A stretch of DNA of 54,783 nucleotides from Desulfarculus sp. (GTDB lineage Bacteria > Desulfobacterota > Desulfarculia > Desulfarculales > Desulfarculaceae): contig JACRDC010000029.1 in the NCBI GenBank assembly GCA_016218705.1, positions 1 through 54,783 of the forward strand. The letters run 5' to 3'. Every line of letters begins with the position of its first letter. Position 1 is the stretch's first letter. A program made the position numbers and the translations under genes. Below, piece by piece: positions 1 to 54,783 of the stretch. Under the pieces are notes generated by a model, which saw only the letters and a program-made list of their open reading frames with translations, did no database searches and was not told the DNA's origin.

Positions 1-141
1 ACGAAGTTGAACGCTTGTTCCGACGCTTGAAGGGCTTCCGCAGAATATTCTCGCGCTTCGACAAGCTCGATGTGATGTTCATCGGCTTCATAAGCTTCGC
101 ATTGATCGCCGATGGACTCAGTTTGTGTTAACAGGCCCTAG
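1..141 (+). mobile_element. 3' end of an IS5-family insertion sequence
   Basis: The window opens inside an insertion sequence. The end of a DDE transposase runs to a stop at 129-131. Just after it, AACAGGCCCTAG at 130-141 (read inward, CTAGGGCCTGTT) resembles the terminal inverted repeats of IS5-type elements of the IS427/IS1031 kind. The exact right end and any target duplication cannot be fixed because the left end lies outside the window. Confidence 0.55.
3..131 (+). CDS. IS5-family transposase, C-terminal fragment (partial)
   Basis: Frame 3 reads without interruption from the window edge to TAA at 129-131 and gives 42 residues. They contain the segment VERLFRRLKGFRRIFSRFDK, which is typical of the catalytic-Glu region of IS5/IS4-type DDE transposases (E..R..R.K...R...R.D). 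A hydrophobic tail of about 15 residues follows, as usual in this family. Transposases catalyse cut-and-paste of the element. The N-terminal part, with the first two catalytic Asp residues, lies upstream of the window, so it cannot be told whether the gene is intact. The element sits about 380 bases upstream of the SulP gene and reads in the same direction. Confidence 0.75.
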   Translation, partial: EVERLFRRLKGFRRIFSRFDKLDVMFIGFISFALIADGLSLC

Positions 142-515
142 CCCAAGTTAATTCCGCCAATTCCCCTCCATGGCCTGGCGCCAGGCGCCGGCGCTGGGGG
201 GCGGGCCAGGCCTGGCCCGTAAAAGCCTATTTCCCACTCGTCTATGCGCTGATTTTCCCTGAACGTTGAGTAAAATACCCTATAGTATAGGGTACACACC
301 CCACAATCCATTAGGGTGTTGACCCTAATACAAGACCATGTTAATTACTTCGCGTTGCGTTTTGAAACAATCTGATCCTGCCCAGGCCGCTTGGTCACCC
401 CCTGGCGGGGAATTTGACGGCTGCTTGTGGCAGGCAATAAACCTAGGGCGCCCCAACCGGGCAGGCTGCCGGGGGCGCCAAGCGCGCCAGGGCCACGGGG
501 CCAGGGGTGGATTTC
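132..515. promoter_or_regulatory. Gene-free leader with two TAGGGT dyads upstream of SulP gene
   Basis: I see no gene in this stretch. It holds two inverted repeats that share the core TAGGGT/ACCCTA. The first is a perfect 9+1+9 dyad at 276-294 (TACCCTATA, G, TATAGGGTA). The second has 7-base arms at 311-317 and 322-328 (TTAGGGT...ACCCTAA). Four copies of the same hexamer in about 50 bases, alternating in direction, look like tandem operator sites for a dimeric regulator. No convincing -35/-10 pair was found. The remaining 180 bases before the start codon may be a long leader. Confidence 0.45.
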
Positions 516-2672
516 ATGATAGCCCGTATTTTTCCGTTCATCGCCTGGTTCAAGAAATACAACCTGGCCGTGCTGCGCACCGATGGCATCGCCGGGCTGA
601 CCGTGGCCCTGGTGCTGGTGCCCCAGTCCATGGCCTATGCCCAATTGGCCGGCCTGCCGGCCCATTACGGACTCTATGCCGCCTTCTTGCCGCCCATGCT
701 GGCGGCCATGTTCGGCTCCAGCATGCAACTGGCCACCGGCCCGGTGGCCGTGGTCTCGCTGATGACCGCCGCCTCCCTGGGACCATTGGCCACGGCGGGC
801 AGCGAGGCCTTCATCGCGTACGCCATCCTGCTGGCCCTGATCGTGGGCCTGTTCCAGTTGGCCTTGGGGCTTCTTCGCCTGGGCCTGGTGGTCAACTTCC
901 TCTCCCACCCGGTGGTCAACGGCTTCACCAACGCCGCGGCCATCATCATCGCCACCTCGCAGCTCAGTAAGATGTTCGGCGTCAACGTGGACGAGGCCCC
1001 GCACCATTACGAGACCATCATGCGGGTGGTGGAGGCGGCCCTGGTCTACACCCACTGGCCCACCTTCATCATGGGCGCCCTGGCCTTTGGCATCATGTTC
1101 GCGCTCAAGCGCATCAACCCCAAGATACCCTACGTGCTGGTGGCGGTGGCCGTGACCACCGTGGCCTCCTGGGCCTTGGGCTTCGAGCACAACCACAAGG
1201 CCCCCCTGGAGGCTATCAAGTCGGCTGAGTTGCGGGACCTGGTGACCAGGTTCAACCAGGCCACGGCCAACGCCGCCCGGCACGCCGCCACCCGCGTGGA
1301 GGTGGCCAAGCAGGAGGAGGGCGCGGCCAAAGAGCACGGCGAGCGCTCCCTGGAGGCCTTGAAGGCCCAGCACGAGGGCACCTACCTGGCCATGCAGATC
1401 GAGGAGGACCAGAAGGAGGCCCGCCTGGCCCGCCGCGCCCTGCGCGCCCTGCTCCTGGAGGGCGTGCCCCAGGCCGACGGCTCCCTGTCCTTCTATCTGC
1501 AAGGCCAGGTACCGCCGGGCTCCCAGGGCGACGGCCGCGCCTGGCGCCTGACCATCGGCAACCGCCCCCTCAAGCTGGAGGCGCTGACCTTCAGCGGTGG
1601 CGGTGCCGTGGTGGGCACGGTGCCCGCCGGCCTGCCGCCCTTCTCCCTGCCCACCATCGAGCTGTCGGCCCTGGGCAAGCTCTTTCCCTACGCGGCCATC
1701 ATCTCGCTCCTGGGCTTCATGGAGGCCATCAGCATCGCCAAGGCCATGGCCGCCAAGACCGGCCAGCGCCTGGACCCCAACCAGGAGCTGATCGGCCAGG
1801 GCCTGGCCAACATCCTGGGCGCCCTGGGCCGCAGCTACCCGGTGTCGGGTTCGTTCTCGCGCTCGGCGGTAAACCTGCAGGCCGGGGCTCTCACCGGCAT
1901 GTCCAGCGTTTTCACCAGCCTGACCGTGCTGGTGGTGCTGTTGTTCTTCACTCCGCTGTTGTACCACCTGCCCCAGTCGGTGCTGGCGGCGGTTATCATG
2001 ATGGCCGTGGTGGGCCTGGTCAACGTCAGCGGTTTCGTGCACGCCTGGAAGGCCCAGTGGTACGACGGCGCCATCAGCATCATCAGCTTCATCTTTACCC
2101 TGATCTTCGCCCCTCACCTGGACAAGGGCATCATGATCGGCGTGGTGCTCTCCCTGGGCGTGTTCCTCTACAAGAGCATGCGGCCCAAGGTGGCGGCCCT
2201 GGCCATGCACGACGACTGCTCCTTCCGCGACGCTCAGCACTTCGGCCTGCGCCAGTGCGAGCACATCGCGGTGGTGCGCTTCGACGGCCCTCTGTTCTTC
2301 GCCAACAGCAGCTTCCTGGAAGACAAGATCACCGAGCGCATCATGACCATGCCCGGCCTGAGGCACATCCTCATCGTGGCCAGCGGCATCAACGATATGG
2401 ACGCCTCCGGCGAGGAGGCGCTATCCTTGATCGTGGACCGGGTGCGCTCGGCCGGATTCGACATCAGCTTCTCGGGGGTCAAGGAGAACGTGCAGGAGAC
2501 CATGCGCCGCACCCACCTCTGGGAGAAGATCGGCGACGGCCACATCTTTCCGCTGCTGGCCACGGCGGTGGCCGCCATCCACGCCGAGGCCCACCGCGAC
2601 TCCAGCGAGGTCAACTGCCCGCTGGTGACGGTCTGCCCCATCGGCGCCTATCGAGAGAGCGAGGTTAAGTAA
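516..2672 (+). CDS. SulP-family anion transporter with STAS domain and internal coiled-coil insertion
   Basis: Inner-membrane transporter of the SulP/SLC26 family, which move sulfate, bicarbonate or other anions. The N-terminal part starts with the family pattern D-G-I-A-G-L-T-V-A-L-V-L-V-P-Q-S-M-A-Y-A. Transmembrane segments continue to about residue 225 and again from about 373 to 560. A cytoplasmic STAS domain occupies roughly residues 580-700. Between the two membrane blocks (about 235-372) lies an unusual insertion of about 135 residues. It is rich in Ala, Glu, Arg and Lys, and its first half looks like a coiled coil. At 718 residues the protein is longer than usual for the family for this reason. 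I start it at ATG 516, which follows AGGGGTGG at 503-510, rather than at the in-frame GTG at 507. The substrate cannot be read from the sequence. It stands only 3 bases before the next gene, so the two are probably co-transcribed. Confidence 0.88.
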   Translation: MIARIFPFIAWFKKYNLAVLRTDGIAGLTVALVLVPQSMAYAQLAGLPAHYGLYAAFLPPMLAAMFGSSMQLATGPVAVVSLMTAASLGPLATAGSEAFIAYAILLALIVGLFQLALGLLRLGLVVNFLSHPVVNGFTNAAAIIIATSQLSKMFGVNVDEAPHHYETIMRVVEAALVYTHWPTFIMGALAFGIMFALKRINPKIPYVLVAVAVTTVASWALGFEHNHKAPLEAIKSAELRDLVTRFNQATANAARHAATRVEVAKQEEGAAKEHGERSLEALKAQHEGTYLAMQIEEDQKEARLARRALRALLLEGVPQADGSLSFYLQGQVPPGSQGDGRAWRLTIGNRPLKLEALTFSGGGAVVGTVPAGLPPFSLPTIELSALGKLFPYAAIISLLGFMEAISIAKAMAAKTGQRLDPNQELIGQGLANILGALGRSYPVSGSFSRSAVNLQAGALTGMSSVFTSLTVLVVLLFFTPLLYHLPQSVLAAVIMMAVVGLVNVSGFVHAWKAQWYDGAISIISFIFTLIFAPHLDKGIMIGVVLSLGVFLYKSMRPKVAALAMHDDCSFRDAQHFGLRQCEHIAVVRFDGPLFFANSSFLEDKITERIMTMPGLRHILIVASGINDMDASGEEALSLIVDRVRSAGFDISFSGVKENVQETMRRTHLWEKIGDGHIFPLLATAVAAIHAEAHRDSSEVNCPLVTVCPIGAYRESEVK

Positions 2673-2675
2673 GCC

Positions 2676-3893
2676 ATGAGCGTGGTCACCATATTCAGCG
2701 GCGTTTTTTGCCGGGGCCTGGAGGTGGCGCAGACCGCCGCCGCGCAGATGGGCTACGAGCTGGTGGACGATCAGGCCCTGGCCGCCCAGGTGAGCCAGCA
2801 GGGCGACCTGTCTCCAGCCAAGCTGATCAAGGCCATGACCGACAAGCCCGGGGCCTTCAACAAGTTCACCCACGAAAAAGAGCGCGCGGTGGCCGCGCTC
2901 AAGATCGGCATGAGCCAGTTGGTGGCCCGGGACCGCGTGGTCTACCTGGGCCACGGCAGCCATCTGGTGCCGGCCAGCGTCTCCAACGTGCTTCGGGTCT
3001 GCCTCATCGCCGACCTCAAGCACCGCGCCGAGCGCGCCCGCCAGCAGGGCCTGGCCGAGAAGGAGGCCCTGGCCCGCATCCACAAGGAGGACGAGGCGGC
3101 CCACGCCTGGGTCAAGTACCTGCGCGACAAGGAGGCCTGGGCCAGCGAGCTCTACGACATCCTGCTGCCCATGGACAAGAAAAACCTCGCCGAGGCGGTG
3201 AACCTGATCGTGGACAACGCGGGCAGCGAGCTGCTGGCTAGTACTCCCCAGGCCCTGACCCAGGCGGCCGACTTCCAGTTGGCCGCCCGCGTGGAAATGG
3301 CCCTGGTGGGTCAGGGGCACGACATCCGCGTCACGGCCAAGGAGGGCAAGGTTCTTATCGAGATCAACAAGAAGGTCCTGATGCTCAGCCGCCTGGAGGA
3401 GGACCTCCTGCGCCTGGCCCGGGCCGTGCCCGGGGTGGGCGAGGTGCGGGTCAAGGTGGGGCCGGGGTACTACCAGAGCGACATCTACCGCCAGGCCAAC
3501 TTCGAGATGCCGGCCAAGGTGCTGTTGGTGGACGACGAGCGCGAGTTCGTGCAGACGCTCTCGGAGCGCCTATTGATGCGCGAGATCGGCTCGGCGGTGG
3601 TCTATGACGGCCAGGAGGCCCTGAACTTCGTCAAGGACGAGGAGCCCGAGGTGATGGTGCTGGACCTCAAGATGCCGGGCATAGACGGCATCGAGGTGCT
3701 CAGGCGCCTCAAGAAGGAGCACCCGGGCATCGAGGTGATAATCCTCACCGGCCACGGCTCCGAGGCCGACCGCGAGATGTGCATGCAACTGGGGGCCTTC
3801 GCCTACCTCAAGAAGCCGGTGGACATTGATGTGCTCAGCCAGACCATGCGCGAGGCCTACGCAAAAATAAGGGCCAAGGCCGGCCAGGCCTAG
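2676..3893 (+). CDS. Cytidylate-kinase-like / BON-like / response-regulator receiver fusion
   Basis: Three parts are visible. Residues 1 to about 190 resemble the cytidylate-kinase-like family (PF13189 type): a beta strand VVTIFSG, then a phrase like GYELVDDQAL where the family usually has G-Y-x-x-x-D-x-x-L. The P-loop is degenerate: the family's SREFGSGGR is replaced by SGVFCRGLE, so nucleotide binding is doubtful. Residues about 205-268 look like a BON-type domain ending in VPGVGEVRVKVG. Residues about 280-400 are a CheY-like receiver with VDDE, phospho-acceptor Asp in LDLKMPG, Thr in LTGHG and Lys in KKP all present. There is no DNA-binding output. It follows the SulP gene by 3 bases and precedes a sensor kinase, so it probably takes part in a phosphorelay linked to the transporter. 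The kinase-like call rests on pattern similarity only. Confidence 0.75.
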   Translation: MSVVTIFSGVFCRGLEVAQTAAAQMGYELVDDQALAAQVSQQGDLSPAKLIKAMTDKPGAFNKFTHEKERAVAALKIGMSQLVARDRVVYLGHGSHLVPASVSNVLRVCLIADLKHRAERARQQGLAEKEALARIHKEDEAAHAWVKYLRDKEAWASELYDILLPMDKKNLAEAVNLIVDNAGSELLASTPQALTQAADFQLAARVEMALVGQGHDIRVTAKEGKVLIEINKKVLMLSRLEEDLLRLARAVPGVGEVRVKVGPGYYQSDIYRQANFEMPAKVLLVDDEREFVQTLSERLLMREIGSAVVYDGQEALNFVKDEEPEVMVLDLKMPGIDGIEVLRRLKKEHPGIEVIILTGHGSEADREMCMQLGAFAYLKKPVDIDVLSQTMREAYAKIRAKAGQA

Positions 3894-3980
3894 TGTAATC
3901 TGAAAGCCAGGCGCTGGTCTTCACGGGCCGACGCCCGGCAGTGGTGGTATGGCTCCTCTTGGAGTAAGGCGGGCGGGCAC

Positions 3981-5768
3981 TTGTCACTGTGGAGCAGGTT
4001 AAAACCGGCCTTCTGGGATCAATCCCAGGACCAGCCGACCCAGATCATCAACTACCGCCGCCTGTGGAAGTCCACCTTCGGCGCGGCGGTGGGGGTGGCC
4101 CTGTTGCCGGTGATCCTGCTGGGCATAATCAATTACTACCAGTTTGAGGAGCAGCACCAGCTCCAGCGCGCCGAGCTTGACCACGAGGTGCAGCGGGTGA
4201 TCTACAAGACCCGCGTCTCCCTCGCCTACTTCCTGGAGGAGCGCAGGAGCGCTCTAGCCTATATCGTGCGCGCCTACTCCCTGCCCGAACTGGGCGACTC
4301 CCGGCACCTGGCGCGCATCTTCGCCAACCTCAAGGGGGCCTTCGGCGGCTTCGTGGACCTGGGGCTGATTACCTCCGACGGCCTGCAAAAGGCCTACGTG
4401 GGTCCCTATGCCCTGGAGGGCAAGGACTACCGCGATCAGGAGTGGTACAAGGAGGTGCTGCTCAGGGGCTTCCACGTCAGCGACGTGTTCATGGGCCACC
4501 GCAACTTCCCCCACTTCGTCATCGCCGTCAAGCACGAGTGCGACACCTGCGGCTACTACATCCTGCGCGCCACCATTGACACCGCCCGCCTCAACGAGCT
4601 TATCGCCACCATGCGCCTGCGCCCCTCGGCCGACGCCTTCATCATCAACGACAGCGGGGTGCTGCAAACCAGTTCCCGCATGCACGGCCAGATATTGAGC
4701 CAATTTTCCCACCCTCTGCCCCCGCCCCTGGAGCAGGACCAGGTGGTGCAGGCCAAAAGCGCCGGCGGCCTGCCCCTGATCCTGGGCTTCGCGCGCATCG
4801 AGGGCTCGCCCTTCACCCTGGTGATGGTGGAGCAGCCCTCGCTGGTGCTGGCGCGCTGGGGTCTGTTGCGCATCAACATCATTCTCCTGGTGCTGGCCAG
4901 CGTCATCGCCATCCTGGTGGTCATCTGGCGGGGCACCACCAACCTGGTCAGCCGTTTATACGACGCCGATCTGCGGCGCCAGGCGGTGCTGCACCAGATC
5001 GAGTACACCAACAAGCTGGCCTCCATCGGCCGCCTGGCCGCCGGCGTGGCCCACGAGATCAACAATCCCCTGGCCATCATCAACGAAAAAGCCGGTCTGC
5101 TCAAGGACCTCATCACCGGCCGCGACGACTCGCCCTACAAGGAGCGCTTCCTGGCCAGCGTGGGCTCCATCCAGAACTCGGTGAAGCGGGTCAGCGCCAT
5201 CACCCACCGCCTGCTGGGCTTCGCCCGGCACTTCTCGGTCAAGATCGAGATCATTGACCTGGAGCTGTTGATTGAGGAGGTGCTGGGCTTCTTGGGCAAG
5301 GAGGCCGAGTACCGCAACGTGACCATAACCACCCAGGCCCAGCCGGGCATGCCCACCATCGAGAGCGACCGCGGCCAGTTGCAGCAGGTGTTCCTCAACA
5401 TCCTCAACAACGCGCTCAGCGCCGTGGCCCAGGGACCCAACCAGCCCGGGCGCATCGAGATATCCATCCACACCCAGGCCGACGGCCAGGCCGTGGTGGC
5501 CATAGCCGACAACGGCCAGGGCATAGCCCCCGAGAACCTGGAGCGCGTTTTCGAGCCCTTCTTCACCACCAAGGGCGAGCAGGGCACCGGGTTGGGGCTG
5601 TCCATCACCTACGGCATCGTGCGCAAGCTGGGCGGGCAGGTCATGGTGGAAAGCCAGCTCGGCCGGGGCACCACCTTCCGGGTGGTGATGCCCCTCAGAA
5701 AGACGCCGGCCAGCGCCAACCCCCAGGCGGCCAACGGCCAGGGCCTGGGCGCCAGCGGAGGGCAATGA
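3981..5768 (+). CDS. Membrane sensor histidine kinase
   Basis: A 595-residue sensor kinase. A transmembrane segment lies at about residues 34-54. A periplasmic sensor region of about 235 residues resembling a Cache domain follows, and then a second transmembrane segment at about 294-318. The kinase core has the H box GVAHEINNPLAII (His near 357), N box QQVFLNILNNALSAV (about 468-482), G1 box DNGQGIAPENL and G2 box GTGLGLSIT, so it should autophosphorylate. The sensor region contains a CDTCGYY segment whose two Cys could be redox-active or bind metal. The start is TTG at 3981, preceded by a purine-rich AAGGCGGGCGGG. The stop overlaps the next gene's ATG (ATGA), which indicates translational coupling with the receiver that follows, its likely phosphate acceptor. 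Confidence 0.88.
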   Translation: MSLWSRLKPAFWDQSQDQPTQIINYRRLWKSTFGAAVGVALLPVILLGIINYYQFEEQHQLQRAELDHEVQRVIYKTRVSLAYFLEERRSALAYIVRAYSLPELGDSRHLARIFANLKGAFGGFVDLGLITSDGLQKAYVGPYALEGKDYRDQEWYKEVLLRGFHVSDVFMGHRNFPHFVIAVKHECDTCGYYILRATIDTARLNELIATMRLRPSADAFIINDSGVLQTSSRMHGQILSQFSHPLPPPLEQDQVVQAKSAGGLPLILGFARIEGSPFTLVMVEQPSLVLARWGLLRINIILLVLASVIAILVVIWRGTTNLVSRLYDADLRRQAVLHQIEYTNKLASIGRLAAGVAHEINNPLAIINEKAGLLKDLITGRDDSPYKERFLASVGSIQNSVKRVSAITHRLLGFARHFSVKIEIIDLELLIEEVLGFLGKEAEYRNVTITTQAQPGMPTIESDRGQLQQVFLNILNNALSAVAQGPNQPGRIEISIHTQADGQAVVAIADNGQGIAPENLERVFEPFFTTKGEQGTGLGLSITYGIVRKLGGQVMVESQLGRGTTFRVVMPLRKTPASANPQAANGQGLGASGGQ

Positions 5769-6112
5769 TGCGCGTGCTGCTCGTGGACGACGAGGAGGAA
5801 CTGGTCACCACTTTGTCGGAGCGCCTGGCGCTCAGGGACATCGATAGCGACTGGGCCACCTCGGGCGAGGAAGGCCTGCGCCTGGCCCTGGCCAGCCACT
5901 ACGACTGGGTGGTGCTGGACCTCAAGATGCCCGGCATGGGCGGCCTGGAGACGCTGAGGATCATCAAGCGCCAGCGCCCGGACACCCAGGTCATGGTGCT
6001 CACCGGGCACAGCGCCGAGGACGAGTACGAGGCGGTCATGCGGGCCGGGGCCAGCCACTACCTGCTCAAGCCCCTGGACGTGGATGACCTGATCGCCAAG
6101 ATGCAGGCCTGA
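5765..6112 (+). CDS. Single-domain response regulator
   Basis: A 115-residue CheY-type receiver with no output domain. Acidic pocket VDDEEE, phospho-acceptor Asp in LDLKMPGM, Thr in LTGHS and Lys in LLKPLD are all present. It overlaps the upstream kinase by four bases (ATGA), so it is very probably the direct partner of that kinase. It could pass phosphate on or act by protein-protein contact. An ATG at 5768 directly after the first is an alternative start. Confidence 0.9.
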   Translation: MMRVLLVDDEEELVTTLSERLALRDIDSDWATSGEEGLRLALASHYDWVVLDLKMPGMGGLETLRIIKRQRPDTQVMVLTGHSAEDEYEAVMRAGASHYLLKPLDVDDLIAKMQA

Positions 6113-6177
6113 GGCGGCGGGGCGCCCCTCGGGACAGCGCTTGGCCGTTCAAGTTTCCGGCCGGATTGGGGGTCCCC

Positions 6178-6822
6178 ATGGCCGATGCTCCCGAATGCTC
6201 GCAGGAACTGGCCTTCTTCGGCAAGGTCACGGCCAGCGTCAGCCATGAGCTGAAAAACTACCTGGCCCTCATCAACGAGTACAACGGCCTCTTGTGCGAC
6301 CTGGTCATGGCCCATGAGATGGGCCGCGCGCTGGACCTGGGGCGGCTCAAATCCCTGTGCGGCGACATCAAGCGGCAGGTGACGGCGGGCGGGGCGGTGC
6401 TGGACCACCTGAACGGCCTGGCCCACAGCGTGGACCAAGAGGTGCAGCCCGTGGACCTGGGGCGCTGCCTGGGCCTGTTCGTGGCCTTAAGCCGGCGCAG
6501 CGCCGCCCGTCAGGGGGTGGAACTGGAACTTATGCCTCCACCGGAGGGCCTAAGCCTGCGTACCCAGCTCTTCACCCTGCTGCGCGGCCTGTGGCAGTGC
6601 CTGGAGGCGGCCCTGGCCGCCTGCCCGGCCGGTGGCCGCCTGATCCTGGAGGCGGCGGTAGAGGGTGGCCAGGCGCGCGTGAGCCTGCGCGGCGCCCCGC
6701 CGGCCGCACAGGGACAGGCCGTCCACGCGCCCGCGGCGGCGCTTCTAACGGCCCTGGGGGCCAGCTTCAGCCGGCAGGACGATGGCTGCTTGCGGCTGTG
6801 CCTGCCTCTGGCCGGGGCCTGA
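6178..6822 (+). CDS. Histidine-kinase-like phosphotransfer protein with degenerate ATPase domain
   Basis: A soluble protein of 214 residues. Near the N terminus is a clear H box, VSHELKNYLALINEYNGLL, as in the dimerisation/phosphoacceptor domain of histidine kinases. The C-terminal half has the length and secondary-structure feel of an HATPase domain. However, the N box reads LWQCLEAALAA with no Asn, and no DxGxG or GxGxGL box can be found. It therefore probably cannot bind ATP and may act as a phosphotransfer or decoy partner. I chose ATG 6178, which follows GGGGG at 6168-6172; TTG at 6166 is an alternative. It lies in the same direction as the upstream kinase and receiver. Confidence 0.7.
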   Translation: MADAPECSQELAFFGKVTASVSHELKNYLALINEYNGLLCDLVMAHEMGRALDLGRLKSLCGDIKRQVTAGGAVLDHLNGLAHSVDQEVQPVDLGRCLGLFVALSRRSAARQGVELELMPPPEGLSLRTQLFTLLRGLWQCLEAALAACPAGGRLILEAAVEGGQARVSLRGAPPAAQGQAVHAPAAALLTALGASFSRQDDGCLRLCLPLAGA

Positions 6823-6855
6823 ACGGCCACGGGGGGTAGGGGAGGGCGCCGAGGC

Positions 6856-7065
6856 TCACACCAGATATTTACCTTGGGTTAGGTGCCTGCGGGATTTACG
6901 GTAGAAAAACAAGGCCAAAAATAACAGCACCCCAGCCAGGGGCAGGGAAACCAAGGCCAGGGCGGAGTGATAATAGATCAACGGGATGATCGAAAACATG
7001 AGGCCCAGGCCCAGTAGGCCGCAGATCATGGCTAACACCCGGGGCAGCAACATATATGGCTTCAT
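6856..7065 (-). CDS. Small two-helix membrane protein, function unknown
   Basis: A 69-residue protein with two hydrophobic stretches separated by a short polar turn (IYYHSAL) and a basic tail (FYRKSRRHLTQGKYLV), so probably an inner-membrane hairpin protein with its C terminus in the cytoplasm. I do not recognise a family. ATG at 7065 is preferred because AGAGAGGA lies upstream on this strand, though at a long spacing of about 12 bases. ATG at 7077 or TTG at 7116 would add 4 or 17 residues. It converges with the gene before it. Confidence 0.55.
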   Translation of the reverse strand: MKPYMLLPRVLAMICGLLGLGLMFSIIPLIYYHSALALVSLPLAGVLLFLALFFYRKSRRHLTQGKYLV

Positions 7066-7313
7066 GCCGGTTAACATTCCTCTCTGCCGTTTCTTAACGG
7101 CGGCGCAGATCGCCAAGGGGATGTGGCATTCAGCTTGATTATTTAATTATAGCGTAATATCTGGCCAAGGGGCCGGGGCTGGTCATCGCCCCAAAAAAGA
7201 AACCAAGGGGCGGGCTGGGCGGCGCCGTGAGCTATCCCGCCGGTTTTGGGCCCGTGGCTGCAAGGCCATGAAACCGGTGTCACCTAAAATGTTGGGCTCC
7301 AAAGGCTGGGAAA

Positions 7314-7697
7314 ATGAGACAGGGCAAGGTCCTTCTGATTGACGACAAGGTGGAGTTCCTCAAGGTGCTCTCCGAGCGCCTGAGGCTCAGGGGCTACGAG
7401 GTGACGGGGGTGGGCAGCGGCGGCGAGGCCTTGCAGGCCGTGGAGCGGGAGCCCTTCGATGTCATCGTGCTGGACCTGGTGATGCCGGTGATGGACGGCG
7501 TGGAGACCCTGCGCCGCCTGCGCGCCCTGGACCCCCAGGCCCAGATCATCGTATTCTCGGGCTACGCCACCTCGCGGGAGGTGGAGCAGGCCATGGCCCT
7601 GGGGGCCAGCGATTTCCTGGCCAAGCCCGCCGACCTGGACACCCTCATGGAGCACATCAACCAGGCCATCGCCAACAAGGGCGGACCTGGGGCCTGA
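7314..7697 (+). CDS. Single-domain response regulator
   Basis: A 127-residue CheY-type receiver. The pocket reads LIDDKVE (one of the two acidic residues is followed by Lys instead of Glu). The phospho-acceptor Asp is in LDLVMPVMDG, Ser replaces Thr in FSGYA, and Lys is in LAKPAD. There is no output domain. About 250 bases without a plus-strand gene precede it, so it may have its own promoter. It is probably part of the phosphorelay cluster at 2.7-6.8 kb. It ends 59 bases before the convergent VOC gene, in a T-rich stretch. Confidence 0.88.
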   Translation: MRQGKVLLIDDKVEFLKVLSERLRLRGYEVTGVGSGGEALQAVEREPFDVIVLDLVMPVMDGVETLRRLRALDPQAQIIVFSGYATSREVEQAMALGASDFLAKPADLDTLMEHINQAIANKGGPGA

Positions 7698-7756
7698 ATT
7701 TAATCCCCGCCCGTCTTTTGTTTTTTGATGAGACTATTGCCGACGTTAAATCGGTA

Positions 7757-8194
7757 TTAGTCCGTGGTGGGGTTGCCGTAGCTGCCGTCGAAGCCACCGT
7801 CCACGATCTCGCTGAGCACCCCGCAGGTATCCTTGGGCGGGGTGAGGAAGGCGTAGCGGTTGCCCATGAGCTTGCGCGGCGCCTGGTCTATGGTGGTATA
7901 GCCCTTGGCCCTCAGTTCGTCCAGGCCGGCCTGCACGTCGGGCACGCGGTAGGAGATCAAAAAAACCCCCTCGCCCTTGGAGCGCAGGAAGCGAGCCACC
8001 TCGCAGGCGTCGTTCATGGGCTCCATCAGCTCCAGGGCCACCTGTCCCAGGTAATAGCGGGCCACGCGGATGGACTCGCTGGGCGCCTCGTAGAGCCCGT
8101 GCAGAGTCAGGCCCAGGATGCCCTCGTACTGGCGGCGGGCCTGGTTCAGGTCCTTCACCGCGATGCAAATATGGTCTATGGACTGGGCCTGCAA
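7757..8194 (-). CDS. VOC-family protein, methylmalonyl-CoA-epimerase-like
   Basis: A 145-residue vicinal-oxygen-chelate protein that follows the methylmalonyl-CoA epimerase layout: SIDHICIAVKDL at the start, VALELMEP in the middle, GVLSEIVD near the end. Of the metal ligands expected in epimerases, His8, the central acidic residue (Glu55) and Glu129 are present. The conserved His in the GEGIHH motif is missing, because here it reads GEGVFL (residues 75-80). It may therefore act on a different acyl-CoA or lack normal metal chemistry. The start is TTG at 8194, six bases after AGGGAGG. It is the last gene of the leftward operon, 23 bases after the molybdenum subunit. Together with the mutase of the rightward operon, an arylmalonyl- or arylsuccinyl-CoA epimerase is a reasonable guess. 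Confidence 0.7.
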   Translation of the reverse strand: MQAQSIDHICIAVKDLNQARRQYEGILGLTLHGLYEAPSESIRVARYYLGQVALELMEPMNDACEVARFLRSKGEGVFLISYRVPDVQAGLDELRAKGYTTIDQAPRKLMGNRYAFLTPPKDTCGVLSEIVDGGFDGSYGNPTTD

Positions 8195-8217
8195 GGCGTG
8201 CCTCCCTGACTTGGTGA

Positions 8218-10524
8218 TTACTTCTGCGGCCCCCGGGCGGGCAGGCCGGCCTGCTTCTCCTGGATGGCTTTGAGCACCCTGGCGGGGGTGAGCGGGTACT
8301 CGAAGACCGGCCGGCCGATGGCGTTGGCCACCGCCCCGGCGATGGCCTGGGCGGCGCTCATGGCCGCCGACATGCCCGCCTCCTTGGCCCCGAAGGGGCC
8401 GCTCTGGTCCATGCTCTCCACGATGATGTTGGCCATGGCCGGCATGTCGCAGGCCAACGGCACCTTGTAGTCCAGGAAGCTGGGGTTGAGGCAACGGCCT
8501 TCCCTGGTCCACAAGAACTCCTCGGCCAGCATGCCGCCCACGCCGCCCATGCTGGCCCCGCCCTCGAACTGCCCCTCCACCACCAGGGGGTTCAAGGCCC
8601 GGCCGCAGTCCTGGCTCAGCACCAAGTTGAGTATCTTGACTTGTCCGGTGGCCGGGTCCACCTCCACCTCGGCCACGCAGGCCCCGAAGCTGAAGGTCTC
8701 GCTGAGTTGGCCGAAGGGGTTCTTTAGCCACTCGCGCTTGTTGTCCACCCGGGGAAAGAACGATCCCCGGCCCATGACGGGCCGGCCCTGGGCCAGGGAC
8801 AGGCGCACGGCCTTGGCGATGGGCAGGGCGCGCGTTGGCTCGCCAGCCACCATGATCTGGCCGCCCTGGGCTTCCAACTCCTGGGGCGCGGCCTGGAGGG
8901 CCGGGGCCGCCACGGCCAATAGCTGGGCCAGGGCATCCTGGCAGGCAGCCTTGACCGCCCCGCCGCCGGCCAGGGTGGAGATCATGGAGTAGGAGCCGGG
9001 GTCGTTGGGCGTGGCCTGTGTGTCGGCGCTGATGAGCTGGATGTCGGCCAGGTCCAGGCCCAGCACCTCGGCGGCGATCTGCACCAGCATGTGGTCGTTG
9101 CCCTGGCCGTTGTCCACCACGCCGCTGATCACCGTGGCCCCGCCGTCTTCGTTGAACTTGACCATGGCCGAGGAGCCGCCGCGTATGCCCATGGGGAAGC
9201 CGGTCTGCACTGAGTTGGTGCCCAGGCCGATGCCGCGCCAGGGCGGCAGCTTGCCGTATTTGTCGCGCCAGCCGGCGGCCAAGGCCGATTTGGTGATGCA
9301 CTCCGTGAGGCCGCAGGACTGCACCAGGCTACCTGTGGGCGTGGTCTCGCCAGCCTGGCGGGCGTTACGCAGGCGCACCTCCAGGGGGTCCAGGCCCAGC
9401 TCCTCGGCCAAGAGGTCCAGTTGCAAGTCCACGCCCGAGGCGAAGGCCCGGCCATGCACCCGGTACATGCCGCCGATGGGCTTGTTGGTGTAGACGCGAT
9501 AGCCGTTGAAGCGCACGTTGGGGAGCTTGTAGCACTGCTCCATGCACAGGAAGGGCACGCTGGTGGCGATGGGGCCGGTGCTGCTGTAGGCGCCGCCGTC
9601 CATATAGCAGGTGATGTCGCGGGCCAGCACCCGGCCCTCTTGGTCCACGCCGGTCTTTATCATGGTGAACATGCCGTGGCCCTTGCGGGTGGCCAGGCTG
9701 TTCTCCTCGCGGCTGTACACCAGGCGCACTGGCCGCTGGGCCTTGATGGCCAACAGCGCGGCGATGAACTCCGCCGGGAAGACGTCGCTGCGCCCGCCAA
9801 AGGCCCCGCCGATGGCGCATTTGCGCACGATGACCTTGCCCAGGGGCAGCTTGAGCGCGTTGGCCAGGGCCTTGGCCTTCTGGTGCGGGGCGGCGTTGGG
9901 CATCCACAGTTCAAGGGAGCCGTCGGCCAGGGGGTTGGCCACCACGGCGTAGGGCTCGGTCATGAAATAGGAGTCCTCAGGCGCGCTGAAGGTATCCTCG
10001 CGCACCAGGTGGCTCTCCCTAAAGCCCCGCTCCACGTCGCCCACGTTGATGTGCACGTGCACGTTGATGTTGTGGGGGTGGTCGTCATGCAGCAGGGGCG
10101 CGCCCTCGGCCATGGCCTCCCAGACGTTCAGCACCACGGGCAGGGGTTGGTATTGCACCTTGATGAGCGCGCAGGCCTCCTCGGCGGCGGCCAGGCTCTC
10201 GGCGGCTACCGCCGCCACCTCCTCGCCCAAAAAGCGCACGCGCTCCACGGGCAGGAGCACCTGGTCGCGGGTGTAGCGGAACACGCCCCACTTCACGGCG
10301 GCGCTGTCCTGGCCGCTGACCCCCGCCCGCACCCCAGGGACGGTCAGTGCCTCGCTGTAGTCCACGCCCAGGATGCGGGCGTGGGCATGGGGCGAGCGCA
10401 GCACCTTGGCGTGCAGCATGCGCGGCAGGCGGATGTCGCCGGCGAACAAAGCCGCGCCCCGGGCCTTGGCCTCGGAGTCCACCCGGGGCAGGCGCTGGCC
10501 CACGTAGCGCAACTGGGGGCTCAT
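8218..10524 (-). CDS. Molybdenum hydroxylase-family large subunit, 4-hydroxybenzoyl-CoA-reductase-like, atypical active site
   Basis: A 768-residue molybdopterin-cytosine-dinucleotide subunit of the xanthine dehydrogenase family. It begins with the usual YVGQRLPRVDSEAKARG segment and has the cofactor loop IGGAFGGRSD. Two family hallmarks are altered. The catalytic Glu of the G-x-G-E motif near the C terminus is replaced by Met718 (GAKEAGMSAAM), and the usual A-x-R-G-[FY]-G segment reads MYRVHGRAF. The enzyme may therefore do different chemistry from a hydroxylase, or be reductive. Its companion FAD subunit has the [4Fe-4S] loop of 4-hydroxybenzoyl-CoA reductase. The start overlaps the stop of the iron-sulfur subunit (ATGA at 10524-10521), so the three subunits are made together. 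Confidence 0.85.
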   Translation of the reverse strand: MSPQLRYVGQRLPRVDSEAKARGAALFAGDIRLPRMLHAKVLRSPHAHARILGVDYSEALTVPGVRAGVSGQDSAAVKWGVFRYTRDQVLLPVERVRFLGEEVAAVAAESLAAAEEACALIKVQYQPLPVVLNVWEAMAEGAPLLHDDHPHNINVHVHINVGDVERGFRESHLVREDTFSAPEDSYFMTEPYAVVANPLADGSLELWMPNAAPHQKAKALANALKLPLGKVIVRKCAIGGAFGGRSDVFPAEFIAALLAIKAQRPVRLVYSREENSLATRKGHGMFTMIKTGVDQEGRVLARDITCYMDGGAYSSTGPIATSVPFLCMEQCYKLPNVRFNGYRVYTNKPIGGMYRVHGRAFASGVDLQLDLLAEELGLDPLEVRLRNARQAGETTPTGSLVQSCGLTECITKSALAAGWRDKYGKLPPWRGIGLGTNSVQTGFPMGIRGGSSAMVKFNEDGGATVISGVVDNGQGNDHMLVQIAAEVLGLDLADIQLISADTQATPNDPGSYSMISTLAGGGAVKAACQDALAQLLAVAAPALQAAPQELEAQGGQIMVAGEPTRALPIAKAVRLSLAQGRPVMGRGSFFPRVDNKREWLKNPFGQLSETFSFGACVAEVEVDPATGQVKILNLVLSQDCGRALNPLVVEGQFEGGASMGGVGGMLAEEFLWTREGRCLNPSFLDYKVPLACDMPAMANIIVESMDQSGPFGAKEAGMSAAMSAAQAIAGAVANAIGRPVFEYPLTPARVLKAIQEKQAGLPARGPQK

Positions 10525-11018
10525 GGCTGTTCCTCCCCAGGCGCCGCCTGGCCCAGGGCGGCCACGGCCTCCACGATCTTGGCGTAGCCGGTGCAGCGGC
10601 AGACGTGGCCCGAGATCTGGCGGCGTATGGCTGCCTCGTCGGGGAAGGGCTCACGGCTCAGCAGATCGCGGGTGGCCATGAGCATGCCCGGAGTGCAATA
10701 CCCGCACTGGATGGCCCCGTGCTCGATGAAGGCCCGCTGCTCGCGGGAGAGCTCGCCACCCTGGGCCAGGCCCTCCACGGTGAGCACGGAGAGGCCTTGC
10801 GCCTCCAGGGCCAGGGTCAGGCAGGCGCGCCGGGGCTGGCCGTCCACCAGCACGGTGCAGGCCCCGCAGACGCCCTCGCCGCAGCCCTCCTTGCTGCCCG
10901 TGAGTTCCAGGCGGTCGCGCAGCACCTCCAAGAGGGTTTCCTGGGGCGCGATCAAAAGCTCCACTCCCTGGCCGTTTACCTGGGCGCCGAAGATTTGCTT
11001 GGGCCGGGGTTGGTCCAT
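10521..11018 (-). CDS. (2Fe-2S) subunit of the 4-hydroxybenzoyl-CoA-reductase-like enzyme
   Basis: A 165-residue subunit with the two cluster sites of this family. A plant-type site (GCGEGVCGACTVLVDG, with a further Cys after it) is followed by a helical-domain site (QCGYCTPGM ... CRCTGY). It passes electrons between the molybdenum centre and the FAD subunit. ATG at 11018 follows GGGAGG and overlaps the TAA of the upstream FAD subunit by one base (TAATG). The downstream overlap with the molybdenum subunit is ATGA. Length and motif order are normal for the family. Confidence 0.92.
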   Translation of the reverse strand: MDQPRPKQIFGAQVNGQGVELLIAPQETLLEVLRDRLELTGSKEGCGEGVCGACTVLVDGQPRRACLTLALEAQGLSVLTVEGLAQGGELSREQRAFIEHGAIQCGYCTPGMLMATRDLLSREPFPDEAAIRRQISGHVCRCTGYAKIVEAVAALGQAAPGEEQP

Positions 11019-12028
11019 TAGATACCTCCCTGAGCCCGGCTGGCGGCGCGCTCCAGGGCGCGGGCCACCACCACCGGCACCATCTGCGCCCGCCAGGCCG
11101 CTGGGGTGGAGTGGTTTTCGATCATAAAGGGCGCGGCGTCCCGCCCGGCTTGGGCCGCCGCCTGGGCCAGGTTCTCCGGCGTGGGGGCCTGGCCCAAGAG
11201 CGGCTCCATGGCAGTTTTGAGCAAGAGCGGCGCGGCAAAGACCGCCCCCAGGGCCAGGCGCGCGCTGGCGATGAGGCCTCCCTCGATGCGCATGGCCGCG
11301 CCGGCGCTGAGCAGGGGGAAGTCCACGGCCCCCCGGCTGGCCATCTTGACGTAGGCCGAGCCCAGGCCCGGGCCTGGGCGCTCCAGGATGACGTGGGTGA
11401 GCATCTCGTCGGGGCCGATGTCCTGGGGGCGCTCGCCCTGGCCGGTGAAAAAATCGCTGAGTGTCAGGGTACGCTGTCCGGTGGCGCTTTGCAGCACCAC
11501 CGAGGCCCCCAGGGCCATGAGCATCACCGCGCCGTCGGACTGGCAGGTGGAGCGGCAGCGGTCGGCACCTGCCCCGCCGGGGTGGCACACCTCGCCGCCC
11601 AGCTTGAAGCAAGGGGCCAGGCCGGCGCGCCACAGGGCGCTCTGGTTGTAGTGCAGGCAGCGGGTCTGGGCGCAGAGGTTGCCACCCACCGTGGCCACGC
11701 GCTGTTGCAGGGTGGGCGCGCCGATGGCGGCACAGGCCTCGGCCAGGCCGGGCAGCTCGCGGGCTATCAGTGGAAGGCTCAGGGCCTGGTGCAGGGTGGT
11801 CTGGGCGCCCAGGCGCAGGTGATTGGCTTCCTCGCTCAGGCCGGCCAACTCGGGGGAGAGGTGCTTGAGGCTTATCAGGGCCTCGGGGCTGACCAGGCCT
11901 TGCTTGGCCCGCGTCAGGAGGTCGCTGCCGCCGGACAACCAGGCGGCTTGGCCGCCCCAGAGGGCCTTTTGCTCCAGGGCCTCGGCCAGGCTCAGGGGGG
12001 CCAGGTATTGGAAGTGGGGCAGGGACAT
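11018..12028 (-). CDS. FAD subunit with extra [4Fe-4S] loop, 4-hydroxybenzoyl-CoA reductase beta-like
   Basis: A 336-residue FAD-binding subunit of the molybdenum hydroxylase family (LSGGSDLL and VATVGGNLCAQTRC are the flavin-contact regions). Between residues about 119 and 165 it carries an insertion with Cys124, Cys140, Cys148 and Cys158. Spacings of 16, 8 and 10 and the phrase CLHYNQSALWR agree closely with the [4Fe-4S]-binding loop of 4-hydroxybenzoyl-CoA reductase beta subunit from Thauera aromatica (ligands at 122, 138, 146 and 155 as I recall). In that enzyme the extra cluster lets low-potential ferredoxin electrons enter for reductive dehydroxylation. It is the first gene of the leftward operon, with TATAAT 36-41 bases upstream of the ATG on this strand. 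Confidence 0.9.
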   Translation of the reverse strand: MSLPHFQYLAPLSLAEALEQKALWGGQAAWLSGGSDLLTRAKQGLVSPEALISLKHLSPELAGLSEEANHLRLGAQTTLHQALSLPLIARELPGLAEACAAIGAPTLQQRVATVGGNLCAQTRCLHYNQSALWRAGLAPCFKLGGEVCHPGGAGADRCRSTCQSDGAVMLMALGASVVLQSATGQRTLTLSDFFTGQGERPQDIGPDEMLTHVILERPGPGLGSAYVKMASRGAVDFPLLSAGAAMRIEGGLIASARLALGAVFAAPLLLKTAMEPLLGQAPTPENLAQAAAQAGRDAAPFMIENHSTPAAWRAQMVPVVVARALERAASRAQGGI

Positions 12029-12063
12029 GGTTGCCTCCGGCTGGGGGGCGGCTCCTGTCTTGG

Positions 12064-12069
12064 ATTATA
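12064..12069 (-). promoter_or_regulatory. -10 element of the leftward operon
   Basis: Read on the minus strand this is a perfect TATAAT, 36-41 bases upstream of the ATG at 12028. No good -35 hexamer lies at 16-18 bases, so the promoter may need an activator. It is back to back with the rightward promoter. Confidence 0.45.
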
Positions 12070-12089
12070 CCTTACGCCGGCTTTGGGGA

Positions 12090-12119
12090 TTGACAGGGGC
12101 CGGCGGCGCCGTCTAGAAT
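12090..12119 (+). promoter_or_regulatory. Sigma-70-type promoter of the rightward catabolic operon
   Basis: Perfect -35 TTGACA at 12090-12095 and -10 TAGAAT at 12114-12119, separated by 18 bases. Transcription would start near 12126, about 95 bases before the CoA transferase gene, and run into the palindrome at 12132-12146. The spacing and the position in a divergent intergenic region make this a strong candidate. Confidence 0.7.
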
Positions 12120-12131
12120 AATCGTGGATTC

Positions 12132-12146
12132 TGGATGCAGCATCCA
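12132..12146. promoter_or_regulatory. Perfect 15-base palindrome, probable repressor operator
   Basis: TGGATGC-A-GCATCCA, a perfect dyad with 7-base arms. It lies just downstream of the predicted start of the rightward transcript, where a bound repressor would block it. GntR-family FCD regulators bind short dyads of this size. The GntR gene at 16592-17263 in the same operon is the natural candidate. I saw no second copy of this palindrome in the window. Confidence 0.6.
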
Positions 12147-12220
12147 CCACCCAAGATATGATAACCCGGCCAGTCCAGGCCCGTCAACACCTCCCAGGGC
12201 CGCGAAAAAGGCGAACCAAC

Positions 12221-13408
12221 ATGCAGCCACTATCGGAACTGACCGTGCTGAGCCTGGAACAGGCCACCGTGCTGCCCTACCTCACCTACCGCCTGGCCCA
12301 GGACGGCGCCCAGGTCATCCGCCTGGAGCACCCGGTCTACGGCGACCCCAACCGCCTGGTGGGCGAGCCCCTGCCGGGCCAAGAGCGCATGAACCGCTAC
12401 TTCCTGTGCATCAACGCCGGCAAGAAGGCCATCACCCTCAACCTGGCCGAGGCCCAAGGGCAGGAGCTTCTGGCGCGGCTTTTGGTGGAACTAAAGGTTG
12501 ACGTCTTCGCCACCAACCAGTTGCCCAGCAGCTACCGCAAGCTGGGAATCAGCTACGAGCAGCTTAAGCAGGTCAAGCCCGACCTGATCTGGCTGGGGGT
12601 GAGCGGCTTCGGTCCCGATCATCCCGAGCCGGCCTACGACCCCATCCTGCAGGCCCGGGGTGGGCTCATGGAGCTGACCGGCCCGGCCGGCGGCGAGCCC
12701 CAGGTGCTGGGCATACCGCTGCCCGACATGGGCGCCAGCGAGCACGCCTACGGCCTGCTGATGAAGGCCCTGTACCAGCGCCAGCGCAGCGGCCAGGGCG
12801 CGGCCTTGAACGTCTCCATGTTCGCCTCCACCCTGAGCTGGCTCACGGTGCCCATAACCCTGACCGGCAGCTTCGGCGAGACCATCACCCGCCGGGGCAA
12901 CACCCATCAGTTCTTCGCGCCGGTGAGCGTCTACCCCACCCGGGACGGCTTCGTCTACCTGGCCGTGGGCAACGACCGCCAGTTCCAGGCCCTGGTGGGC
13001 TTGCCCGAGTTCAGCAGCCTGGACCGGCCGGAGTACGCCAAGAACCTGGGGCGCATCCACGACGTGGACAACCTCAACCGCCAGATAGCGGCTATCACCA
13101 GAGGCGTGACCAGCGACGAGCTGCTGGGCAAGCTCCTGGCCATCCGCCTGCCTGCCTCTAAGATACAGACCATCGCCGAGGTGCTGGAAGACCCCCTGGT
13201 CAGGCCCAGCCTGCTAAAGAGCCGCGACCCGGTCACGGGCACGGATTTGGTGCTGGCCCCGCCGCCCCATCCCACGGCCTATCTGGAAGAGCGCGGACAG
13301 ACCCTGGACTTCCCGCCGCGTTTCGGCCAGCACAACGCCGAGGTGTTGGGCCGCCTGGGCCTGGGGCCGGATGAGCTAAGCTCGCTGGCCCAGGCGGGGG
13401 TGATCTGA
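12221..13408 (+). CDS. Class III (CaiB/BaiF) CoA transferase
   Basis: A 395-residue family III CoA transferase, which moves CoA between acids through an Asp-bound anhydride intermediate. The family core is visible: LSLEQATVLPYLTYRLAQDGAQVIRLEHP, then GKKAITLNL, then the substrate region ILQARGGLMELTGP. The likely catalytic Asp is in PLPDMGASEHA. ATG at 12221 is preceded by a weak AAGGCGA. It is the first gene of the rightward operon, and its stop overlaps the etfB start (TGATG). In this context it probably activates an organic acid released by the HyuAB step. The phenylsuccinyl-CoA transferase of the anaerobic indoleacetate pathway belongs to the same family, but the true substrate is not shown. 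Confidence 0.88.
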   Translation: MQPLSELTVLSLEQATVLPYLTYRLAQDGAQVIRLEHPVYGDPNRLVGEPLPGQERMNRYFLCINAGKKAITLNLAEAQGQELLARLLVELKVDVFATNQLPSSYRKLGISYEQLKQVKPDLIWLGVSGFGPDHPEPAYDPILQARGGLMELTGPAGGEPQVLGIPLPDMGASEHAYGLLMKALYQRQRSGQGAALNVSMFASTLSWLTVPITLTGSFGETITRRGNTHQFFAPVSVYPTRDGFVYLAVGNDRQFQALVGLPEFSSLDRPEYAKNLGRIHDVDNLNRQIAAITRGVTSDELLGKLLAIRLPASKIQTIAEVLEDPLVRPSLLKSRDPVTGTDLVLAPPPHPTAYLEERGQTLDFPPRFGQHNAEVLGRLGLGPDELSSLAQAGVI

Positions 13409-14229
13409 TGCCCGGCCAGCCAGACAGCCCCCTGTGCGTGGCGGTGCTGGTAAAGCAGGTGCCCGACAGCGCCGAGATCAAAATGGACCCCCGCACGGGC
13501 ACCCTGATCCGCGAGGGCGTGCCGGCGGTGATGAACCCCGACGACCGCCTGGGCCTGGAGACGGCGCTGGCCCTCAAGGACAGCCTGGGCGCCCTGGTCA
13601 CCGCCCTGTCCATGGGCCCCATCCAGGCCGTGGATGTGCTCAGCGAGGCCTTGGCCATGGGAGCCGACCGGGGCGTGCTGCTCAGCGACCGCAATTTCGC
13701 CGGCGCCGACACCTGGGCCACCAGCTTCACCCTGGGGCGCGCCCTGGAGCGGCTCATGAGTCAGGGGCCGCTGGACCTGGTGATCTGCGGCCGCCAGGCC
13801 AGCGACGGCGACACCGCCCAGATAGGCCCCCAGGTGGCCGAGCACCTGGGCTGGCCCCAGGTCACCTACGTGGAGCGCCTGGAGGTGGAGGGGCGCGAGC
13901 TGCGGGCCTGGCGGCGGTTGCCCGGTCTGGTGCAGAAAGTGCTCTGCCCCCTGCCGGCGGTGGTGACGGTGCTGGCCACGCCCCAGGCCCCACGCTGGCC
14001 GCTGGTGGACCGCCTGCTCTGGGCCTGCCGCGAGGCCGCCCCCCTGGAGGTCTGGGACGCCGCCGACATCGAGGCCCCGGCGGCGCGCACCGGCCTCAAG
14101 GGTTCCCTGACCCGGGTGGTCAAGACCTTCAGTCCCAAGGGCCAGCGGGTCACCCAATGGCTGGAGGGCACGGCGGCCGAACAGAGCCAGGCCTTGCTGG
14201 CCGAGCTGCGCGGCCACAAGCTCATATGA
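13408..14229 (+). CDS. etfB: Electron transfer flavoprotein beta subunit, bifurcating-type signature
   Basis: A 273-residue EtfB. It begins with VAVLVKQVPDSAEIKMD and has MNPDDRLGLE, both typical. The nucleotide loop reads CGRQASDGDTAQIGPQVAEHL. This DGDTAQ form, rather than the DDDCNQ form of ordinary Etf, is seen in Etfs that bind a second FAD and take part in electron bifurcation. It pairs with the ferredoxin-EtfA downstream, 28 bases away, and probably accepts electrons from the acyl-CoA dehydrogenase two genes on. Confidence 0.92.
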   Translation: MPGQPDSPLCVAVLVKQVPDSAEIKMDPRTGTLIREGVPAVMNPDDRLGLETALALKDSLGALVTALSMGPIQAVDVLSEALAMGADRGVLLSDRNFAGADTWATSFTLGRALERLMSQGPLDLVICGRQASDGDTAQIGPQVAEHLGWPQVTYVERLEVEGRELRAWRRLPGLVQKVLCPLPAVVTVLATPQAPRWPLVDRLLWACREAAPLEVWDAADIEAPAARTGLKGSLTRVVKTFSPKGQRVTQWLEGTAAEQSQALLAELRGHKLI

Positions 14230-14257
14230 CGACCAGACCACACAAGGCGGCAGGCTG

Positions 14258-15445
14258 ATGGCCATCTGGGTGATCGCCGACAAATGCACCGGCTGCGGGC
14301 TGTGCGTCAAGGCCTGCCCCTACGGGGCCATGCAGGTTCAGGACAAGCTGGCGGCCTTGGGACCGCGTTGCACCCAGTGTGGGGCCTGCCTGGAGGCCTG
14401 CAAGTTCGAGGCCCTAGGGTCAGACCTGGCCGATGAGCCCCGGCCCGACCTCTCCGGCTATCGGGGCGTATGGGTGTTCTGCGAGGTGCAGGATGGCGCC
14501 CTGGCGCGGGTTTCCCTGGAGCTCTTGGGTCAGGGCGCGCGCCTGGCCGCTGAGCTGGGGCAAACCTTGGCCACCGTGCTGTTGGGTGAGGACGTGGAGG
14601 GCCTGGTGCCCGAGCTGGCCGCTCAGGGCGCTGACCGCGTGTACCTGGCCCAGGATGCGGGCCTGGCCGCCTACTCCACCCTGGCCTATACGCGGGTGCT
14701 GAGCGAGTTGATCGCCACCCACCGGCCCAACATCCTGCTGTTGGGGGCCACGCCCCTGGGCCGCGATTTGGCCCCGCGTCTGAGCCGGCGCCTGGATTTG
14801 GGGCTCACGGCGGACTGCACCGAGCTGGCAATTGACCCGGTTGACGGCGGCCTGTGGCAGACCAGGCCGGCCTTTGGCGGCAATGTCATGGCCACCATCG
14901 TCACGCCCACGGCCCGGCCCCAGATGGCCACGGTGCGCCCGGGGGTCATGGCCCTGGGGCCGCGCCGCGATGGCGCCCAGGCCGAGGTGGTGCGCCATCC
15001 GGTGAGGCTGGAGCCTGGCGATCTCCTGGTCCGGCTCCTGGCCAGCCAGGCCCAGGGCCAGCGCCCGGTGGACCTGGGCGCGGCGCGGGTGATCGTGGCC
15101 GGCGGGCGCGGCTGCGGCGGCCCCCAGGGCATGGAGCTGCTGGCCCAGTTGGCCCAGGCCCTGGGCGGCGAACTGGGCGGCACCCGCGTGGCCGTGGAGG
15201 AGGGCTGGCTCGGCCAGGCCCGCCAGATCGGCCAGACCGGCGTGACCGTGCGCCCCGACCTTTACATAGCCTGCGGCATCAGCGGGGCCATCCAGCACCG
15301 CGCCGGCTGTCTAGGGGCGCGCTACATTGTGGCCATCAACCGCGACCGGCGGGCGCCCATCTTTTCGGTGGCCGACTACGCCCTGGCCGGCGATATGTTC
15401 AAGATCGTGCCGGCCATGCTGGCGGCATTGAAGGGAGCAGCCTAG
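14258..15445 (+). CDS. etfA: Electron transfer flavoprotein alpha subunit with N-terminal 2[4Fe-4S] ferredoxin domain
   Basis: Residues 1 to about 60 form a bacterial-type ferredoxin with two cluster motifs, CTGCGLCVKACPYGA and CTQCGACLEACKFEA. The rest is a normal EtfA, ending in the FAD-binding domain with AGGRGCGGPQGMELL and YIACGISGAIQHRAG. EtfA with a fused ferredoxin is found in anaerobes in which Etf plus acyl-CoA dehydrogenase couples to ferredoxin. Here it could link the dehydrogenase downstream to low-potential electron carriers, and perhaps to the [4Fe-4S]-bearing molybdenum enzyme of the divergent operon. It ends 2 bases before that dehydrogenase gene. Confidence 0.93.
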   Translation: MAIWVIADKCTGCGLCVKACPYGAMQVQDKLAALGPRCTQCGACLEACKFEALGSDLADEPRPDLSGYRGVWVFCEVQDGALARVSLELLGQGARLAAELGQTLATVLLGEDVEGLVPELAAQGADRVYLAQDAGLAAYSTLAYTRVLSELIATHRPNILLLGATPLGRDLAPRLSRRLDLGLTADCTELAIDPVDGGLWQTRPAFGGNVMATIVTPTARPQMATVRPGVMALGPRRDGAQAEVVRHPVRLEPGDLLVRLLASQAQGQRPVDLGAARVIVAGGRGCGGPQGMELLAQLAQALGGELGGTRVAVEEGWLGQARQIGQTGVTVRPDLYIACGISGAIQHRAGCLGARYIVAINRDRRAPIFSVADYALAGDMFKIVPAMLAALKGAA

Positions 15446-15447
15446 CC

Positions 15448-16584
15448 ATGGCCCCGCGCTCCGATCCCCAGAAACTGCTGCGCCAGGTGATGGCCCGTTT
15501 CGTGCGCGAGGAGGTGGCCCCCGTGGCCCGCCAGGTGGACGAGAGCGGCCGCTTCCCCCGCGAGCTTTTCGTCAAGCTGGCCCAGATGCATGCCTTTGGC
15601 CTGCGCTATCCGGTCAAGAACGGCGGCGCCGGTGGCAACGCCACGCTCTACTGCATCATGTGCGAGGAACTGGCCCAGGGGCTTTTGTCCCTGGCGGCCA
15701 TCGCGGCCAAGCAGTGCCTCATGGCCACCAACTTTCTGCACCGCTTCGCCGACCAGGAGATGCGCCAGCGCTACTTTCTGCCGGCCCTGCGCGGCGAGCT
15801 GGTGGGCTCCTTCTGCCTGACCGAGCCCGAGGCCGGCGGCGACCTGGGGAGGGTCTCCACCACGGCGGTCAAGGATGGCGACGGCTGGGTGGTCAGCGGC
15901 ATGAAGACCTGGATCACCAATGCGCCGGTGGCTGACTTCTTCACGGTGCTGTGCCAGACCGACCCCGAGCAGGGCATCCGGGGGCTGAACTTCTTCTTCG
16001 TGCCCCGCGGCACGCCCGGCGTGCAGGTCAGCCCCGGCTTCCAGACCCTGGGCACCCGCTCCACCGAGATCAGCGAGGTGGCCTTCAACGACTGCCGCAT
16101 CCCGGCGCGCTTTCTGCTGGGCCAAGAGGGCAAGGGTCTGGGCGCCCTGTTGGCCATCTTGGCCGAGATCAGGGCCATGACCGCGGCCCTGGCCCTGGGC
16201 CTGGCCAAGGCCGCCTACCAGGCCGGCTTCCAGTACGCCAAGGAGCGCTCGGCCTTTGGCAAGACCATCAACCAGTACCAACTCATCCAGTCCAAGATCG
16301 CCAGGCTGGCCACCGATATCTGGGCCGCCGAACTGATGCTCTACGACACCACGGCCAAGATTGATGCCGGACAGCGCCCTTCCAAGGAATCCATGATGGT
16401 CAAATATTTTGCCACCGAGGTGGCCTGCCGGGCCTGCGACGAGGCCACGCGCATCCTGGGCGCCTACGGCTACTCCATGGAATACCCGGTGCAGCGCTAC
16501 TTCCGCGACGCGCGCTTTCTGTTGTACGGCGGGGGCACCCACGAGGTGCTACAAACCAACATCGCCCGCGAGTTGGGCTTCTGA
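15448..16584 (+). CDS. Acyl-CoA dehydrogenase lacking the usual catalytic glutamate
   Basis: A 378-residue FAD-dependent acyl-CoA dehydrogenase with the expected motifs: CLTEPEAGGDL and MKTWITNA for flavin and substrate binding, then FGKTINQYQLIQ and RILGAYGYSMEYPVQRYFRDAR. The catalytic Glu of the C-terminal Y-E-G-T motif is Gly362 (sequence YGGGTHEV). The alternative isovaleryl-CoA-dehydrogenase position, just before the conserved Arg242, is Ile241; a Glu lies one residue earlier (Glu240). No standard base is therefore in place. This would suit a dehydrogenase that decarboxylates an alkyl- or arylmalonyl-CoA, since loss of CO2 itself makes the carbanion. ATG at 15448 follows AAGGGAG. Confidence 0.85.
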   Translation: MAPRSDPQKLLRQVMARFVREEVAPVARQVDESGRFPRELFVKLAQMHAFGLRYPVKNGGAGGNATLYCIMCEELAQGLLSLAAIAAKQCLMATNFLHRFADQEMRQRYFLPALRGELVGSFCLTEPEAGGDLGRVSTTAVKDGDGWVVSGMKTWITNAPVADFFTVLCQTDPEQGIRGLNFFFVPRGTPGVQVSPGFQTLGTRSTEISEVAFNDCRIPARFLLGQEGKGLGALLAILAEIRAMTAALALGLAKAAYQAGFQYAKERSAFGKTINQYQLIQSKIARLATDIWAAELMLYDTTAKIDAGQRPSKESMMVKYFATEVACRACDEATRILGAYGYSMEYPVQRYFRDARFLLYGGGTHEVLQTNIARELGF

Positions 16585-16591
16585 GGGTGGC

Positions 16592-17263
16592 ATGACTGGC
16601 TTAAGCATCGAGCGCCGGCCGGTGGGCGAGCAGGTGACCGACCACATCCGCCGGCTTATCCTGAGCGGTGAGTTGCCGCCGGGCTCCCGCCTGGTGGGCA
16701 AGCACCTGGCCGAGGAGCTGGGCATCAGCCGCACGCCGGTGCGCGAGGCCCTGCACCGTCTGGCCCAGGAGAACTTGGTGGTGCGCCGCGATTCGGGTGG
16801 CTTCGAGGTGCGGCCCCTATCGGCCCGCGAGGTGGAGGAGGTGGTGGGGGTGCGCGCGGCCCTGGAGTCCTACGCCATGGAGCTGGCCGCCCAGCGCCTG
16901 AGCCCCCAGGTCTTGCAGGCTTTGCAGCGCAACGTGGAGGAATACGCCCAGGCGCTCAAGCAAAAGAAGGTCATGCGCCTGGTCAAGCTCAACACGGCCT
17001 TCCACGAGACCGTCTACGAGGCCGCCGGCTCGCGGGTGCTGCGCGGCCAGATCAACGAGTTGGCCGAGATACTGCACCGCTTCCGCGTGGCGCTCCTTAG
17101 CGAGCCCCAGGCCGCGGCGCGCTCGCTCAAGGACCACCGCCGGCTGCTGGCGGCCCTGGAAAAGGGCGACGCCCGCCTGGCCGGGCGCATTTGCCGCGAG
17201 CACGTGCTTGCCGGGGGCGAGTGGATCGTCAGCCGCCTGCAAGACCAGCAGGAGGAAGACTGA
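16592..17263 (+). CDS. GntR-family (FCD) transcriptional regulator
   Basis: A 223-residue regulator. A winged-helix DNA-binding domain of the GntR type lies at residues about 10-75 (ILSGELPPGSRLVGKHLAEE, then GISRTPVREALHRLAQENLV). It is followed by an all-helical FCD effector domain with metal-site His residues in FHETVYEAAGS and in DHRRLLAALEKGD..CREHV. FCD regulators usually repress catabolic genes and release DNA on binding an acid or CoA ester. It sits inside the operon it probably controls, 8 bases after the dehydrogenase gene, which would give autoregulation through the palindrome at 12132-12146. Confidence 0.9.
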   Translation: MTGLSIERRPVGEQVTDHIRRLILSGELPPGSRLVGKHLAEELGISRTPVREALHRLAQENLVVRRDSGGFEVRPLSAREVEEVVGVRAALESYAMELAAQRLSPQVLQALQRNVEEYAQALKQKKVMRLVKLNTAFHETVYEAAGSRVLRGQINELAEILHRFRVALLSEPQAAARSLKDHRRLLAALEKGDARLAGRICREHVLAGGEWIVSRLQDQQEED

Positions 17264-17265
17264 GC

Positions 17266-17688
17266 ATGGCCGACGCCCGCCAGAGCGCGCCCGTACGGGT
17301 GCTGGTGGCCAAGCCCGGTCTGGACGGCCACGACCGGGGGGCCAAGGTGGTGGCCTATGCCCTGCGCGAGGGGGGCATGGAAGTGATCTACGGCGGCTTG
17401 CACCAGAGCACCGAGCAGATTCTGCAGACCGCCCTGCAAGAGGCCGTGGACGTCATCGGCCTGTCAATCATGAGCGGTGCCCACCTGCCCATCTGCCGGC
17501 GCCTGATGCGGGGGCTGGCGGATAAGGGGCTCTCGCAGATCAAGGTGGTGGTGGGCGGGGTGATCCCCCAGCCCGACATACCCAGGCTGTTGGAGTTGGG
17601 CGTGGCGGCGGTGTTCCCGGGGGGCACGCCGTTGCCCGAAATCGTGGAGGGCGTGCGCCGGGTGGCTCGGGCCGCCCAGGAAGCCTGA
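17266..17688 (+). CDS. B12-binding small subunit of acyl-CoA mutase
   Basis: A 140-residue cobalamin-binding subunit. The base-off/His-on motif DGHDRG (D-x-H-x-x-G) is followed by SIMSGAHL and by GGVIPQPDIPRL, which bind the cobalamin tail. Together with the next gene it makes a two-chain adenosylcobalamin-dependent mutase of the methylmalonyl/isobutyryl-CoA mutase group. Small separate B12 subunits occur in archaeal methylmalonyl-CoA mutase, isobutyryl- and hydroxyisobutyryl-CoA mutases and the arylsuccinyl-CoA mutase of anaerobic indoleacetate breakdown. It starts 2 bases after the GntR stop and ends 5 bases before the large subunit. Confidence 0.93.
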   Translation: MADARQSAPVRVLVAKPGLDGHDRGAKVVAYALREGGMEVIYGGLHQSTEQILQTALQEAVDVIGLSIMSGAHLPICRRLMRGLADKGLSQIKVVVGGVIPQPDIPRLLELGVAAVFPGGTPLPEIVEGVRRVARAAQEA

Positions 17689-17693
17689 CTATC

Positions 17694-19331
17694 ATGGGCG
17701 TGGCCAAATACAGCAAGGACAAGCGCGGAGCCATCCAGGAGGTGGAGCTGCATAGCGGCATCAAGGTCAAGGCCTCCTACGGTCCGGAAGACCTGGAACG
17801 CGTGGGCTTTGAGTATCAACAGGACCTGGGCCAGCCTGGCCATTACCCCTTCACCCGCTCCCTGCATCCCCTGGGCTTTCGCAGCCGTGAATGGACCGTG
17901 CGCCAGTACTCGGGCTTCGGCACGCCCTCGGAAACCAACGAGCGCTTCAAGCTTCTGATAGCCCATGGCCAGACCGGGCTCAACGTGGCCTTTGACCTGC
18001 CCACCCAGATGGGCTACGACTCTGACCACCCCCTGGCCGAGGGCGAGGTGGGGCGCGTGGGCATGGCCGTGGACACCCTGGCCGACTTCGAGGCCGCCTT
18101 CCAGGGCATTGACCTGGCCAAGGTGGGGTCGGGGCTGACCATCAACGCCGTGGCCGCCATCATGCTGGCCATGTACGAGGCCCTGGCCCGGCGCTGGGGG
18201 GTGGATACCGCGCGCATCAGCGCCACGCCCCAGAACGACATTCTCAAGGAGATCATCGGCCGGGGGGCCTGGATCTTCCCGGTGCGGCCGGCGGTGGACC
18301 TGGTGGGCGACCTCATCGAGTACGCCACGGCCCAGGGGCATCTGCCACGCTGCAACCCGGTGAGCGTCTGCGGCTACCATATCCGCGAGTCCGGGGCCAC
18401 GCCGGCCCAGGAGATCGCCTTCGCCTTTGGTATCGCCTTCGCCTACCTGGACAACGTGATGGCTAGGGGCTACGGCCCCGACCAGGTGGTGGAGCGCTTC
18501 TCGTTCAACTTCAACATCTTTGGCAACCTGTGGGAGCAGGTGGCCAAGTTCCGCGCGGCGCGCAAGCTCTGGGCGCGGCTGCTCAAGGAGCGCTACGGCG
18601 TTCGGGAAGCAAAGGCCCTGTTCCTGCGCGGGCTCTTCGGCGGCGGCGGTTTCGGCCTGACCAAGGCCCAGCCCGAGAACAACATCGTGCGCGGGGCCTA
18701 CTACGCCCTGGCCGCGGCCCTTGGCGGCGCCCAGACCACGGCCCTGTGCTCCTATGACGAGGCCTACACCATCCCCACGCCCCAGGCCGCGCTCCTTAGC
18801 CTGCGCACCTTGCAGATTCTCATGGACGAGATGGGCCTGCGCGACACCGTGGACCCCCTGGCCGGCTCCTACTTCATCGAGACGCTGACCAAGGAGATGG
18901 AAGGCAAGATACTGGAGGAGATGGAGCGGGTGGAGCGCTGGGGCGGCATGGTGGCCGCCGTGGAGAGCGGCGAGGTGCAGCGCCTGGTGGCCAGCCAGGC
19001 CTTCCAGTGGGAGAAGGACCTGCTGGAGGGCCGGCGGGTCAAGGTGGGAGTGAACAAGTACACCGAGGGTGGGTCCCAGGCCGAGGTGGAGTTGCACCAG
19101 TACAGCGAGGAATCGGCCGCCCGCCAGGTGGCGTCCCTGCAAGAGGTCAAGCGCGGGCGTGCCCAACGGGAGGTGGCCCGTTGCCTGGGCGATCTGGAAA
19201 AGGCGCTTAAAGACAGGCGCAACGTCATGCCCATCCTGGTTGAATGCTGCGCGGCCTACGCCACGGTGGGTGAGATGGCCGGAGTGATGCGCCAGGTATT
19301 GGGCGAGATGAAGGAACCCTCCATCTTCTGA
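17694..19331 (+). CDS. Acyl-CoA mutase large subunit, methylmalonyl-CoA-mutase family, altered pocket
   Basis: A 545-residue TIM-barrel mutase subunit that rearranges a carbon skeleton by a radical route. It keeps the residues that bind a free carboxylate in methylmalonyl-CoA mutase: Tyr72 (RQYSGFG, Propionibacterium Tyr89) and Arg190 (IIGRGAWIFP, Arg207). The catalytic His is kept in CGYHIRESGA. It differs where the small substrate is packed: Tyr75 and Met78 of the classic enzyme (TRGPYATMY) are His58 and Gly61 here (TRSLHPLGF), as in isobutyryl-CoA mutase. A dicarboxylic acyl-CoA with a bulkier side chain is thus plausible, for example arylsuccinyl-CoA. No mutase chaperone gene (meaB/argK) is adjacent. 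Plain methylmalonyl-CoA mutase remains possible. Confidence 0.88.
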   Translation: MGVAKYSKDKRGAIQEVELHSGIKVKASYGPEDLERVGFEYQQDLGQPGHYPFTRSLHPLGFRSREWTVRQYSGFGTPSETNERFKLLIAHGQTGLNVAFDLPTQMGYDSDHPLAEGEVGRVGMAVDTLADFEAAFQGIDLAKVGSGLTINAVAAIMLAMYEALARRWGVDTARISATPQNDILKEIIGRGAWIFPVRPAVDLVGDLIEYATAQGHLPRCNPVSVCGYHIRESGATPAQEIAFAFGIAFAYLDNVMARGYGPDQVVERFSFNFNIFGNLWEQVAKFRAARKLWARLLKERYGVREAKALFLRGLFGGGGFGLTKAQPENNIVRGAYYALAAALGGAQTTALCSYDEAYTIPTPQAALLSLRTLQILMDEMGLRDTVDPLAGSYFIETLTKEMEGKILEEMERVERWGGMVAAVESGEVQRLVASQAFQWEKDLLEGRRVKVGVNKYTEGGSQAEVELHQYSEESAARQVASLQEVKRGRAQREVARCLGDLEKALKDRRNVMPILVECCAAYATVGEMAGVMRQVLGEMKEPSIF

Positions 19332-19379
19332 GAGGGCCGTGGCCAGGAAGCGTCGCCAAGGGCGGCCGGGAAGCGAGCC

Positions 19380-21485
19380 ATGAAATACAAGATCGGCATA
19401 GACGTGGGTGGCACATTCACCGACTTTCTGCTCTGCGCCGACGACGGCAGCTCGGAAATCTTCAAGGTGCTCTCCACGCCCCAGGACCCCTCAATCGGCA
19501 CCATGGCCGGCATCGCCGAGATGGCCGAATCCAAGGGGCTATCGGTGCCGCAGTTCCTGGACCAGGTCAGCGCCATCGTGCACGGCACCACCGTGACCAC
19601 CAACGCGGTGCTCACCATGCGCGGGGCCAAGACGGGGCTGGTGACCACGCCGGGAGTGCGCGACGCCCTGGAAATGCGCCGGGGCATCCGCGAGGAGCAG
19701 TACAACAATCGCTACCGCAACGTGGAGCCAGTGGTGCCGCGCTATCTGCGCCGGCCGGTGGGCGGGCGCCTGGACTACGCCGGGCGGGAGATCGAGCCCT
19801 TCAGCGACGAGGACCTGCGCGAGGCCTGCCGGCTGTTCGGGGCGGAGGGCGTGGAGGCCGTCGCCATCTGCTTCATGAACTCCTTCGCCAACCCCGCCCA
19901 CGAGGAGCGAGCCGCCGCCCTGGTGGCTGAACTGCTGCCCGAGGCCTACGTCAGCGTCTCCACCCGGGTGGTCCCCTCCATCAGGTTTTACGATCGCCTC
20001 TCCACCACGGCCCTCAACGCCTTCGTGGGTCCCATACTGCGCCGTTATCTGACCAGCCTGCTGCGCAAGCTGGACCAGGAGCGCTTCGGCGGCGTGCTCT
20101 TGATCATGCAGTCCAACGGCGGGGTCATCAGCCCCCAGGCGGCCCAGGATAAGGCCGCCGCCACCTTGCTCTCGGGGCCGGCCGGTGGACCGGTGGCTGG
20201 CATCGCCTATGGCCAGGCCCTGGGCCAGGGCGACCTCATCACCGTGGACATGGGCGGCACCAGCTTCGACGCCGCCCTGGTCAAGGACGGCCAGCCCCTG
20301 GTCACCACCGAGGGCGAGATTGACCGCCGCCGCATCGCCCTGCCCATGCTTAACGTGGTGACCATCGGGGCCGGCGGCGGCTCCATCGGCTGGATAGACG
20401 AGGGCGGGTTGTTGCGAATGGGGCCACAGTCGGCGGGTTCCCTGCCCGGCCCGGCCTGCTACGGCCTGGGCGGCGAGCTGCCCACTTGCACCGACGCCGA
20501 CCTGGTGCTGGGCTATCTGGCGCCAGATTACTTCGCTGGCGGGCGCATGCCGCTGTTCATGGACCAGGCCCGGCGGGCCATCGAGGAGCACGTGGCCTGC
20601 CACTTGGGCTACACGGTGGAGCAGGCCGCGGCGGGCATGTACCGGGTCATCAACGTAAACATGGCCGCTGCGGTGCGCGAGGTTAGCGTCAAGCAGGGCG
20701 CCGACCCCCGCGACTTCCCCCTGGTGGTGGCCGGCGGCGCTGGTCCCAACCACGCCTGCATGATAGCCCTGGAGCTGGAGATACCACTGCTCCTGGTGCC
20801 GCGCGAGTCGTCCATCTTCTGCGCGGCCGGCATGCTAATGAGCGATTTGGAGCACGACTTTGTGCGCTCCTACCCCTGCCTTCTGAAAGACTTGGACCTG
20901 GCGCGCTTCCGGGAGATCTTCGCGGACATGCGCCAACAGGGCGTGGAGCTTTTGGCCAGCGAGGGCATAGAAGAAAACCGGGTGCGCACTGTCTATTCCC
21001 TGGACCTACGCTACCTCAAGCAGTACCACGAGGTGGGCGTGGAGGTGAGCGCCGAGGAGGTGGCCGCCGGCGACGTAGAGGCCATGGCGGCGCGCTTCCA
21101 TCCCGAACACAACCGCCTCTATGGCTACGAGCTGAGCGACACCACCACCCCGGTGGAGCTCATCAACATGCGCGTGAAGACCATCGGCGTCACCGGCAAG
21201 CCGCGCCTGGGTCAGGAGCCCTACCACGGCCCCGACCCCTCGGCGGCCCTCAAGGGCCGCCGGCAAGTCTACGTGCCGGCGGCGGCCGACTTCCAGGAGG
21301 TGCCGGTCTACGACGGCGCGCGCCTGCGCCACGGCATGCGCCTAAGCGGCCCGGCCATGGTGGAGCAGGTCAACACCTCCACCTTCATTACTCCCGAGTA
21401 CCGCCTGGTGGTGGACGCCTTCGGCACCATGACCATCTACCTGCCGGCCATCGAGGAGCAAATCCTGGGGAGGATCGAGCCGTGA
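19380..21485 (+). CDS. Hydantoinase/oxoprolinase family protein, HyuA-type ATPase subunit
   Basis: A 701-residue HyuA-type subunit. It has the two phosphate loops of the actin-like ATPase fold, GIDVGGTFTDFLL near the N terminus and TVDMGGTSFDAAL at about 290-302. Between them lie HGTTVTTNAVL and LLSGPAGGPVAGIAYGQ, which are family hallmarks. Such proteins use ATP to activate a lactam or ketone carbonyl, as in 5-oxoprolinase, N-methylhydantoinase, acetone and acetophenone carboxylases, and the lactam-opening enzyme of anaerobic indoleacetate breakdown. Its stop overlaps the start of the HyuB partner (GTGA). Given the molybdenum hydroxylase downstream, ATP-driven opening of a lactam formed by that enzyme is the preferred reading. 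Confidence 0.9.
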   Translation: MKYKIGIDVGGTFTDFLLCADDGSSEIFKVLSTPQDPSIGTMAGIAEMAESKGLSVPQFLDQVSAIVHGTTVTTNAVLTMRGAKTGLVTTPGVRDALEMRRGIREEQYNNRYRNVEPVVPRYLRRPVGGRLDYAGREIEPFSDEDLREACRLFGAEGVEAVAICFMNSFANPAHEERAAALVAELLPEAYVSVSTRVVPSIRFYDRLSTTALNAFVGPILRRYLTSLLRKLDQERFGGVLLIMQSNGGVISPQAAQDKAAATLLSGPAGGPVAGIAYGQALGQGDLITVDMGGTSFDAALVKDGQPLVTTEGEIDRRRIALPMLNVVTIGAGGGSIGWIDEGGLLRMGPQSAGSLPGPACYGLGGELPTCTDADLVLGYLAPDYFAGGRMPLFMDQARRAIEEHVACHLGYTVEQAAAGMYRVINVNMAAAVREVSVKQGADPRDFPLVVAGGAGPNHACMIALELEIPLLLVPRESSIFCAAGMLMSDLEHDFVRSYPCLLKDLDLARFREIFADMRQQGVELLASEGIEENRVRTVYSLDLRYLKQYHEVGVEVSAEEVAAGDVEAMAARFHPEHNRLYGYELSDTTTPVELINMRVKTIGVTGKPRLGQEPYHGPDPSAALKGRRQVYVPAAADFQEVPVYDGARLRHGMRLSGPAMVEQVNTSTFITPEYRLVVDAFGTMTIYLPAIEEQILGRIEP

Positions 21486-23212
21486 GCCAGGTCAAGATAG
21501 ACAAGGTTTTAGTGTCCATCCTGCAACGGCGCTTCAAGTCCATCACCGAGGAGATGTCCATCGCCCTGGCCCGCACCACGCGCTCGCCCATTCTCTGCGA
21601 GGCCAAGGATTTCGTCACCGGGCTCTACGACGCCAAGGGGCGCATGCTGGAGCAGTGCGAGAACCTGCCCATCCTGGCCTTCAGCCTGGGGCCGGTCTGC
21701 GAGTACATCATCCAGTACTTCGGCGACGACATCCACGAAGGCGACGTAATCTTCCACAACGACGTTTTCTCCATGGGCAACCAGAACAACGACGTGGCCG
21801 CCTTCAAGCCCATTTTCTGGCAGGGGCGATTGGTGGCCTGGGCCGCCTGCAAGGGGCACCAGGCCGACATCGGCGGCGCGGTGCGCGGCGGCTACAACCC
21901 CGAGGCCACCGAGGTCTGGCAGGAGGGCCTGCGCATCCCGCCGGTGAAGGTCTTTGAGCGGGGCAAGCTGCGCAAGGACGTGTGGGACCTGATCTTCGCC
22001 AACATCCGCCTGGACATCGTGGCCGAGGACATGCGCGCCGAGATCGGCTCCTGCGTGGTGGGCGAGCGCGGCATATTAAAGCTTATCGAGCGCTACGGCC
22101 TGGAGTCCTTCGAGGCCCACAAGGAGCACCTCTTCGAGTCCACCGAGAAGATGATGCGCGCCGAGATCAGGGGCATCCCCAACGGCGTGTATCATGGCCA
22201 GTCCAACTGCTACTACGACGGCAAGAACCCGGGCAGCGTCTACACCATTCGGGTGGCCATCACCGTGGAGGACGAGGAGATCACCTTCGACTACTCGGCC
22301 ACCGACGCCCAGACGCCGGGCTTCGTCAACGGCACCTACACCTCAAGCGCCTCGGCCACCCTGCTAACCTTCTTGCAGATGGTCAACCCGGCCATCCCCC
22401 ACAACGACGGCATGGTGCGGCCGCTCAAGATCGTCATCCCCGTGGGCACCATCCTGAACGCCGCCTACCCGGCGGCCACCACCTACGGCAATCACCTGTG
22501 CCCCAACAACGCCGACGCCATCATGCGCGCCCTGGCCCCGGCCATTCCCGGTCGCGTCACCGCCGAGTGGAACGAGCTGTTGTGCTCGCTGACTACCGGC
22601 ATTGACCCGCGCAAAAAGGTGCCTTACGTGGACATCGGCTTCATGGGGCTAAAGGGCGGCTCCGGGGCCATCCTGGGCGAGGACGGCTACGACCACATCG
22701 GCATGATAGACGCCAGCGGCGGCGTGCTGGACCAGGACTACGAGATGTTCGAGCAGCAGACCCCGCACCTCTTGAAGAGCCATGAATACTGGCCAGACTC
22801 TGCCGGGGCGGGGCGCTGGCGTGGTGGCCTGGGCGTCATCACCGAGTTCGTCATTGGCAACGACGACACCCAGGTGGTCACCTTTGGCGACGGCGACGTG
22901 GAGCCGGCCTTGGGCGCCCACGGCGGCGGGCCGGGCACCCTGAACCAGATTTGGCTGCGTTATCCGGACGGCCGCAAGTATGTCTGCACCACCAAGGACC
23001 TGGTGCGCGGGGTGCCCCAGGGCACGCTTTACCATCAGGACGCCGGCGGCGGCGGCGGCTACGGCGACCCCAAGCAAAGGCCGGCGGCCAAGGTGGCCCG
23101 CGAGGTGCGCGACGAGATCGTCAGCCGCCAGGCGGCCCGCGAGCAATACGGCGTGGCGCTGCGCGATGACTTCTCCCTGGACGAGGAAGAAACCGCCCGC
23201 CTGCGCGCTTGA
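21482..23212 (+). CDS. Hydantoinase/oxoprolinase family protein, HyuB-type subunit
   Basis: A 576-residue HyuB-type subunit that forms the hydrolase or carboxylase complex with the HyuA partner just upstream. Typical segments are EMSIALARTTRSPILCEAKDF near the N terminus, GDVIFHNDVFSMGNQNND, and GRWRGGLGVITEF plus DAGGGGGYGDP near the C terminus. GTG at 21482 overlaps the previous stop. Exactly two subunits are present, as in hydantoinases and the indoleacetate lactamase, with no third or fourth gene as in acetone or acetophenone carboxylase. This favours hydrolysis over carboxylation. Confidence 0.9.
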   Translation: MSQVKIDKVLVSILQRRFKSITEEMSIALARTTRSPILCEAKDFVTGLYDAKGRMLEQCENLPILAFSLGPVCEYIIQYFGDDIHEGDVIFHNDVFSMGNQNNDVAAFKPIFWQGRLVAWAACKGHQADIGGAVRGGYNPEATEVWQEGLRIPPVKVFERGKLRKDVWDLIFANIRLDIVAEDMRAEIGSCVVGERGILKLIERYGLESFEAHKEHLFESTEKMMRAEIRGIPNGVYHGQSNCYYDGKNPGSVYTIRVAITVEDEEITFDYSATDAQTPGFVNGTYTSSASATLLTFLQMVNPAIPHNDGMVRPLKIVIPVGTILNAAYPAATTYGNHLCPNNADAIMRALAPAIPGRVTAEWNELLCSLTTGIDPRKKVPYVDIGFMGLKGGSGAILGEDGYDHIGMIDASGGVLDQDYEMFEQQTPHLLKSHEYWPDSAGAGRWRGGLGVITEFVIGNDDTQVVTFGDGDVEPALGAHGGGPGTLNQIWLRYPDGRKYVCTTKDLVRGVPQGTLYHQDAGGGGGYGDPKQRPAAKVAREVRDEIVSRQAAREQYGVALRDDFSLDEEETARLRA

Positions 23213-23233
23213 CCAAAAACCCGCGAGGTTGTC

Positions 23234-24130
23234 ATGAAGGACATGGCCTATCACAAGCCCGCCAGCCTGGCCGAGGCCCTGGAGCTCAAGCAGAGCCTGG
23301 GCGAGGGGGCGATTTTCCTGGCCGGGGGCACCGACGTGATGGTGCAGGCCCGGCAAAGGAAGATAGCCCCCCAGGCGTTGATAAGCCTGCGGGGCATCGC
23401 GGAGCTGCGCGGCGCGCGCCTGGAGGGCGACACCCTGCTCCTAGGCGCCGGCACCACCTTGAGCCAAATACTGGCCGATCCTCTGATCGCCCTCCACCTC
23501 CCCGTGCTGACCGACGCCGCGCGGGTCATGGGCTCCACCCAGATGCGTAACGTGGCCACCGTGGGCGGCAACGTCATGAGCGCCGCGCCCAGTGGCGACA
23601 CCCTTTGCCCGCTGTTGTGCCTGGAGGCCGTGTGCCACTTGGCCTCGGCCGAAGGCCTGCGCCTGGTGCCCATGCAGGAAATGTTCCTGGGGCCGCGCCG
23701 CACCGCCGCCCAGCCCGGCGAGGTACTTACCCACCTGGCCATACCCCTGCCCGCAGCGGGTGGCCATGCCAGCGCGGGGGCCTTCCTCAAGCTCAGCCGA
23801 CGGGCCGCCTTGGACCTGGCTCTCATCAATCTGGCCGCGCAACTGTGGCTCAACGCCGACGGCGGGCGCATAGAAAAGGCCCGCGTGGCCGCCGGTGTGG
23901 TGGGTCCCACGCCCTTGCGGCTGCCCGAGGCCGAGGAGGCGCTAACCGGCGCGCCGCCCACGGCGGCGACCCTGGAGCGGGCAACCCAAAGTTTGGGCGG
24001 CACTTGCAGCATCCGCGATAGTCACCGGTGCGCGGCCTGGTACCGCGAGGAGATGCTCAGAGTCCTGCTTATGCGCGCCGGCGCGCTGGCCTTGCAACGC
24101 CTGGGCGTTTCGCTGGAGGTGGAGGCATGA
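23234..24130 (+). CDS. FAD subunit of second molybdenum hydroxylase
   Basis: A 298-residue FAD-binding subunit of the xanthine dehydrogenase/CO dehydrogenase M type. FLAGGTDVMVQ and ATVGGNVMSAAPSGDT are the flavin-binding loops. The four-Cys [4Fe-4S] loop seen in the divergent operon's FAD subunit is absent, so this is an ordinary oxidative enzyme. ATG at 23234 is used; a second ATG lies three codons on. It follows HyuB by 21 bases and overlaps the iron-sulfur subunit by ATGA. Confidence 0.92.
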   Translation: MKDMAYHKPASLAEALELKQSLGEGAIFLAGGTDVMVQARQRKIAPQALISLRGIAELRGARLEGDTLLLGAGTTLSQILADPLIALHLPVLTDAARVMGSTQMRNVATVGGNVMSAAPSGDTLCPLLCLEAVCHLASAEGLRLVPMQEMFLGPRRTAAQPGEVLTHLAIPLPAAGGHASAGAFLKLSRRAALDLALINLAAQLWLNADGGRIEKARVAAGVVGPTPLRLPEAEEALTGAPPTAATLERATQSLGGTCSIRDSHRCAAWYREEMLRVLLMRAGALALQRLGVSLEVEA

Positions 24131-24597
24131 AGCGCGCGATCGAGTTCAGGCTCAACGGCCAAGCGGTACACGTGGAGGCCAGGGGCGGGCAGACCCTCCT
24201 GGAACTGCTACGGCAAGAACTAGGGTTGAACGGTGTTAAGGAGGGCTGTGGGGCCGGCGAGTGCGGGGCCTGCACGGTGATCGTGGACGGCCAGGCGCTC
24301 ACCTCCTGCATCTTCCCGGCCCTGGAGGTGGAGGGCGCCTCCGTCACCACCATCGAGGGCTTGGCCGCGCCCGACGGCACCCTGCACCCCGTGCAGGAGG
24401 CCTTTGTGCGGAATGGCGCCGTGCAGTGCGGCTTCTGCACACCCGGGCAGATATTGAGCGCCAAGGCCCTGCTGGACTTGAACCCGCATCCCAGCGAGGA
24501 GCAGATACGCACGGCCCTGGAGGGCAACCTCTGCCGCTGCACCGGCTATCAGCAGATCATCGAGGCGGTCAAGGCCGCGGCGGAGGACCAACCGTGA
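24127..24597 (+). CDS. (2Fe-2S) subunit of second molybdenum hydroxylase
   Basis: A 156-residue subunit with both [2Fe-2S] sites in normal order: GCGAGECGACTVIVDG with a later Cys, then QCGFCTPGQ and CRCTGYQQ. It carries electrons from molybdenum to FAD. It overlaps both neighbours (ATGA before, GTGA after), a sign of tightly coupled translation of the three subunits. Confidence 0.93.
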   Translation: MKRAIEFRLNGQAVHVEARGGQTLLELLRQELGLNGVKEGCGAGECGACTVIVDGQALTSCIFPALEVEGASVTTIEGLAAPDGTLHPVQEAFVRNGAVQCGFCTPGQILSAKALLDLNPHPSEEQIRTALEGNLCRCTGYQQIIEAVKAAAEDQP

Positions 24598-26978
24598 GCG
24601 CGCTGAAATACGTGGGCCAACGGCTGCCCAAGGCCGACGCCCTGGACAAAGTGACCGGCCGCGCCGTGTACATCAACGACCTGAGCCGGCCCGGCATGCT
24701 CCATGGCAAGATACTCTACGCGGCCCATGCCCACGCGCTCATCAAGGGCATTGATGTCAGCAAGGCCCGGGCCTTGCCTGGGGTGCGCGCCGTGCTCACC
24801 GGCGCCGACATCCCCGAGATACCGCTGGGCTTCATGCGCGACAACCGGCCATTGAAAAAAGGCAAGGTGCGCACCCGCCGCGACGAGGTCGCCGCCGTGG
24901 CCGCCACCAGCCCCGACATCGCCCAGGAGGCCATCGAGCTAATCGAGGTGGAGTACGAGCCCCTGCCGGCCCTGTTCTCGCCCGAGGAGGCCCTGGCCGC
25001 AGATGCGCCCCTGATCCACGAAATGGACGCCAAGGGCCGGCCGGCCAAGTCCAACAAGCTGAGCCTGCCCTGGAAGCTGATTTGCGGCGATGTGGAGGAA
25101 GGCCGCGCCCGCGCGCGGCACGTCGCCCAGGGCACCTTTAGCACCACCTGGATCAGTCATTGCTGCCTGGGCACCAGCGGGGTCATCGCCGAGTTCGACC
25201 TTAACCGCAACCTGACCATGTACTCCATCACCCAGATTCCCTACCTGGCCCAGAACGACTACCTGGAGGCCCTGAAGGCCATGGGCCTGCCCAGTAGCCA
25301 GGTGCGGGTGCTGTGCCAGACCATCGGCGGCGGCTTCGGCTCCAAGCTGGACACCCACTGCTACGAGTTCATCGCCATCCTGCTGGCTAGGGCCACGGGC
25401 AAGCCGGTGAAGATGCAGTTCAGCCGCGAGGAGGAGTTCCTGGCCCAGGCCACCCGCCAGCCGGCCACCATGGAGATCAGCCAGGGCTGCGACGCGGAGG
25501 GGCGGCTCACCTTTCGCGAGGTGCACATGCTGTTGGACAACGGCGGCTACACCAGTTGGGGCGCTACCACCCCCAGCGTGATGATGGTGCCGGTCAGCTC
25601 GCTGTACAGGGTGCCCAACGTGCGCTACCTGGCCGAGAGCGTCTACACCAATAACATTTATGCCCAGGCCATGCGCGGCTACGGCAACCCCCAGGCAACC
25701 TTCGCCATCGAGTCCAATATGGATCAACTGGCGCTCATGGCCGGCATGGACCCGGTGGAATTCCGGCTCATCAACGCCAACCAGCCTGGCGACGAGACGC
25801 CTCAGGGCTTCAAGATCACCACCTGCGGCCTTGGCCAGTGCATCGAGAAGGTGCGCCAGGGCCTGGGCTGGCGAGAGCATCAGCGGGCCAAGGAACTGGG
25901 CGCTAACGTGCGGGGGCACAAGGCCCGTGGCCAGGGCCTGGCCAGCCTGATCCACGTGGGCGGCGGCGCGCGCGTCTACCGCTCCGACGGCCACGGCATG
26001 ATTATGAAGCTGGACGACTTCGGCCGGCTGACGGTCTTTACGGGCGCGGTGGAGATCGGCCAGGGCAACGAAACCATCCTGCGCCAGGTGGCCGCCGAGG
26101 CCGTGGGGCTGAAGCTGGAGGACGTGGGCATCGTCAGCCACGACACCGCCATTTGCCCCTGGGATGTGGGCACCCACGCCAGCCGCGCGGCCTTCATCAG
26201 CGGCAACGCGGCCATCCAGTGCGCGGCGGAACTGCGGCGCAAAATATTCACCCTGGCGGCTGAGCAACTGGAGGTGGAGCCCGAGGACCTGGACTTGAGC
26301 CAGGGCCTGCTCCTGGTGCGGCGCTCCAGCGGCGGCGAGGGTCAGCGCCTGGCCGTGGCCGAGGCCGACGAGAGCCTGCCCCTAGCCAAGGTGTTGCGCA
26401 AGGCCCACTTCAGCGCGGGCGGGCGCATGCTGGTGGCCGAGACCTTCTACGACCCGCCCAACCAGATGCTGGACCGCGAGTTCAAGGGCAACCTCTCCTG
26501 CGCATACGCCTTCGGGGCCGGTGGGGTGGAGGTGGAGGTGGACACCCAGACCGGCCAGGTGCGCATACTCAGGTACCTGGCCGCCCACGACGTGGGCCGG
26601 GCGCTCAACCCCATGCTGCTGGAAGGGCAGATATACGGCGGCTCGCTCATGGGCGTGGGCATGGCGCTGACCGAGGAGGTCAAGCTGCATGAGGGCCGGG
26701 TGGTCAACGGCAATTTCCTGGACTACAAGATGCTCACGGCCAAGGACGCCGTGCCCATCACGCCCATCATCGTGGAGACCGACGACCCGGCCGGTCCCTA
26801 CGGGGCCAAGGGCGTGGGCGAACCGGGCTGCGTGCCCTCGGCGCCGGCCATCGCCAACGCCATCTTCGACGCCGTGGGCGTGCGCATCCGCGACCTGCCC
26901 ATCACGCCGGAGAAGGTTTTGCGGGCGCTCCAGCAGAAGAAGGATGAGGTCTGCCGCCTGGTACCGGCGGCCTGTTAG
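24594..26978 (+). CDS. Molybdopterin subunit of second molybdenum hydroxylase, complete active site
   Basis: A 794-residue large subunit of the xanthine dehydrogenase family that adds oxygen from water to a carbon centre. Cofactor-binding loops TIGGGFGSK and AMRGYGNPQ are standard, and the catalytic Glu743 is in place (GAKGVGEPG), in contrast to the divergent paralogue. The start is GTG at 24594, overlapping the previous stop. It is the last gene of the rightward operon. With HyuAB next to it, hydroxylation of a nitrogen heterocycle to a lactam, as with indoleacetate to 2-oxindoleacetate, is a fitting role, though other N-heterocycles would fit too. Confidence 0.9.
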   Translation: MSALKYVGQRLPKADALDKVTGRAVYINDLSRPGMLHGKILYAAHAHALIKGIDVSKARALPGVRAVLTGADIPEIPLGFMRDNRPLKKGKVRTRRDEVAAVAATSPDIAQEAIELIEVEYEPLPALFSPEEALAADAPLIHEMDAKGRPAKSNKLSLPWKLICGDVEEGRARARHVAQGTFSTTWISHCCLGTSGVIAEFDLNRNLTMYSITQIPYLAQNDYLEALKAMGLPSSQVRVLCQTIGGGFGSKLDTHCYEFIAILLARATGKPVKMQFSREEEFLAQATRQPATMEISQGCDAEGRLTFREVHMLLDNGGYTSWGATTPSVMMVPVSSLYRVPNVRYLAESVYTNNIYAQAMRGYGNPQATFAIESNMDQLALMAGMDPVEFRLINANQPGDETPQGFKITTCGLGQCIEKVRQGLGWREHQRAKELGANVRGHKARGQGLASLIHVGGGARVYRSDGHGMIMKLDDFGRLTVFTGAVEIGQGNETILRQVAAEAVGLKLEDVGIVSHDTAICPWDVGTHASRAAFISGNAAIQCAAELRRKIFTLAAEQLEVEPEDLDLSQGLLLVRRSSGGEGQRLAVAEADESLPLAKVLRKAHFSAGGRMLVAETFYDPPNQMLDREFKGNLSCAYAFGAGGVEVEVDTQTGQVRILRYLAAHDVGRALNPMLLEGQIYGGSLMGVGMALTEEVKLHEGRVVNGNFLDYKMLTAKDAVPITPIIVETDDPAGPYGAKGVGEPGCVPSAPAIANAIFDAVGVRIRDLPITPEKVLRALQQKKDEVCRLVPAAC

Positions 26979-27061
26979 TTTGGGACCGGGTTCGGCCGGA
27001 TTAAAACCGGGCGGGGTTCGCTTAGCCGACCTTTAGCGATAGGGCAGAGGCTGCCGCTTTG

Positions 27062-27100
27062 ATACTATTTCAACAACCATCATATAGTATTAGGTTGTTG
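27062..27100. other. Two interleaved inverted repeats
   Basis: ATACTAT (27062-27068) pairs with ATAGTAT (27084-27090), and CAACAACC (27071-27078) pairs with GGTTGTTG (27093-27100). The two stems are interleaved, so as RNA they would form a pseudoknot or two alternative hairpins; as DNA they are overlapping operators. The site lies about 85 bases after the molybdenum subunit. No U-run follows, so it is not a typical terminator. The rest of 26979-27429 shows no convincing gene. Confidence 0.4.
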
Positions 27101-27429
27101 GCTCTTGATCCGGGCATCCTCTGGCCGGCGGGTTTTGATTTTTGGCCGCCCGAGCCCCGTGTCCCGCTCTTAGCCCGGCCATTCTTAGGGCACCGGCAGG
27201 GGGCTGCTATGATTCACCCGGGAAGGGATACGGGCTCCCTGCGGCCCCTGCCCACGCCAAGGCGGAGAGTCCACCCCGCGCCGGCACCCGCACCGGCCAA
27301 GCCAGTATGGCCGGGCGGCTGAGCGGGACACAAAAAGAAACCGCTTAGGTTTTCTTGGGCCGCCGAAACGGTAAGGGTTGTACCCAGAGGAAATATGCCG
27401 AAAAACTATGCGTCTGATCTGAAATGCGT

Positions 27430-27555
27430 ATGACACCCATCCAGAAATGGTGTCATCGCGAGCGTTAGCGTGGCGATCTTCCACTTCGTTCTTCAGATGT
27501 GCCCGGAAAAGCACCAGAGCGAAGCGGAAGATTGCTTCGCCGAGTTCGCAATGAC
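27430..27555. repeat. REP-like palindromic intergenic repeat
   Basis: A complex palindromic unit. The outer arms read GTCATCGCGAGCG...GCGATCTTCCACTTCG from 27452 and, on the other strand, GTCATTGCGAACTCGGCGAAG...CAATCTTCCGCTTCG ending at 27555. They are imperfect but clearly mirrored over about 104 bases. A separate hairpin, ATGACACC (27430-27437) with GGTGTCAT (27449-27456), abuts and overlaps the left arm. The phrase GTCATTGCGAGCG...GAAGCAATC is a widespread type of intergenic repeat in deltaproteobacterial and other genomes. Only one copy is in this window. Confidence 0.6.
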
Positions 27556-27588
27556 CGTTTTTCTGATATCTTGATTAATCCCTGCCCA

Positions 27589-29088
27589 CTAAAGCCGTCC
27601 ATAGGTGGCGGCCAGCTCGCGCAGACGCCCTGCCAAGTCATCGCTGAGCTGCCCGGGCAATAGCCGCCAGCCCCAGTTGCCCTCGGTCTGGGAGGGGCGG
27701 TTCATGCGCGCGCCGGACCCCAGGCCCAGCACGTCTTGCAAGGGTATCACCGCCATGCCGGCCACCGAGGCCAGAGTCAGGCGTATCATCTCCCAGATCA
27801 GGTCGTCGTCGCCGCAACGCCGGCCCAAATAGCGGTACAGGCGCTGGCGGGTGGCCTCGTCGGCCTCCTCGGAGAGCCAGCCGCGCAGGGTGTTGTTGTC
27901 GTGGGTGCCGGTGTAGGCCACGCTGTCCGGCTGGTGGTTGTGGGGCAGGTAGGGGTTCTGGGGGTTGTCCTCGCCAAAGGCGAACATCAGGATGACCATG
28001 CCCGGGAGATTCTGCTCCCGCCGGGCCTCGCGCACCGCCGCGTCTATGATGCCCAGGTCCTCGGCGATGATGGGCAGGCTGCGGAAGCGCCGGCGCAGGG
28101 CGCGGAAGAAGTCGCCAAAGGGCGCCTCCTGCCAGGTGCCGCGCACGGCGTTGGGCTCCATGGCCGGGATCTCCCAGAAGGCCACCAGCCCCCGAAAATG
28201 GTCCAGGCGCACGTAGTCGTAGAGGGCCAGGTTGCGTCCCAGGCGCTCCTGCCACCAGGCGAAGCCGTGACGCTTCAGGTGGTCCCAGTTGTAGACCGGG
28301 TTGCCCCAACGCTGGCCGGTGGGGCTGAAGTAGTCGGGTGGCACGCCGGCCACCACCCAGGGCGCCCGCGCCCCATCCAGCTTGAACTGGTCGGGGTTGG
28401 CCCACACGTCGGCGCTGTGGAAGTCAACGTAGATGGGCATGTCGCCGATGATGGCCACGCCCTGGCGGTTGCAGTGGGCCTTGAGCGCCGCCCACTGGCG
28501 CTGGAAGACCCATTGTTGGAAGCGCTCCAAGGCCAGGCGCGGGGCCAGGCGCTCACGGGCCGCCGCCAGGGCCTGGGGTTGGCGGTCGCGGATATCAAAG
28601 GGCCAGTGGTTCCACAGGCGGCCCGGGAACTCATTGGCCAGGGCCATGAACAGGCAGTAATCCTCCAGCCAGTGGGCCTGGCCCGAGGCAAAGCGCTCCA
28701 GGTCCTGGGCCAGGGCCAGCCGCTCATTGGCCCGGCGGAAGGCCCGCTCCATGAGCCGGCGCTTGAACAGGGCGGCCTGGTGGTAGTCCACGCGCTCGCC
28801 CGACAGCGGCGGGGCCTGGGCCAGGTCCTCTGGCGTGAGCAGGCCGTCCTCCACCAGAAGCTCGGGGCTGATGAGCAGGGGGTTGCCGGCGAAGGACGAT
28901 GCGCTGTTGTAGGGCGAGTTGCCGCGTCCCGGCTCGGTGGGGGTCAAGGGCAGCATCTGCCACAGACTCATGCCCGCCCGGGCCAGGAAGTCGGCGAACT
29001 GGTGGGCCGCCGGCCCCAGGTCGCCCACCCCGAAGGGCGAGGGCAAAGAGGTGGGGTGCAGCAGGATGCCGGCGTCGCGCGGGGTCAT
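27589..29088 (-). CDS. malQ: 4-alpha-glucanotransferase (amylomaltase)
   Basis: A 499-residue GH77 enzyme that transfers glucan chains between maltodextrins or glycogen. The family N terminus GILLHPTSLPSPFGVGDLG and SPYNSASSFAGNPLLI are present. The catalytic nucleophile Asp is in VRLDHFRG, the acid/base Glu in IIAEDLGII, and the third Asp in TGTHDNNT. Length is normal for the short bacterial form. It is transcribed leftward behind the acyl-CoA ligase gene, with a 140-base gap that holds a hairpin, and probably serves glycogen turnover. Confidence 0.95.
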   Translation of the reverse strand: MTPRDAGILLHPTSLPSPFGVGDLGPAAHQFADFLARAGMSLWQMLPLTPTEPGRGNSPYNSASSFAGNPLLISPELLVEDGLLTPEDLAQAPPLSGERVDYHQAALFKRRLMERAFRRANERLALAQDLERFASGQAHWLEDYCLFMALANEFPGRLWNHWPFDIRDRQPQALAAARERLAPRLALERFQQWVFQRQWAALKAHCNRQGVAIIGDMPIYVDFHSADVWANPDQFKLDGARAPWVVAGVPPDYFSPTGQRWGNPVYNWDHLKRHGFAWWQERLGRNLALYDYVRLDHFRGLVAFWEIPAMEPNAVRGTWQEAPFGDFFRALRRRFRSLPIIAEDLGIIDAAVREARREQNLPGMVILMFAFGEDNPQNPYLPHNHQPDSVAYTGTHDNNTLRGWLSEEADEATRQRLYRYLGRRCGDDDLIWEMIRLTLASVAGMAVIPLQDVLGLGSGARMNRPSQTEGNWGWRLLPGQLSDDLAGRLRELAATYGRL

Positions 29089-29163
29089 GGGGTCAGCTCC
29101 TCGGGGTTGCGTGCCGTGGCCTGGGCATTTCCGCGGCCATATTTTATTAGCATACCCGAGGCG

Positions 29164-29198
29164 GCCCGGCCGGCGAAGCGCTTTCGCGCCGGCCGGGC
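29164..29198 (-). terminator. Strong GC hairpin between acyl-CoA ligase and malQ
   Basis: A perfect 12-base-pair stem, GCCCGGCCGGCG (29164-29175) with CGCCGGCCGGGC (29187-29198), and an 11-base loop. It lies just after the acyl-CoA ligase stop on the minus strand. No T-run follows, so it may be a weak terminator or an mRNA 3'-end protector. Confidence 0.45.
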
Positions 29199-29227
29199 GT
29201 CGGTCTTGGCCTGGCCCTAGGCCCGCA

Positions 29228-30907
29228 TCAGGCCTTCTGGCGCCATTTGGCCTCCTCCTCCTCGCGCAAGGAACGCCGCAGCACCTTGCCGATCATGGAC
29301 TTGGGCAGCTCGGCGCGCACCTCCACCTCCCGCGGCACCATGTAGGGCGTGAGGTTATCTTGGCAGAAGGCGATCACCTCCTGGGGGTCTATCTGCTGGC
29401 CGGCCTTGGGCACCACGTAGGCCTTGAGGTACTCGCCCTTCCTTGGGTGGGGCAGGCCCACGGCCACGGCCTCGGCCACCTGGGGGTGCTGGTGCAGCAC
29501 CTCGTCCACCTCGCTGGGGAAGACGTTGAAGCCGCCGATGATGACCAGGTCTTTCTTGCGGTCCACCAGGGTGATGTAGCCGTCCTCGTCCATGACCCCG
29601 ATGTCGCCGGTGAAGAGCCAGCCATCCTTGAGGGTCTCGGCGGTCTTGTCGGGCAGGTTGAGATAGCCCATCATCAAATCCGGCCCGCGTAGAATGATCT
29701 CGCCGGCCTGGCCGATGGGCATCTCGGTCACCCCGTCGGCCAGGTCCACGATCTTCCACTCCACGTCGGGGAAGGGTATGCCGATGGTGCCTGGCTTGCG
29801 GGTGCCCAGGAAGGGGTTGCAGGCCACGGCGGTGACGGCCTCGGTCAGCCCGTAGCCCTCTATCAGGGCCGCGCCGGTGCGCTGGGAGAACTCCTCCATC
29901 ACCGCCAGGGGCAGGGGCGCCGCGCCCACGAAGATGCCGCGCAGGCTCTTGAGGTCGTATTTGTCTATGTCCGGCAGCTCCTTGATGGCGATGAACATGG
30001 TGGGCACGCCGGCAAAGATGGTGGGGCGCTCCTTGTTGATGGCGCGGCAGACTTCCTGGGCGTTGAAGCGCGGCAGCAGGATGACGGTGCCGCCGTGGCT
30101 CAAGGGGCCGTTCATGCACACGCTCATGCCGAAGCCGTGGAACAGGGGCAGCACCGCCAACAGCGAATCCTGGCCGTTCAGGTTGCCCCAGGCGCAGACC
30201 TGGGTGGCGTTGGCCACCAGGGCCTGGTGGCTGAGCATGATGCCCTTGCTCACCCCGGTGGTGCCGCCGGAGTAGATGAGCACGGCCATCTCCCGGGGAT
30301 CAATCTTAACCACCGGCGGTGCGTCCTGCTCCTTGAGAAGCTCCTTGAGCATCACGGTGTGGGCGTCGCGCTCGATGACCACCTTGGGCATGGTTTTGTC
30401 AAGGCCGCGCTTGATGGGGTAAAGCAGGTTCAGCGGGAAGGGCAGGAAGTCGGCCAGGCTGGTGTAGACGATGAGCTCCAGGGTCACTTGCTTCTTGATG
30501 TTGTTCACGCGCTGCGAGAGCAGGTCCAGGACGATGAGCGCCTTGGCCCCCGAGTCCTGGAATTTGAAGACCAGCTCGCGTTCCACGTTCAGCGGGTTGG
30601 CCAAGACCGCCGTGGCCCCCAGGCGCATCAGGGCATAGAAGCTGATGACGAACTGGGGGCAGTTGGGCATGAGCAGCACCACCCGGTCCCCGGCCTTGAT
30701 GCCCCGTTTGGAAAGGACCGTGGCCAGGCGGTCCACCTGGTCGAAGAGCCGGCCATAGGTGAGCGTCAGGCCCATGAACTTGAGGGCCGCCTTGTCGGGG
30801 AGCTGGTCGGCCTTGCGCCGCACCAAGGCGTGGATGTCCAGGTCGGGGTAATCCAGGTGAAGGGGCACCTGGGGGTCGTAGGACTTGAACCAGCGATGCT
30901 CGGTCAT
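29228..30907 (-). CDS. Long-chain fatty acid-CoA ligase (AMP-forming)
   Basis: A 559-residue acyl-CoA synthetase of the ANL superfamily. The P-loop-like motif is YSGGTTGVSKG, followed by GYGLTEAVTAV, TGDIGVMDEDGYITLVDRKKDLVIIGGFN, and the C-terminal catalytic Lys in GKVLRR. These are the marks of long-chain fatty acyl-CoA ligases. It activates fatty acids with ATP and CoA for beta-oxidation or lipid synthesis. ATG at 30907 follows GGGAG at good spacing. A hotdog thioesterase lies 65 bases upstream in the same direction, which suggests a shared lipid role. Confidence 0.93.
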   Translation of the reverse strand: MTEHRWFKSYDPQVPLHLDYPDLDIHALVRRKADQLPDKAALKFMGLTLTYGRLFDQVDRLATVLSKRGIKAGDRVVLLMPNCPQFVISFYALMRLGATAVLANPLNVERELVFKFQDSGAKALIVLDLLSQRVNNIKKQVTLELIVYTSLADFLPFPLNLLYPIKRGLDKTMPKVVIERDAHTVMLKELLKEQDAPPVVKIDPREMAVLIYSGGTTGVSKGIMLSHQALVANATQVCAWGNLNGQDSLLAVLPLFHGFGMSVCMNGPLSHGGTVILLPRFNAQEVCRAINKERPTIFAGVPTMFIAIKELPDIDKYDLKSLRGIFVGAAPLPLAVMEEFSQRTGAALIEGYGLTEAVTAVACNPFLGTRKPGTIGIPFPDVEWKIVDLADGVTEMPIGQAGEIILRGPDLMMGYLNLPDKTAETLKDGWLFTGDIGVMDEDGYITLVDRKKDLVIIGGFNVFPSEVDEVLHQHPQVAEAVAVGLPHPRKGEYLKAYVVPKAGQQIDPQEVIAFCQDNLTPYMVPREVEVRAELPKSMIGKVLRRSLREEEEAKWRQKA

Positions 30908-30972
30908 GACGGGCTCCCATGATAAGGCGCGCTTTCCGGTGCCTTTGGCCGGGGCGCGGCGGATTGGTGTCT

Positions 30973-31485
30973 TTAGGCCAGGGGCTCCCATTGCAGCCAG
31001 GCCCGCACGGCCTCGGGCATGGGCGGGCTGACGCCGTCGTGGCCGACGGCCTGGGCCACCTCCTGGGGAGTGATCTTGTCGCGGGGGCCCACGAAGAGCC
31101 CCTTGACCAGGGCCAGGGCATACAGCTCGCCGGCCACCTCGAAGCGCTGCTCCATGAAGAACCATTTGTGGTCCCAGCACAGAATGCGCGTGCGCAGGTC
31201 GTAGCGTTGAAAAGGCTTGAGCCCCCGGCGATAGCGGATGGTGGCCGCGGCCACCATGGGCCGCCAGCGCTGTTTGAGCACTTGGCGGATGATGCCCACC
31301 CGTATGGTCAGGTCGAAGCGTCCCAGGTCCATGAGGGTCAGGTAGCGGCCATTGTTCATGTGCAGGTTTAGGTCCAGGTCATTGGGCCAGACCCGGAAGC
31401 TGACCACCGAGTCGTCCAAGGCCCCCAAGGGTGGGCGGCGCAGGGCCATAAGGGTCACCTTAATCAGGCGCAAAAGCAGATTCAT
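30973..31485 (-). CDS. Hotdog-fold acyl-CoA thioesterase
   Basis: A 170-residue protein of the 4-hydroxybenzoyl-CoA-thioesterase-like/THEM6-like group. The pattern WPNDLDLNLHMNNGRYLTLMDLGR holds the Asp-Asn-His-Met-Asn-Asn-x-Arg-Tyr signature of this fold. It probably hydrolyses acyl-CoA thioesters. ATG at 31485 gives the natural N terminus, although its ribosome site is weak. It stands upstream of the acyl-CoA ligase and is probably co-transcribed with it. Confidence 0.82.
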   Translation of the reverse strand: MNLLLRLIKVTLMALRRPPLGALDDSVVSFRVWPNDLDLNLHMNNGRYLTLMDLGRFDLTIRVGIIRQVLKQRWRPMVAAATIRYRRGLKPFQRYDLRTRILCWDHKWFFMEQRFEVAGELYALALVKGLFVGPRDKITPQEVAQAVGHDGVSPPMPEAVRAWLQWEPLA

Positions 31486-31731
31486 GACGCAACATACCCT
31501 TGCCGCCGCGAAGGCGGTATCCAAGCCGTGGGCGGTTGCGGGCGCCGATGCCAGGCAGTGTAGCGGATATATAGCCAGGCAGGCAACAGCAATGAGCGGC
31601 GGTTCATTTTTGCACAGGCTGGCCGCCCGGCGGGCGCGGCCTTGCCAGGGCCGGGCGGCCTGGGCTATACCTGGATGGCATGGCCCCGCGCCGCGCGGGG
31701 GAGCAAATCAGTGGGGGGCGGGAGGAAGAGC

Positions 31732-32199
31732 ATGGCCAAGGGCCAGGACGATGGACTCTTGCCGGGCCTGGTGGACACCCCCACCCGGCGCACCCTGCGC
31801 ATACGCTACCTGCGCTCCGGGCTGGGCTGGCTGGAGGCCGACTTCAAGCCCAGCGCCCGCTTCACCAATCACGTGGGCAATGTGCAGGGGGGCATCCTGG
31901 GGGCCTTTCTGGACAACGTCATGGGCCAGTGCTGCCACGCCGCCGCCGGGCCGGAACAGGCGCTGACCACCACCGAGATGTCCCTGTACTTTTTAGCCCC
32001 GGCCCCCCTGGGCCGCCTGTTGGGCAAGGCCAGGGTGATAAAGCGGGGCCGCAGGCTGTTCTTCGTGGAGGGCGAGGTGCGGGACCTTCAGGGCAACCCC
32101 CTGGTCAGGGCGGTGGCCACCATGCTGGTGATGCGCCGGCCCCGCCCCGGGGTGGAGGGGCCGGTTCCGGGCGAGCCCGGGCCCACGCCGGCGGGCTAA
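31732..32199 (+). CDS. PaaI-type hotdog thioesterase
   Basis: A 155-residue protein of the PaaI/YdiI thioesterase group. NHVGNVQGGILGAFLDNVMG matches the H-x-x-x-x-x-G-G-x-x-x-x-x-D pattern, and TTTEMSLYFLAPAPLG follows as in the family. ATG at 31732 is backed by a clear GGAGGAAGAG. It acts on an unknown acyl-CoA, and its stop overlaps the convergent YheT gene's stop by four bases. It is the second hotdog protein within about 1 kb, divergent from the first. Confidence 0.85.
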   Translation: MAKGQDDGLLPGLVDTPTRRTLRIRYLRSGLGWLEADFKPSARFTNHVGNVQGGILGAFLDNVMGQCCHAAAGPEQALTTTEMSLYFLAPAPLGRLLGKARVIKRGRRLFFVEGEVRDLQGNPLVRAVATMLVMRRPRPGVEGPVPGEPGPTPAG

Positions 32200-33164
32200 C
32201 CGGCCGCCTGGCTGATGAACCGCACCGCCCGCTCCTCGGACCAGTAGGCCCCGCCGCCGGCCATGAAGCCCACGTGGCCGCCGTGGGCCGGCGCCTCCAG
32301 GAAGAAGCACGCGCTGGCCTGGGCCTCGGCCCAGGGGAAGCAGCCTGGCCCCAAGAGGGGGTCGTCCAGGGCGTTGACCATAAGCGCCGGCAGGGCGATG
32401 CGGCCCAGCAGGGGCCGGCAACTGGCCTGGCAATAGTAGTCCTGGGCGTCGGCGAAGCCGTGGAGCGGGGCGGTGTAGCGGTCGTCGAACTGGCGGAAGT
32501 TCTTGATGCGGCCATAGCCCCGGTCGTCCATGGCCCCGGGCACCAGGTGCATCTTGGCCCTGATCTTGCCACGCAGCAGGCGCAGAAAGCGCCTGACGTA
32601 GAGGCGGTTCTGCGCCAGTTCCATGCGTTGGCCGCTGTCGGCCAGGTCGCAGGGCACCGAGAAGCCCACCCCGGCCTTGATCTGGGGCGGGGCCGTTGTC
32701 CCCAGCTCGCCCAGGTATTTCATGACCAGGTTGCCGCCCAGGCTGAAGCCGATCAGCGCCAGGGCCTCATAGCCCCGGGCCAGGCCCTCGGCCACGGCCA
32801 CGGCCAGATCGCCGGTGGCGCCGCTGTGGTAAAAGGCCGGCCCGCGGTTGGGCCGGCCACCGCAACCCCGGCAGTTGTAGGCCAGGGCGTCCCAGCCGGC
32901 GGCATTGCAGGCCCGGGCCATGCCGCGCACATAGGCGCGCTCCGAATCGCCCTCCAGGCCGTGGCAGATGATGGCCAGGCGCCGCGAGCCCACCCGGGCC
33001 CAGTCCAGGTCCAGGAAGTCGCCGTCGGGGGTGTCCGGGCTGTGGCGCTCATAGGCCAGGGCCGGCACCCGGCGCAGCAGGGTGGGCAGGATGGTCTGCA
33101 AGTGCCCATGGCGCAGATGGGCCGGCGGCTGATAGCTGGAGGCGATGACGGGCATTGCGTGCAT
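32196..33164 (-). CDS. YheT-family alpha/beta hydrolase
   Basis: A 322-residue alpha/beta hydrolase of the YheT/ABHD1-3 group. The N-terminal signature HGHLQTILPTLLRR is typical. The nucleophile Ser is in GFSLGGN, the Asp in NALDDPLLG, and the His in GGHVGF. AYNCRGCGGRPNRGP is also characteristic. Relatives are esterases of uncertain substrate, probably acting on lipids. The start is ATG at 33164, with a second ATG two codons later. Confidence 0.88.
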   Translation of the reverse strand: MHAMPVIASSYQPPAHLRHGHLQTILPTLLRRVPALAYERHSPDTPDGDFLDLDWARVGSRRLAIICHGLEGDSERAYVRGMARACNAAGWDALAYNCRGCGGRPNRGPAFYHSGATGDLAVAVAEGLARGYEALALIGFSLGGNLVMKYLGELGTTAPPQIKAGVGFSVPCDLADSGQRMELAQNRLYVRRFLRLLRGKIRAKMHLVPGAMDDRGYGRIKNFRQFDDRYTAPLHGFADAQDYYCQASCRPLLGRIALPALMVNALDDPLLGPGCFPWAEAQASACFFLEAPAHGGHVGFMAGGGAYWSEERAVRFISQAAG

Positions 33165-33199
33165 CCCTGGTTAGGGCCTGGCCGGTGGATTCGGTCCGG

Positions 33200-33241
33200 C
33201 TTGGCGGCTGGGGTCAATGATGACCCCTGGGGGCCGCCAAG
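33200..33241. other. Nested hairpin upstream of the DotU-SPOR gene
   Basis: Outer arms CTTGGCGGC (33200-33208) and GCCGCCAAG (33233-33241) enclose an inner stem GGGGTC (33210-33215) and GACCCC (33222-33227). No T-run follows on either side. A possible -10, TATACT at 33265-33270, lies between it and the next gene. It could be a regulatory site or a 3' structure. Confidence 0.35.
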
Positions 33242-33312
33242 GCAAGTGCCCCGGCGGGTTGTGCTATACTGCCTGACAGGCCGCCCGCGCAACCCCCGCA
33301 TAGAGGTCTTCC

Positions 33313-34860
33313 TTGACCCTGCTGGATCTTACCAGAGAGCTTTTCACCTACCTGGTAGTGTTTCGTCAGCGGGCGGTGTCGGCCGCGCCCCCCAGCCTGG
33401 AGACGGTCAACGAGGAACTGGAGGCCATCTTTTTGGCCATGGAGGAGCAGGCCCGCGAGCACCCCCTGCTGGGCAAACCCTATCAGCAGGTGCGCTACGG
33501 GCTCGCGGTGCTCTGTGACGAGGTGCTGCTGACCTCGGCCTGGCCGCCGGCCCTGGACTGGGCCTTGGAGCCCCTGGAGCAGCGGCTCTACGGCAGCCGC
33601 CATGGAGGCACGCGCTTCTTTCAGTTGCTGGAGGAGCAGGCGGACGCCCCCCGCGACGTGCTGGCCATCTACTACCTGTGCCTGGGTCTGGGCTTCTGTG
33701 GCTGCCACGCCCCCGACGACCCTCGCCTGGACCAGATCAAGGCCGGCCTGCTGGCGCGCCTGCGCGCCCCCCTCAAGCCAACGCCAGAGCCCGTTGCCCC
33801 GCCGCCTCGCAAGCCCCTGGCGGCGGCCCCGGTGCCCGCCGCTGGGTCCGCGCCCCAGCCCGGACCTCTGCCCGAACCGGCGGCGCCGCCGCCGGTGCCA
33901 GCGCCGGCGCCCCAGGCCGAGCCAGCGCAGGTGCTGACGCCGCCAGGGGGTTCACCCGTGGCCCCGGCGCCCGAACCCCCGCCGCCGGCGTCCACCCAGG
34001 AACCCCCGGTTTCCACGAAACCCCCAGCGCGGCCCCCTATGCGCCCCGCCCCAGCGCCCCACCGGGCCGGGTGGAGTCGGCGGGCGGCGGCCCTGGCCCT
34101 GGGCGGCTTGGGCCTGGCCGGGGTGGTCTTGGGGCTGGCCCTGGGGACGTGGCGGGAAGTCCCGCCGCCGGGCACCGCCACCACGCGGCCATTGATTGAA
34201 ACAGCCAAGGCGACGGCGTCCGCGCCGAGGGTAGCCGTAGACCAGCCGGCACCAGCCCTGTCTCCTCCGCCACCCGCGGAGCCGGCCAAGACCCCCGAGC
34301 CCGGGCCACCCGCGCCAGTGGTGGAGACAACCCAGGCCCCCGAGCCAGCCCCGCCGCCGGCGTTGGAGCCGGCCAAACCCCCAGAGCCCACCACACCCGC
34401 GCCAGTGGTGGAGACAGCCAAGGCCCCCGGGCCAGCCGCCCCACCCCCGCCCGTGGAGGCACCCCAGGTTCCCGCGCCCGCGCCCGCGCCAATGGCGGCT
34501 GAAGCGCCCAAGCCAGCCGAGTCCCCGCCTCCCCCGCCGCCGCCAGCGCCGGCCCCCCCCCAGGCCGAGCCCGGGGCCTATATCCTGCACGCCGGTCTCT
34601 ACGTGGGGCCGATACAGTCGGGCCGCCTGGCCCAACGCCTTTCAAGCGCCGGCCTGCCCGCCTTTGTGCGCCAGGAGGTGCGCGGCGAGGGCAAGGTGCG
34701 CTACCTGGTGCTGGTGGGGCCGTATAAGGAAGAAGTCCAGGCCCAGCAGGCCTTGGAGAACATCGAGCGCCGTTTCGGCATCAAGCCCTTTTTCCTGGAG
34801 CCGCCGCCAACGCCAGCGGTTCCCTTGCGCGAACCGTCTGGCCCCAACGGGAGCCGGTAG
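33313..34860 (+). CDS. DotU/TssL-like protein fused to Pro-rich linker, one membrane helix and SPOR domain
   Basis: A 515-residue protein with an odd layout. Residues 1 to about 155 resemble the cytoplasmic domain of DotU/TssL from type IV/VI secretion: ELFTYLVVFRQR, VRYGLAVLCDEVLLTS, RFFQLLEEQ and IYYLCLGLGFCG. A Pro/Ala-rich stretch follows, then a single membrane helix at about 260-280, a second Pro/Ala-rich periplasmic region with repeats, and a C-terminal SPOR-like domain (YILHAGLYVGPIQS ... VRYLVLVGPYKEE), which in other proteins binds denuded peptidoglycan. The start is TTG at 33313, after AGAGGT. No other secretion genes are nearby, so a cell-envelope anchoring role is more likely than secretion, but the function is unknown. 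Confidence 0.75.
   Translation: MTLLDLTRELFTYLVVFRQRAVSAAPPSLETVNEELEAIFLAMEEQAREHPLLGKPYQQVRYGLAVLCDEVLLTSAWPPALDWALEPLEQRLYGSRHGGTRFFQLLEEQADAPRDVLAIYYLCLGLGFCGCHAPDDPRLDQIKAGLLARLRAPLKPTPEPVAPPPRKPLAAAPVPAAGSAPQPGPLPEPAAPPPVPAPAPQAEPAQVLTPPGGSPVAPAPEPPPPASTQEPPVSTKPPARPPMRPAPAPHRAGWSRRAAALALGGLGLAGVVLGLALGTWREVPPPGTATTRPLIETAKATASAPRVAVDQPAPALSPPPPAEPAKTPEPGPPAPVVETTQAPEPAPPPALEPAKPPEPTTPAPVVETAKAPGPAAPPPPVEAPQVPAPAPAPMAAEAPKPAESPPPPPPPAPAPPQAEPGAYILHAGLYVGPIQSGRLAQRLSSAGLPAFVRQEVRGEGKVRYLVLVGPYKEEVQAQQALENIERRFGIKPFFLEPPPTPAVPLREPSGPNGSR
34307..34416 (+). repeat. Direct repeat in the Pro-rich coding region
   Basis: A 23-base sequence beginning CACCCGCGCCAGTGG occurs identically at 34307-34329 and 34394-34416, with a period of 87 bases (29 codons). 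It encodes PAPVVET units within the periplasmic linker. Internal duplication probably lengthened the linker, and copy number could vary between strains. Confidence 0.75.
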
Positions 34861-34939
34861 GCCCGGCTGGGATGACAACCTCGCCCGGCCCGTCATCGGC
34901 GCCGGGGCACCCGGCCCCGCCGCCCCAAGGATGAAAAGC

Positions 34940-36067
34940 ATGCCCCCCACGCCCGACGTATTGGAGATGACCAGGCAGCTCATAGGCCTGGACAGCGCCA
35001 ACCCCCCTGGCCAAGAGGAGGCCTGCGCCCTGTACCTGGGCGGCCTGCTGGAGGGGGCCGGCTTCAAGGTCGAGCGCCTGCCCCTAGCCCCGGGCCGTCC
35101 CAACCTGCTGGCCCGCCTGCCCGGGGAAGGCTCGCGATTGCCCTTGTGCCTGTGCGGCCACCTGGACACGGTCCCCCTGGGCGCCGCCCCCTGGAGCCAT
35201 GATCCCTTGGCCGCCGAGGTGATCGAAGGCCGTATATATGGCCGAGGCGCCAGCGATATGAAGAGCGGCCTGGCCGCCCTGGTGGCGGCGGCTATGCGTC
35301 TGGCCAAGCTGCCGGCCGGGCGCGGCGGCTTGCTGGTGCTGCTCACCTCCGACGAGGAGAACGGCTGCGGCGGCTCCCTGCTACTGGCCAGCCGGCCCGA
35401 GGTCCTGGGCCGGGTGGGGGCCTTGGTGGTGGCCGAGCCCACCGCCAATCAGCCCTGGCTGGGGCACAAGGGCGCCCTGTGGCTTCAGGCGGTCTTCAGC
35501 GGCAAGGCCGCCCACGGCTCCATGCCTGAAGAGGGCGACAACGCCATCCTCAAGGCCGCCCAGGCCGTGAACCGCCTGGCCGCCTGGCGGCCGGGGCTGG
35601 AGCATGCCCAACTGGGCCGCCCCACCCTCAACCTGGGCACCATCAGCGGCGGCACACGCATCAACATGGTGCCCGACCGGGCCAGCCTGGGCCTGGACCT
35701 GCGTACCCTGCCCGGCCAGGACCACCGCCAATTGCAGGCCCAGATGGCCGGGCTCCTAGGGCCGGAGGCGTCCATCGCGGTGCTCTCGGACATGCCGCCC
35801 TTGTGGACCCAGCCCGGCCACCCCTGGGTGCAAGAGGTCTTTGGCATCGTGGAAGAGATTGGCGGCCAGCGGCCCCTGCCCCAGGGCGGCCGTTACTTTA
35901 CCGACGGCGGGGCGCTGCAAAAGGCCTGGGGCGGCGTGCCCACCCTGATCCTGGGGCCGGGCGAACCCACTCAGGCCCACCAGACCGACGAGTGGTGCCT
36001 GGTGGAGAACATCATCCAGGCCGAGGAGATATTCTTCCAGATCGCCCGGCGCTGGTGCGGGATATAA
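34940..36067 (+). CDS. M20-family metallopeptidase / deacylase (ArgE/DapE type)
   Basis: A 375-residue zinc-dependent amidohydrolase. Motifs: CGHLDTVPLG (first metal His and catalytic Asp), YGRGASDMKSG (bridging Asp), LTSDEENGCGG (catalytic Glu and metal Glu), VVAEPT, and GPGEPTQAHQTDEW (last metal His). It resembles acetylornithine deacetylase/succinyl-diaminopimelate desuccinylase, but the substrate cannot be assigned. I chose ATG 34940, eight bases after AAGGA; ATG 34931 sits directly on that site. It follows the DotU-SPOR gene by about 80 bases and converges with the MFS gene. Confidence 0.88.
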   Translation: MPPTPDVLEMTRQLIGLDSANPPGQEEACALYLGGLLEGAGFKVERLPLAPGRPNLLARLPGEGSRLPLCLCGHLDTVPLGAAPWSHDPLAAEVIEGRIYGRGASDMKSGLAALVAAAMRLAKLPAGRGGLLVLLTSDEENGCGGSLLLASRPEVLGRVGALVVAEPTANQPWLGHKGALWLQAVFSGKAAHGSMPEEGDNAILKAAQAVNRLAAWRPGLEHAQLGRPTLNLGTISGGTRINMVPDRASLGLDLRTLPGQDHRQLQAQMAGLLGPEASIAVLSDMPPLWTQPGHPWVQEVFGIVEEIGGQRPLPQGGRYFTDGGALQKAWGGVPTLILGPGEPTQAHQTDEWCLVENIIQAEEIFFQIARRWCGI

Positions 36068-36087
36068 ACCGCCCTGGGGTACAAGCC

Positions 36088-37287
36088 CTACTGGTGGGGG
36101 GAGACCAGCTCCAACCGCCGCAGGAACAGCGGCCCCAGCAGCATGCAGGCCCCGGCCAGGGCGATGCCCCAGCCGAAGGAGAGCCGCTCGCCCAAAAAGC
36201 CGATCAGGGCCGGCAGGGCGCCACCGCCCAGCAGGAAGGATAGGGGCACCGTCAGGGACACGGCGTTGGCCCGCGCCGCCGGCGGCCCGCCCAGGCGGCC
36301 CAGGGCCGCGAAGCCCGGCGGGAAGAAGCACACCGCCAGCATGGGCTGCAAGAAGAGCATCGCCACCAGCCAGCCCCCCTGGGCCAGGCCCAGGCCCAGG
36401 GTGAGGACCCCGCACAGGCCCAGCACCCAGGCCATGGCCGTGCGCGGCCCCAGGCGGTCGCTGGCCCAGCCAGCCAAAAAGGCCATGGCCACGCCGCTCA
36501 GGCGCGAAGCCGACACCAGTAGATCGGCCTTGTGGGGGCTGTAGCCATGCTGACTGACCAGGTATAGGGGCAGCATGTTGTAGATACCCAGGCTGGCCCC
36601 CAGGCCCAGGCTGAAGCAGAGCATCATGATCCAGAACCCCGGCAGCCCCAAGATGGCGCGCAGGCTTTTCAGGTCCGGTGCCTGGCCGGCCATCCCGCCG
36701 CCCCTGCCCCAACGCCAGAAGCTTAAGCCCCCGGCCAAGCTGGCCAGGCCCAGACCGGCGATCACCCCCCGCCAGGACATGACCTCCAACAGCCCCATGG
36801 CCAACAGGGGCGCCAGCACGAAGCCCAGGTTGGGGGCCAACTCGTGCACGGCCACGGCCCGGCCCCAGTGGTCGGGACGCACCAAGGAGGTCAGCGTGGC
36901 CAGACCCGAGGGCAGATACAGTCCGGCGGCCATCCCCACCACCAACAGGCCGGCGCCCAGGCCCCCCAGGCCGCCGGCCAGGGACAGGGCCAACAGCGCC
37001 CCGGCCATGCCCAGGGCCGAGAGGATGATGTTGCCCCGGTGGGTCAGGCGGGCGGCCACCAGGCCCGAGCCCAGGATGGAGATGAAGTAGCCCAGGCTCA
37101 ACAGCAGGAACAGCGAGCCGGCCTGGGCGTGGCTCAGGTTAAGGGACTGCTCCACCCGGGGCATGAGCGGGGCCATCATCACCCGCGAGCAGAAGTTGAG
37201 GAAAAAAATGGCCGTGAGCAGCAGAAGCGCCCCGGGCATCCAGGTGTGGCTGGGGGGCGCGGTCGGGGCCGGTCTGCTCTGGCGCAA
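36088..37287 (-). CDS. Major facilitator superfamily transporter
   Basis: About 399 residues with twelve predicted membrane helices. The family loop motif between helices 2 and 3 is weakly present (GLVAARLTHRGN), and GWASDRLGPRTAMAW is the equivalent in the second half. It moves a small solute across the inner membrane; the substrate is unknown. The start is uncertain: TTG at 37287 has a good GGAAGAAAGG upstream and adds 16 residues before the ATG at 37239, which has no clear ribosome site. It is divergent from the sigma-54 activator gene. Confidence 0.85.
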   Translation of the reverse strand: MRQSRPAPTAPPSHTWMPGALLLLTAIFFLNFCSRVMMAPLMPRVEQSLNLSHAQAGSLFLLLSLGYFISILGSGLVAARLTHRGNIILSALGMAGALLALSLAGGLGGLGAGLLVVGMAAGLYLPSGLATLTSLVRPDHWGRAVAVHELAPNLGFVLAPLLAMGLLEVMSWRGVIAGLGLASLAGGLSFWRWGRGGGMAGQAPDLKSLRAILGLPGFWIMMLCFSLGLGASLGIYNMLPLYLVSQHGYSPHKADLLVSASRLSGVAMAFLAGWASDRLGPRTAMAWVLGLCGVLTLGLGLAQGGWLVAMLFLQPMLAVCFFPPGFAALGRLGGPPAARANAVSLTVPLSFLLGGGALPALIGFLGERLSFGWGIALAGACMLLGPLFLRRLELVSPHQ

Positions 37288-37470
37288 GGGTGGCCTTTCT
37301 TCCGTCGCCCCGGCGGGCGGCCTAGAGGTTAGCCGGCGGCATCGAGTTGGGGGCTGGGCCGCGGGCCACCCGGTCATTGGGGCACTCTGCTTCGGCGGCC
37401 AGGTGATATAATAAGGCCCGGCGGCCGCACGCGCCAGTGCTGGCCGGTTGTTTGTCGGCAGGAGCGCCCC

Positions 37471-38877
37471 ATGAACCGCATCTTGATCGTGGCCCGCGAG
37501 CCGGAGGTGGTGGAGGCCGTGCGCCAGAGCTTCGGCGACCCCTACAGCCTGGAGGTGGCCAAGAGCCCCGACGGCCTGTGGAGCCTGGGCCGCCACCGCC
37601 GCTTCGATTATCTCTTCGTGGACCTGCGCCTGTTGGGCGCCGGCGCCCTGGTGGACGGCCGCCCGGACTTCGGCCCGGCCCTGCAAACCCTGCGCGACAA
37701 CTTCCCCGGGGCCCACGTGGTGGTGATGTCGCCCCAGGAGATGATTCGCGAGGTGGTCAGCGCCGTGCGCTTTGGGGCCAGTGACTATCTGACCTACCCC
37801 ATAGACCCCAGCGAGGTGCACCACGTCAAGGAGAGCATAGACCAGTCCCTGCGCATGCAGTCGGAGTTGCAGTACCTGCGCGACACCTTCTGGCAGGAGG
37901 ACTCCCTGGAGCTGGTGCGCACCAACAGCCCCCTGATGCGCAAGGTCTTCGAGAAGGTGCGCTCCGTGGCCCCCACGCGCTCCACTGTGCTGTTGGTGGG
38001 CGAGACCGGCACCGGCAAGGGCGTGTTGGCTAAGCTGATCCACCGCCACTCCAACCGCAAGTCGCGGCCCTTTGTCAGCGTGCACTGCGGGGCCATCCCC
38101 GACACCCTGCTGGAAAGCGAGCTCTTCGGCCACGAGAAGGGGGCCTTCACCGGCGCCGTGCGGCGCAAGCTGGGCAAGTTCGAGATCGCCGACGGCGGCA
38201 CCATTTTTTTGGACGAGGTGGGCACCATCACCGGGCCGGCCCAGATCAAGATGCTGCAGGTCTTGCAGGACCGCCTGATGCAGCGGGTGGGCGGCGAAAA
38301 AAGCATGGAGGTGGACGTGCGCATCATCGCCGCCACCAACTCCGACCTCATGCGCATGGTCAAGGAGAGCCGCTTTCGTCAGGACCTCTACTACCGTCTC
38401 AACGTCTTTCCCATCGAGATACCGGCCCTGCGCGAGCGGGCGGAGGACATCGAGCTGTTCGCCGAGCTTTTCCTGGAACGCATGAACAAGGCCTACGGCA
38501 AGAACATCCGTAACGTGCACCCCGACGTGCTGGAGGCCTTTGAGCAGTACTCCTGGCCGGGCAACATCCGCGAGATGGAGAACCTCATCGAGCGGGCCTA
38601 CATCCTGGAAGCCAGCCCCATGCTCACCCCCGAGGGATTCCCCAGCGACCTGTTCTCCTTCGACGGCCGGGGGGAGCGCCGCGCCCCGGATTTGCGCCTG
38701 TCGCTGGCCGAGGCCCGCCGCCGGGCCGTGGAGCGCACCGAACGCGAGTACCTGCGCGAGCTGTTGGCCAGCAACAAGGGGCGCATCAACCTGAGCGCCC
38801 AGGGCGCGGGCATCACCACCCGCCAGCTCCACAAGCTGATGACCCGCTACCGCCTCAACAAGCAGGACTTCAAGTAA
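37471..38877 (+). CDS. NtrC-type sigma-54 activator with degenerate receiver
   Basis: A 468-residue enhancer-binding protein. The N-terminal receiver-like domain has an Asp in FVDLRL but lacks the acidic pair (VAREPE instead of VDDE) and the conserved Lys (YLTYPID instead of K-P), so normal phosphorylation is doubtful. The AAA+ domain is complete: Walker A GETGTGKG, GAFTGA loop, Walker B TIFLDEVG, and arginine finger region [14 protein letters not shown] Fis-type helix-turn-helix ends the protein (ITTRQLHKLMTRYRL). It should therefore open sigma-54 promoters. A GAF protein follows in the same direction and might be part of the same signalling unit. Confidence 0.9.
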   Translation: MNRILIVAREPEVVEAVRQSFGDPYSLEVAKSPDGLWSLGRHRRFDYLFVDLRLLGAGALVDGRPDFGPALQTLRDNFPGAHVVVMSPQEMIREVVSAVRFGASDYLTYPIDPSEVHHVKESIDQSLRMQSELQYLRDTFWQEDSLELVRTNSPLMRKVFEKVRSVAPTRSTVLLVGETGTGKGVLAKLIHRHSNRKSRPFVSVHCGAIPDTLLESELFGHEKGAFTGAVRRKLGKFEIADGGTIFLDEVGTITGPAQIKMLQVLQDRLMQRVGGEKSMEVDVRIIAATNSDLMRMVKESRFRQDLYYRLNVFPIEIPALRERAEDIELFAELFLERMNKAYGKNIRNVHPDVLEAFEQYSWPGNIREMENLIERAYILEASPMLTPEGFPSDLFSFDGRGERRAPDLRLSLAEARRRAVERTEREYLRELLASNKGRINLSAQGAGITTRQLHKLMTRYRLNKQDFK

Positions 38878-38995
38878 ATCACGCTTTCCTTCCGGGGCTT
38901 GTTCCTGCCACAATACTAAACAAGCTGTCTCAAGCAGCAGTCGGTACCCCACGGAGAGGCCGGCCCTGGCCGTGGCCGGAATGAGGGATGGTGAC

Positions 38996-39559
38996 ATGCA
39001 AGCCAAGGACAAAGAGTACTTCAAGGCCCTGTACGAGGTGGCCAAGGTTATCAACGCCTCCCTGGACCCCAGCCAGATACTGGAGGAGATCGTCAAGGCC
39101 GTGGCCAAGACCATGAAGACCAAGGCCGCTTCCCTGCGCATATTGGGCGCCCGCCGCCAGCGCCTCTTGCTGGGGGCCTTTTGCGGGCTCTCGGAGGGCT
39201 ACCTGCGCAAGGGACCGGTGAGGGTCAGCGAGAGCGGCATAGACCAGAAGGCCCTCCAGGGCCAGACCGTGTACCTGGCCGACGCCCAGAAGGACCCGGA
39301 CTTCCAGTACAACGAGCGGGCCAAGCAGGAGGGCATCCGCTCGGTGCTGGTGGTGCCGCTCAAGGTGGGCAAGCAGGTCATCGGGGTGCTAAGGGTCTAC
39401 ACCGCCAAAAAGCGCGTCTTCGAGGAGCAGGAGATACTCTTCCTGGAGGCGGTGGCCAACCTGAGCGCCATCGCCCTGGAGAACGCCCGCCTGCACCAGG
39501 CGCTCAAGAAGGATTACGACCTCCTGGTGGCCCACGAATACCGCCTGGACGACAACTAA
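38996..39559 (+). CDS. GAF-domain protein
   Basis: A 187-residue soluble protein that is almost entirely one GAF domain (ILEEIVKAVAKTMKTKAASLRIL ... IRSVLVVPLKVGKQVIGVLRVY ... ILFLEAVANLSAIALENARL). GAF domains bind small ligands or chromophores. No output domain is attached, so it probably signals by contact with a partner, perhaps the degenerate-receiver activator just upstream. ATG at 38996 follows GAGGGATGG; ATG 38981 and GTG 38972 are alternatives. Confidence 0.85.
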   Translation: MQAKDKEYFKALYEVAKVINASLDPSQILEEIVKAVAKTMKTKAASLRILGARRQRLLLGAFCGLSEGYLRKGPVRVSESGIDQKALQGQTVYLADAQKDPDFQYNERAKQEGIRSVLVVPLKVGKQVIGVLRVYTAKKRVFEEQEILFLEAVANLSAIALENARLHQALKKDYDLLVAHEYRLDDN

Positions 39560-39619
39560 AATCCCCAGGTGCCGGCCGCCCCGCCGAGGCAGCGCCCCGG
39601 GGGCCGGCCAGGCTAGGAG

Positions 39620-40642
39620 ATGACCATGGTTCGCATCGGCATTAACGGCTTCGGGCGTATCGGCCGCCAGGTCTTGAAGGCGGTCATGGACAAATACGCG
39701 GGCACCTTGCAGGTGGTGGCGGTCAACGACCTGGGCGACGTGCACACCAACGCCCACCTGTTCAAGTACGACACCAACTATGGCCGCTTCCAGGGCCAGG
39801 TTGAGTGCCGGGAGGACGGGTTCGTCATCAACGGCCAGGCGGTCAAGAGCTACAGCTATCGCGACCCCGCCCAGATACCCTGGGACGACGAGGGCGTGCA
39901 GATCGTGGTGGAGAGCACCGGCTTGTTCACCACCGGCCCCAAGGCGGCGGCCCACCTGGAGGCCGGGGCCAGGAAGGTCATCATCAGCGCCCCGGCCAAG
40001 GAGGTGGACCTGACCGTGGTGCTGGGGGTCAATGACCAGGACTACAGCCACGACAAGCACCATATCGTCAGCAACGCCTCCTGCACCACCAACTGCCTGG
40101 CCCCGCCGGCCGCGGTGATCCACCAGGCCTTTGAGATCGTCAAGGGCATGATGGTCACCGTGCACTCCTACACCAACGACCAACGCATCCTGGACCTACC
40201 TCACAAGGACCTGCGCCGGGCGCGGGCGGCGGCCATGAGCATCATCCCCACCACCACCGGCGCGGCCAAGGCCGTGGGGCTGGTCATCCCCAGCCTCAAG
40301 GGCCGGGTGGACGGCTACGCCCTGAGGGTGCCCACGCCCACGGTCTCGGTGGTGGACCTTACCGCCGTGCTCAAGAAGCCCACCAGCACCGAGGAGGTGC
40401 GGGCCAAGCTCAAGGAGGCGGCCCAGGGCCGGCTCAAGGGCGTCATGGCCTGCGAGGAGGAGCCCCTGGTCTCCATGGACTTCAAGGGCGACTCCCACAG
40501 TTCCATCGTGGACATGGAGTTCACCCAGGTGCAGCATGGCGACCTGCTCAAGCTGGTGACCTGGTACGACAACGAGTGGGGCTACTCCTGCCGGGTGGCG
40601 GACCTGGCCAACCTCATGGCCGGCAAGGGTTGTAGCCTTTAG
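39620..40642 (+). CDS. gap: Glyceraldehyde-3-phosphate dehydrogenase, type I
   Basis: A 340-residue GAPDH. NAD-binding start [18 protein letters not shown], catalytic Cys in [12 protein letters not shown], and C-terminal [15 protein letters not shown] are all typical. It interconverts glyceraldehyde-3-phosphate and 1,3-bisphosphoglycerate in glycolysis and gluconeogenesis. The usual CLAPVAK after the active site reads CLAPPAA, which is unusual. ATG at 39620 follows TAGGAG. A GC hairpin after the stop may terminate the transcript. Confidence 0.97.
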
Positions 40643-40666
40643 GCGAGGCGCTCGCGCCGGGCTCGC

Positions 40667-40702
40667 GGCGGTGGCCCTGGCGGGGCCGCCGCCGTTTGTC
40701 TT
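40667..40702 (+). terminator. Probable terminator of gap
   Basis: An 11-base-pair stem with one U-G pair, GGCGGTGGCCC (40667-40677) and GGGCCGCCGCC (40683-40693), a 5-base loop, then GTTTGTCTT. It lies 25 bases after the gap stop. The T tract is interrupted, so termination may be partial. Confidence 0.55.
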
Positions 40703-40798
40703 GACCGCCGCCTGTGGTATATAACTCCCGGTGGGCGCAGGTGGGGCGGCGGTCATTTTTCTTGCCGCTGGAATACCCCTGGGCCGCCGGGAGGTGCC

Positions 40799-41080
40799 AT
40801 GCTTCTTAGAATAACGGCCGCTTGTCTCTTGGGCCTGCTGCTTACCGCGGTTCCCCCCGCCCTTGCCGGCGAGGCCCCGGGCACCGTGGAGATCATCGTG
40901 GGCGAGCTGGAGAGCACCCCCCGGGGGCTGGTGCTGCGCGCCCAGGACGGCGAATACCGGGTCAAGGGCCTGGACATGTCCAAGGACGTGGGGCGCCAGG
41001 TGGAGGTGACCGGTGTCATCAGCGAGGAGGACCAGGCCCTGCCCCTGCTCAAGGCCCGGGGCTACAAGGTGTTGCGCTGA
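40799..41080 (+). CDS. Small exported protein, OB-like
   Basis: A 93-residue protein. A signal peptide of about 23 residues is evident (basic start, hydrophobic LLGLLLTAVPPALA, cleavage after ALAG or ALA). The mature part, about 70 residues, has alternating strands (TVEIIVGELEST, GEYRVKGLD, RQVEVTGVISE) and looks like a small OB-fold domain as in many periplasmic proteins of unknown role. ATG at 40799 follows GGGAGGTGCC. The family is not recognised. Confidence 0.75.
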   Translation: MLLRITAACLLGLLLTAVPPALAGEAPGTVEIIVGELESTPRGLVLRAQDGEYRVKGLDMSKDVGRQVEVTGVISEEDQALPLLKARGYKVLR

Positions 41081-41134
41081 GCCCCTGGCCCCGTCCCACA
41101 AATATCCCACCATTAGGTATGAACATGCCTGCAA

Positions 41135-41256
41135 CCTACCAATTTGTAGGCGCGTCCCAGGGGCCGCCGGCAGGCTGTTCACGCCACCCAGTCTATAATT
41201 ACGTATAATCATTAGATTTAGCCGGTGCGGCCCAGTAAGGGTCTGGGGGGACGCAT
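41135..41256. promoter_or_regulatory. Dyads and AT-rich tract upstream of sigma-54 promoter
   Basis: CCTAC (41135-41139) pairs with GTAGG (41146-41150), and CCCAG (41231-41235) with CTGGG (41243-41247). Between them is an AT-rich tract around 41200-41220. They sit 20-135 bases before the sigma-54 promoter, where activator sites and bending sites are expected, but the dyads are short. Confidence 0.3.
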
Positions 41257-41268
41257 CATGGCGTAGGG

Positions 41269-41283
41269 GGCACGGTTTTTGCT
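41269..41283 (+). promoter_or_regulatory. Sigma-54 promoter (-24/-12)
   Basis: GGCACGGTTTTTGCT matches the consensus TGGCACG-N4-TTGCW, with GG at 41269-41270 and GC at 41281-41282 at exact spacing. The predicted start, about 12 bases on, falls next to the ATG at 41296, so the mRNA would be nearly leaderless unless translation begins later (for example GTG 41329). Confidence 0.6.
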
Positions 41284-41295
41284 CCCTCAGGGGCC

Positions 41296-42282
41296 ATGGA
41301 AAGGGCACGGGCAGAACTCAGGCCGTGGGTGGGGCACTCGCCCCTGGTGCGCGAGGCCTTTCAGCTCATGGAAAAGGTGGCCCCCAGCCGCACGCCGGTG
41401 CTCCTCTTGGGCGAGACCGGCACCGGCAAATCCCTGGCGGCGCGCATCATCCATGATTTGAGCCCCCGCTCCGGCGGCCCCTTCCAGGAATTGCATTGCG
41501 GAGGCTGGTCCGAGGAGGAGTTGCAGGCCCAGTTGTTCGGCCAGGGCGCGCCTGGTCAGGGCGGCCAGGAGCCCGCCGGGCTTCTGGAGCAGGCCCACGG
41601 CGGCACCGTGTTCTTGCAGGGGGCCAACGCCCTGAGCCTGCCCTTGCAGGCGGGGCTCCTGCGCTTCATGCAAGAGGGCGAGGTGGAGCGTCCCTCGGAC
41701 GGCCATACCCGTCGCGTGGATGTGCGGCTCATCGCCGCCAGCCCCCATGACCTGGCCCCGGCCGTGGACCGGGGCCTGTTCCGCGAGGACCTGTACTACC
41801 GCCTGGGGGTCTTCCCCATTCCCCTGCCCCCCCTGCGGGAGCGGGGCCAGGACCAGGCCCTGCTCCTGGACCATTTCCTGGAGCGCCTGGCCCGGCGCCG
41901 GGGCCGGCGCCTGGAGTTGAGCCCGGCGGCCCGGCGGGGGCTATTGGCCCACCACTGGCCCGGCAACCTGCTTGAGATGGCCAACCTATTGGAACGCTTG
42001 ACACTGTTGGCCCCTGGCCCCCTGGTGGACCTGGCCGAGGTGGTGCCCTACCTGGCCGGAGTGCCGGGGCGCGGCCCGGCCGCCGCCGAGGAACATGCCC
42101 TGTCGCGCCTGGAAGAGATAGAGCGCCGGGAGGTGATGGCCGCCCTGGAGCGGCACAACTGGGTGCAGTCCCACGCCGCCCGCGACCTGGGCCTGACGCT
42201 GAGGCAAATCGGCTACCGCATCAAGAAGTTCGGCTTGGCCCCCACCATTGACCACCAGCGCCGCAGGGGTTCCCTGGCCTGA
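41296..42282 (+). CDS. Degenerate sigma-54-activator-like regulator without GAFTGA loop
   Basis: A 328-residue protein with the AAA+ and Fis-type helix-turn-helix layout of enhancer-binding proteins but no N-terminal sensor. Walker A is intact (GETGTGKS, residues 39-46), and [25 protein letters not shown] is normal. However, the GAFTGA loop that contacts sigma-54 is absent (FGQGAPGQGGQEPAG), and Walker B reads TVFLQGAN instead of a L-D-E core. It probably cannot hydrolyse ATP normally or activate sigma-54, and may be a repressor or anti-activator. HTH: AARDLGLTLRQIGYRIKKFGL. Upstream is a strong sigma-54 promoter. Start choice is uncertain; ATG 41296 keeps the whole AAA+ fold. Confidence 0.82.
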   Translation: MERARAELRPWVGHSPLVREAFQLMEKVAPSRTPVLLLGETGTGKSLAARIIHDLSPRSGGPFQELHCGGWSEEELQAQLFGQGAPGQGGQEPAGLLEQAHGGTVFLQGANALSLPLQAGLLRFMQEGEVERPSDGHTRRVDVRLIAASPHDLAPAVDRGLFREDLYYRLGVFPIPLPPLRERGQDQALLLDHFLERLARRRGRRLELSPAARRGLLAHHWPGNLLEMANLLERLTLLAPGPLVDLAEVVPYLAGVPGRGPAAAEEHALSRLEEIERREVMAALERHNWVQSHAARDLGLTLRQIGYRIKKFGLAPTIDHQRRRGSLA

Positions 42283-42519
42283 GCCAGGCCCCACGTCCCA
42301 TCCCCCCCCACGGAAGACCCGCCAGGCAAGCTGGCCAGGCGCCGGCCAGGCCGCAGCTGACCAGCAAATAATGAGGCCAAGCAAAAAACGGTGGGCCAAA
42401 TTTGAGCGCGGCCCGGGGCGGCTACCGGGGCCTTGCGGGATAATATCAATAAATAACTAAATAATTGTTGGCGCAAGCCTGCGGAGCCTGGGGCGCAGAA
42501 AATTTTTAGCCATGGGGGG

Positions 42520-42555
42520 TTGACAGCGCGCCCAAATATGGTATTCTGGTACCAG
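42520..42555 (+). promoter_or_regulatory. Promoter and palindromic operator of the Rrf2 gene
   Basis: -35 TTGACA at 42520-42525 and -10 TATTCT at 42542-42547 (16-base spacing). A perfect 10-base palindrome, CTGGTACCAG at 42546-42555, overlaps the -10 and start region, as expected for an autoregulating repressor. The rest of 42283-42519 shows no gene. Confidence 0.6.
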
Positions 42556-42578
42556 ATTACAAAAAAGGAGCAACCAAG

Positions 42579-43013
42579 GTGTCCGCCCCCCTAAAGATAT
42601 CCGAAGCCGCTTCCCTGGCCTTGCACGCCATGGTGCTGCTAGCCAGCCAGGGCGGGGGGCCCATGTCCACCAAGCAGATCAGCGGCCATCTCAAGGTCTC
42701 CGACCACCACCTCTCCAAGGTGATGCAGCGCCTGGGCCGCGCCGGGCTGGTGGATTCCACCCGTGGCCCCCGGGGCGGCTTCCGGCTGGCCCGCCGGGGC
42801 TCGGCCATCACCCTGCTGGAGATCTACGAGGCGGTGGAAGGTCCCTTGCGGGGCCGCGCCTGCCTGCTGGACCGGCCGGCCTGCCAGGGCGGCTGCGCCC
42901 TGGACGGCCTGGTGCACATCCTGGGCAGCGAGGTGCAGGCCTACCTGGCCCGCACCAAACTGGGCGACCTAGCCGCGGGCATGGCCCGGGGGTTGGGTCT
43001 AAATAGCGGCTAG
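42579..43013 (+). CDS. Rrf2-family regulator, probable Fe-S or nitric-oxide sensor
   Basis: A 144-residue Rrf2-family winged-helix regulator (ISGHLKVSDHHLSKVMQRLGRAGLV is the DNA-reading region, and STRGPRGGFRLAR is the wing). Three Cys, at 95, 102 and 106 (RACLLDRPACQGGC), lie where IscR and NsrR bind an iron-sulfur cluster. GTG start at 42579, eight bases after AAAAAAGGAG. It stands 84 bases upstream of hcp in the same direction. Such pairs usually respond to nitrosative stress. It probably represses itself through the palindrome at its promoter, and hcp as well. Confidence 0.9.
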   Translation: MSAPLKISEAASLALHAMVLLASQGGGPMSTKQISGHLKVSDHHLSKVMQRLGRAGLVDSTRGPRGGFRLARRGSAITLLEIYEAVEGPLRGRACLLDRPACQGGCALDGLVHILGSEVQAYLARTKLGDLAAGMARGLGLNSG

Positions 43014-43038
43014 ACGGCTCTCCCAGGGGGAGCGCACA

Positions 43039-43054
43039 ATTAATACATATCAAT
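43039..43054. promoter_or_regulatory. Imperfect AT-rich palindrome upstream of hcp
   Basis: ATTAATACATATCAAT matches its reverse complement at 12 of 16 positions. It lies 43-58 bases before the hcp start and resembles AT-rich Rrf2/NsrR or Crp-type half-sites. It could be the operator that controls hcp, but no -35/-10 pair was recognised nearby. Confidence 0.35.
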
Positions 43055-43097
43055 TCACCAGGCTAATAAGTCATTACCAACGAAGAGGAGGAGAGCG

Positions 43098-44732
43098 ATG
43101 GAGATGTTCTGCTACCAGTGCGAGCAAACCGCCAAAGGCGCCGGCTGCAATATTCTGGGTGTGTGCGGCAAGCCCCCCGAGGTGGCGGCCCTGCAGGACG
43201 TGCTGACCTACGCCGTCATCGGCCTGGGCCAAGTGGCCCACGCCGCCCGCGCCAAGGGCATCAGCGACCCTGCGGTCAACCGCTTCACCGTGGAGGCCCT
43301 GTTCAGCACCCTGACCAACGTGGACTTCGACCCCGAGCGCTTCCCGCCCCTAATCAAGAAGGCCGCGAGCCTGCGCGAGGGGCTCAAGGCCAAGCTGGGT
43401 GGCGATGCTCCCAGCCAGGGGCCTGCCGGCTTCCAGCCCGCCGGCGACCTGGCCGGGCTCATCGCCCAGCATGAGGTCTTCGGCTTCAAGCCCGCGCCCG
43501 GCGCCGATGCCAACATCACCTCGCTCAAGCACATCGTGATCTTCGGCCTGCGCGGCGTGGCCGCCTACGCGGATCACGCCGCCATCCTGGGCCAGCAGGA
43601 CGAGGCAGTCTACGCCTTTGTCCACAAGGCCCTGGCCGCCACCCAGGATGCCAGCCTGGGGCTGAACGACTGGGTGGGCCTGGCGCTGGCCACCGGCGAG
43701 ACCAACATCAGGGCCATGGAGCTCTTGGACGCCGGCAACACCGGCACCTACGGCCACCCGGTGCCCACCGCCGTGCCCCTGGGCCACAAGAAGGGCAAGG
43801 CCCTGTTGGTCTCGGGCCACGACCTGCTGGACCTGGAGCAGATCCTCAAGCAAAGCGAGGGCAAGGGCATCTACGTCTACACCCACGGCGAGATGCTGCC
43901 CACCCACGGCTATCCGGGCCTGAAGAAGTACGCCCACTTCTTTGGCCACTACGGCACCGCCTGGCAGAACCAGCTCAAGGAGTTCCCCGAGTTCCCCGGC
44001 GCCATCGTCATGACCACCAACTGCATCCAGCGGCCCAAGGCCGACGTGGCCGGCAAGCTGTTCACCACCGGCCTGGTGGGCTGGCCCGGCGTGGCCCACA
44101 TCGCCGGCACCGGCCAGGGCAAGGACTTCGGCCCGGCCATCAAGAAGGCCCTGGAGCTGCCCGGCTTCGCCGAGGACACCGACGCCGGCTCGGTGCTGGT
44201 GGGCTTTGGCCGCAACGCCGTGCTGGGCGTGGCCGACAAGGTGATCGAGGCGGTAAAGGGCGGGGCCATCAAGCACTTCTTCCTGGTGGCCGGCTGCGAC
44301 GGCGCCAAGCCCGGCCGCAACTACTACACCGAGTTCGTCGAAAAGCTGCCCCAGGACACCGTGATCCTCACCCTGGCCTGCGGCAAGTTCCGCTTCTTCG
44401 ACAAGCAGCTCGGCGACATCGGCGGCATCCCGCGCCTGCTGGACATCGGCCAGTGCAACGACGCCTACTCGGCGGTGCAGATCGCCGTGGCCCTGGCCGG
44501 GGCCTTCAACTGCGGGGTCAACGACCTGCCCCTGTCGCTGGTGCTCTCCTGGTACGAGCAGAAGGCCGTGGCCATCCTGCTGAGCCTTTTGCACCTGGGC
44601 ATCAAGGACATCCGCCTGGGACCCAGCCTGCCGGCCTTCATCACCCCCGACGTGCTCAAGGTGCTGGTGGACAACTTCAACATCATGCCCATCACCACCC
44701 CCGAGGCCGACCTCAAGGCCATCCTGGGCTAA
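43098..44732 (+). CDS. hcp: Hybrid cluster protein (hydroxylamine reductase), class I
   Basis: A 544-residue cytoplasmic Fe-S enzyme linked to detoxification of NO and hydroxylamine. The N-terminal cluster motif is C5-x2-C8-x8-C17-x5-C23, the class I form found in strict anaerobes. Hybrid-cluster ligands are visible in SGHDLLDLEQIL, TTNCIQRPK, VAGCDGAKPGRNYY, LACGKFRF and IGQCNDAYSA. ATG at 43098 follows GAAGAGGAGGAGAG. The Rrf2 gene upstream is its likely regulator, and a strong terminator follows. Confidence 0.97.
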   Translation: MEMFCYQCEQTAKGAGCNILGVCGKPPEVAALQDVLTYAVIGLGQVAHAARAKGISDPAVNRFTVEALFSTLTNVDFDPERFPPLIKKAASLREGLKAKLGGDAPSQGPAGFQPAGDLAGLIAQHEVFGFKPAPGADANITSLKHIVIFGLRGVAAYADHAAILGQQDEAVYAFVHKALAATQDASLGLNDWVGLALATGETNIRAMELLDAGNTGTYGHPVPTAVPLGHKKGKALLVSGHDLLDLEQILKQSEGKGIYVYTHGEMLPTHGYPGLKKYAHFFGHYGTAWQNQLKEFPEFPGAIVMTTNCIQRPKADVAGKLFTTGLVGWPGVAHIAGTGQGKDFGPAIKKALELPGFAEDTDAGSVLVGFGRNAVLGVADKVIEAVKGGAIKHFFLVAGCDGAKPGRNYYTEFVEKLPQDTVILTLACGKFRFFDKQLGDIGGIPRLLDIGQCNDAYSAVQIAVALAGAFNCGVNDLPLSLVLSWYEQKAVAILLSLLHLGIKDIRLGPSLPAFITPDVLKVLVDNFNIMPITTPEADLKAILG

Positions 44733-44763
44733 CACTCGGCATGCCATAGGAAATTAGCCTCCA

Positions 44764-44797
44764 GCGGGGGCGCCCACGCGGGCGCCCCCGCGTTTTT
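44764..44797 (+). terminator. Intrinsic terminator after hcp
   Basis: A perfect 12-base-pair stem, GCGGGGGCGCCC (44764-44775) and GGGCGCCCCCGC (44780-44791), a 4-base loop, then G and five T. It lies 32 bases after the hcp stop. Confidence 0.92.
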
Positions 44798-44885
44798 GGC
44801 CCCAGTGGCGGCCAAGCGGCCCCGGCCTTTTGCTACAATGTAGACTCCAGGCGGGCACCGCCCGTTGCCGATAAGGAGACCGCCC

Positions 44886-46058
44886 ATGCATCACGTACTG
44901 GCCAGCATCGAGTTCCAGATGAGCCTGTTGCTCTTCGTCTCCCTGGGAGGCTACCTGCTGGCCTCGCGCATCGGCCAGCCGGCGGTGGTGGGCATCATTC
45001 TGATGGGCCTGGCCATCGGACCCAGCGGGCTGGGTCTGGTAACCTACAGCGAGTTCGTGAAAAGCATCGCCCACCTGGGAGCCATCGTCCTGTTGTTCGT
45101 GGTGGGGTTGGAGTTTGAGATCAAGGACCTGACCAACTCCAAGTACGTGCTCATAGGGGTGGCCGGGGTGTTGGTGCCCCTGGCCGGGGGGTACTGGGTT
45201 GCGCAGTGGTTCGGCCACCAGGGGCAGTCGGCATGGTTGATCGGCGTGGCGCTGACCGCCACCAGCATCGCCATCACCGCCGACGCCCTGCGCGAGATGG
45301 GACGCCTGCAGACGGCGGCGGCCAAGGCCATCATCGGCGCGGCGGTGGCCGACGACGTGCTGGCCTTGATGGCACTGGGCATGGTGCGCCAGATGGCCGC
45401 GGGGGATTTGTCCCTGGGGCGTTCGGCCTGGCTATTGGTGCAGGCCCTGGCCTTCGTGGGGTTGGGGGCCTGGCTGGGGCTGAGGCTCATGGCCCCCCTG
45501 GCGGCGCGCCTGGACCGCACCGACCTGGCGGGCCGCTACCCGGAGGTGACTTTCATCTTCGCCATGATGCTGGCCTTTTTCTACGCCCTCCTGGCCGAGA
45601 TGCTGGGTCTGTCGGCCATCGTGGGTTCCTTTCTGGCCGGGGTGGCCTTGTCGCAGATCAAGCCGGGTCATGGCAAGGGCTTTCGCGAGGGCGCTGAATA
45701 CCTGCGGGTGATCTTCGCCTCGGTCTTCTTCGTTTCCCTGGGGGTGCTCACCGACTTGCAGGCCCTGACCTGGACGGTGGTGTGGTTCCTGCTGGCTCTG
45801 ACCGCCGTCGGCACCCTGACCAAGGTGCTGGGCTGCGGGCTCCCGGCCCTTTCCCTGGGACTGGGCTCCCGGGAGGCCCTGGCTGTGGGCGTGGGCATGG
45901 TGCCCCGGGGCGAAGTGGCCATGATAGTGGCCCTGATAGGTCTGGATAACCGAGTGATCGGCCAGCCTGTCTACCTGGCTATCGTGGCCATGAGCCTTTT
46001 GACCACCATTTTTCCGCCCCTGGTGCTGAAGAATTGGATCTACCACCGCCAGGGCTGA
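44886..46058 (+). CDS. Cation:proton antiporter, CPA2/KefB type
   Basis: A 390-residue membrane protein with about twelve helices. The family signatures are GLAIGPSGLGLV, LFVVGLEFEIKDL, ALTATSIAITADALREM and AAVADDVLAL (Asp pair). The last is the ion-binding site of electrogenic sodium or potassium/proton antiporters. The soluble nucleotide-binding domain of full-length Kef channels is absent. ATG at 44886 follows AAGGAG. It stands alone between the hcp terminator and the sigma-54 activator gene and probably maintains pH or cation balance. Confidence 0.92.
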   Translation: MHHVLASIEFQMSLLLFVSLGGYLLASRIGQPAVVGIILMGLAIGPSGLGLVTYSEFVKSIAHLGAIVLLFVVGLEFEIKDLTNSKYVLIGVAGVLVPLAGGYWVAQWFGHQGQSAWLIGVALTATSIAITADALREMGRLQTAAAKAIIGAAVADDVLALMALGMVRQMAAGDLSLGRSAWLLVQALAFVGLGAWLGLRLMAPLAARLDRTDLAGRYPEVTFIFAMMLAFFYALLAEMLGLSAIVGSFLAGVALSQIKPGHGKGFREGAEYLRVIFASVFFVSLGVLTDLQALTWTVVWFLLALTAVGTLTKVLGCGLPALSLGLGSREALAVGVGMVPRGEVAMIVALIGLDNRVIGQPVYLAIVAMSLLTTIFPPLVLKNWIYHRQG

Positions 46059-46129
46059 TGGCCCGCCGGCGGGTTGCCGCCAGTCCGGCTTAGACGCCCT
46101 ACCCTGGCGTCAGTAATGCCGCCAGGCCC

Positions 46130-46164
46130 TTGACAGGGGCCGAGGCCAGGCTCTATTTTATAAT
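46130..46164 (+). promoter_or_regulatory. Possible promoter of the PAS sigma-54 activator gene
   Basis: TTGACA at 46130-46135, then TATTTT at 46154-46159 (18-base spacing) or TATAAT at 46159-46164 (23-base spacing, too long). It lies 75-110 bases before the TTG start. No gene was seen in 46059-46238. Confidence 0.4.
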
Positions 46165-46238
46165 TGTAGTGTTTTTATGGTATTACGCCTAAACTGCTAG
46201 GCGCCGCCCCCAGGGCGGCCCGGCCAGCGAGCAGGCCC

Positions 46239-47606
46239 TTGGCAGAGCCTTCGCCCCCCGAGAGCCCCCAGGCCCCTTCCTCGCGCCTGATCCTGGACGC
46301 CGTGGCCATCGGCGTCTTCGCGGTGGACACCGAAGGGAGCATCATCTATTTCAATCGCGCCGCCGAGCAGATCACCGGCATGACCGCGGCCCAGGCCCTG
46401 GGCCGCCCCTGCCGCGAGGTCTTTCAATCCACCCTCTGCGAGGACGACTGTCCGCTTAAACGGGTCATGCGCGGCGGCCAGGGCCAGCACAACCTGGACG
46501 CGGTGCTGATTCGCCAGGGCGGGCGCTCGGTGATGCCGGTGAAGGTCTCCCTGGCGCCGCTCAGGAACGCCCAGGGCCGGCTGATGGGGGGCGTGGAGAC
46601 CATCCAGGGTTTCCACCTGGCCCAGATGCTGGACAAGAAGCAGGCCCGCTCCTACACCTGGGAGGACTTCATTGGCCAGTCGCCCCAGGTGCAGCGTATC
46701 TACGAGACGATCAAGGTGGTGGCCCCCTCCACGGCCACGGTGCTGATCGAGGGGCCCACCGGCACCGGCAAGGACCTCCTGGCTCACATCGTCCACAATT
46801 TGAGCCCGCGCCGGGCCAAACCCTTCATCAAGGTCAACTGCGCGGCTTTACCCGAGAACCTGCTGGAGTCGGAGATGTTCGGCTACCTGCGCGGGGCCTT
46901 CACCGGCGCTGGCCGCGACAAGCCCGGCCGCTTCCAACTGGCCGACGGCGGCACCCTGTTCTTGGATGAGATCAGCGAGATGCCGCTCAGCCTGCAGGCC
47001 AAGCTCCTCAGGGTGCTGGAGGACATGGAGTTCTACCCCCTGGGGGCGCGCAAGACCGTGCGCGTGGACGTGCGGGTGCTGGCCGCCTGCAACAAGCCTC
47101 TTGACCAGCAGGTGCAGGCGGGGCTCTTCCGCGAGGACCTGTACTACCGCCTCAATGTGATACGGCTCTACGTGCCCCCCCTGCGCGAGCGCCGCCAGGA
47201 CATACCCCTGTTGATACGCCGCTTCATCCAACGCAAGAACGTGGAGCGCGGCACCTACATCTGCCGCTTCTCCCAGGACGTCCTGGATGTGCTCCTGAAC
47301 TACGACTACCCCGGCAACGTGCGCGAGATGGAGAACATCCTGGAGCACGCCTGCCTGTTGTGCCGGGGCGACGTGATCCGCTGCGAGCACCTGCCCCGCG
47401 ACCTGCGCCAGTTGCCCGGCGTCTGCCCAGCCCCGGCCGCCCCGGCCGCCCCGGCCGGCGATCTGGACAAGGCCCAGCTCCTGGCCACCTTGGAGGACCA
47501 CCAATGGAGCCGGCACAAGGCGGCCCTGGCCCTGGGCATTGACCGCACCACCCTGTGGCGGCGCATGAAGCGCCTGGGCATCGCGGTCCCCTCCGACACG
47601 GCCTGA
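46239..47606 (+). CDS. PAS-domain sigma-54-dependent activator
   Basis: A 455-residue enhancer-binding protein. The N-terminal PAS domain (about 15-125) carries a Cys pair in [12 protein letters not shown], a form common in PAS domains of sulfate reducers that may sense redox state. The AAA+ domain is complete: [35 protein letters not shown] Fis-type helix-turn-helix ends it ([23 protein letters not shown]). The start is TTG at 46239; no ATG is available before the PAS domain. Immediately downstream are repeat sites and a sigma-54 promoter in front of the heme-sensor kinase operon, so that operon is its likely target. Confidence 0.9.
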
Positions 47607-47638
47607 CGGCCATGGCTATCTCTCGCGGCAACACCCTG

Positions 47639-47763
47639 GTTGCGCCCCGCAACGCGCTCTGCAACGCCGCTGCAACGGGACGTTTAGCAAAAGCGGCCTA
47701 GGCTTGCGTACTTGTGGCCAAGGAGGTCCGCTGGCGCCGCCGGCGTTGCAGGGATGATGCAAC
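47639..47763. promoter_or_regulatory. Upstream activator sites: cluster of TGCAAC/GTTGCA half-sites
   Basis: Six half-sites: a perfect dyad GTTGCG-CCC-CGCAAC (47639-47653), direct TGCAAC copies at 47660-47665 and 47671-47676 (about one helical turn apart), and a dyad GTTGCA (47745-47750) with TGCAAC (47758-47763). They lie 75-215 bases upstream of the sigma-54 promoter, the usual distance for enhancer-binding proteins. Confidence 0.6.
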
Positions 47764-47835
47764 ACCAGGCAAGGAGCCGGCCGGGCCTCTTCGCATAATA
47801 CGCTGAAATACCAATAAAATTAAAAATAGAAGCCC

Positions 47836-47852
47836 TTGGCACGTCTTCTGCT
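47836..47852 (+). promoter_or_regulatory. Sigma-54 promoter of the heme-sensor kinase operon
   Basis: TTGGCACGTCTTCTGCT: the -24 block TTGGCACG is perfect, and the -12 block CTGCT differs by one base from TTGCT. GG (47838-47839) and GC (47850-47851) are at exact spacing. The predicted start near 47863 favours the ATG at 47879 over the TTG at 47858. Confidence 0.7.
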
Positions 47853-47878
47853 CTTCTTTGGGGCAAAGGAAGGGTTGC

Positions 47879-50184
<2,306 letters not shown>

Positions 50185-50188
<4 letters not shown>

Positions 50189-51366
50189 ATCCTAGCTGCC
50201 AAAGCAACTTCGACCGGCTCTTGTTGATAGACGACGAGCCGGGCATCCGCCGCATGATGTCCCTGGACTTAAGCGCCGACGGCTACCAGGTACGCACGGC
50301 GGCCGACGGCCAGAGCGGGCTCCTGGCCTTTGGGGCCGAGCGGCCGGACATCGTGCTCACCGACCTGAAGATGCCGGGCATGGACGGCATCGAGGTACTC
50401 AGGCGCATCAAGGCCCAGAGCCCCGAGACCGAGGTGATCGTCATCACCGGCCACGGCGATTTGGAGTTGGCCATTCAGTCCCTGCAACTGGGCGCATCCG
50501 ACTTCATCACCAAGCCGGTGAGCGAGGCGGCCTTGAGCGTGGCGCTCAAGAGGGCCAAGGAGCATTTGCGCCTCAAGTCCGAGCTCAGGGCCCACACCCA
50601 GGACCTGGAACAGCGGGTGGCCGAGGTCACGGCCAAGGTGCTGGCCAGCGAGCGCCTGGCCGCCGTGGGCCAGAGTGTCAGTGCCCTGGTGCACTCGGTC
50701 AAGAACATTCTCTCGGGGCTCAAGGGCGGCAACTACCTGGTGCGCCAGGGGCTCAAGACCGACAAGCGCCACATCATCCAGCAGGGACTGGAGATGCTGG
50801 AGCGCAATGTAAACCGTGTCTCCAGCCTGTGCTACGACCTCTTGAGCTTTGGCAAGCCGCGCCAGCCGGAGTTGTGCCCCGTGGACCTTCGGGAGATCTG
50901 CGCCGACGCCGTGGAGTACATGTGGCCCGAGGCCGAGGCCCGGGAGGTGGACCTGGACCTGACCGAACGCCCACAAGCCCTGGTCTGCCAGGTGGACCGC
51001 AAGGCCATCCTGGACGCCGTTTTGAACCTGGTCAGCAACGCCATTGACGCGGCGGCCATGGTCAACGGCGGCCAGGTCAGGCTGACCGTGGAGGAGGGAG
51101 AGGAACACTTCGCCCTGGCCGTGAGCGACAACGGTCCGGGCCTGGACGAAGAGGCCCTGCGCAAGGTCTTTCAGGGCTTCTACAGCAGCAAGGGGGCCGC
51201 CGGCACCGGCCTGGGGCTGATGGTCTGTCAGAAGATCGCCCAGGAGCACGGCGGACGCGTGGAGTTGGACAATAGGCCGGGCGAAGGGGCCACCTTCCGG
51301 CTGATGGTGCCCCGCTGTGCTAGGCCGCCGGCCGCGCAAGTCAAGGCCAAGGAAATCTGGGACTGA
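50185..51366 (+). CDS. Response regulator-histidine kinase hybrid (receiver first)
   Basis: A 393-residue soluble protein. The N-terminal receiver has LIDDEPG, phospho-Asp in LTDLKMPGMDG, ITGHG and TKPVS. It is followed by a short coiled coil and a kinase core with the H box SALVHSVKNILSGL, N box LNLVSNAIDAAAM, G1 DNGPGLDEEAL and G2 GTGLGLMVCQ. It can therefore take phosphate from the heme-sensor kinase and pass a signal on, most likely to the stand-alone receiver at 51908. Four-base overlap with the kinase gene shows co-translation. Confidence 0.92.
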
Positions 51367-51413
51367 CCCGCCCGGCACTTACGCCGCGGCTGGAGAGAGG
51401 AGGGTGTTAGGCC

Positions 51414-51887
51414 ATGATGGGCTACCAGAACGTGCTCTTCTGCACCGATTACTCCGAGGACGCCGAGATCGCCTTTGTGCACGCCGTGGACCTGGCCAGC
51501 CGCTACGGGGCCAGGCTGCACGTGCTGCACGTGTTGCACTCCACCCTGCGCTACACGCCCGACGAGACCAGCGAGCAGGCCCCGCCCGGCGAGGTGACCT
51601 ACGCATCGCCAGAGGTCATCGCCAAGACCAAGCAGGAGCTGGTGAGCCGCTACCAGGGGCGCCTGGAGGGGGTCAAGGATGTGGCCTGGGTGGTCAAGAC
51701 CGGCACGGCCTTCGTGGAGATACTACGCTACGCCCGCGAAAACCCCGTGGACATCATCGTCCTGGGTTCGGCCGGAACCAGCGCCCAGGAGCAAACCCAC
51801 TACGGCAGCACCGTGGAGCAGGTTTCGCGGCGGGCGCCCTGCCACGTGATGGCCATCAGGAACCCCGAGCGCACCTACACCCTTTAG
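51414..51887 (+). CDS. Universal stress protein (UspA family), ATP-binding type
   Basis: A 157-residue UspA-family protein. NVLFCTDYSEDAEIAF is the usual start, and the ATP-binding motif G-x2-G-x9-G-S/T is present (LGSAGTSAQEQTHYGST). It probably adjusts metabolism under stress or starvation. It lies between the hybrid regulator and the stand-alone receiver, in the same direction. ATG at 51414, or at 51417 directly after, follows GGAGAGAGGAGGG. Confidence 0.92.
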   Translation: MMGYQNVLFCTDYSEDAEIAFVHAVDLASRYGARLHVLHVLHSTLRYTPDETSEQAPPGEVTYASPEVIAKTKQELVSRYQGRLEGVKDVAWVVKTGTAFVEILRYARENPVDIIVLGSAGTSAQEQTHYGSTVEQVSRRAPCHVMAIRNPERTYTL

Positions 51888-51907
51888 ACGCACAGGAGGA
51901 ACCAGAC

Positions 51908-52300
51908 ATGGCAAAGCGAGTTTTGGTGGTGGACGACGAGATGGACCTGCGCACCTTCATCTCCACGGTGCTGGAGAGTAGCGGATACAAGGCCGTGGTG
52001 GCCGAGAACGGCGAGCAAGGCATGGCCAAGGTGCGCGAGAAGAAGCCGGACATGATTACCCTGGACGTGATGATGCCCAAGGAGAGCGGGATCAAGATGT
52101 ACCGCGACATCAAGACCAACCCCGAGTACCAGTCCATACCGGTGCTAATCATCTCGGGCCTGGCCAAGAAGACCTTCCTGCACTCCCAGAGGGTGCTGGA
52201 CAGGTTCAAGAACCAGGTCGTGCCCGAACCCGACGGCTACATCGAGAAGCCGCCGGAGCCCGAGGAGCTGATCGGCGAGATCCGGCGCATCCTGGGCTAG
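51908..52300 (+). CDS. Single-domain response regulator
   Basis: A 130-residue receiver with VVDDEMD, phospho-Asp in LDVMMPKESG, Ser in IISGLA and Lys in IEKPPE. Compared with CheY it has a longer stretch between the fourth strand and the Lys (KKTFLHSQRVLDRFKNQVV region), seen in a subgroup of deltaproteobacterial receivers. It has no output domain. ATG at 51908 follows AGGAGGAACC. It is placed directly before hdrC, so it may act on the Hdr complex. Confidence 0.9.
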   Translation: MAKRVLVVDDEMDLRTFISTVLESSGYKAVVAENGEQGMAKVREKKPDMITLDVMMPKESGIKMYRDIKTNPEYQSIPVLIISGLAKKTFLHSQRVLDRFKNQVVPEPDGYIEKPPEPEELIGEIRRILG

Positions 52301-52313
52301 GGGGGAGGGGACC

Positions 52314-52946
52314 ATGTCCAGCCAAGAAAGCCTGGCGGCCGTGGAGCAGGCCATGACCCCGCACGAGCCTGGCCCGGCCGCGGAGCAGGCCTGGCCAGGG
52401 GCCGAGGCCTTGTCCCCCAACGGAGATTTTTTGCGCCAGGCCGAGCGGGACAGCGGCGTGGGCATCGGCGCCTGCTACGGTTGCAAGAAGTGTTCTAACG
52501 GCTGCCCGCTGACCTTCGCCATGGACCTGCACCCCTTTCAGGTGGTCCGCCTGGCCCAGTTGGGCCAGGTGGAGCGCTTGAGCCGCTGCCGCACCATTTG
52601 GGTCTGCTCGTCCTGCCAGACCTGCCTGACCCGCTGCCCCAACCAGGTGGACCTGCCGCGTTTCATGGACTGGCTAAAGGAGCGGGTGGCCAAGGGCGGC
52701 GGCAGTGTGGAGCAGGCGCGGACGCTTCTGTTCCACAGGCTCTTCCTTGATGAGGTCAAGGCCCGGGGCCGGGTCTTCGAGGGCTCGCTCATGACCCGCT
52801 ACCTCCTCAAGACCGGCGGGGCCTTCGGCCCGGAGGCCATGGCCAACGCCCGCCTGGGTCTGGCCATGTTCAAGCGCGGACGCCTAAAGCTCCTGCCCGC
52901 CGGCATCAAGCAACGGCGCTGGCTCAAGGACCTGTTCAAGGCATAG
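52314..52946 (+). CDS. hdrC: Heterodisulfide-reductase-like subunit C (two [4Fe-4S] clusters)
   Basis: A 210-residue iron-sulfur subunit with two complete motifs, CYGCKKCSNGCPLTF and CSSCQTCLTRCPNQVD. It passes electrons between HdrA and HdrB. The N terminus of about 45 residues before the first cluster is Pro/Ala-rich and probably flexible. ATG at 52314 follows GGGGGGAGGGGACC. It is followed by hdrB after 12 bases. Confidence 0.93.
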   Translation: MSSQESLAAVEQAMTPHEPGPAAEQAWPGAEALSPNGDFLRQAERDSGVGIGACYGCKKCSNGCPLTFAMDLHPFQVVRLAQLGQVERLSRCRTIWVCSSCQTCLTRCPNQVDLPRFMDWLKERVAKGGGSVEQARTLLFHRLFLDEVKARGRVFEGSLMTRYLLKTGGAFGPEAMANARLGLAMFKRGRLKLLPAGIKQRRWLKDLFKA

Positions 52947-52958
52947 GGAGGCCCGTCC

Positions 52959-53870
52959 ATGACAGCGCTCGCCAAACCAAGCGGCCAGCCCGACGACCGG
53001 CGCCGGGTCGGCTATTACCCGGGGTGCTCCCTGGAGGCCACGGCCCGGGACTACGCCGAATCGGTGGCTGGGGCGGCTCAGCTTCTGGGCGTGGAGTTGA
53101 ATGAGGTGCCGGACTGGAACTGCTGCGGGGCCACGGCGGCCCACAGCCTGGACCACCGGGCCACGCTGAACCTGGCGGCCCGCAACCTGGCCCTGGCCGC
53201 CAAATGCCCCTCGCCCCTGGTGGTGCCCTGCGCCCTGTGCTTCAACCGCCTGAAAAGCGCCCAGGCCGAGCTGGCCCGGGACACCAGCCAGGTCATCCCC
53301 GAGATAGCCGGCCTGGGCGGCGATTACGGGTCCGCGCAAGTCAAGGAGCTGAACAGCTTCCTTAGCGAGGACTGGGCCGTGGAAAAGGCGCGGCGACTGA
53401 AGCAACGCGACCTGACGGGTCTTAGGCCGGTCTGCTACTACGGCTGCCAGGGCCAGCGCCCGCCGGCGGTCACCGGTCACCCGGAGCCCGAGAACCCCAT
53501 GGGTTTGGACCGTCTGCTCACGGCCCTGGGCGCGAGCGTGCGGGACTGGCCCTACAAGACCGACTGCTGCGGGGCCTCCCACGCCGTGCCCCGGCCCGAC
53601 ATCGTGCACACCCTGGTGGCGCGGCTCTACGAGCGCGCCCTGGCCGCCGGGGCCAACTGCCTGGTCACCGGCTGCCAGATGTGCCAGGCCAACCTGGACC
53701 TCTACCAGCAGGAGATAGCCAGGGAGATGGGGCGCGAGGTCTACCTGCCGGTCTTTTATTTTACCGAGCTGCTGGGCCTGGCCCTGGGGCACCCCCAGGC
53801 CGGCCGTTGGCTGGACCGGCATATGACCAGCCCACGGCCCTTGTTGGCCGCCGCCGGCCTGGCCCTTTAG
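52959..53870 (+). CDS. hdrB: Heterodisulfide-reductase-like subunit B (CCG domains)
   Basis: A 303-residue HdrB with two Cys-rich CCG motifs. The first is YYPGCSLEATA ... WNCCGATAAHS ... CALCFNRL; the second is CYYGCQ ... TDCCGASHAV ... CQMCQANLDLYQ. All Cys ligands for the noncubane clusters that split a disulfide are present. In sulfate reducers HdrB acts on an unknown disulfide, perhaps coupled to DsrC or other thiols. It is followed by hdrA after 12 bases. Confidence 0.94.
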   Translation: MTALAKPSGQPDDRRRVGYYPGCSLEATARDYAESVAGAAQLLGVELNEVPDWNCCGATAAHSLDHRATLNLAARNLALAAKCPSPLVVPCALCFNRLKSAQAELARDTSQVIPEIAGLGGDYGSAQVKELNSFLSEDWAVEKARRLKQRDLTGLRPVCYYGCQGQRPPAVTGHPEPENPMGLDRLLTALGASVRDWPYKTDCCGASHAVPRPDIVHTLVARLYERALAAGANCLVTGCQMCQANLDLYQQEIAREMGREVYLPVFYFTELLGLALGHPQAGRWLDRHMTSPRPLLAAAGLAL

Positions 53871-53882
53871 ACGGGAGGCGTT

Positions 53883-54783
53883 ATGAGCGCGGAAGAGCAG
53901 CGGACACGGGGCGCGGCCACCTCGGGCGCGGTGTGCGTGGTGGGCGGGGGCATCGCCGGCATGCAGGCCGCCCTGGACCTGGCGGCCAGCGGCTTCATGG
54001 TGCACCTCTTGGAGGAGAACATCTCCATCGGCGGCATCATGGCCCAGTTGGACAAGACCTTTCCCACCAATGACTGCTCCACCTGCATGATCTCGCCCAA
54101 GCTGATTGAAGTGGCCAGCAACCCCAACATCCGCATACACACCCGCGCCACGGTCAGCCGGTTGGAGGGCGCGCCCGGCAACTTCACGCTTACGGTCAGC
54201 CAGGCCCCGCGCTACGTGGATGAAAAGACCTGCACCGGCTGTGGCGAGTGCGCCAAGGTCTGCCCGGTGGAGGTCCCGGCCAATTTCAACCTGGGCCTCA
54301 ACCAGCGCAAGGCCGTGTACCGCCACTTCCCCCAGGCCATCCCCAGCGCCTTCGCCATAGACAAGCGCGGCACCAGCCCTTGCAAGGTGGCCTGCCCGGC
54401 CGGCATCAGCGTGCAGGGCTACGTGGCCCTGATCGCCCAGGGCCGGTTCAGGGAAGCCCTTGAATTGATCCGCCGGGAGAACCCCCTGCCGGCGGTCTGC
54501 GGCCGGGTCTGCACCCACCCCTGCGAGACGGCCTGCGCCCGGGGCAGCTTTGACGAGCCCATCGCCATCCGCGACCTCAAGCGCTTCGTGGCCGAATGGG
54601 AGATAGCGCAGAGGGCCATGGACCTGCCGGCCACTAAACCTACCACGGGGCAGAAGGTGGCCATCATCGGCTCCGGGCCAGCCGGGCTCTCGGCGGCCTA
54701 CTACCTGGCCCTGGAGGGCATCGGCGCCACCATCTTCGAGGCGCTCGCCGTGACCGGCGGCATGCTGCGCGTGGGCATCCCCG
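53883..54783 (+). CDS. hdrA: HdrA fused to GltD-like domain, N-terminal part (cut by window end)
   Basis: Open from ATG 53883 to the window edge, 300 codons. FAD-binding start CVVGGGIAGMQAALDLA, then NDCSTCMISPKLIEVA, typical of HdrA, and a ferredoxin motif CTGCGECAKVCPVEVP. From about residue 160 the chain continues as the N-terminal iron-sulfur domain of GltD/NADPH-glutamate-synthase small subunit (CKVACPAGISVQGY ... CGRVCTHPCETACARG), and then a second FAD fold begins (VAIIGSGPAGLSAAYYLA). Such HdrA-GltD fusions occur in Desulfobacterota and probably split electrons between NAD(P)H, ferredoxin and a disulfide. The rest lies beyond the window. Confidence 0.93.
   Translation, partial: MSAEEQRTRGAATSGAVCVVGGGIAGMQAALDLAASGFMVHLLEENISIGGIMAQLDKTFPTNDCSTCMISPKLIEVASNPNIRIHTRATVSRLEGAPGNFTLTVSQAPRYVDEKTCTGCGECAKVCPVEVPANFNLGLNQRKAVYRHFPQAIPSAFAIDKRGTSPCKVACPAGISVQGYVALIAQGRFREALELIRRENPLPAVCGRVCTHPCETACARGSFDEPIAIRDLKRFVAEWEIAQRAMDLPATKPTTGQKVAIIGSGPAGLSAAYYLALEGIGATIFEALAVTGGMLRVGIP

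Follow-up and report, generated by a model that had tools for sequence, protein, structure and literature searches.

The window analysed here, a 54,783-nucleotide stretch of DNA from Desulfarculus sp., contains at 8218-12028 on the minus strand three genes for an enzyme of the xanthine oxidase family. The molybdenum-cofactor subunit (large, HcrA-like; 8218-10524, minus strand; 768 amino acids) carries the Pfam domains Ald_Xan_dh_C, MoCoBD_1, and MoCoBD_2, the two-[2Fe-2S] subunit (HcrC-like; 10521-11018, minus strand) carries Fer2 and Fer2_2, and the FAD subunit (HcrB-like; 11018-12028, minus strand) carries FAD_binding_5 and CO_deh_flav_C, which is the complete domain set of the family. By both sequence and predicted fold, the nearest solved relative of both large subunits is 1rm6, the 4-hydroxybenzoyl-CoA reductase HcrABC of Thauera aromatica. 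A sequence search of the PDB with the Mo subunit gave 1rm6_A as the top match (E = 2.5e-129), its predicted model (pLDDT 90) is likewise closest in fold to 1rm6_A (TM 0.93-0.94), and the FAD subunit matches the fold of 1rm6_B (TM 0.86-0.89). The operon of the trio also includes a VOC or methylmalonyl-CoA-epimerase-like protein (7757-8203, minus strand; Glyoxalase_4), which scores under the cut-off of TIGR03081.

The FAD subunit has an extra loop between Cys124 and Cys158 (11555-11659, minus strand), in which Cys124, Cys140, Cys148, and Cys158 align with 1rm6_B and are the four predicted ligands of the additional [4Fe-4S] cluster characteristic of 4-hydroxybenzoyl-CoA reductase. These positions are exactly those given by an earlier sequence-only reading of this DNA, and the spacings are 16/8/10 versus 16/8/9 in 1rm6_B. 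The four cysteines are invariant across 19 diverse FAD subunits and are kept in every intact FAD partner of the clade surveyed below, and the proposal of a 4-hydroxybenzoyl-CoA-reductase-like electron-entry module is upheld.

In the xanthine oxidase family, a Glu at the molybdenum site is thought to be essential, and its carboxylate activates the Mo-OH group in the hydroxylases. The residue aligned with this Glu is Met718 (codon at 8371-8373, minus strand), as had been noted, in a gap-free alignment of GPFGAKEAG-M with GPFGAKEAS-E of 1rm6_A. Position 211 is Ala, where 80 of 91 other large subunits have Gln, so that neither the Glu base nor the Gln next to Mo of the xanthine-oxidase-type hydroxylase mechanism is present. 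The segment M-Y-R-V-H-G-R (residues 353 to 359; 9448-9468, minus strand) retains the Arg and has a 4-hydroxybenzoyl-CoA-reductase-type His357 and a clade-specific Arg359. The earlier description of a rewritten A-x-R-G-F-G segment was too strong here, since GGMYRVHG corresponds to GAMRGHG in 4-hydroxybenzoyl-CoA reductase and the His is the residue of that enzyme. The molybdenum site is nevertheless genuinely altered, and by more than had been recognized: the Mo-site Gln is replaced by Ala or Gly, and the Ser-Arg on the pterin side is gone.

The comparison of large subunits covered 74 relatives without the catalytic Glu and 91 others. In the former, the residue is Met (43) or Leu (31) and never Glu, whereas all 91 others have Glu or Gln, and the Met/Leu subunits are monophyletic with a support of 1.0. 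As judged from these sequences, the enzyme belongs to a clade in which the loss of the catalytic Glu is fixed and is not an isolated oddity. The hosts are Desulfobacterota-type lineages, Chloroflexota, and one Thermoplasmatota archaeon. The Cys loop and the 4-hydroxybenzoyl-CoA-reductase-type His are retained throughout; the Gln beside Mo is lost in all members; the new residues Tyr186, His214, and Arg359 are invariant (74/74), as are His357 and Glu715. No characterized homologue with Met or Leu at this position was found, and thus no proven hydroxylase sharing the Met.

The dN/dS of the window enzyme against a 95%-identical congener is approximately 0.13; together with the identical Met in congeners and the conservation across phyla, this value rules out a sequencing error or a pseudogene. 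The replacement of several residues that normally contact Mo or the pterin could also mean that the complex no longer catalyses a reaction at Mo and serves as a pseudoenzyme or a module for electron transfer. We consider this highly improbable in view of the same low dN/dS and cross-phylum conservation, the five invariant residues (Tyr186, His214, Arg359, His357, and Glu715), the joint retention of the three subunits, and the XdhC-like and MoeB-like genes close to some clade loci.

The trio shares with HcrABC the three subunits, the predicted fold, the Cys loop, the Arg and His found in GAMRGHG, and the KEA ahead of the catalytic position. It differs in having Met or Leu for Glu, Ala or Gly for the Mo-site Gln, and Tyr for His at position 186, in lacking the Ser-Arg of the pterin segment, and in its gene context. 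Against the curated models of the three subunits (TIGR03193/03194/03195), the trio scores 613.3, 189.8, and 168.9 bits, far under the corresponding cut-offs of 994.55, 404.55, and 257.8. In the large-subunit tree, the Met/Leu clade (support 1.0) leaves out 1rm6_A, which clusters with the subunits L104, L118, and L005. Membership in the 4-hydroxybenzoyl-CoA reductase family was rejected on these cut-offs and the separate tree position. That the trio might still act as a 4-hydroxybenzoyl-CoA reductase or another hydroxyaryl-CoA dehydroxylase, with the substitution tolerated, would fit its best characterized relative and the retained His and Cys loop; the low scores, the separate clade, the additional loss of the Mo-site Gln, Ser, and Arg, and the linkage to indoleacetate-type genes make this improbable. 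Another reductive relative, the urolithin C dehydroxylase Ucdh of Enterocloster bolteae (PMC12771579), removes a phenolic hydroxyl from a free lactone and not from a CoA ester.

Divergent from the trio, on the plus strand, lies an operon of the anaerobic indoleacetate (iaa) type. It includes a family III CoA transferase (12158-13408; PF02515; IaaL-like role), a recurrent neighbour of the clade, followed by EtfB and EtfA (13408-15445), the latter with an N-terminal ferredoxin domain; the iaa operons of strict anaerobes are reported to carry a dedicated ETF (PMC8360864). The next gene encodes an acyl-CoA dehydrogenase of the IaaF or benzylmalonyl-CoA dehydrogenase type (15442-16584), in which GGG (LLYGGGTHEV) replaces YEG, the defining mark of IaaF (PMC8360864); the GGG motif is also found in the other clade-linked acyl-CoA dehydrogenases, except for a few with GAG in Chloroflexota. 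A GntR/FCD regulator (16592-17263), the small and large subunits of a B12-dependent acyl-CoA mutase (17266-19331; PF02310 and PF01642; IaaGH-like), and hydantoinase/oxoprolinase A and B proteins with a putative lactam-opening role (19380-23212) follow; one branch of the hydantoinase family comprises predicted 2-oxoindoleacetyl-CoA lactamases (PMC5214803). The window thus brings together the paired mutase genes, the CoA transferase, the lactamase of the hydantoinase type, and the ETF of an iaa cluster. Each is assigned by family only, and the profile-library matches included no curated model for iaa. Next comes an oxidative Mo-hydroxylase trio (FAD, 2Fe-2S, and Mo subunits; 23234-26978). Like xanthine dehydrogenase and other oxidative Mo-hydroxylases, it has the same domains and the same [2Fe-2S] and FAD modules as the trio with Met718, whereas these enzymes retain the Glu and usually the Gln, and the window's paralogue lacks the [4Fe-4S] loop. 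Its Mo subunit (about 24594-26978) has an intact GVGE, as had been reported for Glu743; the Glu is residue 742 or 743 depending on the start codon chosen.

The Met718 trio is a part of this iaa cluster, and the association recurs. Forty-six of the 72 clade loci have an iaa-type gene no more than 4.5 kb away, versus 2 of the 45 loci of the Glu/Gln type with a Cys loop, both of which count an oxidative Mo gene only; a VOC/epimerase-like neighbour is found in 33 of the 72. In a survey of 297 genomes, in which kinship inflates the independence of the counts, the iaa-type mutase (whose large-subunit orthologue set is well separated) occurs in 38 of 42 clade genomes versus 18 of 255 others (Fisher 1e-29), and bamA, a marker of the benzoyl-CoA pathway, in 33 of 42 versus 46 of 255 (Fisher 2e-14). 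No bamA match was found in nine of the 42 clade genomes; in the window's own genome, bamA scores over the curated cut-off.

The shared cluster and the divergent arrangement could also be explained if the trio acted upstream of 2-aminobenzoyl-CoA as a second Mo enzyme on another indoleacetate intermediate, for example, by a reduction or a Glu-independent hydroxylation, and the proposed intermediates past the first steps are all CoA esters. Against this rather unlikely arrangement, the core iaa route can do without the trio, because 18 genomes with the iaa mutase have no clade member; the expected hydroxylation is already covered by the oxidative paralogue, the Cys loop marks reductive electron flow in 4-hydroxybenzoyl-CoA reductase, and no vacant reductive step was seen before 2-aminobenzoyl-CoA in the published iaa scheme (PMC8360864).

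The iaa route has 2-aminobenzoyl-CoA as its final product (PMC9613470), and the gene context points to this compound as the substrate in preference to a hydroxyaryl- or heterocyclic-CoA ester. Because its genes sit in a cluster for the degradation of the plant hormone indoleacetate, the trio is a good candidate for the removal of the amino group, a step for which we found no assigned gene, and we estimate a probability of about one half that it is a 2-aminobenzoyl-CoA reductase that yields benzoyl-CoA and ammonia. Anaerobic 2-aminobenzoyl-CoA reductase activity has been reported in Azoarcus evansii (PMC4539516), and our literature search found neither a gene for it, nor a paper tying it to an HCR-like gene, nor a sequence-defined family. 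A parallel is an HCR-like enzyme of Desulfatiglans anilini (loci 03875/03876) proposed for 4-aminobenzoyl-CoA (PMC7500099), likewise a reductive deamination of an aminobenzoyl-CoA; there, the amine is para, whereas it would be ortho in the substrate of the trio, the function was proposed from induction only, and the likeness is drawn from the description.

The trio would thus act like 4-hydroxybenzoyl-CoA reductase with an amino compound as its substrate. A low-potential donor would supply electrons, which would pass through the extra [4Fe-4S] cluster, FAD, and the two [2Fe-2S] clusters to the Mo cofactor, at which the aryl-CoA thioester supplied by the divergent iaa operon would be reduced; ammonia would be eliminated, and the benzoyl-CoA would enter the Bam pathway. 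A carboxylate that activates Mo-OH would be unwanted in such a reaction, hence Met or Leu, and protons may be supplied by His357 and perhaps Arg359 or Glu715. It counts against this explanation that 4-hydroxybenzoyl-CoA reductase retains its Glu, and therefore that loss of the Glu is not needed for reductive dehydroxylation; the nine clade genomes in which bamA was not matched and the 18 iaa-mutase genomes that have no clade member weigh against it as well. The sequence-only reading, a possibly reductive, low-potential Mo enzyme with a new active site, is partly supported as a whole; its low-potential and reductive character we infer, as we do the cofactors, the product, the proton donors, and, from the gene context, the substrate and direction.

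The simple departure of ammonia is odd in one respect, because approximately half of the clade genomes add a saccharopine-dehydrogenase-like protein, often with an aminotransferase. The former (orthologues at ≥60% identity) is found in 22 of the 42 clade genomes, mostly adjoining the trio, and in only 25 of the 297 genomes overall (Fisher 9e-19, with the independence again inflated by kinship); a class-III aminotransferase is also present at nine sampled clade loci, and in Desulfobacterales and Syntrophorhabdus-type loci the order is saccharopine-dehydrogenase-like gene, aminotransferase, and Mo/FAD genes. PLP aminotransferases accept alkyl amines and not aryl amines. These observations suggest the main rival to deamination, in which the trio would dearomatize or reduce 2-aminobenzoyl-CoA with the nitrogen kept, giving a 2-aminocyclohexadiene or -ene carboxyl-CoA (a β-amino acyl-CoA), and the amine would be taken off later, in many species by these two neighbouring enzymes. 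This route is considerably less probable than deamination. Neither protein was found in the window's genome, a MAG of an uncultured organism that is 99% complete, so that they were dropped as universal parts; the saccharopine-dehydrogenase-like protein was not seen in 20 of the 42 clade genomes, and its presence is not paired with a loss of bamA (17 of 22 genomes with it versus 16 of 20 without).

A widespread clade that lacks the catalytic Glu and is tied to one pathway offers a test of how the Mo cofactor performs reductive chemistry. The anaerobic reductive deamination of aminobenzoyl-CoA has been on record as an activity since the early 1990s; if the trio is indeed the 2-aminobenzoyl-CoA reductase, it would provide the gene for this reaction and a marker for the turnover of auxin and tryptophan under anaerobic conditions in sediments and groundwater.

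Contig C112, which makes up the entire window, belongs to a 4.2-Mb MAG that is 99% complete; of the named relatives in the searched collection, the closest is a groundwater MAG of Desulfarculus sp., whose large subunit is 95% identical (dN/dS of approximately 0.13 against this congener). The FAD subunit (12028..11018), the two-[2Fe-2S] subunit (11018..10521), the Mo subunit (10524..8218), and a methylmalonyl-CoA-epimerase-like protein (8203..7757) are encoded on the minus strand. Both large subunits of the window find their best match, by sequence and predicted fold, in the 4-hydroxybenzoyl-CoA reductase (4-HBCR) of Thauera aromatica (1rm6), with TM scores of 0.93-0.94 and 0.86-0.89 for the Mo and FAD subunits, respectively. 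As the sequence-only reading had stated, the FAD subunit has all four of the extra cysteines found in its 1rm6 counterpart (spacings of 16/8/10 in the window versus 16/8/9 in 1rm6), and Met718 aligns without gaps to the catalytic Glu. The A-x-R-G-F-G segment described there as rewritten is mostly the 4-HBCR version, in which the Arg is retained and the His is the same as in 4-HBCR. The trio is the sole match in its genome to TIGR03195, the 4-HBCR beta-subunit model, at E 1e-30 or better. Judged from sequence, it probably works like 4-HBCR, yet lies outside the 4-HBCR family by the tests made. Elsewhere in this genome (G000:C18, L206:1387-5109), an HcrA-clade large subunit has an FAD partner without the [4Fe-4S] loop.

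The motif GPxGAKEAGMS is read in the alignment of the window protein with eight close orthologues, in all of them. A one-genome-per-species scan gave 55 loci, from Desulfobacterota-type lineages, Chloroflexota, and one Thermoplasmatota archaeon, and the wider family was added through a family search of 297 genomes of the phylum and 100 fetched regions. Where the FAD partner has the Cys loop, the Mo subunit carries Met/Leu (70), Glu (42), or Gln (3) at the catalytic position. A tree built from 163 large subunits places the Met/Leu sequences in a single group (support 1.0) with no Glu within and 1rm6_A outside. In this clade, Gln211 is replaced by Ala/Gly in 74/74 members, His186 by Tyr, and Ser-Arg at 514/515 is lost, while His214, Arg359, and Met353 are new invariant residues; His357 is invariant, Arg355 is retained in 55/74, and the four cysteines are retained in every intact FAD partner. 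These residue patterns and the dN/dS value point to a functional, rebuilt active site. Two Chloroflexota members (L033:1205-3547 and L034:9935-12277) have no FAD or 2Fe-2S partner genes nearby, and have an Rrf2-like regulator before them and a ThiF/MoeB-like gene after them.

Gln occupies the catalytic position in other HCR-like large subunits (L104:2132-4558, L118:2079-4535, L137:6014-8281, L127:1756-4098, and L146:4166-6529), in tandem with a Glu-type gene at L127 and L146. The sister group of the clade (L119, L132, L156, L169, and L181) retains Glu (KEVGEG/KEVGET) and a Cys-loop FAD partner and lacks the usual Gln beside Mo (TSGMG, TSSMG, or LSHMG type); it is possibly a further reductive group.

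The divergent operon carries genes for a family III CoA transferase, EtfBA, an acyl-CoA dehydrogenase, and a GntR regulator. It further encodes a B12 mutase in two parts, hydantoinase A/B, and the oxidative Mo trio, in which, as had been noted, Glu is intact and the Cys loop absent. By family assignment, its gene content matches the anaerobic indoleacetate (iaa) route, which comprises a CoA transferase, the mutase IaaGH, and IaaF, a dehydrogenase that also decarboxylates; strict anaerobes add an ETF paralogue (PMC8360864). GGG in IaaF replaces the YEG of other acyl-CoA dehydrogenases, and benzylmalonyl-CoA is epimerised by a methylmalonyl-CoA epimerase (PMC8360864); GGG is present in the window dehydrogenase and nearly all clade-linked ones. 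The hydantoinase family includes predicted 2-oxoindoleacetyl-CoA lactamases (PMC5214803). The EtfA of this operon (14258-15445) has a ferredoxin domain at its N-terminus, through which low-potential electrons could be delivered or accepted.

At least one iaa-type gene lies within 4.5 kb of 46/72 distinct clade loci versus 2/45 Glu/Gln-type Cys-loop loci, at both of which it is an oxidative Mo gene only. Genome-wide, an iaa-type mutase (identity of at least 59%, clearly separated from lower matches) occurs in 38/42 clade genomes versus 18/255 others, and bamA, the benzoyl-CoA pathway marker, in 33/42 versus 46/255, with P values that ignore relatedness; the bamA of the window genome scores above its cut-off.

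2-Aminobenzoyl-CoA is the end product of the iaa route (PMC9613470), and anaerobes reportedly convert it to benzoyl-CoA by reduction (PMC4539516); in D. anilini, an HCR-like enzyme was put forward as a candidate for acting on the para isomer (PMC7500099). The simplest reading, to which we give about even odds (0.5), is that the trio reduces 2-aminobenzoyl-CoA to benzoyl-CoA and ammonia. As in 4-HBCR, the extra [4Fe-4S] cluster would be the entry point for electrons, and the thioester-activated ring would be reduced at the Mo site with loss of ammonia. In hydroxylases, Glu is assigned the role of the base that activates Mo-OH (PMC10420851), and such a base would be of no use in this reductive reaction. 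The absence of the clade from the 18 other mutase genomes is consistent with a downstream step that can be replaced.

A saccharopine-dehydrogenase-like protein and a class-III (GSA-aminomutase-like) aminotransferase adjoin the trio in many Desulfobacterales and Syntrophorhabdus-type loci, directly so at, e.g., L042:6575-8985, L043:6008-8421, L058:7556-9986, and L068:7554-9984. We know of no role assigned to either of them in the breakdown of indoleacetate, and the former is nearly confined to clade genomes (22/25). Their position suggests that nitrogen may remain on the ring-derived product in those species, i.e., ring reduction without deamination. Both are absent from the 99%-complete window genome and are therefore not required parts, and presence of the saccharopine-dehydrogenase-like protein does not track loss of bamA; this rather unlikely alternative is retained as the main rival. 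The earlier interpretation of a low-potential, possibly reductive enzyme with a new active site is partly supported and extended, its underlying observation being confirmed. With reduction of 2-aminobenzoyl-CoA as the preferred reading, the trio is a variant with a concrete, testable assignment to a metabolic step to which, as far as we know, no gene has been assigned.
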